Source: Verrucomicrobiota bacterium (GTDB lineage: Bacteria > Verrucomicrobiota > Verrucomicrobiia > Chthoniobacterales > UBA10450). From it: 43,432 bases of DNA. Where the stretch lies: assembly GCA_003219695.1 (NCBI GenBank), contig QHQA01000016.1, forward strand, positions 1,416 through 44,847, in the 5' to 3' direction. Positions 1 to 43,432 of the stretch are shown here, in pieces. A model generated the notes under the pieces. The model was given only the letters and a program-made list of their open reading frames with translations. It had not been told where the DNA came from and made no database searches. A program made the translations under genes and the position numbers. Numbering within the stretch: position 1 is the first letter of the stretch; every line of letters starts with the position of its first letter.

Positions 1-25
1 ATCACGTAAATCCACGCGAATGGAA

Positions 26-273
26 GCAATGACGAATGAATGACAAAAGAAAAGTCAGCGCCCCCAGCCGCGAAACGCAAAATTTAAAATTCGAATATCG
101 AAATCCGAAACAAATTCGAATGACTGAAATTCACAATCGCAAAAAGCGCGTTCCGGTGATGGTATTCGTTCCGGGCATTCGAATTTTAAATTTCATGCTT
201 GTTTCGGATTTCGGATTTCGGATTTCGGATTTACTTCGTGGTTCGCCATTTGTCATTCGTCATTTGTCATTGC
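26..273. repeat. MITE-like composite repeat upstream of the VKOR gene
   Basis: This gene-free stretch is built of mirrored modules. A perfect 17-bp inverted repeat lies at 80-96 and 177-193. A 15-bp module at 99-113 recurs inverted at 199-213. The two outer ends carry GCAATGAC-type sequence on the left (26-47) and its reverse complement on the right (about 252-273). Next to each other sit two 7-bp tandem arrays: TTTCGGA four times (202-229) and CATTYGT three times plus CATT (247-271). I see no coding sequence. The terminal and internal inverted repeats suggest a miniature mobile or REP-like element. It ends 4 bp before the next start codon, so it probably carries that gene's upstream signals. 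Confidence 0.6.
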
Positions 274-277
274 AATC

Positions 278-709
278 ATGACTCTCTCGCGATTTCGCAC
301 GGTCCTTTATACGGTCGCCGCGATCGTTGCACTGGCCGGCTTGGCAGATGCAACTTATCTAGCCGTGCAGGCGTTCACCGGCGAGACGCTCAGTTGCGGA
401 GGATCGCCAGATTGTTTCCGGGTATTGGGCAGTTCCTATTCGAAAGTGCGCGGCATACCAGTGGCCCTGCTGGGCGCGGTGGCCTACTTCGGCGTATTCA
501 CTTTCGCCACGTTCGCCGCGTTCGGATATACGCGCGCGAGAGTCCTTCTCATCTTGATTGTCTGCGCGATGTTTTTGGCCACGCTCTGGTTCTTGTATGT
601 GCAGGCATTCCTGCTGCACGCCTACTGCCGCTATTGCCTGTTCTCGGCGGCAATCACATTTCTGCTTGCCGGGCTGGTGATTGCCCTGCCACCGGCGCGC
701 GACGCGTAG
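278..709 (+). CDS. Vitamin K epoxide reductase (VKOR) family membrane protein
   Basis: A 143-residue integral membrane protein with about four transmembrane helices. Bacterial VKORs re-oxidise periplasmic thiol oxidases (DsbA-like proteins) and pass electrons to quinones. The four expected cysteines are visible: a loop pair at C40 and C46 and the active-site CRYC motif at 117-120. The GIPVALLG segment (59-66) after a serine-rich turn is also family-typical. There is no fused thioredoxin domain and no DsbA partner nearby, so the partner must be elsewhere. The start at 278 lacks an obvious Shine-Dalgarno sequence because a repeat abuts it. The gene lies 22 bp upstream of the response regulator. 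Confidence 0.85.
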   Translation: MTLSRFRTVLYTVAAIVALAGLADATYLAVQAFTGETLSCGGSPDCFRVLGSSYSKVRGIPVALLGAVAYFGVFTFATFAAFGYTRARVLLILIVCAMFLATLWFLYVQAFLLHAYCRYCLFSAAITFLLAGLVIALPPARDA

Positions 710-731
710 GTCCCAAGGTCGTATAGGACAT

Positions 732-1412
732 ATGAGCCCTATGCGCATTTTGGTTATCGAGGACGAAAAAAAAACAGCGGCCTTTTTGGCCAAGGGACTG
801 CGGGAAGCGGGGTTCACTGTCGATGTTGCGCGCGACGGCGAAACCGGTCTGGAGCAGGCGCGCGCAAGCAGGTTCGATCTTCTCATCGTCGATATCATGC
901 TGCCAAAGAAGGATGGCTGGGAAGTGGTTGCTGAACTCCGGCGCGATGGTGTTCGCACCCCCATGCTTTTCCTCACCGCGCGCGACAGTGTGCGCGACCG
1001 TGTGAAAGGACTCGAGTTGGGCGCGGACGATTATCTGGTGAAACCGTTCGCGTTTTCGGAATTGCTTGCCCGAGTGCGTTCGGTATTGCGACGCGCTCCA
1101 AAGCGACAAGCAGAACATTTGCGCATCGATGACTTGGAACTCGACGTGCGACGGCACAAGGCGACTCGCTCGGGCACTGCGCTCAAACTTACCCCGAAGG
1201 AATTTCTGCTGCTCGCTCATCTGGTTCGTTCAGCCGGGGAAGTGGTATCGCGCGGTGAGATTGCAGAGCACGTATGGGATGTCGGATTCGCGACTGATAC
1301 AAACGTCGTGGACGTAGTCGTGCGCCGGTTGCGCGCGAAGGTGGACGATCCGTTTAAGAGCAAACTAATCCATACCATTCGCGGGGTCGGATATGTTCTC
1401 AAGGCACACTAA
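732..1412 (+). CDS. OmpR/PhoB-family response regulator, heavy-metal (CusR/CopR) type
   Basis: A DNA-binding response regulator of about 226 residues. The receiver domain has the acidic pair near E10/D11, the phospho-acceptor D54 in VDIMLP, the LTARD switch (81-85) and K104 in LVKPF. The C-terminal winged helix ends in TIRGVGYVLK, typical of the OmpR/PhoB class. The start at 732 is chosen over an upstream in-frame ATG (681) inside the VKOR gene because MSPMRILVIED begins at the domain boundary; 741 is a possible alternative. Its 3' end overlaps the kinase gene by 20 bp, so the pair is co-translated. The metal or stress that it senses cannot be read from the sequence. Confidence 0.93.
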   Translation: MSPMRILVIEDEKKTAAFLAKGLREAGFTVDVARDGETGLEQARASRFDLLIVDIMLPKKDGWEVVAELRRDGVRTPMLFLTARDSVRDRVKGLELGADDYLVKPFAFSELLARVRSVLRRAPKRQAEHLRIDDLELDVRRHKATRSGTALKLTPKEFLLLAHLVRSAGEVVSRGEIAEHVWDVGFATDTNVVDVVVRRLRAKVDDPFKSKLIHTIRGVGYVLKAH

Positions 1413-2784
1413 ACCGCATTCTATCGCGTCGCAGCTCATCTTGATGTTCACACTGGCGGCGACGCTGGTGCTCGCCTGTGGGCTTGGCGTGTTTTATGCG
1501 ATCGTCGTTCGCCACGCGTTCACAGAGGACAACACAGTTCTGGCTGACAAGCTCTCCGGTTTAAGCGCAGACTTCCGCGAGAACGGACCCAGCGTGTTCG
1601 CCGAAGAGCTGACGGGCTATCGCGCCGGCGAGCACCCCGCATACTGGACTAGAATTCTGGATGCGAAAGGCCAGACTATCGCAGAAACACCGGGAATGGA
1701 TCGATTGCTGCCAGGAGCGATTTTTCCAGCAGCACGAGAACCCGTGCTGGCGGTTCGCAGTCGGAAGGATTATCGCAGTGGGGCGAAGCTGTTTTCCCTC
1801 GCCACGTTAAACGAAGAATTCGGCGGCCAGGCTTACACGCTTCAGGTGGCACAGGATCGGTCGAGTGACGAGCAAGTCCAAAGAAACTTCGCTGTATTGC
1901 TTCTAATGGTTCTCGCCGGCGGCGGTCTCGCCTCGGCTTTGATTGCAATCATGGTCACCAAACATGGGTTGCGAACCGTGCGAGAAATGACACAAGCAGT
2001 TGGACGGATTGGGCCCACTCACTTGAAGGAACGCCTCGCTCCCACCGGCTGGCCACGCGAGCTTCGACCGCTTGCCATGGCGTTCGACGAAATGCTCAAC
2101 CGGCTTGACGATTCGTTTACGCGGCTCTCTCAATTCTCCGCTGATCTCGCTCACGAACTGCGAACGCCCATTGCCAATATGCTGGGCGAAGCGCAGGTCG
2201 CTCTCACACGAGATCGCATCGCTGCCGATTATCGCGAGACCATTGAGTCCACCATCACTGAATGCGAACGGCTCTCCAGAATCGTGGATAATTTGCTTTT
2301 TGTCGCGCGCGTGGACGCAGCGCGCGAACCGATTGCGCGCACGCGATTCGATGCGCGCGCGGCAGTAGAGAAAATTGCGGCGTTTTATCAAGCGATCGCG
2401 GATGATCATCACGTCACCATCAGTTGCAGCGGCGAAGGACGAATTTATGCCGACCCCGACTTGTTCGAGCGCGCCGTTGGAAATTTGCTCGAGAACGCGC
2501 TGCGCTTCACACCGGAAAACGGTTCAATTCAAATTGCGCTTTCCCAACACAACACTGATTTCGAAGTCGCAGTCAGCGATACTGGCCGCGGAATAGCTCC
2601 GGAACATTTGCCGCGCGTGTTTGATCGGTTTTACCGCGTCGAATCGTCGCGCGGTTCTGATGGAGCAGGCCTCGGCTTGGCTCTGGTAAAATCGATTGTC
2701 GATCTCCACAGCGGCTCGGCCAGGATTCAGAGCGAGCTTGGCCGCGGTACAACAGTCACGCTTGTTTTCCCCAACGGGCGGTAG
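1393..2784 (+). CDS. Heavy-metal-type sensor histidine kinase (CusS-like)
   Basis: A 463-residue membrane kinase that would phosphorylate the regulator just upstream. Order of parts: TM1 (about 16-39), periplasmic sensor region (40-164), TM2 (about 165-188), HAMP (189-241), HisKA with H254 in AHELRTP, then the HATPase domain with N box NLLENAL (364-370), G1 DTGRG (396-400) and G2 GAGLGLALV (424-432). Length and layout match CusS/CopS/IrlS kinases. No obvious metal-binding histidine or methionine cluster stands out in the sensor region, so 'heavy metal' refers to the family and not to a proven ligand. The gene overlaps the regulator by 20 bp. Confidence 0.93.
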   Translation: MFSRHTKPHSIASQLILMFTLAATLVLACGLGVFYAIVVRHAFTEDNTVLADKLSGLSADFRENGPSVFAEELTGYRAGEHPAYWTRILDAKGQTIAETPGMDRLLPGAIFPAAREPVLAVRSRKDYRSGAKLFSLATLNEEFGGQAYTLQVAQDRSSDEQVQRNFAVLLLMVLAGGGLASALIAIMVTKHGLRTVREMTQAVGRIGPTHLKERLAPTGWPRELRPLAMAFDEMLNRLDDSFTRLSQFSADLAHELRTPIANMLGEAQVALTRDRIAADYRETIESTITECERLSRIVDNLLFVARVDAAREPIARTRFDARAAVEKIAAFYQAIADDHHVTISCSGEGRIYADPDLFERAVGNLLENALRFTPENGSIQIALSQHNTDFEVAVSDTGRGIAPEHLPRVFDRFYRVESSRGSDGAGLGLALVKSIVDLHSGSARIQSELGRGTTVTLVFPNGR

Positions 2785-2850
2785 TGGCGGAAGCCCGCGC
2801 AGTCCCTGCCATTTGGGCGTTGGCCTGTTAGCGAAAATTTCTTCTTGCCA

Positions 2851-2872
2851 ATCATTACAATTTCGTAATGAT
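2851..2872. promoter_or_regulatory. Candidate response-regulator operator (cop/cus-box-like palindrome)
   Basis: A perfect 8-bp inverted repeat, ATCATTAC and GTAATGAT, separated by 6 bp, lies in the 134-bp gap between the kinase gene and the outer-membrane protein gene. The ATTAC-N6-GTAAT core resembles CusR/CopR recognition boxes. It is 47 bp upstream of the start at 2919, a natural position for control of that gene by the adjacent two-component system. The function is inferred from position and symmetry only. Confidence 0.45.
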
Positions 2873-2918
2873 CCCTGCGCCAATCCAAATCACCAGGCAA
2901 ACCTTAACCTGAATCGCT

Positions 2919-4601
2919 ATGCTTAGGACTCATTTTCTCCGACCAACTCTTTCGCAACTAGCCCTGATCATCGTGTGCGCATTTTCAATCTTTAACGCGC
3001 CCAATCATTCCGCGTCCGCGCAGGCGGCTGCCGAGGAGGAAATTGTCGTCACGGCCGAGGAAGTGCCCAGCGCGTACGGCGCGCCTCCAGGACTTTCGCG
3101 CAGCCGTTTCTCCAACGCAGTAAATGCATACGTATTGCCGCCATGGTCGTTTTTCTTCGGCGAACTTTATGAGGGTCAGGGCTTTCGTCATGGGCCGCCG
3201 GACCATCTTTTCACTCAAGAAGTCGAAATGGGTCTGCCGTATCGTTTCAACATAGCGGCGGAAGCGCAATTCGAACGATTCGATGGCGGTGGCGACGCGC
3301 AGACAGTGAGTCTGGAAGCGCGATGGGCCCTGGCTGATTGGAACAAGATTCCCCTCAATCCAACGCTCTTTGCTGAATACAAATTCGGCGTCGGCACGAT
3401 CCGACACGAAGAAGTTCCGCCGCCTCCTGGCGGAGCAGAAGAGGGGGAAGAGAGCGGCCCGCCAAAAGTTCCAGACGCGTACGAAATTCGTTTGCTCCTT
3501 GCCCAGGATTTTTTCGACCGTGTCGAATGGGCGATGAACTGGTTCTTTGAAAAAGAGAATACCGGCGACCGCGGACGCGAGTGGGGTTTCTCTCAGGCAG
3601 CGTTGACGCCGGTTCTTTTGCCTAACGAACGCCTGAAGGTCGGCATAGAAATGGAATATCGGAATGTCACCACGAAGGACACGCGTGGCGATCTCGTGAA
3701 CAGCTTCGTCATTGGTCCAACCGTTGCCTGGAAACCGACAGCGCACACTCGTCTCGACATCTCGCCTTTGTTCGGCTGTACGCACGACTCGCCAATTGCT
3801 GACGTGTTCGTTGCTTTTTCCTGGCTATTCGGTAGCGAACGCGCCGAGGCCGAAGCGCCCGTGTCCACACGGTTCCGTTACTATTCAGGCGCCGGTCTGG
3901 CCGACATCTATTCTGGAAAAGAAATGAAGCAGGTCGCGACTGCGCCCTGTCCTGAATGGTTCCGGGATTTCGAGTGGAACGTGAATCTCTGGGGCACCTA
4001 TGCGTTCACCAATACCGAGTACAATCCTAATCTTTGGCTGATCGATGTCGTCCAAAGCACGAGTGAAGGCCACCCGGTGCTCGGCACTTACGATCATTAC
4101 ATTGGCGGCGATCATGCATGGGGCAGCGGCGGCGACATCAAATATTTTTTCTACCGCTATTTTGGTGTGGGCGTTGAAGGATTCGCCCTCGACGCCAGCA
4201 AAAACGGTTTCGATATTTTCGAGGACCCGACGGTGCCGATCTTTAACCGTAAAAGAATCAATCACGACCACACCATCGGCGCGGTTCTGGGAACACTTAC
4301 CCTGCGCTATCCAATTCCATGCATGCGCGTCGCGCCTTACGCCTGGGCCGGGATCGGCGCGATTTTCGGCGGCGGAGAAAAGGATGTTCTTCATACACAG
4401 GGGCCCCCCGACGCGTTCGCTGTCCATGCCCAGACGACTCATTTCGGTAGCGAAACCAAACTGCTCGGCCAATTTGGCGCCGGTCTCGAATTCCGAATCG
4501 CGAGGCACATTGGTTTGACCAACGACTTGAGCTTCGGCGTGATCGATGGGCCGAAGAATAATTTCGGAATGTTCCGTAGTGGCCTCAATTTCGTCTTCTG
4601 A
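2919..4601 (+). CDS. Large outer-membrane beta-barrel protein, unknown function
   Basis: 560 residues with an N-terminal signal sequence (hydrophobic about 14-35, cut near SASAQA). The body alternates aromatic and polar residues as barrel strands do, and it ends in a phenylalanine (FVF), the usual outer-membrane sorting signal. The protein looks bipartite. Residues about 60-305 form one barrel-like unit with an acidic, proline-rich loop (PPPPGGAEEGEE). Residues about 320-560 start again with RYYSGAGLADIY and resemble a second, porin-like barrel. I do not recognise a named family. The upstream palindrome and two-component system suggest regulated expression, so transport or envelope stress is possible but unproven. 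Confidence 0.75.
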   Translation: MLRTHFLRPTLSQLALIIVCAFSIFNAPNHSASAQAAAEEEIVVTAEEVPSAYGAPPGLSRSRFSNAVNAYVLPPWSFFFGELYEGQGFRHGPPDHLFTQEVEMGLPYRFNIAAEAQFERFDGGGDAQTVSLEARWALADWNKIPLNPTLFAEYKFGVGTIRHEEVPPPPGGAEEGEESGPPKVPDAYEIRLLLAQDFFDRVEWAMNWFFEKENTGDRGREWGFSQAALTPVLLPNERLKVGIEMEYRNVTTKDTRGDLVNSFVIGPTVAWKPTAHTRLDISPLFGCTHDSPIADVFVAFSWLFGSERAEAEAPVSTRFRYYSGAGLADIYSGKEMKQVATAPCPEWFRDFEWNVNLWGTYAFTNTEYNPNLWLIDVVQSTSEGHPVLGTYDHYIGGDHAWGSGGDIKYFFYRYFGVGVEGFALDASKNGFDIFEDPTVPIFNRKRINHDHTIGAVLGTLTLRYPIPCMRVAPYAWAGIGAIFGGGEKDVLHTQGPPDAFAVHAQTTHFGSETKLLGQFGAGLEFRIARHIGLTNDLSFGVIDGPKNNFGMFRSGLNFVF

Positions 4602-4651
4602 TCTTTGGGGTTCACACCCTCAGGCTGCAGATGGGCAGCGTCGCTTCAGGC

Positions 4652-4727
4652 TGTAGCGGCGGTCTGTGACCGCCGATATAAGTTTTGGCGAATTCTGGAT
4701 CGTCGGCGGTCACAGACTGCCGCTACA
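4652..4727. repeat. Paired REP-like inverted repeat (BIME-like)
   Basis: Two 25-nt arms, 4652-4676 and 4703-4727, are reverse complements at 24 of 25 positions. Each arm also contains its own small palindrome (GCGGTC-tgt-GACCGC). Two inverted REP units with a short spacer form a BIME-type structure. The element sits 50 bp after the stop of the outer-membrane protein gene and 56 bp before the SelW-like gene. It could act as a bidirectional transcript end or stabiliser. No T tract follows, so it is not a classical intrinsic terminator. Confidence 0.75.
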
Positions 4728-4731
4728 TTTC

Positions 4732-4760
4732 TTGACCTCATTTCATCACGCCGATAGTTT
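4732..4760 (+). promoter_or_regulatory. Possible sigma70-type promoter for the SelW-like gene
   Basis: TTGACC (4732-4737) is a good -35 match. A weak -10 candidate, TAGTTT (4755-4760), follows after 17 bp. A Shine-Dalgarno sequence (AAGGAG, about 4770-4775) comes after it. The -10 match is poor, so this is a suggestion based on spacing. Confidence 0.3.
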
Positions 4761-4783
4761 GGCAGTGGAAAGGAGCATTGTCG

Positions 4784-5020
4784 GTGAAAACCGAGGTATC
4801 GATCGAATACTGCGTCGTTTGAAACTACACGCCGAAGGCCGTCAGTTTGGCGGCTAAAATCCTCGAGCTCGGCGAGCGAATCAAATCGCTCACGTTGATT
4901 CCCTCGAGCGGCGGCGCATTCGAAATCCGCGCCAATGGCAAACTGCTCCATTCCAAGCTGGATACCGGCGACTGGCCGGATTTTGACGACATCGTCAAGG
5001 CGATCAAGAAAATTAAGTAA
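4784..5020 (+). CDS. SelT/SelW/SelH (Rdx) family selenoprotein with in-frame UGA = Sec
   Basis: Reading from GTG 4784 to TAA 5018-5020 gives 78 residues if the TGA at 4820-4822 (codon 13) is read as selenocysteine. The N-terminus then carries EYCVVU, the CxxU redox motif that defines the thioredoxin-like Rdx family. The rest fits the family too: helix AVSLAAKILELG, then PSSGGAFEI, and an end resembling GDWPDFDDIVKAI. The start follows AAGGAG at about 8 nt spacing. A candidate SECIS hairpin lies directly after the UGA. The next genes are selC, selD, selA and selB, which strongly supports recoding over a nonsense mutation. Members are thought to be thiol oxidoreductases; the substrate is unknown. 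Standard gene callers would miss or truncate this gene. Confidence 0.88.
4838..4854 (+). promoter_or_regulatory. Candidate bacterial SECIS hairpin of the SelW-like gene
   Basis: GCCGTC (4838-4843) pairs over six base pairs, one of them G-U, with GGCGGC (4849-4854), closing a five-base loop AGTTT. The stem begins 15 nt after the UGA and the loop G is 23 nt after it. Bacterial SECIS elements lie just downstream of the UGA inside the coding sequence and favour a G among the first loop bases, where SelB binds. This hairpin meets both expectations. Confidence 0.65.
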
Positions 5021-5044
5021 GCGAACGCGCGTCCGCTTTTTTTT
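5021..5044 (+). terminator. Intrinsic terminator after the SelW-like gene
   Basis: Directly after the stop codon, GCGAAC and GTCCGC flank a GCGC loop and pair except for one A-C mismatch; eight consecutive T residues follow (5037-5044). This is the arrangement of a rho-independent terminator. It would separate the SelW-like transcript from selC. The gap from 5045 to about 5214 has no gene. It includes short GTTGGAYGTTGGACGTTGAG-like iterations (about 5153-5171), a style of intergenic repeat, and a weak promoter-like pair TTGGAC (5160-5165) and ATTTAT (5184-5189) before selC. Confidence 0.7.
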
Positions 5045-5214
5045 CGTTCGGCGTTGGGAATTCAAAAGCGACGTGAAGTTCTCCACGGCGAATCCGTCCT
5101 GTGGCGGACCGCCGTACTCCAAAGCGCGCTTCGTGCGCGAAAAAATTCGGCGTTGGATGTTGGACGTTGAGCGCCCGCTCGCGATTTATCGGAGTTGGGC
5201 GTTTTCTTCTTCCG

Positions 5215-5305
5215 GGAGAGTGAAGGGTGCCTGGTGGCCCTCGCGGTCTTCAAAACCGTCGTCGCCGCGCAAGTGGCGAGGTAGGTTCGATTCCTATCCT
5301 CTCCG
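5215..5305 (+). tRNA. selC: Selenocysteine tRNA, anticodon TCA
   Basis: The anticodon loop CTTCAAA (5248-5254) with anticodon TCA (5250-5252) reads UGA. The anticodon stem is GCGGT/ACCGT. A long variable arm (TCGCC/GGCGA around an 8-nt loop, about 5260-5279) and a T arm with loop TTCGATT (5286-5292) follow. The acceptor ends GGAGAG and CTCTCC pair; the next position is a T-C mismatch, so the extended acceptor typical of tRNA-Sec is slightly irregular. Discriminator G is at 5305. CCA is not encoded. A run of seven Ts (5306-5312) can end transcription. It sits between a UGA-containing gene and selD. Confidence 0.95.
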
Positions 5306-5322
5306 TTTTTTTCCTGCAGCCA

Positions 5323-5378
5323 CTGTAGCCGTTTCGCTGTGCGAAACGCGCGCGTCGCCCACAGGGCGACGGCTACAG
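5323..5378. repeat. REP-like palindrome with two internal hairpins (three-way junction)
   Basis: Outer arms CTGTAGCCG (5323-5331) and CGGCTACAG (5370-5378) are perfect reverse complements. Inside are two independent hairpins: GTTTCGC-tgt-GCGAAAC (5331-5347) and TCGCCC-aca-GGGCGA (5355-5369). The folded form is a three-way junction. It fills most of the selC-selD gap. The loops TGT and ACA are themselves complementary. It is probably a REP-type repeat. Confidence 0.75.
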
Positions 5379-5391
5379 CCGCCGTGTAACG

Positions 5392-5402
5392 AAAGGAGGT
5401 GA
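5392..5402 (+). promoter_or_regulatory. Strong Shine-Dalgarno that fixes the selD start
   Basis: AAAGGAGGTGA is a near-perfect anti-16S match ending 6 nt before ATG 5409. It shows that translation starts upstream of the in-frame TGA at 5460, so the TGA must be read through. It is the strongest ribosome binding site in the region. Confidence 0.85.
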
Positions 5403-5408
5403 ACCTCG

Positions 5409-6470
5409 ATGTCTCGCGAACAGATTCGTAAACTCACTTCGCTCTCATCTTGCGCCGGGTGAGCGTCCAAATTGAGCCAACAAGCTCTGCGACAAGTTTT
5501 GCCGCAGCTACCCATTTCACTCGACCGCAACGTGCTGGTGAGCTCGAAAACTTTCGACGACGCCGGCGTGTATCGTCTCGATCGGCATCGTGCTCTCGTG
5601 CAAACCGTTGATTTCTTTACACCCATCGTGGACGACCCCTTTTCCTACGGGCAAATCGCCGCGGCCAATTCGCTCTCGGATATTTTCGCCATGGGCGGAC
5701 GCCCGTTGACCGCGCTCAACATTGTCGGATTTCCAACTGATCTCGTTAGGCCACGAGTGGTCGCCGCGATTTTGCGCGGTGGCCTTGCCAAGGCGGCCGA
5801 AGTGGGATGCGTGATCATCGGCGGTCATTCCATTTGCAATCCAGAACCGATTTACGGGCTCGCTGTCACAGGAGTGGTCGATGTCCGGCGCGTCACCACC
5901 AATGCAAATGCGCGCCCCGGCGATTTGCTGGTGCTAACAAAGCCACTCGGCACCGGCATTGCCACTACTGCGATTAAGCGCGGAATCGCATCGCGCACGC
6001 TTCGCAAGAAAGTGGTCGCTCTCATGTCGAAGATCAACACGGTGGGGGCCGAACTGGCTGAGCGTCGTCTGGTCCGCGCGGCTACCGATGTCACCGGCTA
6101 CGGATTGATCGGGCACCTGGTCTCGTTGTGCCGCGCTAGTCGCGTATCCGCCGATGTGGATCCCGCTGCCGTACCGATGATCAGTGAAGAGATTGGCGAC
6201 CTCATCGAGCTGGGCTGCGTTCCGAATGGGAGCCGCGAAAATCTTCACGCCACGACGGTGCTTGTCGATTGGGCGGGCATCGATGAGACGCGCAGAATTC
6301 TATTAACCGACGCGCAGACCAGCGGCGGCCTGTTGCTGTGCGTCCCCGAGGCGAATCTTGAAAACGTGCTGATGATCCTGCGAAAAGCGGGCATGCCTTC
6401 CGCCGCGCTCATCGGAAAAATCGTACCGCGCCGCCGCCGCGGCCCATTGATATGCATGACCAGCAGGTAA
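5409..6470 (+). CDS. selD: Selenide, water dikinase SelD, itself a selenoprotein (UGA at codon 18)
   Basis: SelD makes selenophosphate from selenide and ATP, the selenium donor for SelA. From ATG 5409 the frame is open to TAA 6468-6470 (353 residues) apart from TGA 5460-5462. That codon falls in CAGUASK, exactly where E. coli SelD has catalytic Cys17 followed by Lys20. The nearby second cysteine of E. coli is Ser here. Downstream the ATP-binding features are intact: DDAGVYRL, TVDFFTPIVDDPF, ANSLSDIFAMGG, GGHSI, TDVTGYGLIGH and TSGGLL. The strong Shine-Dalgarno fixes the start. A start after the TGA (TTG 5472) would delete the catalytic residue. The 3' end overlaps selA by 19 bp, so the two are co-translated. 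Self-dependence of SelD on Sec is known in other lineages. Confidence 0.93.
5487..5507 (+). promoter_or_regulatory. Candidate SECIS hairpin of selD
   Basis: CTGCG (5487-5491) pairs with CGCAG (5503-5507). Above an A-C mismatch, CAA pairs with TTG around a GTT loop. The stem starts 24 nt after the UGA and the loop G is 34 nt after it, towards the far end of the usual bacterial range. A competing small hairpin (GAGC/GCTC, 5474-5487) is possible but lacks an early loop G. The assignment is tentative. Confidence 0.45.
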
Positions 6471-7873
6471 AATCATCCGCGCGCCGGCAAATCCCCGCCG
6501 TCGGCAGAATCCTCGATGCGCTGGGCCAGTGCGATCTACCGCGACCTGTTGTTGTCGATCTTATTCGTCGCAAACTTTCACAGATTCGCGCAGCAATCGA
6601 TATCCCTGAATTCGAATCAATCGTGGCTGATCTCCGCCGCTCGGTGGATGAATTTCGCGCCAGCAGGCTTGGGCCGGTCATCAACGGGACAGGCATTGTC
6701 ATTCACACAAATTTCGGACGCGCGCCGCTTGCGAGCGAAGCTGCCCGCGCTCTAAACGAAATCGGATCTGGTTACTCGAATCTCGAGTACGATCTCGCAA
6801 CAGGTGCGCGCGGCCGACGCGGCGCTTATATCGAAAACGCGCTGGCGCTGCTTTGCGACGCAGAAGCGGCGACAGTGGTGAACAATTGCGCAGCCGGGCT
6901 CGTTCTAATCGTCCGCCATTTCACAAAAAATGGTAGGGCGCGACCACAGCTCGCTCGCCGTGGCGAGGGCGCGCCTGAAGTCATCATCTCGCGCGGTGAG
7001 CTCGTGCAGATCGGCGGCGGATTTCGGATCGGCGAAATCATCGAAGCCACCGGCGCGAGGTTGCGCGAGGTCGGCGCGACCAACAAAACAACGCTCGATG
7101 ATTATGGGTCCGCCATCGGTCTCGCGACCGCGATGATCCTGAAAGTTCACCGAAGCAATTTTTTCATGAGCGGTTTTGTCGAATCGCCGTGCTCGGAAGA
7201 GATCAGCGCGCTTGCGCGCAAGAACCGCATTCCGTTTGTCGAGGATTTGGGAAGCGGCGCGATCGTCGCAACTGAAGAGTTCGGAATTGCCAATCACGAA
7301 CCGACGCCTGCCGAAGCGCTGAAGAACGGCGCCGATCTTGTTTGTTTCAGCGGGGACAAATTATTTGGCGGTCCGCAAGCAGGAATCATCGCCGGGAAAA
7401 AGCGATTCATCGCAGCGCTGAAACGCGAAGCGCTGTTTCGCGCTTTGCGCTGCGACAAACTTTGTCTCGCCGCCCTGCAAGCGACAGTCGAACTTCATCT
7501 CAGTCGGGCAGTCACGAAAATACCGGTGTTGGATCTGTTGTGCGCCTCCGAAGAAAAACTGCGCGCCCGCGGCGCGGCAATCTCCAAGCAGCTGACGAAG
7601 AATTGCTCTGCGTTGCAAATCGCTATTGGGCGCGGCGCGGCCAAAGCCGGCGGCGGCAGTTTGCCACGATCGAATCTGTTGTCGGTTACGATTGACATCG
7701 TTCCGAAGAATTCATCGCTTGCCGATTTCGCCGCAACCCTTCGCGCATCGAATCCGCCGGTGATTGGTTACATCGCGGATGGACGCTTCAAACTCGACCT
7801 GCGCACCATTTTCCCGCACCAGGATAATCTAGTGATTGAAGCAGTCCGCGCTGCATGTGCCGACAAAGCGTAA
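6452..7873 (+). CDS. selA: L-seryl-tRNA(Sec) selenium transferase
   Basis: A PLP enzyme that converts seryl-tRNA(Sec) to selenocysteyl-tRNA(Sec) using selenophosphate. 473 residues, close to the 463 of E. coli. Family landmarks: INGTGIVIHTNFGR (77-90), the SRGEL segment (180-184), and FSGDKLFGGPQAG (299-311) with the PLP lysine K303. ATG 6452 lies inside the selD end. Residues about 160-175 (NGRARPQLARRGEGAP) are an insertion of roughly 14 residues between an NNCAAG loop and SRGEL compared with E. coli SelA; it is encoded by the 44-nt repeat at 6932-6975. All recognisable catalytic segments are preserved on both sides, so the enzyme is probably active. Confidence 0.96.
   Translation: MHDQQVKSSARRQIPAVGRILDALGQCDLPRPVVVDLIRRKLSQIRAAIDIPEFESIVADLRRSVDEFRASRLGPVINGTGIVIHTNFGRAPLASEAARALNEIGSGYSNLEYDLATGARGRRGAYIENALALLCDAEAATVVNNCAAGLVLIVRHFTKNGRARPQLARRGEGAPEVIISRGELVQIGGGFRIGEIIEATGARLREVGATNKTTLDDYGSAIGLATAMILKVHRSNFFMSGFVESPCSEEISALARKNRIPFVEDLGSGAIVATEEFGIANHEPTPAEALKNGADLVCFSGDKLFGGPQAGIIAGKKRFIAALKREALFRALRCDKLCLAALQATVELHLSRAVTKIPVLDLLCASEEKLRARGAAISKQLTKNCSALQIAIGRGAAKAGGGSLPRSNLLSVTIDIVPKNSSLADFAATLRASNPPVIGYIADGRFKLDLRTIFPHQDNLVIEAVRAACADKA
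6932..6975 (+). repeat. 44-nt coding repeat, copy 1 (inside selA)
   Basis: This segment matches the reverse complement of 18944-18987 at 42 of 44 positions. It contains a perfect palindrome CTCGCC-gt-GGCGAG and a GGGCGCG motif near each end. Here it is in frame and encodes an arginine-rich stretch that other SelA proteins lack. It behaves like the protein-embedded palindromic elements (RPE) known from Rickettsia, although I see no sequence relation to those. Confidence 0.85.
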
Positions 7874-7874
7874 C

Positions 7875-7917
7875 ACAGGCATCCCTGCCTGTCCTGTCCA
7901 AGCAGCGATCCTGCTTG
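7875..7917. repeat. Two small palindromes in the selA-selB gap
   Basis: ACAGGCA-tccc-TGCCTGT (7875-7892) and CAAGCAG-cgatc-CTGCTTG (7899-7917) are adjacent perfect hairpins. A related AGGCAGGATGCTTG stretch follows near 7952-7965. The 110-bp gap has no other feature apart from the selB start. The hairpins look like dispersed REP-type repeats and not like a terminator, as no T tract follows. Confidence 0.65.
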
Positions 7918-7983
7918 CAATGGTTCAGGCTCGAAGCCGTGTTCGACGAGTCAGGCAGGATGCTTGAATTACGCTGACCACAG

Positions 7984-9897
7984 ATGACAACGAAACACTT
8001 CATCATCGCCACGGCGGGCCATGTCGATCACGGCAAGAGCGCGCTGGTGAAAGCGCTCACCGGGACAGATCCGGATCGCCTGCCAGAGGAAAAAGCGAGG
8101 CAAATCACAATCGATCTTGGGTTCGCTGAACTAAATCTGACCGCGGCGAACGGCGACAAAATTCATGCCGGCATTGTCGATGTTCCCGGCCACGAAGATT
8201 TCGTGCGCAACATGATCGCGGGTGTTGGCTCGATTGATCTTGCGCTCCTGGTCGTGGCCGCCGATGACGGCTGGATGCCGCAGACGGAAGAGCATCTGCA
8301 AATCCTGATTTATCTTGGAGTGCAGCGAGCTGTAATCGCGCTTACGAAAACCGATTTGGGAAGCGTCGATAGCGTCACCGAGGAAATTCGAAGTCAACTC
8401 CGCGAGACGGTTTTTGCGCGTTCGCCCATCGTTTCAACTTCCGTACGCACGGGTGAAGGAATTGAAAACTTGAAGATGGCGCTGGCTTCAGAGCTCGCAA
8501 ACATGCAGCCACAACGCGATTTCGGTAAGCCGCGCTTATTTATCGATCGCGCGTTCACATTGCGTGGCATCGGCTCAGTCGTCACTGGAACTTTAACTGG
8601 CGGATGCTTTGATCGCGGCCAGAGCATCATCGTTCGACCCCAAAATCTCCAGGCGCGGATTCGTTCGATCCAAAGTCACGGAGTAGAAATAGACTTCGCG
8701 CAGCCGGGGATGCGCACCGCGCTCAATCTCCCCGATGTCGCCATCGACCAGATCAAGCGCGGTGAGGTGATCACCGATAGCGATCTGGGCGGGGCAAGTT
8801 TGACTTTAACTGCGCACGTTGTGAAATCGCCGAGGCTTCGGGCCAAAGAACCGGCTGCGCGCCCGCTGAAAACCGGAAGCTCGGTTTACCTGCATCACGG
8901 CACGTCGCGCATGGCCGCACGGGTCACTTTGCTTGAAAGGAACGCGCTGGAACCCGGCCAAAAGACGATCGCGCATTTGAAGCTTGCGTCCCCCATGTTC
9001 GCATTCGTCGGAGACCGCTTTGTCATTCGCGACGCGTCGGAACAGTACACCATCGCCGGCGGGATGGTGCTTGATCCGGATGGCGCAAATTTTCGCGGCG
9101 GCGCGGCACAGCTAAATTTGTTGGCAATGCGCGCGATGGCTCCGGACGATGTCGATGTTTGCGTTCGTTCTGAAATTGCGCTGCGCGGGTTCGTACCGAG
9201 AAAAACGCTCTTGACCAAGTCGCACTTTAGCGGCGGCGAAATCTCCGAAGCCTTAATGCGGCTGCAACGTGACGACGAAATTGCGCTGTGCGACGAAATC
9301 GCGGCAGATCGCGAATTTTGGCGGAAACTGCGCAATCAGGCGGTCGCCTTGATTGAGGAGGCGCACAGACGGAATCCCGAACGCGCCGGTCTTGATGTGC
9401 ATGAGCTGCGCTCGACCCTGCGCATTCAAGAGCCAGATGTATTTGAAGCGTTGACTTCAGATCTTTGCGCAGGTGCCTTTGTACGCAAAGGATCAGCCAT
9501 CGCGTGCACGTCGCATCGGCCTGCGTTGCCAGCGGAACTGCAACCGCTGGAGAGAAAAATTCGCGAAGCGCTCTCGGAAAAACCGTTCGACCCGCCGTCT
9601 CGCAGAGAAATCGAATCAGATTCGCATGCGCGGCAGGTGGTGCGCTTTCTGATCGAGAGTAGAGATGCGATCGAGATTTCTCCCGATGTCATGTTGTTGC
9701 GTAAGAATTTCGAGGGCATGAAAGCGAGAATCGCCGATTTCATTTCCAAAAGCGGTCCGGCCACAGTGAGCGAATTGCGGCAGGAAGTGGGGAGTTCGCG
9801 GCGCATCATGGTGCCGCTTTTGGAAAAGCTCGATCGCCAGGGGTTCACACGCCGCATTGGCGACAAGAGAACGCTGGCTGCCTCGCGATATATGTGA
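7984..9897 (+). CDS. selB: Selenocysteine-specific elongation factor SelB
   Basis: SelB delivers selenocysteyl-tRNA(Sec) to the ribosome and binds the SECIS hairpin in the mRNA. 637 residues. GTPase motifs: GHVDHGKS (12-19), DVPGH (66-70) and TKTD (121-124). EF-Tu-like beta-barrel domains follow, with FIDRAFTLRGIGSVVTGT at about 180-197. The C-terminal third holds the winged-helix repeats that bind SECIS; the last reads SELRQEVGSSRRIMVPLLEK before RRIGDKR. It is full length, so local SECIS reading is expected. It lies 110 bp behind selA, and the next gene begins 3 bp after its stop, so it is likely part of a longer transcript. Confidence 0.97.
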   Translation: MTTKHFIIATAGHVDHGKSALVKALTGTDPDRLPEEKARQITIDLGFAELNLTAANGDKIHAGIVDVPGHEDFVRNMIAGVGSIDLALLVVAADDGWMPQTEEHLQILIYLGVQRAVIALTKTDLGSVDSVTEEIRSQLRETVFARSPIVSTSVRTGEGIENLKMALASELANMQPQRDFGKPRLFIDRAFTLRGIGSVVTGTLTGGCFDRGQSIIVRPQNLQARIRSIQSHGVEIDFAQPGMRTALNLPDVAIDQIKRGEVITDSDLGGASLTLTAHVVKSPRLRAKEPAARPLKTGSSVYLHHGTSRMAARVTLLERNALEPGQKTIAHLKLASPMFAFVGDRFVIRDASEQYTIAGGMVLDPDGANFRGGAAQLNLLAMRAMAPDDVDVCVRSEIALRGFVPRKTLLTKSHFSGGEISEALMRLQRDDEIALCDEIAADREFWRKLRNQAVALIEEAHRRNPERAGLDVHELRSTLRIQEPDVFEALTSDLCAGAFVRKGSAIACTSHRPALPAELQPLERKIREALSEKPFDPPSRREIESDSHARQVVRFLIESRDAIEISPDVMLLRKNFEGMKARIADFISKSGPATVSELRQEVGSSRRIMVPLLEKLDRQGFTRRIGDKRTLAASRYM

Positions 9898-9900
9898 CAT

Positions 9901-12900
9901 ATGCAGATTTCGCTCTACATCGGCAGCTCATTCAGTTCTGCGTGGCAGCAGGTGCTCCTGCCCTGGTTCGAATCTGCTGGCGCTGCCGCATTCACGCAGC
10001 GCGAGCCGGTTGCAGTACTCACTCCATTTGCTACCGATGCGGCATTCCTGCGGTCGAAATTGCTTGAGCTTGGGATTTCGCTGCTCGGCGTGAAATTCCT
10101 CACCCCGGCGCAATTGCGAGAGGTGGTCGTGCAAAACGGCGCTTCCATCCCGCTGCGGGAACACCTCCGTTTGCTTCTCTCGATCGCCGCCGAAGAATGC
10201 ATCGGTTCACAGGATGCCGACCTGGCAGCAATCGCGAAGTCGATCGCGCGCGCACCAGACGATTTGCTGCGGGCGATAGATCGGTTGAGCGCGGCGGGCT
10301 GGAGCTTTGAAGATGTAGCTCCACCAGCAGTGCACGCGATCGCAAAAAAATTTTCACAATTCGTCGAGCAATGCGGGTTTCGACTGGTCCACGAAGCAGA
10401 CCGTGCAGCGATTGAAACTGCGCGGGCTGGAGCTTCGCGATTTGCCGAGTTGCTCGTGACAAACTTTACCGCGGCGCACTGGCATCTCTGGCCGTTGTTG
10501 TACGCGGCGGTTTTATCCGCAAAACACGCTACAGTAGTTCTGGAATATCCCCGCGAACAAACACGCGCGAGCGACGAGGCTTGGGTTGGAACATGGGAGG
10601 AGGCTTTTGGCGCATCGGCACCGCTTCCCTCTGCGAGCGAGCGCGCCCGCCCGTTTGCCGAACTCGTCAGGCCAGTCAATGAAGCCATTGAGCTTTCGAG
10701 GCGTGATGGACCGCATTTCCTCGTTGGCTTTAACAGCAGCGAGCAGGCACAGGCCATTGTTGCAACAACGCTCAAATTCCTTGGCGACGCATCGTGCACA
10801 CGCCTTGGTGTTCTCTTTCCGCGCGCGGGCGCTCTGTCGCGACTCGTCTCCGAACTGCTTACCCGTTCCCAGATTCCGCACTACGACGCCATTGGGCATT
10901 TTGCTCCTGGTGAATTCGAGACGGCGGCGTGGACTGCATGGCTTGAGCTGCAGGAAAATCGCCAACTCAGTTCGTTGTTACTCTTTCTTGAGGCAAGTCC
11001 TGAATCGCGCGGCGAATTGTCCATCCAGACTCTGCGAGATGAGCTGCAGCGCGCTTACCGGAAAATTTTGATCGGCGAGATCGTTGTACTGCGCGAATAC
11101 TGCGCGCGCCAAACGGAACGCGCCGAATGCAAAGCAGTCGCGGACGTTCTTGCCAAAATAAAATTCCTGCCGTCGAACGTTCGTTTATCAGTTTTTCTCG
11201 CTGACACGAAAACGATTTTCGCGGAGCTAAAGTGGAAAAATCGATGGGCTGAAATCGAGCGTGTGAGCCAAAACTGGAGCCATGCGCTCGATCTGGAATT
11301 TCCGCGCGCCACTTATCTCCGTTGGCTCAGGGAAATTACTGATTCATTCGCAATTGCTCGCGGGTCTGAATCCGATCAGCCATACAGCCGCGTCCATTTG
11401 CTCTCATACGCTGAGGCGGACGGCAAGAAATGGTCGCACTTGATTCTCGCCGGACTGAACCAGGGCGAATGGCCGCAAAGCGAGAGTGAATCAGCATTTC
11501 TGCGCGATGAGCAGATTGCCGAACTGAATGCGCGCGCAATTCGCCGCGGAAGTCAGGGCGAAGGACACACGATATTGCGGGAAGGAAAAGCTTTTTTGCT
11601 CAGCGCGCGGGACCGGCGACAAATCGCGCTGCGTCAATTTGTCGGCGCGATCGAATCAGCGGAGAACGACGTGGCAATTATAGCGAGTTTGCATCAGGAG
11701 GCTGCGCCGGAACGCGTCTGGAATCCAAGCGAGCTATTCAGCGAAATCCACTTTCGGTCCCGGCGAACGCCACTAACGCAGGAAACGATGTCGATGTTGC
11801 AGCAAGCAACGCGCGCGTGGCTGGATAGACAGCAATTAATCGAAACAAAAACTGCAATTACTGCGGAGGTCACGCAGACGCGTGTGGCCTACGACGCGCG
11901 CCGCCGCGCGGATGAGCCCTTCGGGGCATACGAGTTTGCGTTGCAGGAACCAATCACTCTCGAGATCACGTTGCGTGCGACGCAATGGGACAGAGTGGTC
12001 AGAACTCCAGCGCTCATCTGGATGAAAGTCTATCTCGATGTTGAAAACGAACAGCGAAATCTAAACGAATGGAGCACGGCGACCGGCGAGTGGGTGCACG
12101 ACTGGGTTGCGCAAATTTCTGCCGCAGCCAAGAAAAACATTTTCGTAAAGCTTCCGCCAGCCGTTCCACTGCGCGAACGCGTGGCGGAGGCAGCGCGGCA
12201 ATTTCGAAAGGAGATCGTCGATCTCTGTCGCGCGTCTGGGCGCCCGGTCCCTGATTGGTGGCTCTCGGGCTGGAGCAACGCGTTTGCGATCGCCGATTGC
12301 CTTGCCGTCAAATTGACAGAGCAAAACGGCTGGCCGCGGGCTGCGACAGAGTGGATGTTGGCTTCGCCGCAGTTTATTTCACTCGATGCTGGCAGACTTC
12401 GTATCGGCGGAAGGATCGATCTCATTCTCGCGCAACACCTGGTTGATGAGTGTGAACTTGATGGCGCCGACCTCTGGATTGTCGATTACAAAACTGGAAA
12501 TAAAAAGGCGCTGACAGTAACGGGTAAAACGCCCGATGCGCGGTTCTTCGCTTTGCGCAAGAAGCTTGTGCGCGGCGATGCGATCCAGCTTGGCCTTTAT
12601 GGTTTGGCTGCACGCGAGCTTGGTGCAACGGAAATCAGTGTCAGTCTTCTCTCGCCGCTAACTGATCTCGAAGCGCCGCAGTTGGCGCTGAAGGACCTTG
12701 CGGCCCATTCCGATTTTTGGAACGAGCTCTATCGAATACAGGAAACGGGAATCTTCGGCCTGCTCGGTCCGATTCGTTCCGAGTTCAGTTTCGCCGCGGC
12801 GTATCCCCTGGCAACGCTGCCGATCGACAAGGAATTCCTGCAGGAAAAATGGTCGCTGACGCATCCGCCGCTTGCGATTGAGGAGGACGATCGATCGTGA
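9901..12900 (+). CDS. AddB/RexB-like PD-(D/E)XK nuclease subunit of a recombination helicase-nuclease
   Basis: 999 residues. The N-terminal region starts with QISLYIGSSFSSAW, like AddB proteins, whose helicase fold lacks a working Walker A; I see none here. The C-terminal nuclease core is clear: GGRIDL with D840 and DYKTG with D862 and K864, followed by a Q-x-x-x-Y helix (QLGLY). AddB partners AddA to resect double-strand breaks for RecA. The cysteines that bind an Fe-S cluster in Bacillus AddB are not visible around the nuclease, so it may be of the RexB type. GTGA overlap with the next gene shows translational coupling. The pairing with addA makes the assignment firm at family level. Confidence 0.83.
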   Translation: MQISLYIGSSFSSAWQQVLLPWFESAGAAAFTQREPVAVLTPFATDAAFLRSKLLELGISLLGVKFLTPAQLREVVVQNGASIPLREHLRLLLSIAAEECIGSQDADLAAIAKSIARAPDDLLRAIDRLSAAGWSFEDVAPPAVHAIAKKFSQFVEQCGFRLVHEADRAAIETARAGASRFAELLVTNFTAAHWHLWPLLYAAVLSAKHATVVLEYPREQTRASDEAWVGTWEEAFGASAPLPSASERARPFAELVRPVNEAIELSRRDGPHFLVGFNSSEQAQAIVATTLKFLGDASCTRLGVLFPRAGALSRLVSELLTRSQIPHYDAIGHFAPGEFETAAWTAWLELQENRQLSSLLLFLEASPESRGELSIQTLRDELQRAYRKILIGEIVVLREYCARQTERAECKAVADVLAKIKFLPSNVRLSVFLADTKTIFAELKWKNRWAEIERVSQNWSHALDLEFPRATYLRWLREITDSFAIARGSESDQPYSRVHLLSYAEADGKKWSHLILAGLNQGEWPQSESESAFLRDEQIAELNARAIRRGSQGEGHTILREGKAFLLSARDRRQIALRQFVGAIESAENDVAIIASLHQEAAPERVWNPSELFSEIHFRSRRTPLTQETMSMLQQATRAWLDRQQLIETKTAITAEVTQTRVAYDARRRADEPFGAYEFALQEPITLEITLRATQWDRVVRTPALIWMKVYLDVENEQRNLNEWSTATGEWVHDWVAQISAAAKKNIFVKLPPAVPLRERVAEAARQFRKEIVDLCRASGRPVPDWWLSGWSNAFAIADCLAVKLTEQNGWPRAATEWMLASPQFISLDAGRLRIGGRIDLILAQHLVDECELDGADLWIVDYKTGNKKALTVTGKTPDARFFALRKKLVRGDAIQLGLYGLAARELGATEISVSLLSPLTDLEAPQLALKDLAAHSDFWNELYRIQETGIFGLLGPIRSEFSFAAAYPLATLPIDKEFLQEKWSLTHPPLAIEEDDRS

Positions 12901-15900
12901 ACACACCTATCGATCAGCCGAGCCGGGAACAGTTTGTCTCAGAACTGGACAAAAATTTTTCCGTCATCGCTGCGGCCGGCTCGGGTAAAACTCGCGCCAT
13001 CACCGATCGTATCGTGCGAATCGCTAAAGATCGGCGCGCGCGCGATTGGCTACCAGAACTGGTAGTCGTGGCATTCACCAATCGCGCCGCCGACGAAATG
13101 CAGCAGCGCACGCGCACGGAAATCTTGCGCGCCGGCGTTTCGTTCGAAGTGCTGAGCACATTCAACGCGGCCTTCTTTGGAACCATCCACAGTTTTTGTG
13201 TGCGGCTGCTACAAACGTACGGATACCGGTTGGGATTGCCGCCGCAGTTCGATCTGATCACCGATGACGATGAGCTTTGGAATCAATTCGTGCAGCAGCA
13301 AACGGCTGTCGGGCGCTCGCTCTCAGAGGAAAATCGTCGCGAACTTTTGCGTCACGTTCAGGTGCGACAATTGATGGAGCTCGGCCGGCACAGCGAGCTT
13401 AGCATCGTCGATCCGCCCGCCGGAAGGTGTCCGGACGCGGACTTTAGCGAGATTTATCGTTACGTCGCAAAAGGTCAGACCGTGCAAACTGTTCCTCCCT
13501 TTCAAAAAGAGTTACGGCGCGCCGAACAGATTTGGCGCCAGACTGATGATTTTGTCCGTTGGCCGACTTGTAATTCCAAGGCACGCGATTTCGTTCCCCT
13601 GAAGCGCGAAGCGTTCGCGCCATTGCGTCGATGGCTGGACCAAGCGTCGCTTTGCGTAGCAGCCGAGGTGCAGCGCGATTACCAGCAATTTCGGCTCGAT
13701 CGTGGCGTGTTGACGTATGACGATCAAGTTGCGCTCGCACTGGAGCTGATGCGGCATCCCGACATCGCCCGCGAAATCCGCGCCAAGAATTTTCGGGTGC
13801 TTTTGGATGAAGCGCAGGACACTGATCCGCGGCAATTTTCTTTACTGCTCGAAATTACGCGACCGCCTGGCGCTGCCGACGAATGGCTGGAAACGAAGCG
13901 CGATCCTCCCCGCAACGGGCACTTCTGCATGGTAGGTGATTTTCAGCAGTCGATTTATCGAGACCGCGCCGATCTCGCGCAATACCGGCGCATTCACAAG
14001 ACGCTCGTTGAGACGGATGCGGCGGAACAACTTGAATTTTCTGTGACATTCCGGTTGGACACGAAGCAGGTGGAATTCGTGAACGAAACCTTCCGGCAAA
14101 TTCTAAACAACATCGATAATCAGGTTGCGTTTGTGGAATTGAACCCGCGGCCGCAGATTTTGCCCGGCCAGGTCATCAGAGTAAATCTCGGCGCCGACAA
14201 TCTCCAACCGGATGCGCGCGGAAAGATTTCTGATGCACGCAGGGCGGCCGAAGAAGCGCGCCAGCTTGCGCAGTGGTTGCGCACGACCGGTTTGAAGAAG
14301 TTGCGGGCGGAATCGTGGCGCAATGTCGCGATTCTCTGTCCGCGCAAGGATTGGTTACAGGCATTGCGGCGCGGTTTGCGTAACGCTGGCTTCGCGGTGC
14401 AAATCCAGTCGGAAAAAGAAATCAAGGGCGACAGCCCGGCGTATGCATGGTTCACCGCTCTGTTGGCCATCATGTCGCAGCCGTCCTGCGCGTACGAGAT
14501 TGTTGGCGTGTTGCGCGAAGTGTTCGGAATTTCCGATCACGACCTTGCACTATTCTCCTGGGGTCACGGCGATCGATTCCAAATCGAGACGTTGACAAAC
14601 GGGACCGACGTCGTTTCGTGGAAATTAAGTCTGCTCGCCCAAATTCGATTGTCGATCTTGCAGTTGCCGCTGTTTGACGCGGCAACCGAAGTCGTCGGCC
14701 AGACGCAACTACGCGAGCGGCTGCGCGCGTTGCCAGCGGAGGACTTTGAAAATCTGGAGAACGAACTCGACGGACTATTGGCGCTCGCGGCAGCTTCCGA
14801 GTCGGAGCGGATGACGCTGGGCCAATTCGCCGAAGCGCTGCGCCTGCATTTTGCCGATGCACGGGAAGTCCGGCCGTCGAGTCCGGAAGCGCTCCAGTTG
14901 ATCACCTCGCAAAAAGCCAAGGGATCTGAGTGGCAGGCAGCGATCGTGCCGTTTTTGACGCGTCAAATCCGTTCGGCGTCTGCTCGGTATCCGCAGCTTT
15001 TCAAAAATCGGGAAACGGGAGAGACAACGCTTCTGTGGGACGATTCAGATCGCGCAGAAATCAAGGATGTACTCGAACGCGAGGAACAACACGAAATGGA
15101 ACGCCTCTTGTATGTGGCATTAACGCGCGCACAACACACGCTCGTGCTTGCGTTCGATGAGGAATTGTTCGCGAAAACGAATGGTGAGATTCATAAAGAA
15201 TCGCAATTAAGATGGCTCAAAGCTGACCGGGGCGCTTTAAACGAGACCGCGTTCGCCAACATTGCAATTGAGGCGGTTGAGTGCGCCCTCACCTCTGAGC
15301 ATCACAAACAAAAGGCGCGCGAAGAGCTGCGGAAGATTGACAAGAAGCTGATCGCGGTAAAGATCGACCGTAAAGCCGCGTCAAAGAACGCCTCCGCGTT
15401 TGTGCGGAAGTTGACTCCAAGCGGATTTTTAGCTGAGGAGGTGTCGGCTGCGCTTGCAGGCGACGAAGTCTTCAGGCCGGCAGCGAAGGCGGGACCGGCT
15501 TTGCGTTACGGACTTTGGTGGCATGATTTCGCAAAACAAATTTCGTGGTTGGGCAGCTCGGAGCGGGAGACCGCAGGTACATCGATCGGGCAGATCTTTG
15601 AGCGATGCCGATTGAGTTCGCCGGAGCCGAAGCGATCGAACAAGGAATGGCGATTGTTGCGCGAGTATCTGGAGAGTGAGCAAAGTTTTCTGCGCAATTT
15701 TTCTGAGCCAACGCTTATTGCTAAAGCAGAGATGCCATTTTTTTGGAAGTCCGATGACGAGCATTGTGTGGAAGGAATTATCGATGTCGCATTGTTCGAT
15801 CGGACAGCATGTCGCTGCTTGATCTTGGATTGGAAGACGAACCGGATCCGGCGGCTGCCGGGTAAAATTGACAAGTTGCGCGCCTATTATCGTCCTCAGA

Positions 15901-16127
15901 TTGCAGCGTACTGGAAAGCCGTGGCGGAAATGACGAAGCAGCCGGTCGCCGCAGGAATTTATTCGACCGCCACTGGATACTTTGTGCCGTACGATGAAAA
16001 AGAGCTCGAGCGGGAATGGACGCGACTAGCGACACTTGCGGCGGAGGAATTCGCCGCTGAAATCGGCCGGGACGAAACCGATGAGATCAGCGACTCTTCG
16101 GGCCAATTGGAATTCGGTGAATGGTAG
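12897..16127 (+). CDS. AddA-like UvrD/Rep helicase with C-terminal nuclease
   Basis: 1076 residues. Superfamily 1 helicase motifs: Walker A AAGSGKT (26-32), FTNRAADEM (motif Ia region), LLDEAQDTD near 303-311 (motif II), GDFQQSIYR (motif III) and LYVALTRAQ (motif VI, near 740). The C-terminal domain carries a PD-(D/E)XK core: EGIIDV near 958, then LDWKTN near 977, then a YRPQIAAYW helix. This is the AddA arrangement, a helicase fused to a nuclease. The start is GTG 12897, overlapping the AddB stop. With AddB it would form the RecBCD-equivalent DNA end-processing complex. The operon position behind selB is unusual, but no functional link is evident. Confidence 0.9.
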   Translation: MNTPIDQPSREQFVSELDKNFSVIAAAGSGKTRAITDRIVRIAKDRRARDWLPELVVVAFTNRAADEMQQRTRTEILRAGVSFEVLSTFNAAFFGTIHSFCVRLLQTYGYRLGLPPQFDLITDDDELWNQFVQQQTAVGRSLSEENRRELLRHVQVRQLMELGRHSELSIVDPPAGRCPDADFSEIYRYVAKGQTVQTVPPFQKELRRAEQIWRQTDDFVRWPTCNSKARDFVPLKREAFAPLRRWLDQASLCVAAEVQRDYQQFRLDRGVLTYDDQVALALELMRHPDIAREIRAKNFRVLLDEAQDTDPRQFSLLLEITRPPGAADEWLETKRDPPRNGHFCMVGDFQQSIYRDRADLAQYRRIHKTLVETDAAEQLEFSVTFRLDTKQVEFVNETFRQILNNIDNQVAFVELNPRPQILPGQVIRVNLGADNLQPDARGKISDARRAAEEARQLAQWLRTTGLKKLRAESWRNVAILCPRKDWLQALRRGLRNAGFAVQIQSEKEIKGDSPAYAWFTALLAIMSQPSCAYEIVGVLREVFGISDHDLALFSWGHGDRFQIETLTNGTDVVSWKLSLLAQIRLSILQLPLFDAATEVVGQTQLRERLRALPAEDFENLENELDGLLALAAASESERMTLGQFAEALRLHFADAREVRPSSPEALQLITSQKAKGSEWQAAIVPFLTRQIRSASARYPQLFKNRETGETTLLWDDSDRAEIKDVLEREEQHEMERLLYVALTRAQHTLVLAFDEELFAKTNGEIHKESQLRWLKADRGALNETAFANIAIEAVECALTSEHHKQKAREELRKIDKKLIAVKIDRKAASKNASAFVRKLTPSGFLAEEVSAALAGDEVFRPAAKAGPALRYGLWWHDFAKQISWLGSSERETAGTSIGQIFERCRLSSPEPKRSNKEWRLLREYLESEQSFLRNFSEPTLIAKAEMPFFWKSDDEHCVEGIIDVALFDRTACRCLILDWKTNRIRRLPGKIDKLRAYYRPQIAAYWKAVAEMTKQPVAAGIYSTATGYFVPYDEKELEREWTRLATLAAEEFAAEIGRDETDEISDSSGQLEFGEW

Positions 16128-16185
16128 CAACCTAGGTGCGTGCCCTACAATTTGCCGCGAATGCGCAGTAAGAGGCGGGCGGTGT

Positions 16186-17289
16186 TCAGCTCTCGCGCTC
16201 GCCGCGGATGAATTGTTCGACGCAGCGATAGGCTTCGTCGTCGGTCATCTGCACCGGCGGATGTTTGGAAAAATAGGCGGAAGGGGAATGCAATACGCCG
16301 CCGATCCCGCGATCGAGCGCCAGCTTGCAGCAACGGATGGCGTCGATGGCGATGCCGGCTGAGTTGGGCGAATCTTCAACCGAGAGTTTCACGTCGATTT
16401 CCATCGGCACATCGCCAAAGAGCCGGCCTTCTACGCGGATGAAGGCGATTTTGTTATCGAGCTGCCACGGGACGTAATCGCTCGGGCCGATGTGGATGTT
16501 TTCGTCCGCGAGGCGCTCGCCGATCACTGATTGCACCGCTTCGGTTTTCGAAGTCTTCTTCGATGCCAGGCGGGTGCGATTGAGCATGTTCAGAAAATCG
16601 GTGTTGCCGCCGGTGTTCAATTGGTAGGTGCGCACCAGCTTCACGCCGCGCTTGTGAAACAGATCCACCAACGAGCGGTGCAGGATGGTAGCGCCCATTT
16701 GCGCCTTAATATCGTCTCCTATGACGGGCAGATTTTTATCGGCGAAACGCTTTGACCACTTCGGATCGCTGGCGATGAACACCGGGATATTATTGACGAA
16801 GCCCAACCCAGCTTCGAGCGCGCAGCCAGCATAAAAGCGGGTGGCCTGCTCGGAGCCGACAGGGAGGTAATTGACCATCAGTTCTGCAGAGGAGTTCTTC
16901 AGCTCGTTGATGATCTCTTCGCGAGTGGATTCTTTTTCCAGGGGAAGGAATGTGCGGAGCGGATCCTGCTCGCGCATGTGCGGAGCGAAGCCATCCAAAA
17001 CGCAACCCATCTTCACAATCGCGCCGGTGAGCTTCATCTTCTCACAGAAAACCTTCGTGCAATTAGGCGGCGAAAAAATGGCTCTGCTAACGTCCAGCCC
17101 GACCTTGCGCCGGTCGATGTCAAAGGCGGCCACGACTTCAATGTCGCTTGGGCGATAGCCGCCAATCTGCCGGTGCATCAACCCCACGCCAGCGCCATTG
17201 CCCGATGAGTTATCATAAAAATTCATTCCTTGAACGAGTGAGCTGGCACAATTTCCAAGCCCGACGATGGCGATTCTTATTTTTCTCAT
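16186..17289 (-). CDS. ino1: myo-Inositol-1-phosphate synthase
   Basis: Converts glucose 6-phosphate to L-myo-inositol 1-phosphate with NAD. From ATG 17289 the protein is 367 residues, about the length of the actinobacterial enzyme. Landmarks: the nucleotide-binding segment IAIVGLGNCASSL (residues 6-18), GLMHRQIGGY, VVAAFDID, VNYLPVGSE, and the catalytic-region NTGGNTDFLN and SDYVPW. An upstream in-frame TTG (17295) is less likely. It stands alone on the minus strand, convergent with the addA gene and divergent from the tolC operon. Its product is the substrate that the cytidylyltransferase-like protein at 34635 would need, so it may feed inositol-lipid synthesis. Confidence 0.94.
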   Translation of the reverse strand: MRKIRIAIVGLGNCASSLVQGMNFYDNSSGNGAGVGLMHRQIGGYRPSDIEVVAAFDIDRRKVGLDVSRAIFSPPNCTKVFCEKMKLTGAIVKMGCVLDGFAPHMREQDPLRTFLPLEKESTREEIINELKNSSAELMVNYLPVGSEQATRFYAGCALEAGLGFVNNIPVFIASDPKWSKRFADKNLPVIGDDIKAQMGATILHRSLVDLFHKRGVKLVRTYQLNTGGNTDFLNMLNRTRLASKKTSKTEAVQSVIGERLADENIHIGPSDYVPWQLDNKIAFIRVEGRLFGDVPMEIDVKLSVEDSPNSAGIAIDAIRCCKLALDRGIGGVLHSPSAYFSKHPPVQMTDDEAYRCVEQFIRGERES

Positions 17290-17404
17290 TTCCAAGATTG
17301 TTAAAGGTGAAAGCTATCTGATGTAGATTATTCGAAGCAAGCTACAAGTTAGGCCGCGTTATGGCGATAGTTGTGCCTGCCCTTTAAGCCGAAATAGTTC
17401 GGGA

Positions 17405-17445
17405 TTGCAAGCGGCGAATCTGTATTATGTCGCGTCCGCTTGCAA
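17405..17445. promoter_or_regulatory. 10-bp inverted repeat in the ino1/tolC divergent promoter region
   Basis: TTGCAAGCGG (17405-17414) and CCGCTTGCAA (17436-17445) are perfect reverse complements 21 bp apart, about two helical turns centre to centre. An AT-rich TGTATTAT lies between them. The 227-bp region separates ino1 (minus) from the export operon (plus). A repressor site or a leader hairpin is possible. The TolC gene has a good AAGGAGA ribosome binding site at about 17500. Confidence 0.4.
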
Positions 17446-17516
17446 GAACTGATATAAAGGGAAAAGTCAGAGGCATTCCAGGCGCAAGGAAAGCCGTTGC
17501 AAGGAGATAGAACAAA

Positions 17517-18911
17517 ATGTGTTCAAAATTCGCGGCTGCCAGCATGCTCATCGCCGCCGTTTTGTTCGCGTCTTCGAAATCACTTTGGGCGGTCCCCGTT
17601 TACGGCATCGAACAAGCGGTCGCCCTCGCCCGGGAGCGCAACCCGGAAATTTTGATCGCGCGCAAGAAGGTAATGGGAGCGCGTGGCGGTTTCATTGAAG
17701 CGCGCTCGGGATATCTTCCCTGGTTGTCCTCCAGCGGGCTTTACGACAAACGACAGACTCAGAGCGAGACGAACCTTCGACAGGAAGATTACAACGCCAC
17801 ACTGCGCCTTGAGGAAAACCTGTACACTGGCGGAGCAGTCACCAGCCAGGTGGCAATTGCACAGTTGAACATCCAGAAGGCAAACTACGACCTCCAGGAA
17901 ACTGTCAACCGGGTGACCATGGATGTCCGAATCGCATTCAACGAACTCCTGCTGAATCGGGCAAAAGTCCACGTACGCGAAGATTCCGTGCGAGTGTTGG
18001 AGGAGGAACTCAAGAACCAGGAGGAACAATCGAGCGCCGGAATCGTAAGTAAATTGAATGTTCAACGAGCCGAGGTGGCCCTGGCCAACGAGCGGCCAGA
18101 ACTTTTCAATGCACAGACTGAGTTGAAAAACTCCTATTTGCGACTAGCCGAACTTTTCGGAGTCGATCTTCGCCCGAGAACCCAGGCACCGCCATTCGAG
18201 ATTTCCGGCGAATTGCAATATCGACCCAATCATCCGGATCTAAACGACTGCCTGGCCCGGGCTGACACAGGCCGACCAGTGCTCAAAGCCCGGCAGAAGG
18301 ATATCGAGATCGAAGATCGACAGTATGTCCTGGACCGGAGCGCCATGCGCCCGCATGTTCGCGCTTTTTCCGGGTACGAGGTTTACAGCGAGCGTGATCC
18401 GGAGGTCGGCCAAGAATTTAACTACGGCGGTGTGGTAGGAATAAATGCAACGTGGAACATCTTCGACGGGTTCGCGACCAAAGGGCGGATGCAAGCAACG
18501 CGCGCCCGGCGCGAGGCAGCGGTGGAAGCTCTGGCAGCAGCGCGCCGGAGCGTTGCTTCCGAAGTACGCAGCGCGTTTTTCGACCTTCAACAAGCCGAGC
18601 GCGTGCTCGAAACCGAGACAAGAAATGTGCAGACGGCAGACGAAGCGCTCGATGCGGCCAAGAGTAATTTCGCAGCTGGATTGGGAACACAGCTCGACGT
18701 CTTGCAGGCCGCATCGGATGTAACGCGGACGCGCACCACGCGATTGAGCGCGATCTATTTGCACAATACGGCTCTCGCCCGTCTGGCGCATGCTTGTGCC
18801 GGTTCGGAAGAAGCGCTCGATTTTGGATCAAACATCAAGAAGGAGGAAAACCGCAACGCGGCGCAAGCCGCCGATGTGGCGAAGCCGCCAGAAAAATTGA
18901 GCCAGCAATGA
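17517..18911 (+). CDS. TolC-family outer-membrane efflux protein (first copy)
   Basis: 464 residues with a signal peptide (hydrophobic 8-24, cut near SLWA). TolC-type repeats follow: YGIEQAVALARERNPEI at the start, a long alpha-helical hairpin, ENLYTGG at about 100-106, a second half with TWNIFDGF, and the end heptads AAKSNFAAGLGTQLDVLQA. TolC trimers form the outer-membrane exit duct for exporters. The start at 17517 follows AAGGAGA. The stop overlaps the next start by ATGA (18908-18911). It is the first gene of a five-gene operon with a second TolC, an adaptor and an ABC pump. Confidence 0.9.
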   Translation: MCSKFAAASMLIAAVLFASSKSLWAVPVYGIEQAVALARERNPEILIARKKVMGARGGFIEARSGYLPWLSSSGLYDKRQTQSETNLRQEDYNATLRLEENLYTGGAVTSQVAIAQLNIQKANYDLQETVNRVTMDVRIAFNELLLNRAKVHVREDSVRVLEEELKNQEEQSSAGIVSKLNVQRAEVALANERPELFNAQTELKNSYLRLAELFGVDLRPRTQAPPFEISGELQYRPNHPDLNDCLARADTGRPVLKARQKDIEIEDRQYVLDRSAMRPHVRAFSGYEVYSERDPEVGQEFNYGGVVGINATWNIFDGFATKGRMQATRARREAAVEALAAARRSVASEVRSAFFDLQQAERVLETETRNVQTADEALDAAKSNFAAGLGTQLDVLQAASDVTRTRTTRLSAIYLHNTALARLAHACAGSEEALDFGSNIKKEENRNAAQAADVAKPPEKLSQQ

Positions 18912-20296
18912 AACGAGACCGTACACGTCAAGCAGATCGTGGCGGCGCGCCCTCGCCACGGCGAGCAGGCTGTGGTCGCGCCCTACCAATTCTAGCTCTA
19001 CTCAGTGGCGTTGGATACCTGTCGGTTGCGCATGCTGCCTTTGCAGTAACACTCGAGAACGTTCTGCAAACCACACTGGAAAAAAACCCCGTCATCCAAG
19101 AAGCGAAAATGGGTTTGGAGCAAGCGACTGGCCAGCGATTGGTTTTTCGTTCCGTGATTTGGCCTCGCGCCGAGGTGGGTGTGCCCGCCGGTGTACAAGC
19201 CGGCCATCGCGCCGGGGAAAGCGGAGTAAAAGGGTTCGCCGTAGGACGCGGCTCGCTTGAGCAGGTTTTATTCAACATGGCTGTGCCGCCATCGCTCCGT
19301 CGTGGAGACGTCGAAGTTCTCATTGCCCAGCAGCAATTGAATGTCGCCGTGGTGGAGCAGCTGCACGCGGCGCGGCTGGCGTTTTACGCCGCGCTTTATA
19401 ACCGGTCGCTCGAGGCAATTCGAGAAGAACAACGACAAAAACTGGAAGAGAACGTCGCTACTCAAAAGAATCGTTACGAAGCGGGCTTGACCGATCGGAG
19501 CGCACTGACCAGCGCCACTGTCCAGGCATCCGAGTTGGTTTCGCAAATTCAAAGTGCGCATCGCGCGTATCGCGAAGCGCAATTGCAATTGACGGAAGCG
19601 ATGGGAATCGATCCTGCGCATTCATCGTTGCCCGAGCCTGAAGGTGAGCTGGAGTTTGTTCCGATGCGCGTTAATCTTGATTCCGAAACGGCTGCCGCTT
19701 TGCAGCGAAGGGCCGATCTCAAACTCGCGCGTCTATTCGTGCGCGCTGCAAACGAAGACGAACGGATTATCGCAGCCGACTATTATCCCGCCGTCGCGGG
19801 AAATATTAACGGCGAGTACGTCCCGGTAACGGGCATTCATCGCCAGGGTTCAACCAGCAGGACACAGGATTTCATCGGCTCGGAGATTCGTGAAAAGGCA
19901 GCTTACACCTGGCACGTAGTCGATAATGGCAAAGTCGGAGGCGCAGTATTGCAGGCGCGCGCAGCACGCGAGACGAACGAACTGACGTGCAGGAAGCTGG
20001 AGGCCAATGTTACCCGCGAACTCTCACGGATTGCCAACGAGCTCGAGGCGATCGATGCCCGGCAAAGATCGCTCTCGGCAGCGTCTGCCGCCGCAGAGCA
20101 AAGCGCCCGCGCGGTCGGAGAAAATGTCGCCAGCGGTCTCGCCTCGCCGCTAGAGTACCGCGTCACTCAGAATGCTTTTCTAAAGACCAGGAGCGGACTG
20201 CTGGATGCTGTTTATCAACACAACCTGGCGATCGCAGAATGGGACCGGGCCACCGGGCGTTACTTCCAATTTTCGGATATACCCGGATCGCGCTAG
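18908..20296 (+). CDS. TolC-family outer-membrane efflux protein (second copy)
   Basis: About 462 residues from ATG 18908, chosen because it overlaps the upstream stop (ATGA) and yields a proper leader; the longer frame from 18794 reads through the first tolC gene. The N-terminus is odd. A charged start (MKRDRTRQADRG) runs into GAPSPRRAGCGRALP, encoded by a 44-nt repeat shared with selA, before the hydrophobic core ILALLSGVGYLSVAHAAFA. The mature part begins VTLENVLQTTLEKNPVIQEA and has the usual two-fold helical hairpins. Two adjacent TolC genes imply either hetero-trimers or two interchangeable ducts. Confidence 0.85.
   Translation: MKRDRTRQADRGGAPSPRRAGCGRALPILALLSGVGYLSVAHAAFAVTLENVLQTTLEKNPVIQEAKMGLEQATGQRLVFRSVIWPRAEVGVPAGVQAGHRAGESGVKGFAVGRGSLEQVLFNMAVPPSLRRGDVEVLIAQQQLNVAVVEQLHAARLAFYAALYNRSLEAIREEQRQKLEENVATQKNRYEAGLTDRSALTSATVQASELVSQIQSAHRAYREAQLQLTEAMGIDPAHSSLPEPEGELEFVPMRVNLDSETAAALQRRADLKLARLFVRAANEDERIIAADYYPAVAGNINGEYVPVTGIHRQGSTSRTQDFIGSEIREKAAYTWHVVDNGKVGGAVLQARAARETNELTCRKLEANVTRELSRIANELEAIDARQRSLSAASAAAEQSARAVGENVASGLASPLEYRVTQNAFLKTRSGLLDAVYQHNLAIAEWDRATGRYFQFSDIPGSR
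18944..18987 (-). repeat. 44-nt coding repeat, copy 2 (inside the second tolC)
   Basis: The reverse complement of this segment equals selA 6932-6975 except at two neighbouring positions (CTCG versus CCTG in the middle). It lies in the signal-peptide n-region and is translated on the strand opposite to the selA copy, giving different residues. It leaves the reading frame intact. Both copies sit in places tolerant of insertion. Confidence 0.85.
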
Positions 20297-20361
20297 GGAG
20301 TGGTGTATCAGTCTTGGACGCAAACCAACGAGTCCGTCGGAGTGGGCGCAAGTAGGCGCGA

Positions 20362-20496
20362 CATGTTTATAGAAACGTCACACGCCAAACTCCTACCCCT
20401 CAGGGGCGACGTATTCTCCTTGTCACACAGACGCTCCTAACGGAGCTTCGGATATTTCCTTGAGGCCGATCTATAAACGTGCCGCGCCTACGGCGC
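20362..20496. repeat. Array of three mini-hairpins bounded by inverted repeats
   Basis: The 291-bp gap between the second tolC and the adaptor gene holds no gene but has clear structure. CATGTTTATAGA (20362-20373) returns inverted as TCTATAAACGTG (20470-20481), 11 of 12 matching. Between and just after them are three GC-rich palindromes with the same layout around a CCT..GG centre: CCCCT-c-AGGGG (20396-20406), GCTCC-taac-GGAGC (20433-20446) and GCGCC-tac-GGCGC (20484-20496). It looks like a composite REP-type element dropped into the operon. Confidence 0.7.
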
Positions 20497-20587
20497 TTGC
20501 TTCGCGTCTGCCGTCTCGCCATTTTTAACTGCGCCAGGAATTCCTCGCTGATCGAACGGAGGTTTCTGCGGCGGTGTCTTGGGAATA

Positions 20588-21847
20588 ATGCTTTCGAACA
20601 TCTACAAAAAACCGGGGACGAGAACGATTCCGGGCCAGCACGAGTTTATTGCAAAGAAGAGTCATGGACGCGAGACTAGTGCGCCAAAATTGAAATTGCC
20701 GGAATCAAAAGGGGTTCTTTGGGGTGGCGGAGCGGCAATCGTGCTGATTTTCGCCGCGGCGTATTATTTCCTGATGCCGGTGGCGGAAGTCGTGACAGTG
20801 CGCCGGGGCACGGCCATCTCCGCGGTTTATGGGACGGTGCGGATCGAACCGGCGTTTGTAGTCCATGTTCGCGCGCAAAATGACGGCTTCATCAAATTGG
20901 CGGAAGCTTTTTCAGCCGGCCGGGGCGCAATCGGCAATAGCGTGGAAAAAGGCCAGTTGCTGGCGACGATCGCAGACGAGGAGACCGCCCGGCAATTAAA
21001 GCAAGCGCGCGCTGATTTGCAGGCGGCCATAGATCGGGCCGCGCTCCCGCTGCCCTCGTCGGAGTTACTCAAGGCAGCGGAGGATAACCTGCAGCGGCTC
21101 GAAAAGGTGGTCGGCTCGGGAAACGTGCCAGCAGTCGAATATCAGAAGGCCAAAAGCGAAGCCAACCGTTTGCGCGGCGCAGTGGAGACGGAGCGGATTG
21201 AACGGGACCGCAATCTCAATTCGCTGGAAGAAACGACAAAAAAACTGGAGGCGGAGATGAAGAACGCCGAAGTGCGATCGCCTATTGATGGACTGCTCAC
21301 CAATGTCCAGACAATCGATGGGGAACTGGTTTCCGATGGTAACGAGCTTTTCACCGTCTCGTCACGCAAGAACTACGTTCGCGGTGAAGTAAACGAAGAG
21401 GACGTGGGCGACGTGAAGCCGGGGATGAAAGCGAAGGTGCAGCTATACGCTTATCGCGCCCGAATTTTCACAGCCAGAGTCACGTCGGTTCAACCTGCTG
21501 CTGATCCAACAACCCAGCGTTACACAGTTGTGCTGGAGATGGAAAATCCGCCCGACAATTTGATGGTTGGAATGACCGGCGAGATGAACATCATCACCGG
21601 CACGCATGAAAATGCTCTCCTGGTACCGACGCGCGCTCTGCTCGTTGATCAGGCGCTGATCGTGAAAGGTGGCATTGTGCATTCGCGCACCGTCGGTGCT
21701 GGATTTCGCACTCTGGATTTTACAGAAGTGACCAGTGGCTTGGGAGAAGGAAGCCACGTGATCGTTTCCGACCAGGACAAATTCCGCCCCGGTGAAACCG
21801 TGCGGCAACGACTGATCAGCTCACCGCCGCTGCCGAAGGCGCCATGA
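20588..21847 (+). CDS. Periplasmic adaptor (HlyD/MFP family) of the ABC efflux system
   Basis: About 419 residues from ATG 20588 (TTG 20579 is possible). One N-terminal transmembrane helix (about 44-63) anchors it. A lipoyl/barrel-sandwich half, a long coiled coil (about 125-215, KQARADLQAA to KKLEAEMKNAE), the second lipoyl half (RSPIDGLLTNVQTIDGELV) and a beta-barrel domain follow. It would bridge the inner-membrane ABC pump and a TolC duct. The gene lies 291 bp after the second tolC, interrupted by a repeat. Its stop overlaps the permease start (ATGA). Confidence 0.88.
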   Translation: MLSNIYKKPGTRTIPGQHEFIAKKSHGRETSAPKLKLPESKGVLWGGGAAIVLIFAAAYYFLMPVAEVVTVRRGTAISAVYGTVRIEPAFVVHVRAQNDGFIKLAEAFSAGRGAIGNSVEKGQLLATIADEETARQLKQARADLQAAIDRAALPLPSSELLKAAEDNLQRLEKVVGSGNVPAVEYQKAKSEANRLRGAVETERIERDRNLNSLEETTKKLEAEMKNAEVRSPIDGLLTNVQTIDGELVSDGNELFTVSSRKNYVRGEVNEEDVGDVKPGMKAKVQLYAYRARIFTARVTSVQPAADPTTQRYTVVLEMENPPDNLMVGMTGEMNIITGTHENALLVPTRALLVDQALIVKGGIVHSRTVGAGFRTLDFTEVTSGLGEGSHVIVSDQDKFRPGETVRQRLISSPPLPKAP

Positions 21848-23079
21848 CCCCGCCGCTTTATATTGCGCTGCGCTTTTTGACGCATCGCAAACGCGCATTG
21901 CTTCTGAGCCTCAGCGGTGTTGTCTTCGGCGTTGCCATCTTTATTTGCACGCAAGCGCAGACGCAGGGTTTCGCCCGTTATTTCATTGACTCGAACATCG
22001 GCGCGAATGGGGCGCTGGTCATCCGATCCCGTTTTCGCCCACGCTACGAACCGCTGATAGTCGCGGCAAAAGGTTCCAAAGAGCCCACAGGGCGCCGGCT
22101 CTATTTTGAAGGCATCACCAATCCCAATGAAATCATGCGCGTGAGCCGGCAATTTCCCAATGTCGTTTCCTGTTCACCGGTCCTGCGCGGAACCGTTAGC
22201 GCTCGAGCGGGATTTGAGAACGCGACCGTCGATCTTTACGGTATCGATCCTGCGCTGCACGCGCGGACCACCGATATTCTCCACCAATTGATTGACGGCA
22301 ACTTTGATGATTTTCGAAATAACACCAGCTCAATCATTATCGGTTCGCGCCTGGCAGATCTACTTCAGGCCGGCGTCGGCGACACCGTGCAATTGCTGGC
22401 GCCTAACGGCGAGTACTGGCGATTCAGCGTCGCCGCGATCGCGCGCACGGGCATCGGATCGATTGATTCAACCCGGGTTTATTCGCACGCCAGGGTCGCG
22501 CAGGCTTTACTACAACAACCTTCTGGCGCGACGATGATCATCTATAAATTGCGCGACCCGAATCGTGCGCCGACGCTGGCCAGCCGTTTTGAAACGCTCT
22601 TTCAACACAACGCCTTGAGCTGGCAGGAACGTGAGGAGAGCACGCTGCAACTCTTTCTGACTCTGAGAATGTCGATCGCGATTACCGTCTCGCTCATCAT
22701 CCTGCTCGCCGGCTTCGGTATTTTCAATGTGCTGACCATGTCGGTGCTGGCGAAAATAAAGGAGATCGCGATTTTGCGTTCGATGGGTTACCGGCGGATC
22801 GACATTTCCGCGATTTTTCTCTGGCAAGGTGCGTTGATCGCTCTGGCAGGATCGTTGCTTGGCTGCCTGCTGGGTGCGTTGATGACTTGGGGCGTGTCAC
22901 ACATTCCCATTCGGCTCCGCGGCCTGCTTTACACGAATTACTTTCTGGTGACATGGGATTGGCGACACTATGTGTTTGCGACGTTACTCGCGACCCTGGC
23001 TGTTTTCATTGCGAGCTACGTCCCGGCGCGCCGTGCCGCTGAGTTGCCGCCGGTGGTCACGATACGAGGCTCCAGATGA
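21844..23079 (+). CDS. MacB/FtsX-type ABC transporter permease
   Basis: 411 residues. Topology: one N-terminal helix (about 15-35), a large periplasmic domain (about 40-270), then three C-terminal helices (about 280-305, 325-350, 375-395). This is the four-helix mechanotransmission arrangement of MacB, LolC/E and FtsX. LAKIKEIAILRSMGYRR is the typical coupling segment before the third helix. Unlike MacB, the ATPase is a separate protein encoded next. The cargo could be a lipid, lipoprotein, peptide or small molecule; no substrate can be read. Start ATG 21844 and end TGA 23079 overlap both neighbours by 4 bp. Confidence 0.9.
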   Translation: MTPPLYIALRFLTHRKRALLLSLSGVVFGVAIFICTQAQTQGFARYFIDSNIGANGALVIRSRFRPRYEPLIVAAKGSKEPTGRRLYFEGITNPNEIMRVSRQFPNVVSCSPVLRGTVSARAGFENATVDLYGIDPALHARTTDILHQLIDGNFDDFRNNTSSIIIGSRLADLLQAGVGDTVQLLAPNGEYWRFSVAAIARTGIGSIDSTRVYSHARVAQALLQQPSGATMIIYKLRDPNRAPTLASRFETLFQHNALSWQEREESTLQLFLTLRMSIAITVSLIILLAGFGIFNVLTMSVLAKIKEIAILRSMGYRRIDISAIFLWQGALIALAGSLLGCLLGALMTWGVSHIPIRLRGLLYTNYFLVTWDWRHYVFATLLATLAVFIASYVPARRAAELPPVVTIRGSR

Positions 23080-23777
23080 AGTCGGACACGTGCCTCAGCT
23101 GCGAAGCGATCGAGCGTTACTTGGGCGAAGAGGAGGAACGGGTGCACGCGCTGCGCGGCGTGTCGCTGGATATCGAGCCCGGCAGTATTCACGCAGTTGT
23201 TGGTCCGTCCGGCTGCGGCAAAAGTTCGTTGCTCTACATTCTGGGGTTGCTCGATCTGCCGGATGCGGGGCGCGTTTCAATCGAAGCGGAGCCAGTTTCG
23301 CAACTGAGCGATGATGAACTCGCGTACAAACGGAGCAAATTCATCGGCTTCATCTTTCAATTTCATTTTCTGATGGAGGATTTCACCGCGCAGGAAAACG
23401 TGATGATCCCAATGCGCAAACTGGGGCAACTTTCCGATGGCGACATGCGCGAACGCGCTGCCGGTTTGCTGCAAGCGGTTGGATTGGGAGACAAACTGCG
23501 GAGACCCAGCCGTCATCTCTCCGGAGGCGAACAACAACGCGTGGCTATCGCGCGCTCTCTGGCCAACGATCCAAAAGTCATTCTGGCTGACGAGCCCACC
23601 GGCAACCTCGACACTGCGAATTCCGAGCGCGCTTTTGAGCTGCTGCAGAACATCGTGCAACAAGGCGGCAAAGCTCTGCTTCTAGCCACCCATAATCCAG
23701 TTATTGCCGAAGCGTGCGACTGGATTCACGAGATGAAAGACGGGCACATCGTCGCCAGCCATCCACGGGCTGCGTAA
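23076..23777 (+). CDS. LolD/MacB-type ABC transporter ATPase
   Basis: 233 residues. Walker A GPSGCGKSS (43-51), Q-loop within FIFQFHFL, signature LSGGEQQRVA (148-157), Walker B VILADEP (168-174) and the switch histidine in LLATHN. Sequence type matches the MacB/LolD/FtsE group that powers extracytoplasmic permeases. ATGA overlap with the permease proves coupling. It ends the export operon; 101 bp follow before the next gene. Confidence 0.95.
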   Translation: MKSDTCLSCEAIERYLGEEEERVHALRGVSLDIEPGSIHAVVGPSGCGKSSLLYILGLLDLPDAGRVSIEAEPVSQLSDDELAYKRSKFIGFIFQFHFLMEDFTAQENVMIPMRKLGQLSDGDMRERAAGLLQAVGLGDKLRRPSRHLSGGEQQRVAIARSLANDPKVILADEPTGNLDTANSERAFELLQNIVQQGGKALLLATHNPVIAEACDWIHEMKDGHIVASHPRAA

Positions 23778-23878
23778 AGCTCGATTTTTAAGTCGATCAA
23801 TAAATTGCAAGCGGAGCCTCGACTGAATGGTCACCGCCAGTTGGCACTGCACAGACTCCACCGTTAATCTCGGGGGCG

Positions 23879-25147
23879 ATGGAGAACAGTCTGCCTATCT
23901 TGATCGCCGATCGCCCCGAGGCGTTAATCGAATTGTGCGGTGTGAACTTGCTAGAACGTTTGCTCCGCATTTTGCAGCGACTCGGATTTCGCCGCGCCAT
24001 TGTTTTTTCGAGCACGCCGGAAATCGTTGGAGCTGATTTGGCGAAGCGCTCATGGGCGCGCGAAGGATTGAGCGTCCAGCTTGTGTCGGGCGCAATGACA
24101 CCTCTTACTGTCCAACTGCTTTTGGAACAAACGGGGGAACGCTTTTTAATCGTGCCGGCAAATATCTATTGTGACGCCCGGCTGCTCGCCGCCCTCTGCG
24201 CCAACAATTCATCGGCCGCGCTTGTCGATTCGAATCCACCGGAATTTGCGCAGTCTTTGATTCGAAATCCATGCGGTCCTGCGCTAATCACGAGAGATTT
24301 TCTTTTCACCCTTTCACCAACAGCGCCGTTTCTCAACGAACTCATAAGAAAGATCGATCACGGCAAGATCAATGTCGTGGACGCCGCGAAGCAAGATGAT
24401 TACATCGTCGCCATGCGTCGGCATGTGCGGCCACTCTGCTTCCGGGTGCCACTGGATCAGGACTGTCGCCTCGCGGAACGCATCATCCTCGATTCCGCGC
24501 AGAAGGGAACGCTTGACTTGCCGGCTTACGTTCACGCGCCAATCGAAACCGCATTGATATCGCTCCTTTGCAAAACGCCAATCACACCAAACCAAATTAC
24601 CATTGCAGGATTAATCATCGGATGCAGTGCCACTGTGGCCTTTGTGACAGGCCGCGTTGGCCTGGGAACCCTTGCCGCTCTTATTTTTGGCATCGTTGAT
24701 GGACTGGATGGGAAACAGTCGCGCGTCAAAGTTGAAACCACCGAACGCGGCAAGTGGGAACATCATCTTGATTATTTGATCGAGAACTCGTGGTGGGCAG
24801 CAATCGCCTTTCAATTGTGGCGAAGCGGTCAATTTCCGAACGCTTTCTATTTTCTCGCCTTGCTCATCGGATCACACTTATTGGATGAGTTCGCAAAACG
24901 CCGCGCGAAGATGGTGGAAGGCCGCCTGCTCGATGACGTTACGCAGTTCGACCGAGCCTTCCGGCTGATCGCGGCTCGAAGGAACGTTTATGTTTGGATA
25001 CTGGCGTGTGGGTTTTTATTACGCGCTTTTCCGCAAAGCTACGCGCTGATCTGCGGATGGGCCGCCTTCAGCGCTGCCGTTCATCTCCTGCGCTCCACTT
25101 GGATTTGCCACAGCGGTCTGCGTCGCCTTGTTGACATCCGAAGATGA
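23879..25147 (+). CDS. Nucleotidyltransferase-like / CDP-alcohol phosphotransferase fusion
   Basis: 422 residues. The N-terminal half (1-220) has the outline of a nucleotidyltransferase (LIADRPEALIELCGVNLLER) but lacks the glycine-rich GxGxR loop and other catalytic signatures, so it may be inactive. The C-terminal half (about 225-415) is a membrane CDP-alcohol phosphotransferase. Its motif is DGLDGKQSR with D274 and D277, then G291, D298 and E302, a variant spacing (KWEHHLDYLIEN) in place of the usual second D-x3-D. The same two activities are fused in archaeal and thermophile enzymes that make inositol phosphodiesters. Here it may transfer an alcohol-phosphate head group to a lipid. The last 129 bp overlap the convergent radical SAM gene. 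Confidence 0.75.
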   Translation: MENSLPILIADRPEALIELCGVNLLERLLRILQRLGFRRAIVFSSTPEIVGADLAKRSWAREGLSVQLVSGAMTPLTVQLLLEQTGERFLIVPANIYCDARLLAALCANNSSAALVDSNPPEFAQSLIRNPCGPALITRDFLFTLSPTAPFLNELIRKIDHGKINVVDAAKQDDYIVAMRRHVRPLCFRVPLDQDCRLAERIILDSAQKGTLDLPAYVHAPIETALISLLCKTPITPNQITIAGLIIGCSATVAFVTGRVGLGTLAALIFGIVDGLDGKQSRVKVETTERGKWEHHLDYLIENSWWAAIAFQLWRSGQFPNAFYFLALLIGSHLLDEFAKRRAKMVEGRLLDDVTQFDRAFRLIAARRNVYVWILACGFLLRAFPQSYALICGWAAFSAAVHLLRSTWICHSGLRRLVDIRR

Positions 25148-26161
25148 GGAATGGCGAAACATCGACGGAACGCGCCTAGCGCGCGCGACGATTTCCTTGC
25201 CGAGAACCTGCACAGGCTTTTCCACGAGAAGCGAGGCACTGACCGCGCAATAAACACCGCAACCCTGCTGGCACGATTTTTTGTGATAGTTCGCGTACAG
25301 GTCCTCTGGCGTGACATCCATGATGTGCTTGTCCGTGTGCACCATGCTACAAAGCCAAAATTTTCCTTGTGCCGAGACGAAGAATAATTTGTAGCCAGCC
25401 ACGCACGTCCACTCGACGTGCTCGCCTCGTAGAAGGCTGTGCTGATAATTGAGGATCGCCTCGCTCGTGTGAATTTTCTCGCCGTGACGCTTTCGTTCGA
25501 TCATCGAGTCAACGAAGCGCTCGAGTTCCTCGCGCCGACCTCGATCGACGCGAAACCGCTGTAAAGGATCCGCATGCACGAGGCGCACCTCAGTTGGAAT
25601 TCCCCGGGACAAACCGGTCTCCAGCACGGCTTGCGCTTCGGGCAAGGTATCGGCGCAAATCACTCCCGTGATATGCAGACTGATTTTTGAATCGCGAAAA
25701 TAATCGAGCTTCGGCAGAATTGTTTTGAAGGATTTTTTCGTGATTGCACTCGGGGTCATCCGGTCAACGCTGATCTGCATGACTTGCAAGCCGGCGTCTT
25801 CCAGTTCTGCGACAAGTTTACGCGTGAGCAGGAAACCATTGGTCGTCAAACTGGTGGCAAAGCCGAGCTCGCGGCAGTAGCGCACGAGCTTCACGATATC
25901 TGGGTGCGTGAGCGGCTCGCCGCCGACCAGCGCAATGCGCATGGTCCCAAGCTCGCGAATCTTTCGCACCCATTTTTTCAGATCCTCGATGCTCGGATGC
26001 GGCCTGCTATTGTCATATTCGGTGCAATAGGCACAATCGAGGTTGCAACGATCCGTGACGTACAGGCTGCATTGCAGCGGTTTGCGGTCGAGGAGGCGCT
26101 TGCTCGATTCCAAAATGTTGTAGCCTGAAAATTCCCGGGCGATTTTACCAAGAAGCTTCAT
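25019..26161 (-). CDS. Radical SAM protein with C-terminal cysteine cluster
   Basis: 380 residues. CNLDCAYC (residues about 38-45) carries the CxxxCxxC that binds the SAM-cleaving [4Fe-4S] cluster. GGEPLTHPDI and TTNGFLL are also radical SAM landmarks. The C-terminal part has more cysteines (WTC, WLC, CQQGCGVYC), which suggests an auxiliary cluster of the SPASM/twitch kind. The substrate is unknown. The last 45 or so residues are low-complexity and lie antisense to the end of the CDP-alcohol gene. Neighbours concern envelope lipids, so a lipid modification is possible, but there is no direct evidence. Confidence 0.85.
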   Translation of the reverse strand: MKLLGKIAREFSGYNILESSKRLLDRKPLQCSLYVTDRCNLDCAYCTEYDNSRPHPSIEDLKKWVRKIRELGTMRIALVGGEPLTHPDIVKLVRYCRELGFATSLTTNGFLLTRKLVAELEDAGLQVMQISVDRMTPSAITKKSFKTILPKLDYFRDSKISLHITGVICADTLPEAQAVLETGLSRGIPTEVRLVHADPLQRFRVDRGRREELERFVDSMIERKRHGEKIHTSEAILNYQHSLLRGEHVEWTCVAGYKLFFVSAQGKFWLCSMVHTDKHIMDVTPEDLYANYHKKSCQQGCGVYCAVSASLLVEKPVQVLGKEIVARARRVPSMFRHSSSSDVNKATQTAVANPSGAQEMNGSAEGGPSADQRVALRKSA

Positions 26162-26247
26162 GCGATGATGAACGAATCTGCAGCCTACGACAAGTTACCT
26201 GCGAAGCAATCGCGCTTGTGCCAAAACACATGCGGGATCGCGCTGCT

Positions 26248-27324
26248 TTATTGCGCGGCGATTCCGTGCGCGATCCTACTAAAAGACCGTGACGCTCTCC
26301 CCGCTGTCTTTAGATACCAAGGTAGTGTTTTAGCGAGCCCTTCACGGACGCCGTATACCGGTGAAAAACCGAGCAATTCCGAGATTTTTGTGATGTCTGC
26401 CTGAGACTGCCAAATGTCCCCGCTTTGAAACTCCCGGTATGAGGGCTCACAAGCTCCCACATCATGTCCACTCTGGAGCAGCAACTCCTTTAAGATGGAA
26501 AATAGCTCAATCAGGGTTGTTCTTCTATTCAGCGCAACATTATAAACCTGATTGACCGCTTCGGGTTTAGCTGTCGTGGCAGCGAGCAAATTCGCCTGAA
26601 CTGCGTCCGGGACGAATATGAAGTCGCGGCTGGTATCGCCGTTCCCATTCAAAAAAACCGGTTCGCGGTTTATCAGTGCTGCGATCCACTTTGGAATGAC
26701 AGCAGCGTAATCCCCTTCTGGATCCTGGCGCGGTCCAAAAACATTGAAGTACCGAAGACCGATTGTTTCGAATCCATAACACTGGGCAAAGACGTGCGCA
26801 TAGAGTTCGCCCGCATACTTCGTTGCCGCATACGGAGAGAGCGGCCGACCAACCGTGCATTCTGTTTTTAGATGAGCGGGATCGTCGCCATAAGCCGAAC
26901 TACTACTTGCATAAACAAATCGTCGTACCCCCGCATCGCGCGCAGCAACCAGCATGTTTACAAAGCCGTTGACGTTGCTCTTGTTTGTACCAATCGGATC
27001 CTTAAGTGAACGTGCTACCGAAGCAACAGCCGCGTGGTGAAGAACATAATCAACATCTCGACAGACAGACCGACAGGTTTCTAAGTCGCCAGTCGTACCC
27101 TCGATAAGTCGAAACTTAAGCCATCGAGAAGACCCACACAATTGTCGCACATCTTCCAAATTGCGTCGTTTTCCGGTCGAGAAGTCATCCAGTCCAATAA
27201 CTCGTTGATCTAGCATAAGCAGGGTTTCCAGAAGATTGGAGCCGATGAAGCCTGCTACGCCAGTTACAAGCCAAGTTTTCGGTGAGGTAGCCAAATGATT
27301 CTTGAGATCAGCGTAATTGCTCAT
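26248..27324 (-). CDS. NAD-dependent sugar-nucleotide epimerase (WbpP/GalE-like extended SDR)
   Basis: 358 residues. Rossmann motif [10 protein letters not shown] (21-30), catalytic SSS (141-143) and YxxxK with Y165 and K169 (SPYAATK), then [21 protein letters not shown] and SRDFIFVPD. These segments are typical of UDP-N-acetylglucosamine or UDP-glucuronate C4-epimerases (WbpP/TviC group). It would make a sugar nucleotide for cell-surface glycans. The gene lies with glycosyltransferases but on the opposite strand. By eye it is less GC-rich than its surroundings, which could mean transfer. Confidence 0.9.
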
Positions 27325-27822
27325 TCGTGTCAGGAGCGTTTATATCAGGGGGATGTGTTTCGTTGACAACCGCTTTTGGGCAGGTTCCGAGCCAAGACAA
27401 TCGCGGAGATCAGAGTCGGATTGAGCGTTTTCAAGCTCAATTGATTCAGTCGAATGAGCTGACTTTACCAGATGCTGCTCGATTTCCAAATGACAAAAAG
27501 GGCTCGGACGAGCGCGCTCGCAGCGATGAAATCCGTGGCCCAGAAGCTGAGGTCGCCCCCGGATCTGCCACGGGAACCGGGGCGAGCAACACCGATTGCA
27601 CTTGCAAAAGACGATTCGTGGTACAATTGGCAAAAGCAAAGAGGACTTAGGCGGACTGAGCGCCTGAGAGAAAAACTGACTGAGCCGACCTGAGTCGCTG
27701 TCATATATCGCTGAGGAATGAATCTCTTTGATGCGAGCGATGTCTATATTCGTGATGGGCTTCTCGAGTGTGCGTCCGGCGACCACTCGACGGGAAGCCG
27801 TGCTGAAGTCAAAGATCGCCCA
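27325..27822. other. Gene-poor gap; possible small ORF at 27490-27693
   Basis: Between the epimerase (minus) and the GT39 gene (plus) I see no confident gene. A 67-codon frame (ATG 27490 to TGA 27691-27693) encodes a basic peptide beginning MTKRARTSALAAMK and containing DDSWYNWQKQRG. It matches nothing I recognise and has no clear ribosome binding site. The region must contain divergent promoters, but no convincing -35/-10 pair was found. Confidence 0.3.
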
Positions 27823-29364
27823 ATGACCCGCCGCGAATCTCGCTGGATCACCGTTGTGATCATCGCGCTAGTTGTCATCCTGCGCACGCCCACGCTTTTG
27901 TCCTCGCTCTGCCAAGCCGGCCTCACCGATGAGGACTATTATAGTACGATTGCCAGCGACATTTTGGACGGCGGAGCCGTTTACCATACTGCCGTGGATA
28001 CAAAGCCGCCGGGGATATATTATATCTTCGCCGGCGTTTTTCGCGTGGCAGGCAGGAACAACTTCCGGGCGGTGCACATTCTTGCCATCATTGTAGTCGC
28101 AGCCACGGCCCTGGTGGTACGGCGGATTGGCGCGCGTGTGGCTGACGAATGGGCAGGTGCATGGGGTGGCATTGGGTATGCCGTGTTTGTCCACGCCTTC
28201 CTACCGGGGGATACGCTAGCAGCCAACACCGAGATTTTCGCGTCTCTCCTTTTGGCGCTGAGCGTTCTTGCGTTCCTGCAGAGTGAAAAAGAGGCGCGCT
28301 GGGGCTGGATGTTCCTCAGTGGCGCGCTCGTTGGGGCGGCAACACTGATCCGGCAACCTTCCGCCGTGAACGTGGGCGTGATGCTGGCATGTCTCGTGTA
28401 CGCCTGGCTGCTTCTCCGCACTCAGTCATTGGCAAGCGTCGTGCGAGCAGGAAGCGGCATCGTCGCCGGATTCGTCGCCCCGATCGCGGGGCTCGCGCTA
28501 TATTACCTGTCGCAGGGGAACCTGTACGACGCGTATCTGTGGGCGTGGTTGTTTGCCGTTCGCTACGTGGAGTCCGAAACAACAGTCCCGTATGTCCTGA
28601 AACACCTCGTCACGATCCATCTTTTCGTGATGTTGTCGTGGGGTTTGTTGTGGTACTTTGGCATCCGCCAGGTGATTTGGAGTTGGAAATCATTACGACA
28701 CACAAGGACGGGGTCTCTTCCAGCGGTTCTGCTCGTTTTGTGGCTGGGCGTCACCTATCTAACAATCTTTATTGGGTGGCGGTTTCCAGGGCACTATCAT
28801 CTGACAGTACTTCCGCCTCTGTCGATTCTCGCCGGTATGGCGTTCTCGCGTTTTATTGCGCAAAACCGGCGTTCTCCCCACCCGCACTGGGCATTGGTAC
28901 GAACAGGCGTCATTGGCGCAGCGGCCGTACCGGCGATCGTTTATCTAAGCATGGCGTTCTGGCTGCCTAAGCAGACGCTTGATTTTCATCCGATTGTCCA
29001 GGAGATCGTCAAACAGACAAATCCGACCGATCGCATCTTTGTCTGGGGGAGTTACCCGAGACTCTACAGTTTCTCCGGACGTCGCCTTGCGACGCGTTTT
29101 GTTAGCTGCACACATCTCGTCGGCGCTTATGCCAAGCGGCCCAGCGAGATTAAAGCGCGCGGGGAGAGCGTGATTCCGGGAAGCTGGGAGATGTTCAAAG
29201 CGGACTGGGAAGCGCATCCTCCAGTGCTCATTATCGACACGTCGACTTTCGATTCGGACTGGCGAGCGCATCCCATGACCCGGTATCCTGTGCTGCGAGC
29301 ATACCTTGCAGAATATCGTGTGGAGGCCGTGATCAATGGCGCAACCATCTATCGTCGGCTATAA
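27823..29364 (+). CDS. Polytopic membrane glycosyltransferase, GT39/ArnT-like
   Basis: About 513 residues from ATG 27823. The upstream in-frame ATG 27718 would add 35 polar residues and is less likely. The first helix is followed by an acidic periplasmic loop, LTDEDYYSTI, the DE-type catalytic motif of GT39/ArnT-like enzymes. About ten to twelve hydrophobic helices and a soluble C-terminal tail follow. Such enzymes use polyprenyl-phosphate sugars to glycosylate lipids or proteins on the periplasmic side. The next gene, a polyprenyl-phosphate sugar synthase-like GT2, overlaps it by 29 bp and probably supplies the donor. Confidence 0.8.
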   Translation: MTRRESRWITVVIIALVVILRTPTLLSSLCQAGLTDEDYYSTIASDILDGGAVYHTAVDTKPPGIYYIFAGVFRVAGRNNFRAVHILAIIVVAATALVVRRIGARVADEWAGAWGGIGYAVFVHAFLPGDTLAANTEIFASLLLALSVLAFLQSEKEARWGWMFLSGALVGAATLIRQPSAVNVGVMLACLVYAWLLLRTQSLASVVRAGSGIVAGFVAPIAGLALYYLSQGNLYDAYLWAWLFAVRYVESETTVPYVLKHLVTIHLFVMLSWGLLWYFGIRQVIWSWKSLRHTRTGSLPAVLLVLWLGVTYLTIFIGWRFPGHYHLTVLPPLSILAGMAFSRFIAQNRRSPHPHWALVRTGVIGAAAVPAIVYLSMAFWLPKQTLDFHPIVQEIVKQTNPTDRIFVWGSYPRLYSFSGRRLATRFVSCTHLVGAYAKRPSEIKARGESVIPGSWEMFKADWEAHPPVLIIDTSTFDSDWRAHPMTRYPVLRAYLAEYRVEAVINGATIYRRL

Positions 29365-30127
29365 CACGGGACCGGAAATGGCGCCCGCAGCGACATGGTG
29401 GCCGAGCATCTCACTCGTTTATCCCATGTTCAACGAGGAAGAAAACATCGAGCGCGCGGTGTATTTCGCGGAGGCGGTCCTGGCCGACATTACATCCGGT
29501 TACGAGATTCTCATCGTCAATGATGCGAGCACGGATCGATCCCCGGAAATCGCCGACGCACTGGCCCAATCAAACAGTTGCGTAAAGGTATTTCACCACC
29601 AGCGGAATTTGAAGCTGGGCGGCGCGCTTCGCACCGGCTTCAGCAAAGCGACGAAGGAGCTGATCTTTTACTGTGACTCGGATCTCCCTGTGGATCTCCT
29701 GGAGCTGGCCCGAGCAGTGCGTATCATGGAGTTCACGAAGTCTGATATCGTTTCAGCTTTTCGATTCGATCGCACCGCGGAAGGATTCGTCCGCACTCTG
29801 TATTCCGTCGTTTACAATCTTCTCATCCGCTTCCTCTTTCCGGTCCGGGTGAAAGACATCAATTTCTCCTTCAAATTATTTAAGCGAGAGATGCTGGATA
29901 AGATTGCATTGGAATCGGAGGGTTCGTTCATCGACGCGGAGCTGCTCATCAAAAGCAAGTTGCAAGGGTTCAAGATCACCCAATTTGGAGTGGATTATTT
30001 TCCCCGAAATCGCGGCACCTCAACCCTAGCCAGCCCGGATGTGATTATCAAAATGATCCGGGAACTGGTTGCTTTCCGGATGAAGATGCGACGAGATATC
30101 AGAGCGTTCCGAGTTTCTGCGTCTTGA
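29336..30127 (+). CDS. GT2 glycosyltransferase, dolichol/polyprenyl-phosphate mannose synthase-like
   Basis: 263 residues. A GT-A fold enzyme: SLVYPMFNEEENI (about 25-37), VNDASTDRS, HHQRNLKLGGALRTGF and the DSDLPVD metal-binding segment. There is no C-terminal membrane domain, as in soluble DPM1-type proteins. It would load a sugar onto undecaprenyl phosphate for the upstream GT39 enzyme. Start ATG 29336 lies inside the GT39 gene. The stop overlaps the next start (TTGA). Confidence 0.87.
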   Translation: MAQPSIVGYNTGPEMAPAATWWPSISLVYPMFNEEENIERAVYFAEAVLADITSGYEILIVNDASTDRSPEIADALAQSNSCVKVFHHQRNLKLGGALRTGFSKATKELIFYCDSDLPVDLLELARAVRIMEFTKSDIVSAFRFDRTAEGFVRTLYSVVYNLLIRFLFPVRVKDINFSFKLFKREMLDKIALESEGSFIDAELLIKSKLQGFKITQFGVDYFPRNRGTSTLASPDVIIKMIRELVAFRMKMRRDIRAFRVSAS

Positions 30128-30984
30128 AGCGGCTGATTGTAAACGCCGACGATTTGGGACTGACGCCTGGCGTCAACCGCGGGATTGTGCGCGCGTTTCA
30201 AGAGGGAATCGTGACGAGTACCTCGCTACTCGTGACAGGGAGCGCGTTCGAGGATGGCGTCGCGCTGGCGCGAGATTTCCCGGCGCTGGATGTTGGCCTG
30301 CATTTGGCGCTGGTGGAAGAGCAAGCCGTATTGCCGCCCGAGGCGCTCCCGACCCTTGTCCATGGAACCGGACGTCTTCCCGGCACAAAAGGCGAATTCT
30401 TGAAACGTGCGCTGCTCAGGCGAATAAGCTGGGATGAAGTCGAGCGCGAAATCGCGGCCCAGATTGCGCGCTTTCAACAAACCGGACTGAGGCTCTCTCA
30501 TATCGACAGCCACCAGCACCTCCACATGTTCTCGCCTGTTTTCCGAATCGTGACCCGTCTGACGCGCGGGATGGATCGTGTCTGGATTCGCAACTCTGCT
30601 GGCTCTTGGCGAAAACTGCCCAGCGTTCCAACACGGCGATGGTTTCAGCGGCTGGGTTTGAATCTGGTCTGTCGGTGGGCGCGAGGATCAAACAATCCTC
30701 CGGGCCTTCAAATGCCGGATGGCATGTATGGGTTTGAGGTTGGTGGTTGCTTAACTCGCTCTGCGCTTGCACAGATTCTTCGGCAAATTCCTGACGGATT
30801 CTATGAATTGAGTTGCCATCCCGGCGAAGGAGACGAGGAGACCCGCAGGCGTTACGGTCATTGGAGCTATCGATGGGCAGAGGAACTGGAGGCCTTGACG
30901 GCGCCGGAAACACGGTCGCTCCTCCAAGAGCAGAAGATCGAACTAACCTCGTTCGCTCGGGCGCAAGAGACGAGTCTGCGCTAA
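30124..30984 (+). CDS. ChbG/HpnK (YdjC) family carbohydrate deacetylase
   Basis: 286 residues beginning at TTG 30124, which overlaps the stop of the GT2 gene. The metal site is visible as NADDLG (7-12), the GLHLAL histidine near 60, and HIDSHQHLH (126-134). Enzymes of this family remove acetyl groups from N-acetylated sugars; HpnK occurs in hopanoid clusters. With GT39 and GT2 directly upstream it would deacetylate the sugar that is transferred, giving an amino sugar and a positive charge on a surface lipid. The actual acceptor is unknown. Confidence 0.87.
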   Translation: MKRLIVNADDLGLTPGVNRGIVRAFQEGIVTSTSLLVTGSAFEDGVALARDFPALDVGLHLALVEEQAVLPPEALPTLVHGTGRLPGTKGEFLKRALLRRISWDEVEREIAAQIARFQQTGLRLSHIDSHQHLHMFSPVFRIVTRLTRGMDRVWIRNSAGSWRKLPSVPTRRWFQRLGLNLVCRWARGSNNPPGLQMPDGMYGFEVGGCLTRSALAQILRQIPDGFYELSCHPGEGDEETRRRYGHWSYRWAEELEALTAPETRSLLQEQKIELTSFARAQETSLR

Positions 30985-31208
30985 AATCTTAAGGCCCGTG
31001 AGGCGTCTGCTTTGCGAATCGTTGGCCGGCTTCTTTTCTGGGAGTCACGGTTCATAGTCGGGATCAGCCTCATGTAGCGATATTCCCCTCCCGATGCAAA
31101 AAATGGCCGCGGCAATACACTCCCTTGACCGGGCACGTCTTGTGAATTTCAGTCAACTCCTCTCAGCGAGAGTAATTCCGCCGAAAATGAATTACGGCGC
31201 TGTTTCTC

Positions 31209-32795
31209 ATGACACCTAATCTTGAAATTGCCCCAGCAGGCGACCGACTCCGCGAAGAGCAAATAAGCGCGGCCGAAGTTGCGCTCGAAGTTGCGCCTCC
31301 CGTCGTAGATGCGCCGGCGCGCGTGGACTCCACGGGAGTGGAGCTGAAGCGCGGCGCTTTTTTCAACACGATCGCGATGCTGGCGTCTAATTTCCGCGGC
31401 ATATTCACGTTTCTCGTTGCGCGGCTGCTCGGGCCGGCAGCGCTCGGCATATTTTCTGTTGCCTGGTCCACTACTGATATCATCAGCAAGATCGGCGTGC
31501 TTGGTCTCGATAATGCGATCACAACATTCATCGCGCGTTCGGAGGCAGTGGGCGATCACGCGCGGAGCCGGTCTCTTTTTCGAGTGGCCGTGGTGCTGGG
31601 TATTGCGCAGTCCGTTGTCACCGCGCTCGTTGTGATCGTGGCGCTCCGGCTTTTTAACGGACATCTCCACGTGCAACCACAAATGGTTTCCGCGATTTCG
31701 CTCGTTCTCTGCGCGATGCCCGGGCTGGCTCTTTATCGCATCAGCACCGCCATCTCGCGCGGGATGAAGGTAATGCAACACGATATTTACTCACGCGGGA
31801 TGACCGAGCCGGTCGCGACAACGCTGGCGTTCCTGCTCGCAATCGCAGTCGGTTTCAAACAATCCTCGCCGGAAGTAGCTGCAATCCTCGGAACGGCGGC
31901 GTCAGGTCTTATCGCGCTTGTACTGGCCTCATCGTTGTTTCGTCACGTTCCCGCGCAGAGAACTGTACTGTCGCCGTTCAGCGAAGCACGATCGCTGCTC
32001 GCTTATTCGGCTCCCATCAGCATTTACCAATTAATTAACGCGTTCATTGCCAGACTTGATCTCATCCTGCTGGGCTACTTTGTTGGACGCGCGCCCGGAG
32101 CGACGCTTACGACTGTCGGTGTTTACAGTGCAGTCATTGGGACGGCCAATGGTTTGCGAAAGGTGAACCAGGCTTTCAACCCAATTTTCGCGCCGGTGGT
32201 AGCTGGTATGACTGCGACTGGCGACCACGAGATCGCAGCCGCGACCTACGCACGGCTGGCTCAATGGATGCTGTGGATCTTGTTGCCGCTTGTTGCCGTC
32301 CTATCGCTTGCTGGCAGCACGATTCTGCTCATTTATGGTCCGGCGTTTTGGCAAGGCGGCGTTTGGCTGGGCATCGTCGCTTTTGCCAGCGCTACCAATG
32401 CCTTTGTTGCCTTGGGCGAGACGGTGATCATGGTGCAACGGCCACTTCTGAATCTTCTGCATTCGTCGGTTACCTGTGTCGTCGCCGCTGCGGGCCTTCT
32501 GTGGTTAATTCCGCGGTTTGGACCTTTGGGCGCCGCGTTCGGCATTCTTTTGCCTTACGTGGTTCAGGGAATCCTGCGCTATGCGACACTACGATGGGTT
32601 TTTCATTGGAAAGATTCCTGGAGCGACATCAGCCCGCCTCTGATCGCCGCAGGAATCGCGCTTGTTCCTGCTCTGATCTGCCGCGCATTTGTAGGGGGAA
32701 TGGCGGGACAAGTCACCAGCGCCGCAGTTTTCCTAACGGTGTTCGGCCCTCAGTGGTGGCGCCACCACATCCATCGCAAGGAGCCGCATTCTTAG
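31209..32795 (+). CDS. Polysaccharide/oligosaccharide flippase (Wzx/MurJ-like, MOP superfamily)
   Basis: 528 residues. A short cytoplasmic N-terminus (about 1-48) precedes some 12 to 14 hydrophobic helices. RGIFTFLVARLLGPAALGIF is the characteristic start of the polysaccharide-biosynthesis flippase family. It would flip an undecaprenyl-linked glycan or a lipid across the inner membrane. The 224-bp gap upstream (30985-31208) has no gene and no clear promoter that I can defend. The stop overlaps the stop of the convergent glycosyltransferase by 4 bp. Confidence 0.85.
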   Translation: MTPNLEIAPAGDRLREEQISAAEVALEVAPPVVDAPARVDSTGVELKRGAFFNTIAMLASNFRGIFTFLVARLLGPAALGIFSVAWSTTDIISKIGVLGLDNAITTFIARSEAVGDHARSRSLFRVAVVLGIAQSVVTALVVIVALRLFNGHLHVQPQMVSAISLVLCAMPGLALYRISTAISRGMKVMQHDIYSRGMTEPVATTLAFLLAIAVGFKQSSPEVAAILGTAASGLIALVLASSLFRHVPAQRTVLSPFSEARSLLAYSAPISIYQLINAFIARLDLILLGYFVGRAPGATLTTVGVYSAVIGTANGLRKVNQAFNPIFAPVVAGMTATGDHEIAAATYARLAQWMLWILLPLVAVLSLAGSTILLIYGPAFWQGGVWLGIVAFASATNAFVALGETVIMVQRPLLNLLHSSVTCVVAAAGLLWLIPRFGPLGAAFGILLPYVVQGILRYATLRWVFHWKDSWSDISPPLIAAGIALVPALICRAFVGGMAGQVTSAAVFLTVFGPQWWRHHIHRKEPHS

Positions 32796-33688
32796 TGCGA
32801 ATCGAAAACGTCCCAGGCGTCCCCGAAAAATGCGATCGTTTCGTTGTTGTTGTATTGACGTCCGTCAGGAACGTCGTGCAGCGATACAGTCCGGCGCTGC
32901 CGAAGCACGCTCCGCATCATGGCCGATCCAGGCACGACATATCTCTTCACGTTGCGCCTGGCTAGGCATCCACTGATCCAAATATCGTCCATGTAAAATG
33001 CTCCCCGCGGCGCTTGGGAATAATCCCAGAGCGATTCGTCGAAGAACCGCGGTTGGATTAAATAACTTCCGCACCCTGTGACGACCGCTACGGGCTGCGG
33101 TTGGCGGAGTTCTCGCGCGCGAAGCATCCTGGCGTACCGCCAATCCAGAGTTCGCGGCATTGCTGCGCCGCGAAAACAAAGCGCCCCATCGGGTAATTGC
33201 TTGTTGTAATGGAGATAGGTTTCCAGCGCGTCTCGCGGATAAACGCGGTCATCGTCCACCACCATTATCAATGTATCTCCCCTGGCAGCCGCCAACTCTT
33301 CTCGAACGATGGGGATAAACTTCGTCGCCGGTCCCCAATCTCTGCGACAATGCAAAATCCGCAGGCGCGGCAAGCGCGAAACATATTCCGGCACCTCATA
33401 GGGCCGCTGCTCACGAATCGAAAATTTCGGGACCGCCAACACGATCTCATCCGGCGGCCGTGTTTGCCTCAGCAGAGAGCGAATCGTCGGTCCCAGGTTG
33501 CCGATGCGCTCCGGCACTGTTGTAAGGGAAGCAATGACACGGCGACCATCTGACTTGCTTCTGCCTGCCAAAGTTTCACGGATGAAATGGGCTTGTTGCC
33601 GGCGTTTTCTAACGATGGGAAGCAAACGCTTAAGACCCAGTGCACTCAAGATGACAATGAGCGCCGAGATTAGCGCCACCATCGGCAT
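32792..33688 (-). CDS. Glycosyltransferase family A (GT2-like) protein
   Basis: 298 residues. An N-terminal hydrophobic segment (3-18) anchors it to the membrane. IASLTTVPERIGNLGPTIRS, the VDDDRVYP metal-binding DxD, and a DDIWISG acidic segment mark a GT-A glycosyltransferase. Similar proteins occur in capsule and LPS clusters. The acceptor is unknown. ATG 33688 faces the divergent SDR gene across 146 bp (33689-33834), which must contain both promoters. The stop overlaps the convergent flippase stop. Confidence 0.8.
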   Translation of the reverse strand: MPMVALISALIVILSALGLKRLLPIVRKRRQQAHFIRETLAGRSKSDGRRVIASLTTVPERIGNLGPTIRSLLRQTRPPDEIVLAVPKFSIREQRPYEVPEYVSRLPRLRILHCRRDWGPATKFIPIVREELAAARGDTLIMVVDDDRVYPRDALETYLHYNKQLPDGALCFRGAAMPRTLDWRYARMLRARELRQPQPVAVVTGCGSYLIQPRFFDESLWDYSQAPRGAFYMDDIWISGCLARRNVKRYVVPGSAMMRSVLRQRRTVSLHDVPDGRQYNNNETIAFFGDAWDVFDSH

Positions 33689-33834
33689 GGGATCGACAGC
33701 CTAAACCGGTGAGAGTCATCAACACGACTCGCACAGTGCTGAAATTGCCGCGCAGGAGATTCTTGCATCGCAGCGATAGTTAAAATAGGAATCAACGCGT
33801 TAGCAACACTCGACACGAAGCCATTTTCTAAATC

Positions 33835-34638
33835 GTGAAAAAAGTTTTTCTTACCGGCGCGAGCTCCGGCATCGGTCTGGCCATCGCGAAGCTGCTAATT
33901 GCCCAAGGTCACGAGGTTTGGGGCACGTCGCGCAATTTAGAACGCATACCGAAGCTGCCGCGACTACATCCGGTTCGGCTCGACCTGACCGACCCGCATT
34001 CAATTGAAGAGCCATTTAACCAGGCGCTTGCAGAAGCGGGTCATTTCGACGTCGTAATCAATAATGCCGGGAGCGGTCACTTCGGACCGGTTGAGTTTCT
34101 CTCCGGACAAGAAATCGCGAGTCAGTTTCAAATTCTCGTTTTTGGGCAGGTTCAGTTGATGCGGCTGGCCTTGCACATGATGCGGGCACGAAGGGAAGGC
34201 TTAATTATTAACGTGACATCGCTCGCGTCTCGTCTCCCAGTGCCGTTCATGGCCGCTTACAACGCCGCCAAAGCAGCGATGGCGTCATTTACAATGACCA
34301 CCCAGATCGAGCTGGGCGATTCCGGCGTGCGCCTGGTCGATCTTCAACCAGGTGATATTTGCACGGAATTTAACCAGGCGGTGAGTAAGAGCACGCAAGG
34401 CGACCCCTCTTACGACACCAAAGTCGCCAAAACCTGGGACGTCAGCGAGCGTAATATGAAAAAGGCTCCAAAGCCCGATCTTGTCGCTCGCCAGGTTCTC
34501 AAACTGATCAGCGCCGTTCACCCGCCGCCGCGGATAACAGTTGGCGATGCATTTCAATCGAAAATCGCGCCATTGATATTCCGTTTCCTTCCTCAACGCG
34601 TCAGCATTTGGGGACTAAGAAGGTACTACAAAATATGA
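33835..34638 (+). CDS. Classical short-chain dehydrogenase; 3-ketosphinganine reductase candidate
   Basis: 267 residues from GTG 33835. NAD(P) motif TGASSGIG (7-14), NNAG (76-79) and the catalytic S129, Y142, K146 are all present, so it is probably an active reductase. The stop overlaps the start of the cytidylyltransferase-like gene (ATGA 34635-34638), so they are co-translated. A sphingolipid pathway starting from serine palmitoyltransferase needs a ketone reductase, and this is the only classical SDR next to the locus. The family is too broad to prove that role, and known bacterial ceramide reductases (CerR) are a different branch. Confidence 0.88.
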   Translation: MKKVFLTGASSGIGLAIAKLLIAQGHEVWGTSRNLERIPKLPRLHPVRLDLTDPHSIEEPFNQALAEAGHFDVVINNAGSGHFGPVEFLSGQEIASQFQILVFGQVQLMRLALHMMRARREGLIINVTSLASRLPVPFMAAYNAAKAAMASFTMTTQIELGDSGVRLVDLQPGDICTEFNQAVSKSTQGDPSYDTKVAKTWDVSERNMKKAPKPDLVARQVLKLISAVHPPPRITVGDAFQSKIAPLIFRFLPQRVSIWGLRRYYKI

Positions 34639-35387
34639 GTCGCATCTCCGAAGCAGTGATCTTGATGGCCGGGGAAGGTTCGCGTCTGCGCGGTTCGGAT
34701 AAAACTGTCCTGAAACCATTCGTCCCGGTGCTTGGCCGCCCCTTGATTTCGTACATCCTGGATGCCTTGATCAACGCTGGGATCAAAACCGTCAACTTCG
34801 TGGTCGGCTACGAAAGCGAGCGAATCATCGCGCAGGTCAGGCAGTTGTTTCCTTCCGGCCTCAGCGCGTTCTTCATCGAAAATCCTGATTGGCAAAAACA
34901 GAACGGCGTCTCGCTTCTTGCCGCCGCCGGTCACGTCGGCGTGCCGTTTCTCCTCACGATGGGCGACCATCTCTTCGATAACGCGATTGTCGATCGTCTA
35001 ATCGAGTCATCGGATCCGGATTTGGTCAACCTCGCTGTGGACCGAAAACTCCATTCCATTTTCGATTTGCGTGATGCGATGAAAGTACAAACGCGCAGAA
35101 ACATCGTTACCGATATCGGGAAAGATCTGCGGGAGTTCGATGCGATTGATACGGGTTTGTTTGTTTGCTCCCTCGAAATCTTTAATTATCTCGAGCGCGC
35201 GAAGTCCGGCAATTCCGAAAGCTTTCGGGATTGCAGTTTGGCTGACGGAGTCCGAATGATGGCTGCTGACGGGAAGGTCCGCGCCATCGATATAGGCGGC
35301 GCATGGTGGCAGGACGTCGATACTCCGCAAATGTTGCACCACGCAGAAAAGGAGATGGCCAAACGCGCGGAGCACGCACTGACCTAA
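34635..35387 (+). CDS. Sugar/inositol-phosphate nucleotidyltransferase (inositol-1-phosphate cytidylyltransferase-like)
   Basis: 250 residues from ATG 34635, which overlaps the SDR stop. Nucleotide loop MAGEGSRLR (11-19) and K27 in LKPFVP, ENPDWQKQNGVSLLAA (82-97), MGDHLFD (109-115), DAMKV near 147-151, IGKDLREFDAIDTGLF (161-176) and WQDVDTP near the end. GDH in place of a DxD, and the IGKDL..DAIDTG block, are as I recall them in inositol-1-phosphate cytidylyltransferases of the IPCT-DIPPS type; choline-phosphate enzymes are the main alternative. It would make CDP-inositol from CTP and inositol 1-phosphate. Its stop overlaps that of a convergent CDP-alcohol phosphotransferase, and an inositol-phosphate synthase is in the same window. 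Confidence 0.72.
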   Translation: MSRISEAVILMAGEGSRLRGSDKTVLKPFVPVLGRPLISYILDALINAGIKTVNFVVGYESERIIAQVRQLFPSGLSAFFIENPDWQKQNGVSLLAAAGHVGVPFLLTMGDHLFDNAIVDRLIESSDPDLVNLAVDRKLHSIFDLRDAMKVQTRRNIVTDIGKDLREFDAIDTGLFVCSLEIFNYLERAKSGNSESFRDCSLADGVRMMAADGKVRAIDIGGAWWQDVDTPQMLHHAEKEMAKRAEHALT

Positions 35388-36136
35388 TCCGGATCAGCGA
35401 CTGCGTTTTTAGGGCGGGCAGCCCGCAGCATCAGATCACGGCTCGCGCACGAGACTTCGCCGTGGCCATTGCTGGCCCTGATCGCGGCGAACGCGCTGAG
35501 AACCAGGCTTGTGCCAGCAACAATTGTCCAAAGATACAGGATCCAGTCAGCGAGGTTCAGGATCGCCAGCAGCAGAAAAACGAAAATAGCGACGTCTCGC
35601 TTTGTCAGCTGAAAGACCCACCACGCAAATCGTTCACCCAGATTAAGCAAACCGGAATGCCCGATCATTCCGTGGTGTCTTGGGTAAAACGACTCATGCA
35701 ACTCCGAAGAAGCAATCCACATGGGAGTGCTGCCGCCATGCAGAAGCCATTCGTTCGCCGTAATCAGCACGGCGCAAACGAGTCCTTGGCTTGCATGATG
35801 AAGCCCGAACCCAAGCGCCAGCACATAAATGAGGCTTGCGATAAAATCGCAAAAGTAATCCAGGCGTTCCCCGAATTTTGATTCCAAATTTTTGGCGCGT
35901 GCAATTTCGCCGTCGCAACCATCAAGAATACTGAACAGTTGAAAAATGGCCGCGCCGATGACGACGCTTACGTAATCGCCGCGCATTAGGAACACGCTTG
36001 CGATCAGCGGCAGTACAAAAATCGATACTGTGCATGTGTTGGGATGAATCGGAAACCGGCGGAGAAAACGCGTGATGCGTCGCGAAATCGGCCGATTTAA
36101 AAACCGCGAAACGAAACCGTCTTGGGGCTTGCTCAT
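35384..36136 (-). CDS. CDP-alcohol phosphotransferase (canonical motif)
   Basis: 250 residues from ATG 36136 (TTG 36139 possible). A membrane enzyme of about six helices with the complete signature DGCDGEIAR, then G, D and D (D72, D75, D93, D97). These aspartates bind two metals and catalyse transfer of a phospho-alcohol from a CDP-linked donor. The DGCDGEIAR form resembles the phosphotransferase half of di-myo-inositol-phosphate-type enzymes. It faces the cytidylyltransferase-like gene tail to tail with overlapping stops, suggesting that the pair supplies and uses the same CDP-alcohol. The gap upstream (36137-36285) shows no gene. Confidence 0.85.
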   Translation of the reverse strand: MSKPQDGFVSRFLNRPISRRITRFLRRFPIHPNTCTVSIFVLPLIASVFLMRGDYVSVVIGAAIFQLFSILDGCDGEIARAKNLESKFGERLDYFCDFIASLIYVLALGFGLHHASQGLVCAVLITANEWLLHGGSTPMWIASSELHESFYPRHHGMIGHSGLLNLGERFAWWVFQLTKRDVAIFVFLLLAILNLADWILYLWTIVAGTSLVLSAFAAIRASNGHGEVSCASRDLMLRAARPKNAVADPD

Positions 36137-36285
36137 CAAATTCAGCGTCCTGTGGAAATTTGGGATGGATTAAGACTTGCGTAACTTGGCAGGTCACGCC
36201 GCGAGAGTCAAAACCTCCCTGCCGAACGTAAGATTCGGAAACTCCCGCAAACGCTGGAACTAAAGGAAGCTGTAAACGTGGAAAA

Positions 36286-37425
36286 TTATGCCCGGGAGAT
36301 TGATTTCCTGTAGATGCGGTAGGTTTTGTAGCGCTCTGCCCCGATCGCTTCGAGGAAACGGTTGATCATGAAATTGTCTTCCAGTGTCATGCTCAATTCG
36401 CCGGTCATCCCGCCTTTAATCATTGGTTCTTCAATAATCCGCAACACCAGCATCTCGGCGATTCCGGTGCGGCGATATTTTTCAACTACCCCGAGCGCGA
36501 TCAGACGCACTTTGCGGATGCGTTTTTTGTAAAACAGCAATTTGATCAGACCGATCGGAAGCCCAAAACGAGTCAGACGCCCGTTGAGATCGCGCAGGAC
36601 AACGTTGATGTCCGGAAGACACAAGATGAATCCGACTGGTTCATTCCCGATCTCGGCGATCCAGGCGAGCTCCGGCGCCAGCAGCGGCTTCAGTTCTTCG
36701 GTCATGAAATCGATTTCCGCTTCTGTGAACGGCACGAACCCCCAATTCTTTTGCCACGCCTGATTGAAAATTTCGCGAAGCCGCCTGCTCTCGTCGTGAA
36801 GGTTCTTCAGATTTGCCGGACGAATAACGGCGGGACAGCGCCTTTGGAACCGCGCGACCAGCGGTCGCAAATGTGCCAGGGCTTTTGACGGGTCAGCGAA
36901 CCACCACGCGTACCAATCCTTGGCTTTGATAAAACCGCAGCTCTCGATCAATTCGCGGTAGTACGGCGGATTGTGCGCGGTTAGTATGGTGGGTGGAAAC
37001 TGGAATCCATCGATTAACAGGCCACAGACGTAATTGGTCGAATAATCGATCGGTCCCATCATCTCGCTGCGGCCTTTCTTCCGCAGCCAACTGGCTGCGG
37101 CTTCGAAGAGAGCAGCGGCTACCTCGCGGTCGTTGATGCACTCGAACAGCCCGAAACAGCCGACGTTCGATTGATGCAGCGAATTGTAATTCGGATCGTC
37201 GCTGGCCATGATGCGCCCGGCGATCTCGCCGTTTTTCTGCGCTAGAAATAATGCGGCATCGCCGTGCCTGTAAAACGGATGCCCCTTGCGATCGAGAAAA
37301 CTTTTGCGTTCGATGATTAATGGTGGCACCCACGCCGGATCGCTTGCGTAAATTTGCCACTGAAATTTGATGAACGCGTTGCGTTCACGGCGCGCGACGA
37401 CTTCTGAAACTTCAATGTCCGACAC
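36286..37425 (-). CDS. Large GNAT-like acyltransferase; bacterial ceramide synthase candidate
   Basis: About 379 residues if translation starts at GTG 37425, 17 nt after the stop of the CDP-alcohol gene with AGAGGA upstream. A longer frame from 37521 would overlap that gene and adds residues unlike the family start. Visible segments: FIKFQWQIYASDPAWVPPL, GFFGLFE-like CFGLFECIND, MGPIDYSTNYVCGLLIDGF, and a GNAT core near ALGVVEKYRRTGIAEML. This long two-lobed GNAT family includes, as I recall, the Caulobacter N-acyltransferase bCerS. Here it would attach a fatty acid to the amine of a sphingoid base. The neighbouring alpha-oxoamine synthase supports this. No assay or alignment was possible. 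Confidence 0.68.
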   Translation of the reverse strand: MSDIEVSEVVARRERNAFIKFQWQIYASDPAWVPPLIIERKSFLDRKGHPFYRHGDAALFLAQKNGEIAGRIMASDDPNYNSLHQSNVGCFGLFECINDREVAAALFEAAASWLRKKGRSEMMGPIDYSTNYVCGLLIDGFQFPPTILTAHNPPYYRELIESCGFIKAKDWYAWWFADPSKALAHLRPLVARFQRRCPAVIRPANLKNLHDESRRLREIFNQAWQKNWGFVPFTEAEIDFMTEELKPLLAPELAWIAEIGNEPVGFILCLPDINVVLRDLNGRLTRFGLPIGLIKLLFYKKRIRKVRLIALGVVEKYRRTGIAEMLVLRIIEEPMIKGGMTGELSMTLEDNFMINRFLEAIGAERYKTYRIYRKSISRA

Positions 37426-37441
37426 GAATAGAAAACGTCCT

Positions 37442-38377
37442 CTACGCCAAATTTTCCCTTCGCTCCGCAACTTCCAACAGCGATTCAGCCATGTGTTCCT
37501 GGCGTGTAACCAGATAGACAAGCAGCAGATTGAGCGGCATGAGTTCGAACCAGAAATAGTAAATCGGCTGGCCGATCAACAGAAGGACAAACAAAACTAA
37601 CATTCGTGTGTTTGTCATCAATAACCGCCACGATTTCAAGGCCGGGCTTGCCAGATTTTGATAGCGAGTTCTTAACCAGTCAGAGCTTTCGCCTTGAAAC
37701 AGTTGGCCGGTCAGTTCCCGCACTTTTTTCAGACGCGGCGCGAGGATCTCCTGCTGGCGAGTGAAATTCCAATACAGCGCCAGCAAAAGTTTGTCCCACG
37801 GTCGCTGGTGCCAGGTCAATTTTCGGTAGTCCGCGCGCAGTTCGGACGAGGAATCCAGTTCGCCGCGTGCTCCGTTTGTTACAAAATAAAGGTAGGTGCT
37901 GCGGTAATAATCAGCTGCCGCGCCTTGCAACGCGTGACTGATCCCGGCGGCAAGTCCGAGAAACCAGATCGCTGGCGACGCACCTGCGAGCGCATACCGG
38001 AGAACCAGATGCACGTAAATGCTCGCGAACACCACGTGGTCGGCGATGCTGTCAACGATGCGCCCTTCGCGGCTTTGCCGTCGCGTCAAACGCGCGAGCT
38101 GACCGTCCGCGTTATCCAGCGCATTGGAGCAAACATGCAGCACCATGCCCACGATGTTGATGCGCAGATCCCGATAAAAATAAAAGTGCCCCGCAATCAC
38201 GCCGCAAACGCCGGCCAGCAGGCTCACAGCCGCGGGCGTTATCTTGAGTCGCGCGAAAAACTGGGCCAGCCAAAACCCTATTGGCCTGTAAAAATAGAGG
38301 TCGAGAACGCCCTCCACCTCGCGTGCCTTATACGTGGCTTCGACGCGCGAACGAAGCGCCTCGGTCTGCTCCGACAT
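37442..38377 (-). CDS. CDP-alcohol phosphotransferase, second canonical copy
   Basis: 311 residues from ATG 38377. A longer frame (to 38695) runs into the upstream synthase gene and encodes low-quality sequence, so it is rejected. The motif DNADGQLAR, then G, D and D (D88, D91, D109, D113) is complete. Several hydrophobic helices flank it, and a longer C-terminal region (about 190-311) has two more helices. It is sandwiched between the alpha-oxoamine synthase (17 bp upstream) and the GNAT gene (17 bp downstream). A role in adding the polar head group to a ceramide-like lipid fits the position; a second phospholipid product cannot be excluded. Confidence 0.83.
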   Translation of the reverse strand: MSEQTEALRSRVEATYKAREVEGVLDLYFYRPIGFWLAQFFARLKITPAAVSLLAGVCGVIAGHFYFYRDLRINIVGMVLHVCSNALDNADGQLARLTRRQSREGRIVDSIADHVVFASIYVHLVLRYALAGASPAIWFLGLAAGISHALQGAAADYYRSTYLYFVTNGARGELDSSSELRADYRKLTWHQRPWDKLLLALYWNFTRQQEILAPRLKKVRELTGQLFQGESSDWLRTRYQNLASPALKSWRLLMTNTRMLVLFVLLLIGQPIYYFWFELMPLNLLLVYLVTRQEHMAESLLEVAERRENLA

Positions 38378-38394
38378 CGATTTACTCGGCAAGC

Positions 38395-39759
38395 TCAGGC
38401 GCTTTGCTTTTGTAGCAACGCTGGAACCAGCGTGTCCTCGAGAATGTTCAGTGCTTCGTCCAAGTCCGCGCGCGTGTGTTTGGCAGTGACGCAGGCGCGG
38501 AAACAGATTCGGTTTTGCGGCACCGCTGGATAATCCACTGGCGCGACCCAAAGACCGCGCCGCCGCAATTCGTGGCCGAGCCGATACATGCGCCCCCGAT
38601 CGCCGATGACAATCGGCATCACGTAAGTTGTCGATGCTCCAGTGTCGAGCCCGAGCTTGTGCAGTTGGGCATAGAAGTAATTGGCGTTTTCCCAAAGTTT
38701 CGCGCGCAGCTCCGGGTGGCTTATGGCAAGTTCCAGCGCTTTAAGAATCGCCGCAATCACCACCGGCGGTAGCGCACAGGAGTACACATACGGATGCGCA
38801 TAGAAACGCAGGTATTGCAGCGTCTCCTTTGAACCTGCAACGAAGCCGCCCAGTGCGCCGAACGCTTTGGAAAACGTCCCGTAAACCAGCGGGAACCGGT
38901 CTTCCACGCCGAAATGCTCGGCCGCGCCTCGGCCGTGTTCGCCGCATCCCAGCATGGAATGTGCTTCATCGATGAAAACCTTCGCACCATGAGAGTCTGC
39001 GACATCGAGCAGTGGCCTTAAATTTCCGAAGTCGCCATCCATGGAATAAATGCCTTCGACGACGACGAGCTGGCGCCGGGCTTTCTCACGGCTTAAAGCG
39101 GCGTCGAGTGAGGCGGGATCGTTGTGCTCGAATTTTCCCGTGCGACACCGCGACAGGACCGCTCCATCGCGAAGACTGAGATGCGAACGGTTATCCAGAA
39201 TCGCAACGTCGCTCTTGCGCAACAGCCCGGAGATGGTGCCGAGAGCGCCGCCAAAACCGCTGTTGAAAAGCATGGCGTCCTCGCGGCCAAGAAATTTCGC
39301 GACGCGCTGTTCGAGCTCGCGATGGAGATCGGTCATGCCTGAGAGCATGGGCGAACCACACGCTCCCATGCCGTGGGTCCGCAGTGCTTCCTGCGCGGCG
39401 GCGATTACTTCAGGATGATTAGCAAGACCAAGATAATTGTACGAGCAGAGATTAATCACCGGCCGCGGCTTGCCGTCGTAGTTGATCGTCGTGCGGGCGT
39501 CTGCACTCGCGAGCAGCTCAGGCTCATACAGTTCAGCGGCCCACGCGCCCTGGCGCATCCAGTTTGTAAAGCTCGGCGGCGCTTGTAACGGGTCGTCACT
39601 TTCGCCCGCCAGGAAATTACTGAGACTAAGTTTCGCGACTTCCTCCAGGTTCATCAGGCTGTACAGTGTGTTTCGCTCGCTCGCCTCTCGATGGACGGTA
39701 TTTCCCAGTAAAACTGGGTAATTTTGTGCTTCACCAGACTCCTTACGAGGTTTTTCCAC
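38395..39759 (-). CDS. Alpha-oxoamine synthase; serine palmitoyltransferase candidate
   Basis: 454 residues from GTG 39759; internal ATG 39654 is a possible start. Fold-type I PLP enzyme: LCSYNYLGL (104-112), NSGFGGALG, IDEAHSMLG (263-271) and GTFSKAFGALGGF with the PLP lysine K298. The family joins an amino acid and an acyl-CoA: SPT (serine), KBL, BioF and ALAS. BioF or KBL cannot be excluded by motifs alone. The directly adjacent fatty-acid hydroxylase, delta-4 desaturase-like and ceramide-synthase-like genes make SPT the best reading. There is no biotin or threonine gene nearby. Confidence 0.8.
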   Translation of the reverse strand: MEKPRKESGEAQNYPVLLGNTVHREASERNTLYSLMNLEEVAKLSLSNFLAGESDDPLQAPPSFTNWMRQGAWAAELYEPELLASADARTTINYDGKPRPVINLCSYNYLGLANHPEVIAAAQEALRTHGMGACGSPMLSGMTDLHRELEQRVAKFLGREDAMLFNSGFGGALGTISGLLRKSDVAILDNRSHLSLRDGAVLSRCRTGKFEHNDPASLDAALSREKARRQLVVVEGIYSMDGDFGNLRPLLDVADSHGAKVFIDEAHSMLGCGEHGRGAAEHFGVEDRFPLVYGTFSKAFGALGGFVAGSKETLQYLRFYAHPYVYSCALPPVVIAAILKALELAISHPELRAKLWENANYFYAQLHKLGLDTGASTTYVMPIVIGDRGRMYRLGHELRRRGLWVAPVDYPAVPQNRICFRACVTAKHTRADLDEALNILEDTLVPALLQKQSA

Positions 39760-39887
39760 TGCTTTGACAGACCACAGAGTTTTCGCGTCGGGGCAGCCAA
39801 TCTATGGGGTTTCGGATTTAAGGACAAGACTTTAGTGCAACTGTAGCGTCCGATTTTAGGAGATGTGCGGCTACCCGGATGCGGCGA

Positions 39888-40502
39888 TTACCTGCGCGTT
39901 GTGCGAAAGACGTAGTCCCAAAGCGGCGAGCTGATGCCGAACCCGACGTGGTCATCCCTGTAATGATGGCGAAGATGATACTGTTTCAGCCAGAGCCAGG
40001 CGCCGCGTTTCATGGAGAAATGGTGGATCGCGTAATGCATCATGTCGTAGCAGACATAGCCGAACACCAGCCCGGCGAATGCGCTCGGCGCAAAGCGCCC
40101 GAAAATTAACAGGAACACGCCGTAGAAAAGAATCGCAAGCGGTACGCTGATACTGGGCGGCATCACCAGCCGTTTCGCATCGTTTGGATAATCGTGATGC
40201 ACGCCGTGGATGATGTAGTGCAACCGTTTTCCCACGCGCGTCTTCGGTTCGTAATGGAAAATGTATCGGTGGATGAGGTATTCGAGCAGCGTCCAGAGCA
40301 GGATGCCGAGCAGGAAAAATGCTGCGACAGCGAAGATCGACAATCTTTGCCGCCACAACGCGAGGTAAAACATGCAGCCGACTACCGGGAGGTAGAGGAC
40401 CAGCGGCGTGGCGGGGTGAACGCGCGAGAAAAATTCCACGAAATCGCTCTCGAACATGCGGACCGTTTCGTTCTTGGTCGAGACGTAGCGTCGCTCAGCC
40501 AT
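39888..40502 (-). CDS. Fatty-acid 2-hydroxylase (FA2H/Scs7-like), fatty acid hydroxylase superfamily
   Basis: 204 residues, four or so helices. The diiron histidines are arranged as in FA2H: HRYIFH, LHYIIHGVHHDYPND, MHYAIHH and YHLRHHY, ending GFGISSPLWDYVFRT. HGVHHDYPND..RLVMPP is characteristic of the branch that 2-hydroxylates the acyl chain of ceramides in eukaryotes. No cytochrome b5 domain is fused, as expected for a bacterial form. The start ATG 40502 lies 2 bp after the stop of the desaturase gene, so the two are coupled. The 128-bp gap to the next gene (39760-39887) holds no further gene. Confidence 0.88.
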   Translation of the reverse strand: MAERRYVSTKNETVRMFESDFVEFFSRVHPATPLVLYLPVVGCMFYLALWRQRLSIFAVAAFFLLGILLWTLLEYLIHRYIFHYEPKTRVGKRLHYIIHGVHHDYPNDAKRLVMPPSISVPLAILFYGVFLLIFGRFAPSAFAGLVFGYVCYDMMHYAIHHFSMKRGAWLWLKQYHLRHHYRDDHVGFGISSPLWDYVFRTTRR

Positions 40503-40504
40503 AC

Positions 40505-41533
40505 TTAAAACCTAATGGGCCGGGCACTGAGATCAAGACTGCCATTTCCGTGGCTTACTGTCTGAGAAGTCTCGTGAATCCCATCCTTTTCTTTCATGCG
40601 TTCGACTCGCGAATACAAGCTGTATCGCCTGTCAAAAATGAACTGCAAAAGCAACCGGCTCCATGATGCGTGATACTTCAGGTTATCGTAAAATTCCGGC
40701 GCCATCGCGCGCAGCTTCGGCAGGTTGTTCCACGGGATCGATGGCAAATCGTGGTGCTCATTGTGGTAACCCATATTCAGCGCCACCCGATTGATCGGCC
40801 CGTAATAACTGAACGTTTCCTGATCGAAATCGTAGGTGTAATGCTCTTGAATCCAGCGCGCCCCGACCGGATGCAGCCCGATGGAGAACAAAAACGCGAA
40901 CACGAGATACAGAAATCCGGCCCAGCCGAAGAAATAAACGATCGCCACATCGTACGCGGCTGCGCACGCGAGATTGATGGTGAACCAGCGGTCCCACATC
41001 TTGATCGCTTTCAGTCGAGGCGGGCGCGTCACCTGGAAAAACGGAAAGAGCATCAGCCAGATCGCTTTCCGGTACCATTTGTTTCCCACCAGGCGCGCCT
41101 CCCAATGGTTCGCCAGATCGGCGTCCCATTCGTAATCGCCCTGGTGCGAATGATGTTTCAAATGATAAACGCGAAAGCCCATCGCGCCGGGTGTGAGATT
41201 TGGAAGGTCAGCGATGATGGCCACCATGATATTCCAGCTTTTGCGGCGGAAAATCAGGTTATGCGTCGCGTCATGAATGATGACGTAATTGGCGTGATTG
41301 GCGAAAGCGCCGACGGAAAACGCAATCAGCAGGCTCAGCCACCAATAACCGAAACCCAACTGCCCCATTCCGTACGCGATCGTTGTTTGCATGATCAGGA
41401 TCGAGACCGCGATCAGCGCAGTCCATGGATTGCGCACCATCAATTGCCGGACTTCCGGATGCGCCTTGATGATCGCCCGCGCACGCCCCGGATGCGGCTG
41501 TTCAGAGCCTGACTTGTAAAACGCGGTCTGCAT
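40505..41533 (-). CDS. Membrane fatty-acid desaturase resembling sphingolipid delta-4 desaturase (DEGS)
   Basis: About 342 residues from ATG 41533 (GTG 41536 possible). Three histidine boxes: HDATHN (about 87-92), HLKHHSH (124-130) and HNEHHD (257-262). Beyond the boxes, several stretches read like the eukaryotic sphinganine desaturase: HPEVR near the start, GLHPVGARWIQEHYTYD, ETFSYYGPINR, MGYHNEHHDLPSIPWNNLP and FYDNLKYHASW. This is stronger than a generic desaturase match and suggests a double bond in the sphingoid base. It lies directly after the RND gene and 2 bp before the hydroxylase gene. Confidence 0.85.
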   Translation of the reverse strand: MQTAFYKSGSEQPHPGRARAIIKAHPEVRQLMVRNPWTALIAVSILIMQTTIAYGMGQLGFGYWWLSLLIAFSVGAFANHANYVIIHDATHNLIFRRKSWNIMVAIIADLPNLTPGAMGFRVYHLKHHSHQGDYEWDADLANHWEARLVGNKWYRKAIWLMLFPFFQVTRPPRLKAIKMWDRWFTINLACAAAYDVAIVYFFGWAGFLYLVFAFLFSIGLHPVGARWIQEHYTYDFDQETFSYYGPINRVALNMGYHNEHHDLPSIPWNNLPKLRAMAPEFYDNLKYHASWSRLLLQFIFDRRYSLYSRVERMKEKDGIHETSQTVSHGNGSLDLSARPIRF

Positions 41534-41567
41534 CACGCCTTCAAACTATTGCATCGCAGCCGCATCC

Positions 41568-43432
41568 TCAATCGCGCTTTTTCAACGGCGCGCCGCCGAG
41601 CAGCGGCAGAACAAAAAGGTTCGCCAGAATATCGATGACGCATCCGGCAAGCACGACGAGACCGAACCGTTGCGTCGGCGGAAAATCCGAGAGCACGAAA
41701 ATGGCAAAGCCGGCGGCGATGATCAGATCCGAATAGACGATCCCGCGCCATTGTTCTTCGCGTCCGGCCGCCCATGCAGCCCAGCCTTTCTTTCCATCTT
41801 GCTGCGCGCGACGCACGCCGAAGACAAGATGAATCATCGAATCGATGGCGATGCCGATGCAGACGTTCGTGGCCGGCGCCGAAATAATGTCCACTGGCAC
41901 ATTGAACCAGCCGATGCCCCCAAGCATCGACAGTGGCACAAGCGTCAGGCTCGCGATCATGGCAAATGCGCCGCGGATGGATCGGGCGACGACGAACGCG
42001 ATCACAACGAACAACACATTTAGCCAGAACAATCCGGTCACCAGGCTCTCGGCGACCAGCTTGGCCAGCCGTCCCTGCAAATAGTAAATCCCGCCGACTA
42101 GGTCAGCCTTAAATCCATATTTGTGGCAGACAGCGCGAAGATCGTTCACCACATCGACCCGATATTTCGTCCGGCGCGCCTCGATCATCCGCAGCATGAA
42201 CACCGCTTCTTTGCGGTCGTCGGTGACAAAACTTTTTGACACGCGCGCGTACTTCGGTTGCGCCATGATCTCCATCATTTTTTCGTAGCTGATAAGAAAT
42301 GAAAACGGCGTGCGATCGCCTTCGGCCAGAAGAGTCGGCAGCGAAATCACAGTGCCAACGTCTTTCTCGTTCTCCAACGCGCCGTGGAGTCTCCACATTT
42401 TTTGGTAAGCCTCGTCCGTGTTCAACAGGCTGCCGTTCCTCGCGGACACGACCAGTGTGAGCGGGTTGGAGCCGCCGGTGCGATCGACGAATTCCAAGCC
42501 GTCGCGCAGTGGCTGATTCGGTTTGAAATAGGCCATGATGCTCGGGTCAGTGTTCACTTTGCTCAGGCCAAATCCCAAACATGCCGCCAGCAAAATGACG
42601 GCTAACGAGAGCAAAGCAAAACGGCGCGACCAAAATGCGTGCGTCGGTTCTGCCTCCACGATTTTGCTTCTGCGCGGCACAGCCCAGCGTAGGAACGCCG
42701 GATACATCAGGTACGCCGAAGCGAATGCCACGACTGTCCCGAGCACCCCGCCAAATCCCAGCTCGCGCAGCGGCTTTGCCTGAACAATCAGCAGACTGGC
42801 GAAGCCTAACGAGGCGCAGACCATCGACCAGAACGACGGTGGAAAAGTCATGCGCCGCGCGTCTGCCGCGAGGTTCGGCGATTCTTTGCCCATGCGGTGC
42901 GCGCGGTCGGCGAGCGTCTGCCAGTTGAACGTCATATAGACCAGATGCGACAACGCAATCACGAACACGATCGTGCCGAGGTTCACCGTGAGGATTCCGA
43001 TCTTTTGACCAAGGATTGATTGGATGAGCAACGTCAACAAAACGGCGCTCGTGCAAGTGCAGAGCATTCCTATAAACAGCCGGATGGACCGGAACAGCGC
43101 CGCCATCGTTAGGCCAAACAACACTACCGCCGTGAGACTGAAGTAGCGGAAATCGTGCGCCAGACTGCGCCGGAGCATTTCCACCACGTACGGCGGGCCG
43201 GCGACATGAATCCGAAAATCTGGCGCATCCAGCTCATGCACAATCTGCTGGAGGCGCTGGATCGGCTGTTCGGTGTGCTTGCCTCTCATGAAAATGATCA
43301 CGTTGCTGGCCTTCCGATCAGTCGCGATCAACAAGCGGCTCCAGAACGGGCTCTTGATCGCATCTTCAAAGCTTTTCGGTCCCTCGGCCAAACTCTTGAC
43401 CGCGCTGGCTCCGCCGATGGTGTGAACGCGTT
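41568..43432 (-). CDS. RND/MMPL-family lipid exporter, 5' end beyond the window
   Basis: The frame is open to the window edge, so the N-terminus is missing; the TTG at 43391 is not a real start. 621 codons are present, with two blocks of membrane helices separated by a periplasmic domain (about FKPNQPLRDGLEFVDRTGG to VDVVNDLRAVCHKYG). The architecture matches MMPL/HpnN-type exporters of hydrophobic lipids. It is the first gene of the minus-strand run leading into the desaturase, hydroxylase, synthase and acyltransferase genes, 34 bp before the desaturase. Export of the finished lipid to the outer membrane is the likely role, by inference. Confidence 0.83.
   Translation of the reverse strand, partial: RVHTIGGASAVKSLAEGPKSFEDAIKSPFWSRLLIATDRKASNVIIFMRGKHTEQPIQRLQQIVHELDAPDFRIHVAGPPYVVEMLRRSLAHDFRYFSLTAVVLFGLTMAALFRSIRLFIGMLCTCTSAVLLTLLIQSILGQKIGILTVNLGTIVFVIALSHLVYMTFNWQTLADRAHRMGKESPNLAADARRMTFPPSFWSMVCASLGFASLLIVQAKPLRELGFGGVLGTVVAFASAYLMYPAFLRWAVPRRSKIVEAEPTHAFWSRRFALLSLAVILLAACLGFGLSKVNTDPSIMAYFKPNQPLRDGLEFVDRTGGSNPLTLVVSARNGSLLNTDEAYQKMWRLHGALENEKDVGTVISLPTLLAEGDRTPFSFLISYEKMMEIMAQPKYARVSKSFVTDDRKEAVFMLRMIEARRTKYRVDVVNDLRAVCHKYGFKADLVGGIYYLQGRLAKLVAESLVTGLFWLNVLFVVIAFVVARSIRGAFAMIASLTLVPLSMLGGIGWFNVPVDIISAPATNVCIGIAIDSMIHLVFGVRRAQQDGKKGWAAWAAGREEQWRGIVYSDLIIAAGFAIFVLSDFPPTQRFGLVVLAGCVIDILANLFVLPLLGGAPLKKRD

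Follow-up and report, generated by a model that had tools for sequence, protein, structure and literature searches.

A candidate chromosomal gene block for complex sphingolipid synthesis with DEGS- and FA2H-type tailoring enzymes in Verrucomicrobiota

Introduction

Sphingolipids are known from bacteria, but 2-hydroxylation of the FA2H type and the Δ4 double bond are commonly regarded as eukaryotic tailoring, familiar above all in animals, plants and fungi. A window of 43,432 nt (the whole stretch of DNA analysed, positions 1416–44847 of its contig) from a Verrucomicrobiota bacterium carries candidates for both tailoring enzymes beside a possible serine palmitoyltransferase (SPT). This raises the question of whether the genes form a pathway for a tailored bacterial ceramide, as had been suggested in a sequence-only reading of a locus for sphingolipid biosynthesis, tailoring and export.

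Results

Gene content and layout

Genes were called from a list of ORFs of at least 100 aa and a Pfam profile search (Table 1). All of the genes named in the sequence-only reading were open frames, each with a matching Pfam family, and an NTP transferase missing from its list was also found (NTPT, 50.1 bits). Location on one strand was confirmed for seven genes, from 43430 down to 35384 (minus), but not for SDR and NTPT, a plus-strand pair (33835–35387) in which the SDR stop and NTPT start overlap as ATGA (34635–34638). Starts differing from those of the longest ORFs are probable for CDP-AP1 (ATG at 38377) and bCerS (near 37425) and possible for AOS (ATG at 39654). The contig end (44847) coincides with the window end and truncates the 5′ part of the MMPL gene; in three relatives the ORF is 711, 722 and 735 aa long. 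No acyl carrier protein (ACP) or acyl-ACP synthetase, both typical of proteobacterial clusters, was found among window ORFs of at least 100 aa. An epimerase, PMT-like and GT2 glycosyltransferases, a YdjC-like protein and a Wzx-like protein are encoded at 26248–33688.

Table 1. Features of the candidate locus and of possibly associated genes, in window coordinates
Feature	Coordinates	Strand	Basis
MMPL/RND transporter, possible lipid exporter, facultative	41568..43430	-	PF03176 77.5 bits
DES, DEGS-family sphingolipid desaturase (putative Δ4-desaturase, or C4-hydroxylase as DEGS2)	40505..41536	-	PF08557 and PF00487
FAH, SCS7/FA2H-type putative ceramide fatty acid 2-hydroxylase, no cytochrome b5	39888..40502	-	PF04116 70.3 bits, SCS7
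AOS, SPT-like alpha-oxoamine synthase	38395..39759	-	Aminotran_1_2 185.3 bits, PDB matches, trees
CDP-AP1, CDP-alcohol phosphotransferase, proposed ceramide head-group transferase	37442..38377	-	PF01066 43.1 bits, motif
bCerS, GNAT-type putative bacterial ceramide synthase	36286..37425	-	Acetyltransf_1 38.0 bits, YghO likeness, neighbourhoods
CDP-AP2, second CDP-alcohol phosphotransferase	35384..36139	-	PF01066 49.3 bits, motif, PDB
NTPT, CTP:inositol-1-phosphate cytidylyltransferase (IPCT)-like	34635..35387	+	Top PDB match IPCT 2xme
SDR, 3-ketodihydrosphingosine reductase-like	33835..34638	+	SDR 142.2 bits; NF049977 KdsR 182 bits (cut-off 400)
Myo-inositol-1-phosphate synthase, probable member, proposed head-group supplier	16186..17295	-	PF01658 123.4 bits, linkage
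Fused NTP-transferase-like/CDP-alcohol phosphotransferase, alternative head-group enzyme	23879..25147	+	PF01066 25.2 bits
Two TolC-type proteins, ATPase (these identified by eye), HlyD, MacB/FtsX permease: possible export, uncertain member	17517..23777	+	HlyD, FtsX/MacB families

The desaturase

DES matched Lipid_DES (PF08557, ‘Sphingolipid Delta4-desaturase’) with 34.8 bits (cut-off 23) and FA_desaturase (PF00487) with 93.2 bits. A human DEGS1 sequence, checked against Pfam (74.3 and 91 bits, respectively), was 34.5 % identical over 316 columns. Eleven alignment columns held histidine in 28 of 28 rows and two more in 27 of 28, and human DEGS1 has histidine in 12 of these 13; the three histidine boxes, the predicted metal ligands, are intact in DES. 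The only further desaturase in the comparison, from Sphingomonas and annotated as ‘fatty acid desaturase’, gave no significant match. DES sided with DEGS and Lipid_DES and not with acyl-lipid desaturases, as far as this one comparator shows.

Insertion of a Δ4 double bond, as opposed to C4-hydroxylation or another reaction, is a reasonably probable function. Mammalian DEGS2 is bifunctional and partly a C4-hydroxylase. Its name in PMC13161914 is ‘Sphingolipid delta4-desaturase/C4-monooxygenase’. DES might likewise act mainly at C4, giving a phytosphingosine-type 4-hydroxy, 2-hydroxy ceramide with no double bond, and the two activities are inseparable by sequence. No specific counter-evidence was found, the family name referring to Δ4-desaturation and the histidines being held in common, and we regard this alternative as unlikely. 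Among the papers listed in literature searches, none concerned a bacterial Δ4-sphingolipid desaturase.

Desaturase relatives were encoded in 555 genome stretches. The tailoring enzymes had been described as eukaryote-like decorations; DEGS- and FA2H-type enzymes are indeed present, but both are widespread in bacteria, not rare. In 78 of 80 named loci, no other gene of the window was near the desaturase within the DNA covered, some of which was short, so clustering with sphingolipid genes is not a general feature of it. Named loci led to 11 desaturase-bearing genomes, two of which (G443 and G447) showed no synthase belonging to the SPT or cluster clades, so the desaturase may act on other substrates there. 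Two eukaryotic rows sat among bacterial rows in the desaturase tree, for which the outgroup was too distant for rooting.

The hydroxylase and the acyltransferase

Up to E 1, FAH matched just two PDB chains, both yeast SCS7 (E 2.2e-33 and 4.1e-33), in a comparison confined to solved structures. Ten columns held histidine in all 26 rows, SCS7 included. FAH is 204 aa long, with PF04116 the sole domain found and no fused cytochrome b5, a domain present in fungal and animal SCS7/FA2H and missing from plant members. SPT/ceramide-synthase clusters with a homologue inside were found in Chitinophaga, Mucilaginibacter, Saprospirales and Acetobacteraceae: FAH, SPT, bCerS and CerR are consecutive in Saprospirales GYS_P2D, the homologue lies within SPT–bCerS clusters on Acidisoma and Roseomonas plasmids, and in Chitinophaga rupis and C. 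japonensis it is flanked by a PAP2-type protein and a CDP-alcohol phosphotransferase, which in C. rupis are PI-dihydroceramide-synthase-like and BT1523-type, respectively. FAH is likely to 2-hydroxylate the ceramide N-acyl chain.

The GNAT-family protein bCerS was compared with four acyltransferases of SPT–ACP–CerR clusters and was 38, 37.5, 35 and 31 % identical over 380–385 columns, i.e. full-length. YghO (38 % over 380 columns) and a Sphingomonas parapaucimobilis protein (31 % over 385) are both encoded in SPT–ACP–reductase clusters, and homologues were present in SPT–ACP–CerR clusters of Sphingomonas and E. coli plasmid records. A homologue directly adjoined an SPT-type gene in seven of 14 other desaturase-bearing genomes tested, four of these seven SPTs exceeding the NF047600 equivalog cut-off. 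The NCBIfam ceramide synthase models matched neither bCerS nor its relatives. By likeness and neighbourhood, bCerS is a strong candidate for a bacterial ceramide synthase and very likely carries out N-acylation.

Conservation of the gene block

The same gene order had been proposed as a check in related genomes. Within contig reach, 26 loci from 25 further genomes of the genus retained the core order, as did two other genera; DES-FAH-AOS-CDPAP1-bCerS was the constant block of the genus loci within contig reach. In a Spartobacteria relative (L144) the block was present without the hydroxylase. dN was lower than dS in 33 of 33 comparisons (eight genes, up to five genus loci; for DES, dN 0.040–0.125 and dS 0.35–1.18), and the locus genes evolve under purifying selection. 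Conserved core order together with dN<dS throughout indicates that the block is more than a chance arrangement. Gene content, families, order, selection and intact metal ligands are direct observations on this locus.

The glycosyltransferase, epimerase, YdjC-like and Wzx-like genes at 26248–33688 would fit a cell-surface glycan or glycolipid locus in which they act with the CDP-alcohol phosphotransferases and NTP transferase to make a phospho-polyol polymer, for which the lipid enzymes supply the anchor only. GT2 and Wzx genes also follow SDR in two related loci (L182 and L185), and L185 has PMT- and epimerase-like genes too. However, genes flanking the core differ among relatives while the five-gene block stays constant within contig reach, and L182 (genome G002) has no counterpart of window stretch 26248–30984; a glycan locus therefore seems an improbable reading. 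In L182 the export-type genes of 17517..23777 are colinear with the candidate sphingolipid locus.

Head-group module and inositol supply

The DxxDGxxAR...GxxxDxxxD motif was complete in CDP-AP1 (DNADGQLAR...GRIVDSIAD) and CDP-AP2 and altered in the fused protein, in which the third Asp is replaced by His; the N-terminal part of the latter matched no Pfam family and was judged NTP-transferase-like by eye. Of the 26 genus loci, 19 had CDP-AP1 and seven met a contig end before it. CDP-AP2, whose top PDB matches were AF2299 and IPCT/DIPPS, was seen in eight of 26; the fused type takes its place in some relatives, with homologues between bCerS and NTPT in L033, L054, L063, L064 and L184. The first-ranked PDB matches of NTPT were 2xme (IPCT, E 1.1e-20) and 4mnd, and NTPT and IPCT have the stretch ‘IGKDLREFD..DTG.FV’ in common; its best NCBIfam model was NF041135 (123 bits, far under the cut-off of 580). 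Myo-inositol-1-phosphate synthase was linked to the locus in G002 (L182), adjoined bCerS in G007 (L032) and occurred in 28 of 35 genus genomes, mostly on contigs not allowing linkage to be judged. For inositol as the head group, the balance is about even.

The synthase

In the PDB, AOS matched Sphingobacterium SPT best (260 bits), followed by E. coli KBL (256 bits); the cysteate enzyme scored lower, at 205 bits. All SPT equivalog scores were under cut-off (317.5, 315.1 and 255 bits against 500, 640 and 670), and the highest NCBIfam score was that of the bioF model (342 bits, cut-off 426). AOS grouped with SPTs with support of 96/82 in a 35-row tree from which two long rows were omitted, and 96/79 in a 37-row tree. 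KBL-sister trees were not rejected by the AU test (p-AU 0.154 with 35 rows, 0.107 and 0.215 with 37), nor was a BioF-sister tree (0.301). By these placements, AOS is a deep lineage apart from the reference SPTs and probably nearest to them. Because scores were sub-cut-off and a KBL-sister tree was not rejected, its SPT identity rests mainly on context.

This position would also suit a sphingolipid analogue in place of a true ceramide, with AOS using another amino acid (cysteate for a sulfonolipid, or alanine or glycine for a 1-deoxy base) and the same tailoring. A free 1-hydroxyl is present in serine-derived bases and missing in sulfonolipids and 1-deoxy bases; it is required by the CDP-alcohol phosphotransferase head-group module, which argues against an analogue, as does the higher PDB score with SPT than with the cysteate enzyme. 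Sulfonolipid synthesis has been postulated to resemble ceramide synthesis (PMC9304779), which counts in favour of an analogue; overall we consider it quite unlikely. That AOS is an ordinary KBL/BioF-type enzyme, with desaturase and hydroxylase acting on other membrane lipids in no common pathway, is very improbable despite the leading bioF score and the unrejected trees, since the genome holds a separate KBL-clade gene (contig C176) and no BioB over cut-off (top score 40 of 225 bits), and the order with a ceramide-synthase-type acyltransferase is conserved in three genera; the grouping with BioF/KBL that would run counter to the SPT candidate was not found.

SDR and exporter

SDR scored 182 bits with NF049977 (KdsR, BT_0972 type), under the cut-off of 400 and second-best among 220 matching models. 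An exporter had been included in the locus; the MMPL gene is present but was near DES in just 12 of 26 genus loci (about 1 kb off in one of these), and export of the lipid by MMPL is possible but somewhat doubtful.

Discussion

The proposal of a sphingolipid biosynthesis and tailoring locus is supported by DEGS, SCS7/FA2H, SPT-like and bCerS families in a kept order. We are confident that a ceramide-type lipid would be the product, and it is probable that this chromosomal locus, with the pathway as a whole as proposed here, serves to make a complex bacterial sphingolipid. Catalytic steps, substrate order and head group are those that we infer. In the first step, SPT-like AOS would condense an acyl thioester with an amino acid, most probably serine. 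SDR would then reduce the 3-keto group and bCerS N-acylate the base, after which DES would insert the Δ4 double bond (or a C4 hydroxyl) and FAH 2-hydroxylate the N-acyl chain. NTPT would form a CDP-polyol, most likely CDP-inositol, with inositol phosphate from the synthase of the same window; a CDP-alcohol phosphotransferase would then transfer phospho-inositol to the ceramide, and the MMPL pump may carry the lipid outward. The product is most likely a ceramide that is Δ4-unsaturated and 2-hydroxylated and bears a phosphorylated head group, perhaps inositol.

The association of DEGS- and FA2H-type enzymes with a ceramide synthase and head-group module provides candidate bacterial genes for both tailoring steps, and the presence of the hydroxylase in ceramide clusters of C. 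rupis DSM 21039 and C. japonensis DSM 13484 makes the question directly testable. If true, this would bear on the reading of such ceramides in environmental lipid extracts as eukaryotic and on the origin of eukaryotic sphingolipid enzymes. A wider proposal, somewhat short of an even chance, is that several bacterial phyla make Δ4-unsaturated 2-hydroxylated ceramides via DEGS/FA2H homologues and that this lineage has the whole pathway in one locus, including a CDP-inositol route to phosphoinositol ceramide. Under that proposal, the modifications that define eukaryotic sphingolipids would be a bacterial trait that is old, shared or exchanged, and a bacterial origin of the eukaryotic enzymes is conceivable.

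Eukaryotic DEGS1/DEGS2 and SCS7/FA2H have family and metal-binding histidines in common with the locus enzymes. Here, by contrast, the host is bacterial and the genes are clustered, DES is ~34 % identical to human DEGS1, and FAH has 204 aa and no cytochrome b5 as against the 392-aa SCS7 chain 4zr0.

Among bacterial systems, the genes CC_1152–CC_1168 for ceramide and ceramide-phosphoglycerate in Caulobacter crescentus (PMC11324152) resemble this locus in uniting SPT, N-acyltransferase (CC_1154, CerS) and head-group genes (CDP-alcohol-type CC_1159 and nucleotidyltransferases) in one region; the amide-linked acyl chain is hydroxylated there, as predicted here. Caulobacter employs ACP, acyl-ACP synthetase, the dehydrogenase CerR and second LptC/F/G genes; the SDR, DEGS-type desaturase and IPCT-like enzyme belong to the present locus. 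The Caulobacter hydroxylase, DesA-family CC_0202, is encoded outside the region, whereas an SCS7/FA2H-type enzyme lies within the block here.

The inositol sphingolipid cluster BT_1522–1526 of Bacteroides thetaiotaomicron (PMC9246714) likewise has an inositol-phosphate synthase and a CDP-alcohol phosphotransferase; here, one block also holds the hydroxylase and desaturase genes together with the SPT-like and ceramide synthase genes. Among the window ORFs examined, neither an AUR1-type PI-dihydroceramide synthase nor a HAD protein could be recognised. The same paper presents an alternative MIPS/NTP transferase/CDP-AP/HAD cluster with a CDP-inositol route, proposed and unconfirmed in that paper, which resembles this locus in an NTP transferase proposed to form CDP-inositol.

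Archaeoglobus IPCT/DIPPS (2xme, 4mnd) and AF2299 provide a further parallel in the pairing of NTP transferase with CDP-alcohol phosphotransferase, in the IGKDLREFD..DTG.FV stretch and in the CDP-AP motif. They differ in that the genes here are separate and on opposite strands, and in that the proposed acceptor is ceramide, not inositol phosphate.

Gene content and conservation of the locus

The block at 33835–43432 is real and conserved, and its product is very probably a sphingolipid, with tailoring by DEGS- and FA2H-type enzymes predicted. ORF calling and family searches recovered all of the enzyme types listed by the sequence-only reading, which had proposed a locus for sphingolipid biosynthesis, tailoring and export. 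An NTP transferase gene, absent from that list, was identified in addition and is coupled to the SDR gene by an ATGA overlap. The MMPL gene is incomplete because the contig stops there.

Features of the window discussed in the text
Feature	Coordinates	Strand
Selenocysteine locus	5215–9897	
Fused CDP-AP protein	23879–25147	
SDR	33835–34638	+
NTP transferase (NTPT)	34635–35387	+
CDP-alcohol phosphotransferase (CDP-AP2)	35384–36139	-
GNAT-type N-acyltransferase (bCerS)	36286–37425	-
CDP-alcohol phosphotransferase (CDP-AP1)	37442–38377	-
SPT-like alpha-oxoamine synthase (AOS)	38395–39759	-
SCS7/FA2H-type hydroxylase (FAH)	39888–40502	-
DEGS-type desaturase (DES)	40505–41536	-
MMPL	41568–43430	-

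Searches across the genus detected DES (PF08557) in 26 of 35 genomes, source genome counted, FAH in 29, AOS in 27 (E up to 1e-100), bCerS in 24 and an inositol-phosphate synthase in 28. These genomes are drafts; three (G002, G011 and G022) had no PF08557 match yet carried FAH and AOS, and a partial DES was visible in loci L181 and L183. PF08557 was matched in none of the 23 other genomes of the same search and in 5 of 387 genomes drawn from the phylum. These five carriers were the source genome, members of two further genera in the family, a distant genome that an identical named record (L065) places in Kiritimatiellae, and a contig that is probably eukaryotic contamination (L061).

From 25 other genomes of the genus, one of them with two loci, 26 loci were fetched; all showed a single gene order, with DES in 26, FAH in 25, AOS in 21, CDP-AP1 in 19 and bCerS in 17; where one of the last four was missing, the contig end came before the expected gene. 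CDP-AP2 (8 of 26) and MMPL close to DES (12 of 26) are not constant members; MMPL lay about 1 kb from DES in L047, and in at least L036 the contig end was too close for MMPL to be judged. Two loci from other genera (L063 and L064) kept DES-FAH-AOS-CDP-AP1-bCerS, plus SDR and NTPT. The part of G002 (locus L182) that runs from FAH to its inositol-phosphate synthase gene has the gene order of window positions 40502 to 16186, except that the counterpart of 26248–30984 is missing; in G007 (L032) the inositol-phosphate synthase adjoined bCerS. In five relatives (L033, L054, L063, L064 and L184), the place that CDP-AP2 takes in the window, between bCerS and NTPT, is occupied by a counterpart of the window's fused protein. 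Eight window genes were compared with their counterparts in as many as five genus loci, loci with interior stops being excluded; dN (0.013–0.189) was lower than dS (0.10–1.87) in all 33 comparisons.

Three further features were observed. The third Asp of the CDP-AP motif is replaced by His (GKWEHHLD) in the window's fused protein, and a radical SAM gene stands beside the fused gene in four of the five relatives. One genus genome (G015) carries two divergent copies of the locus, L043 and L050, with identities to the window of 64–85 % and 74–85 %, respectively, from DES to bCerS. Elsewhere in the window, tRNA-Sec is followed by SelD-, SelA- and SelB-like ORFs, named by eye, forming a compact selenocysteine locus.

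The desaturase and its relatives

DES scored 34.8 bits against the Lipid_DES domain ('Sphingolipid Delta4-desaturase'; cut-off 23). It was 34.5 % identical over 316 columns to a sequence that we take to be human DEGS1 (Lipid_DES 74.3 bits in a Pfam check), and the same sequence was 42 % identical to a Saprospiraceae protein. Grouping with acyl-lipid desaturases, the outcome that the sequence-only reading had set against a DEGS-type enzyme, was not seen: DES had no significant match to a Sphingomonas 'fatty acid desaturase', the one such protein compared, whose gene stands near bCerS.

At least 592 genome-contig stretches were matched in the DES scan, of which at least 555 encode a DES relative, and the best 80 of these were kept as named loci. 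Three of these best 80 of at least 555 (L128, L133 and L137) were scanned by Pfam and all three exceeded the Lipid_DES cut-off. In a viral collection, 43 stretches matched a search pattern and none encoded a relative. Eleven His columns were His in 28 of 28 rows and two further in 27 of 28, counted without a partial eukaryotic exon and the Sphingomonas outgroup. An AlphaFold model was built from 29 sequences, all but one taken from the 80 named loci, with a mean pLDDT of 82.9. Structure comparison paired it with two FtsHi motor complex chains from chloroplasts (E 4.3e-6 and 1.7e-5; TM 0.59 and 0.58) and, more weakly (E>0.001), with stearoyl-CoA desaturase and AlkB. The modelled fold is in line with a membrane desaturase/hydroxylase and nothing finer.

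Within the flanking DNA examined, other genes of the block stood near the desaturase in two of the best 80 of at least 555 loci, L065 (Kiritimatiellae) and L144 (Spartobacteria), four weak SDR matches and one weak reductase-type match being set aside. Among these best 80, clustering is seen in Verrucomicrobiota relatives only, and genome-level co-occurrence is wider. Of eleven desaturase genomes from the best 80 of at least 555, seven had a synthase in the SPT clade, one had a synthase of the cluster type and one had a synthase on a long branch beside the cluster clade; genome search and tree gave no synthase of these three kinds in the other two, G443 and G447.

A simple, recent, single-gene acquisition from eukaryotes is not supported, because desaturase relatives are common in bacteria and, in a hand-picked tree of 18 of the best 80 of at least 555 named loci plus eight fetched, the window's copy grouped with two Bacteroidota rows, L133 and L142 (clade support 100/100*). 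These two desaturases share 67–70 % identity with that of the window, more than any other Bacteroidota row in the comparison, and the remaining cluster genes are absent from the flanking DNA examined; their likeness may reflect transfer. L061 (genome G397 of the same class, contig C10), which has split desaturase and synthase frames among ORFs that look eukaryote-like by eye, was excluded as a bacterial carrier because it is probably eukaryotic contamination.

The hydroxylase

FAH had two matches only in the PDB sequence set, both to yeast SCS7 (E 2.2e-33 and 4.1e-33), which is a ceramide very-long-chain fatty acid hydroxylase. Whole-genome searches were made in 14 desaturase-bearing genomes picked from the best 80 of at least 555 relatives, 12 from other phyla (Bacteroidota, Ignavibacteriota, Acidobacteriota and Dadabacteria) and two from Verrucomicrobiota in the broad sense. 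Homologues of FAH with 45–53 % identity were present in 8 of 14, or 9 of 14 if a broken homologue in the Kiritimatiellae genome is included; none was found genome-wide in the Spartobacteria relative L144, whose block is similar. Rows of 195 aa or fewer, or with interior stops, were excluded from the FAH His count.

Gene neighbourhoods outside the genus also joined the hydroxylase to ceramide-type genes. FAH, SPT, bCerS and CerR are consecutive in Saprospirales GYS_P2D. Chitinophaga rupis has SPT, bCerS and CerR and, after them, an inositol-phosphate synthase, genes of PgpA and GtrA type, a large ORF of no assigned family, a CDP-AP, the hydroxylase and a PAP2-type protein; the CDP-AP exceeds the BT1523 PIP-synthase model cut-off (406 vs 350 bits) and the PAP2-type protein resembles phosphoinositol dihydroceramide synthase, scoring 314 bits where the cut-off is 480. 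Judged by mutual similarity, not family scans, C. japonensis has the same layout and Mucilaginibacter mostly so. In all three (L205, L206 and L207) the hydroxylase is flanked by CDP-AP and the PAP2-type protein in the same region as SPT and bCerS. Both Chitinophaga strains, C. rupis DSM 21039 and C. japonensis DSM 13484, also carry a DEGS-type gene in their genomes. On Acidisoma and Roseomonas plasmids a PF04116 protein adjoins the synthase or bCerS, that of Roseomonas being a weaker FAH relative (32 % over 151 columns). The Kiritimatiellae MAG (L062/L065) has a hydroxylase-bCerS-epimerase-type reductase-desaturase cluster at L062 9110–12931, among ORFs transposase-like by eye, with an interrupted hydroxylase frame and a stop inside the bCerS match.

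The N-acyltransferase

The protein first described as a GNAT-like acyltransferase could be specified further. It has full-length similarity to YghO from an E. coli plasmid (38 % identity), a Roseomonas plasmid protein (37.5 %) and proteins of Acidisoma (35 %) and Sphingomonas parapaucimobilis (31 %). The Sphingomonas and E. coli homologues are clustered with an SPT-type synthase, an acyl carrier protein, an epimerase-type reductase and LptF/G. A homologue was present in 13 of the 14 desaturase-bearing genomes, three at 29–30 % identity only. It directly adjoins an SPT-type gene in seven of the 14 (G441, G442, G444, G445, G448, G449 and G450), and in four of those seven this neighbour is above the NF047600 equivalog cut-off. 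We take the GNAT-type protein to be very probably a bacterial ceramide synthase. An AlphaFold model from one sequence was unusable (mean pLDDT 39). The E. coli PN43 plasmid record (L179) has at 2343–10122, beside glc genes, a Caulobacter-like sphingolipid cluster of LptF/G, SPT-type synthase, ACP, epimerase-type reductase, acyl-AMP ligase and YghO; by similarity and context, YghO is of the ceramide-synthase type.

The synthase

The synthase is the weakest link of the sphingolipid reading, and AOS scores under every SPT model cut-off. Trees drew on seven hand-picked of the 21 genus loci with the gene and on 30 SPT-model loci from which the copy in the window was taken out; six rows with long branches were removed and, in a 35-row tree, the long Kiritimatiellae and Acidisoma rows also. 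The AOS cluster clade (11 rows) was deep and well supported. It joined the SPTs at 96/82* without the latter two rows; with them, SPTs, the two rows and the cluster stood apart from KBL and BioF at 96/79 (unstarred). The possibility raised by the sequence-only reading, that the synthase groups with BioF or KBL, was not borne out in these trees, but AU tests on complete row groups did not reject a position as sister to KBL (p-AU 0.154; 0.107 and 0.215 with the long rows kept) or to BioF (0.301). A role in biotin synthesis, as a BioF, or in threonine degradation is unlikely from gene content, because the only other AOS found in the source genome with the SPT model groups with E. coli Kbl and no BioB above the cut-off was found in that genome (93 % complete). 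The company of neighbouring genes suggests serine as the substrate of AOS.

The proposed head group

In the PDB set the top match of NTPT was CTP:inositol-1-phosphate cytidylyltransferase, with which it shares the stretch IGKDLREFD..DTG.FV; CDP-AP2 best matched AF2299 and IPCT/DIPPS, and an inositol-phosphate synthase gene lies inside the window. We infer direct transfer of the head group onto ceramide. The idea of CDP-inositol is not new, because PMC9246714 already proposes for Bacteroides and Prevotella, as unproven, that an NTP transferase and a CDP-AP act by way of CDP-inositol. Upstream of MMPL, past the window's contig end, L038 and L050 carry Kdo transferase, RsmD-type, AsmA-type and YegS/DAGK-type kinase genes, so the pathway may also include a ceramide kinase step.

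Comparison with known systems

In titles and abstract openings, chiefly of open-access papers, no bacterial Delta4-sphingolipid desaturase, FA2H-type hydroxylase of bacterial ceramide or report on Udaeobacter sphingolipids was found. Delta4-unsaturated bacterial sulfonolipids may be known. Spt-like proteins have been described in 22 Black Sea Verrucomicrobiota MAGs, in a paper whose text lacks the words desaturase and hydroxylase (PMC11334938). The chief interest lies in the evidence that places the DEGS and FA2H families in bacterial ceramide metabolism across phyla, more than in the single locus, and this role of both is testable in cultured strains. The Sphingomonas and E. coli clusters that hold bCerS homologues resemble the ceramide genes of Caulobacter as given in PMC11324152; there, ceramide hydroxylation is ascribed to a DesA-family protein, whereas the hydroxylase of the window is of the FA2H type.
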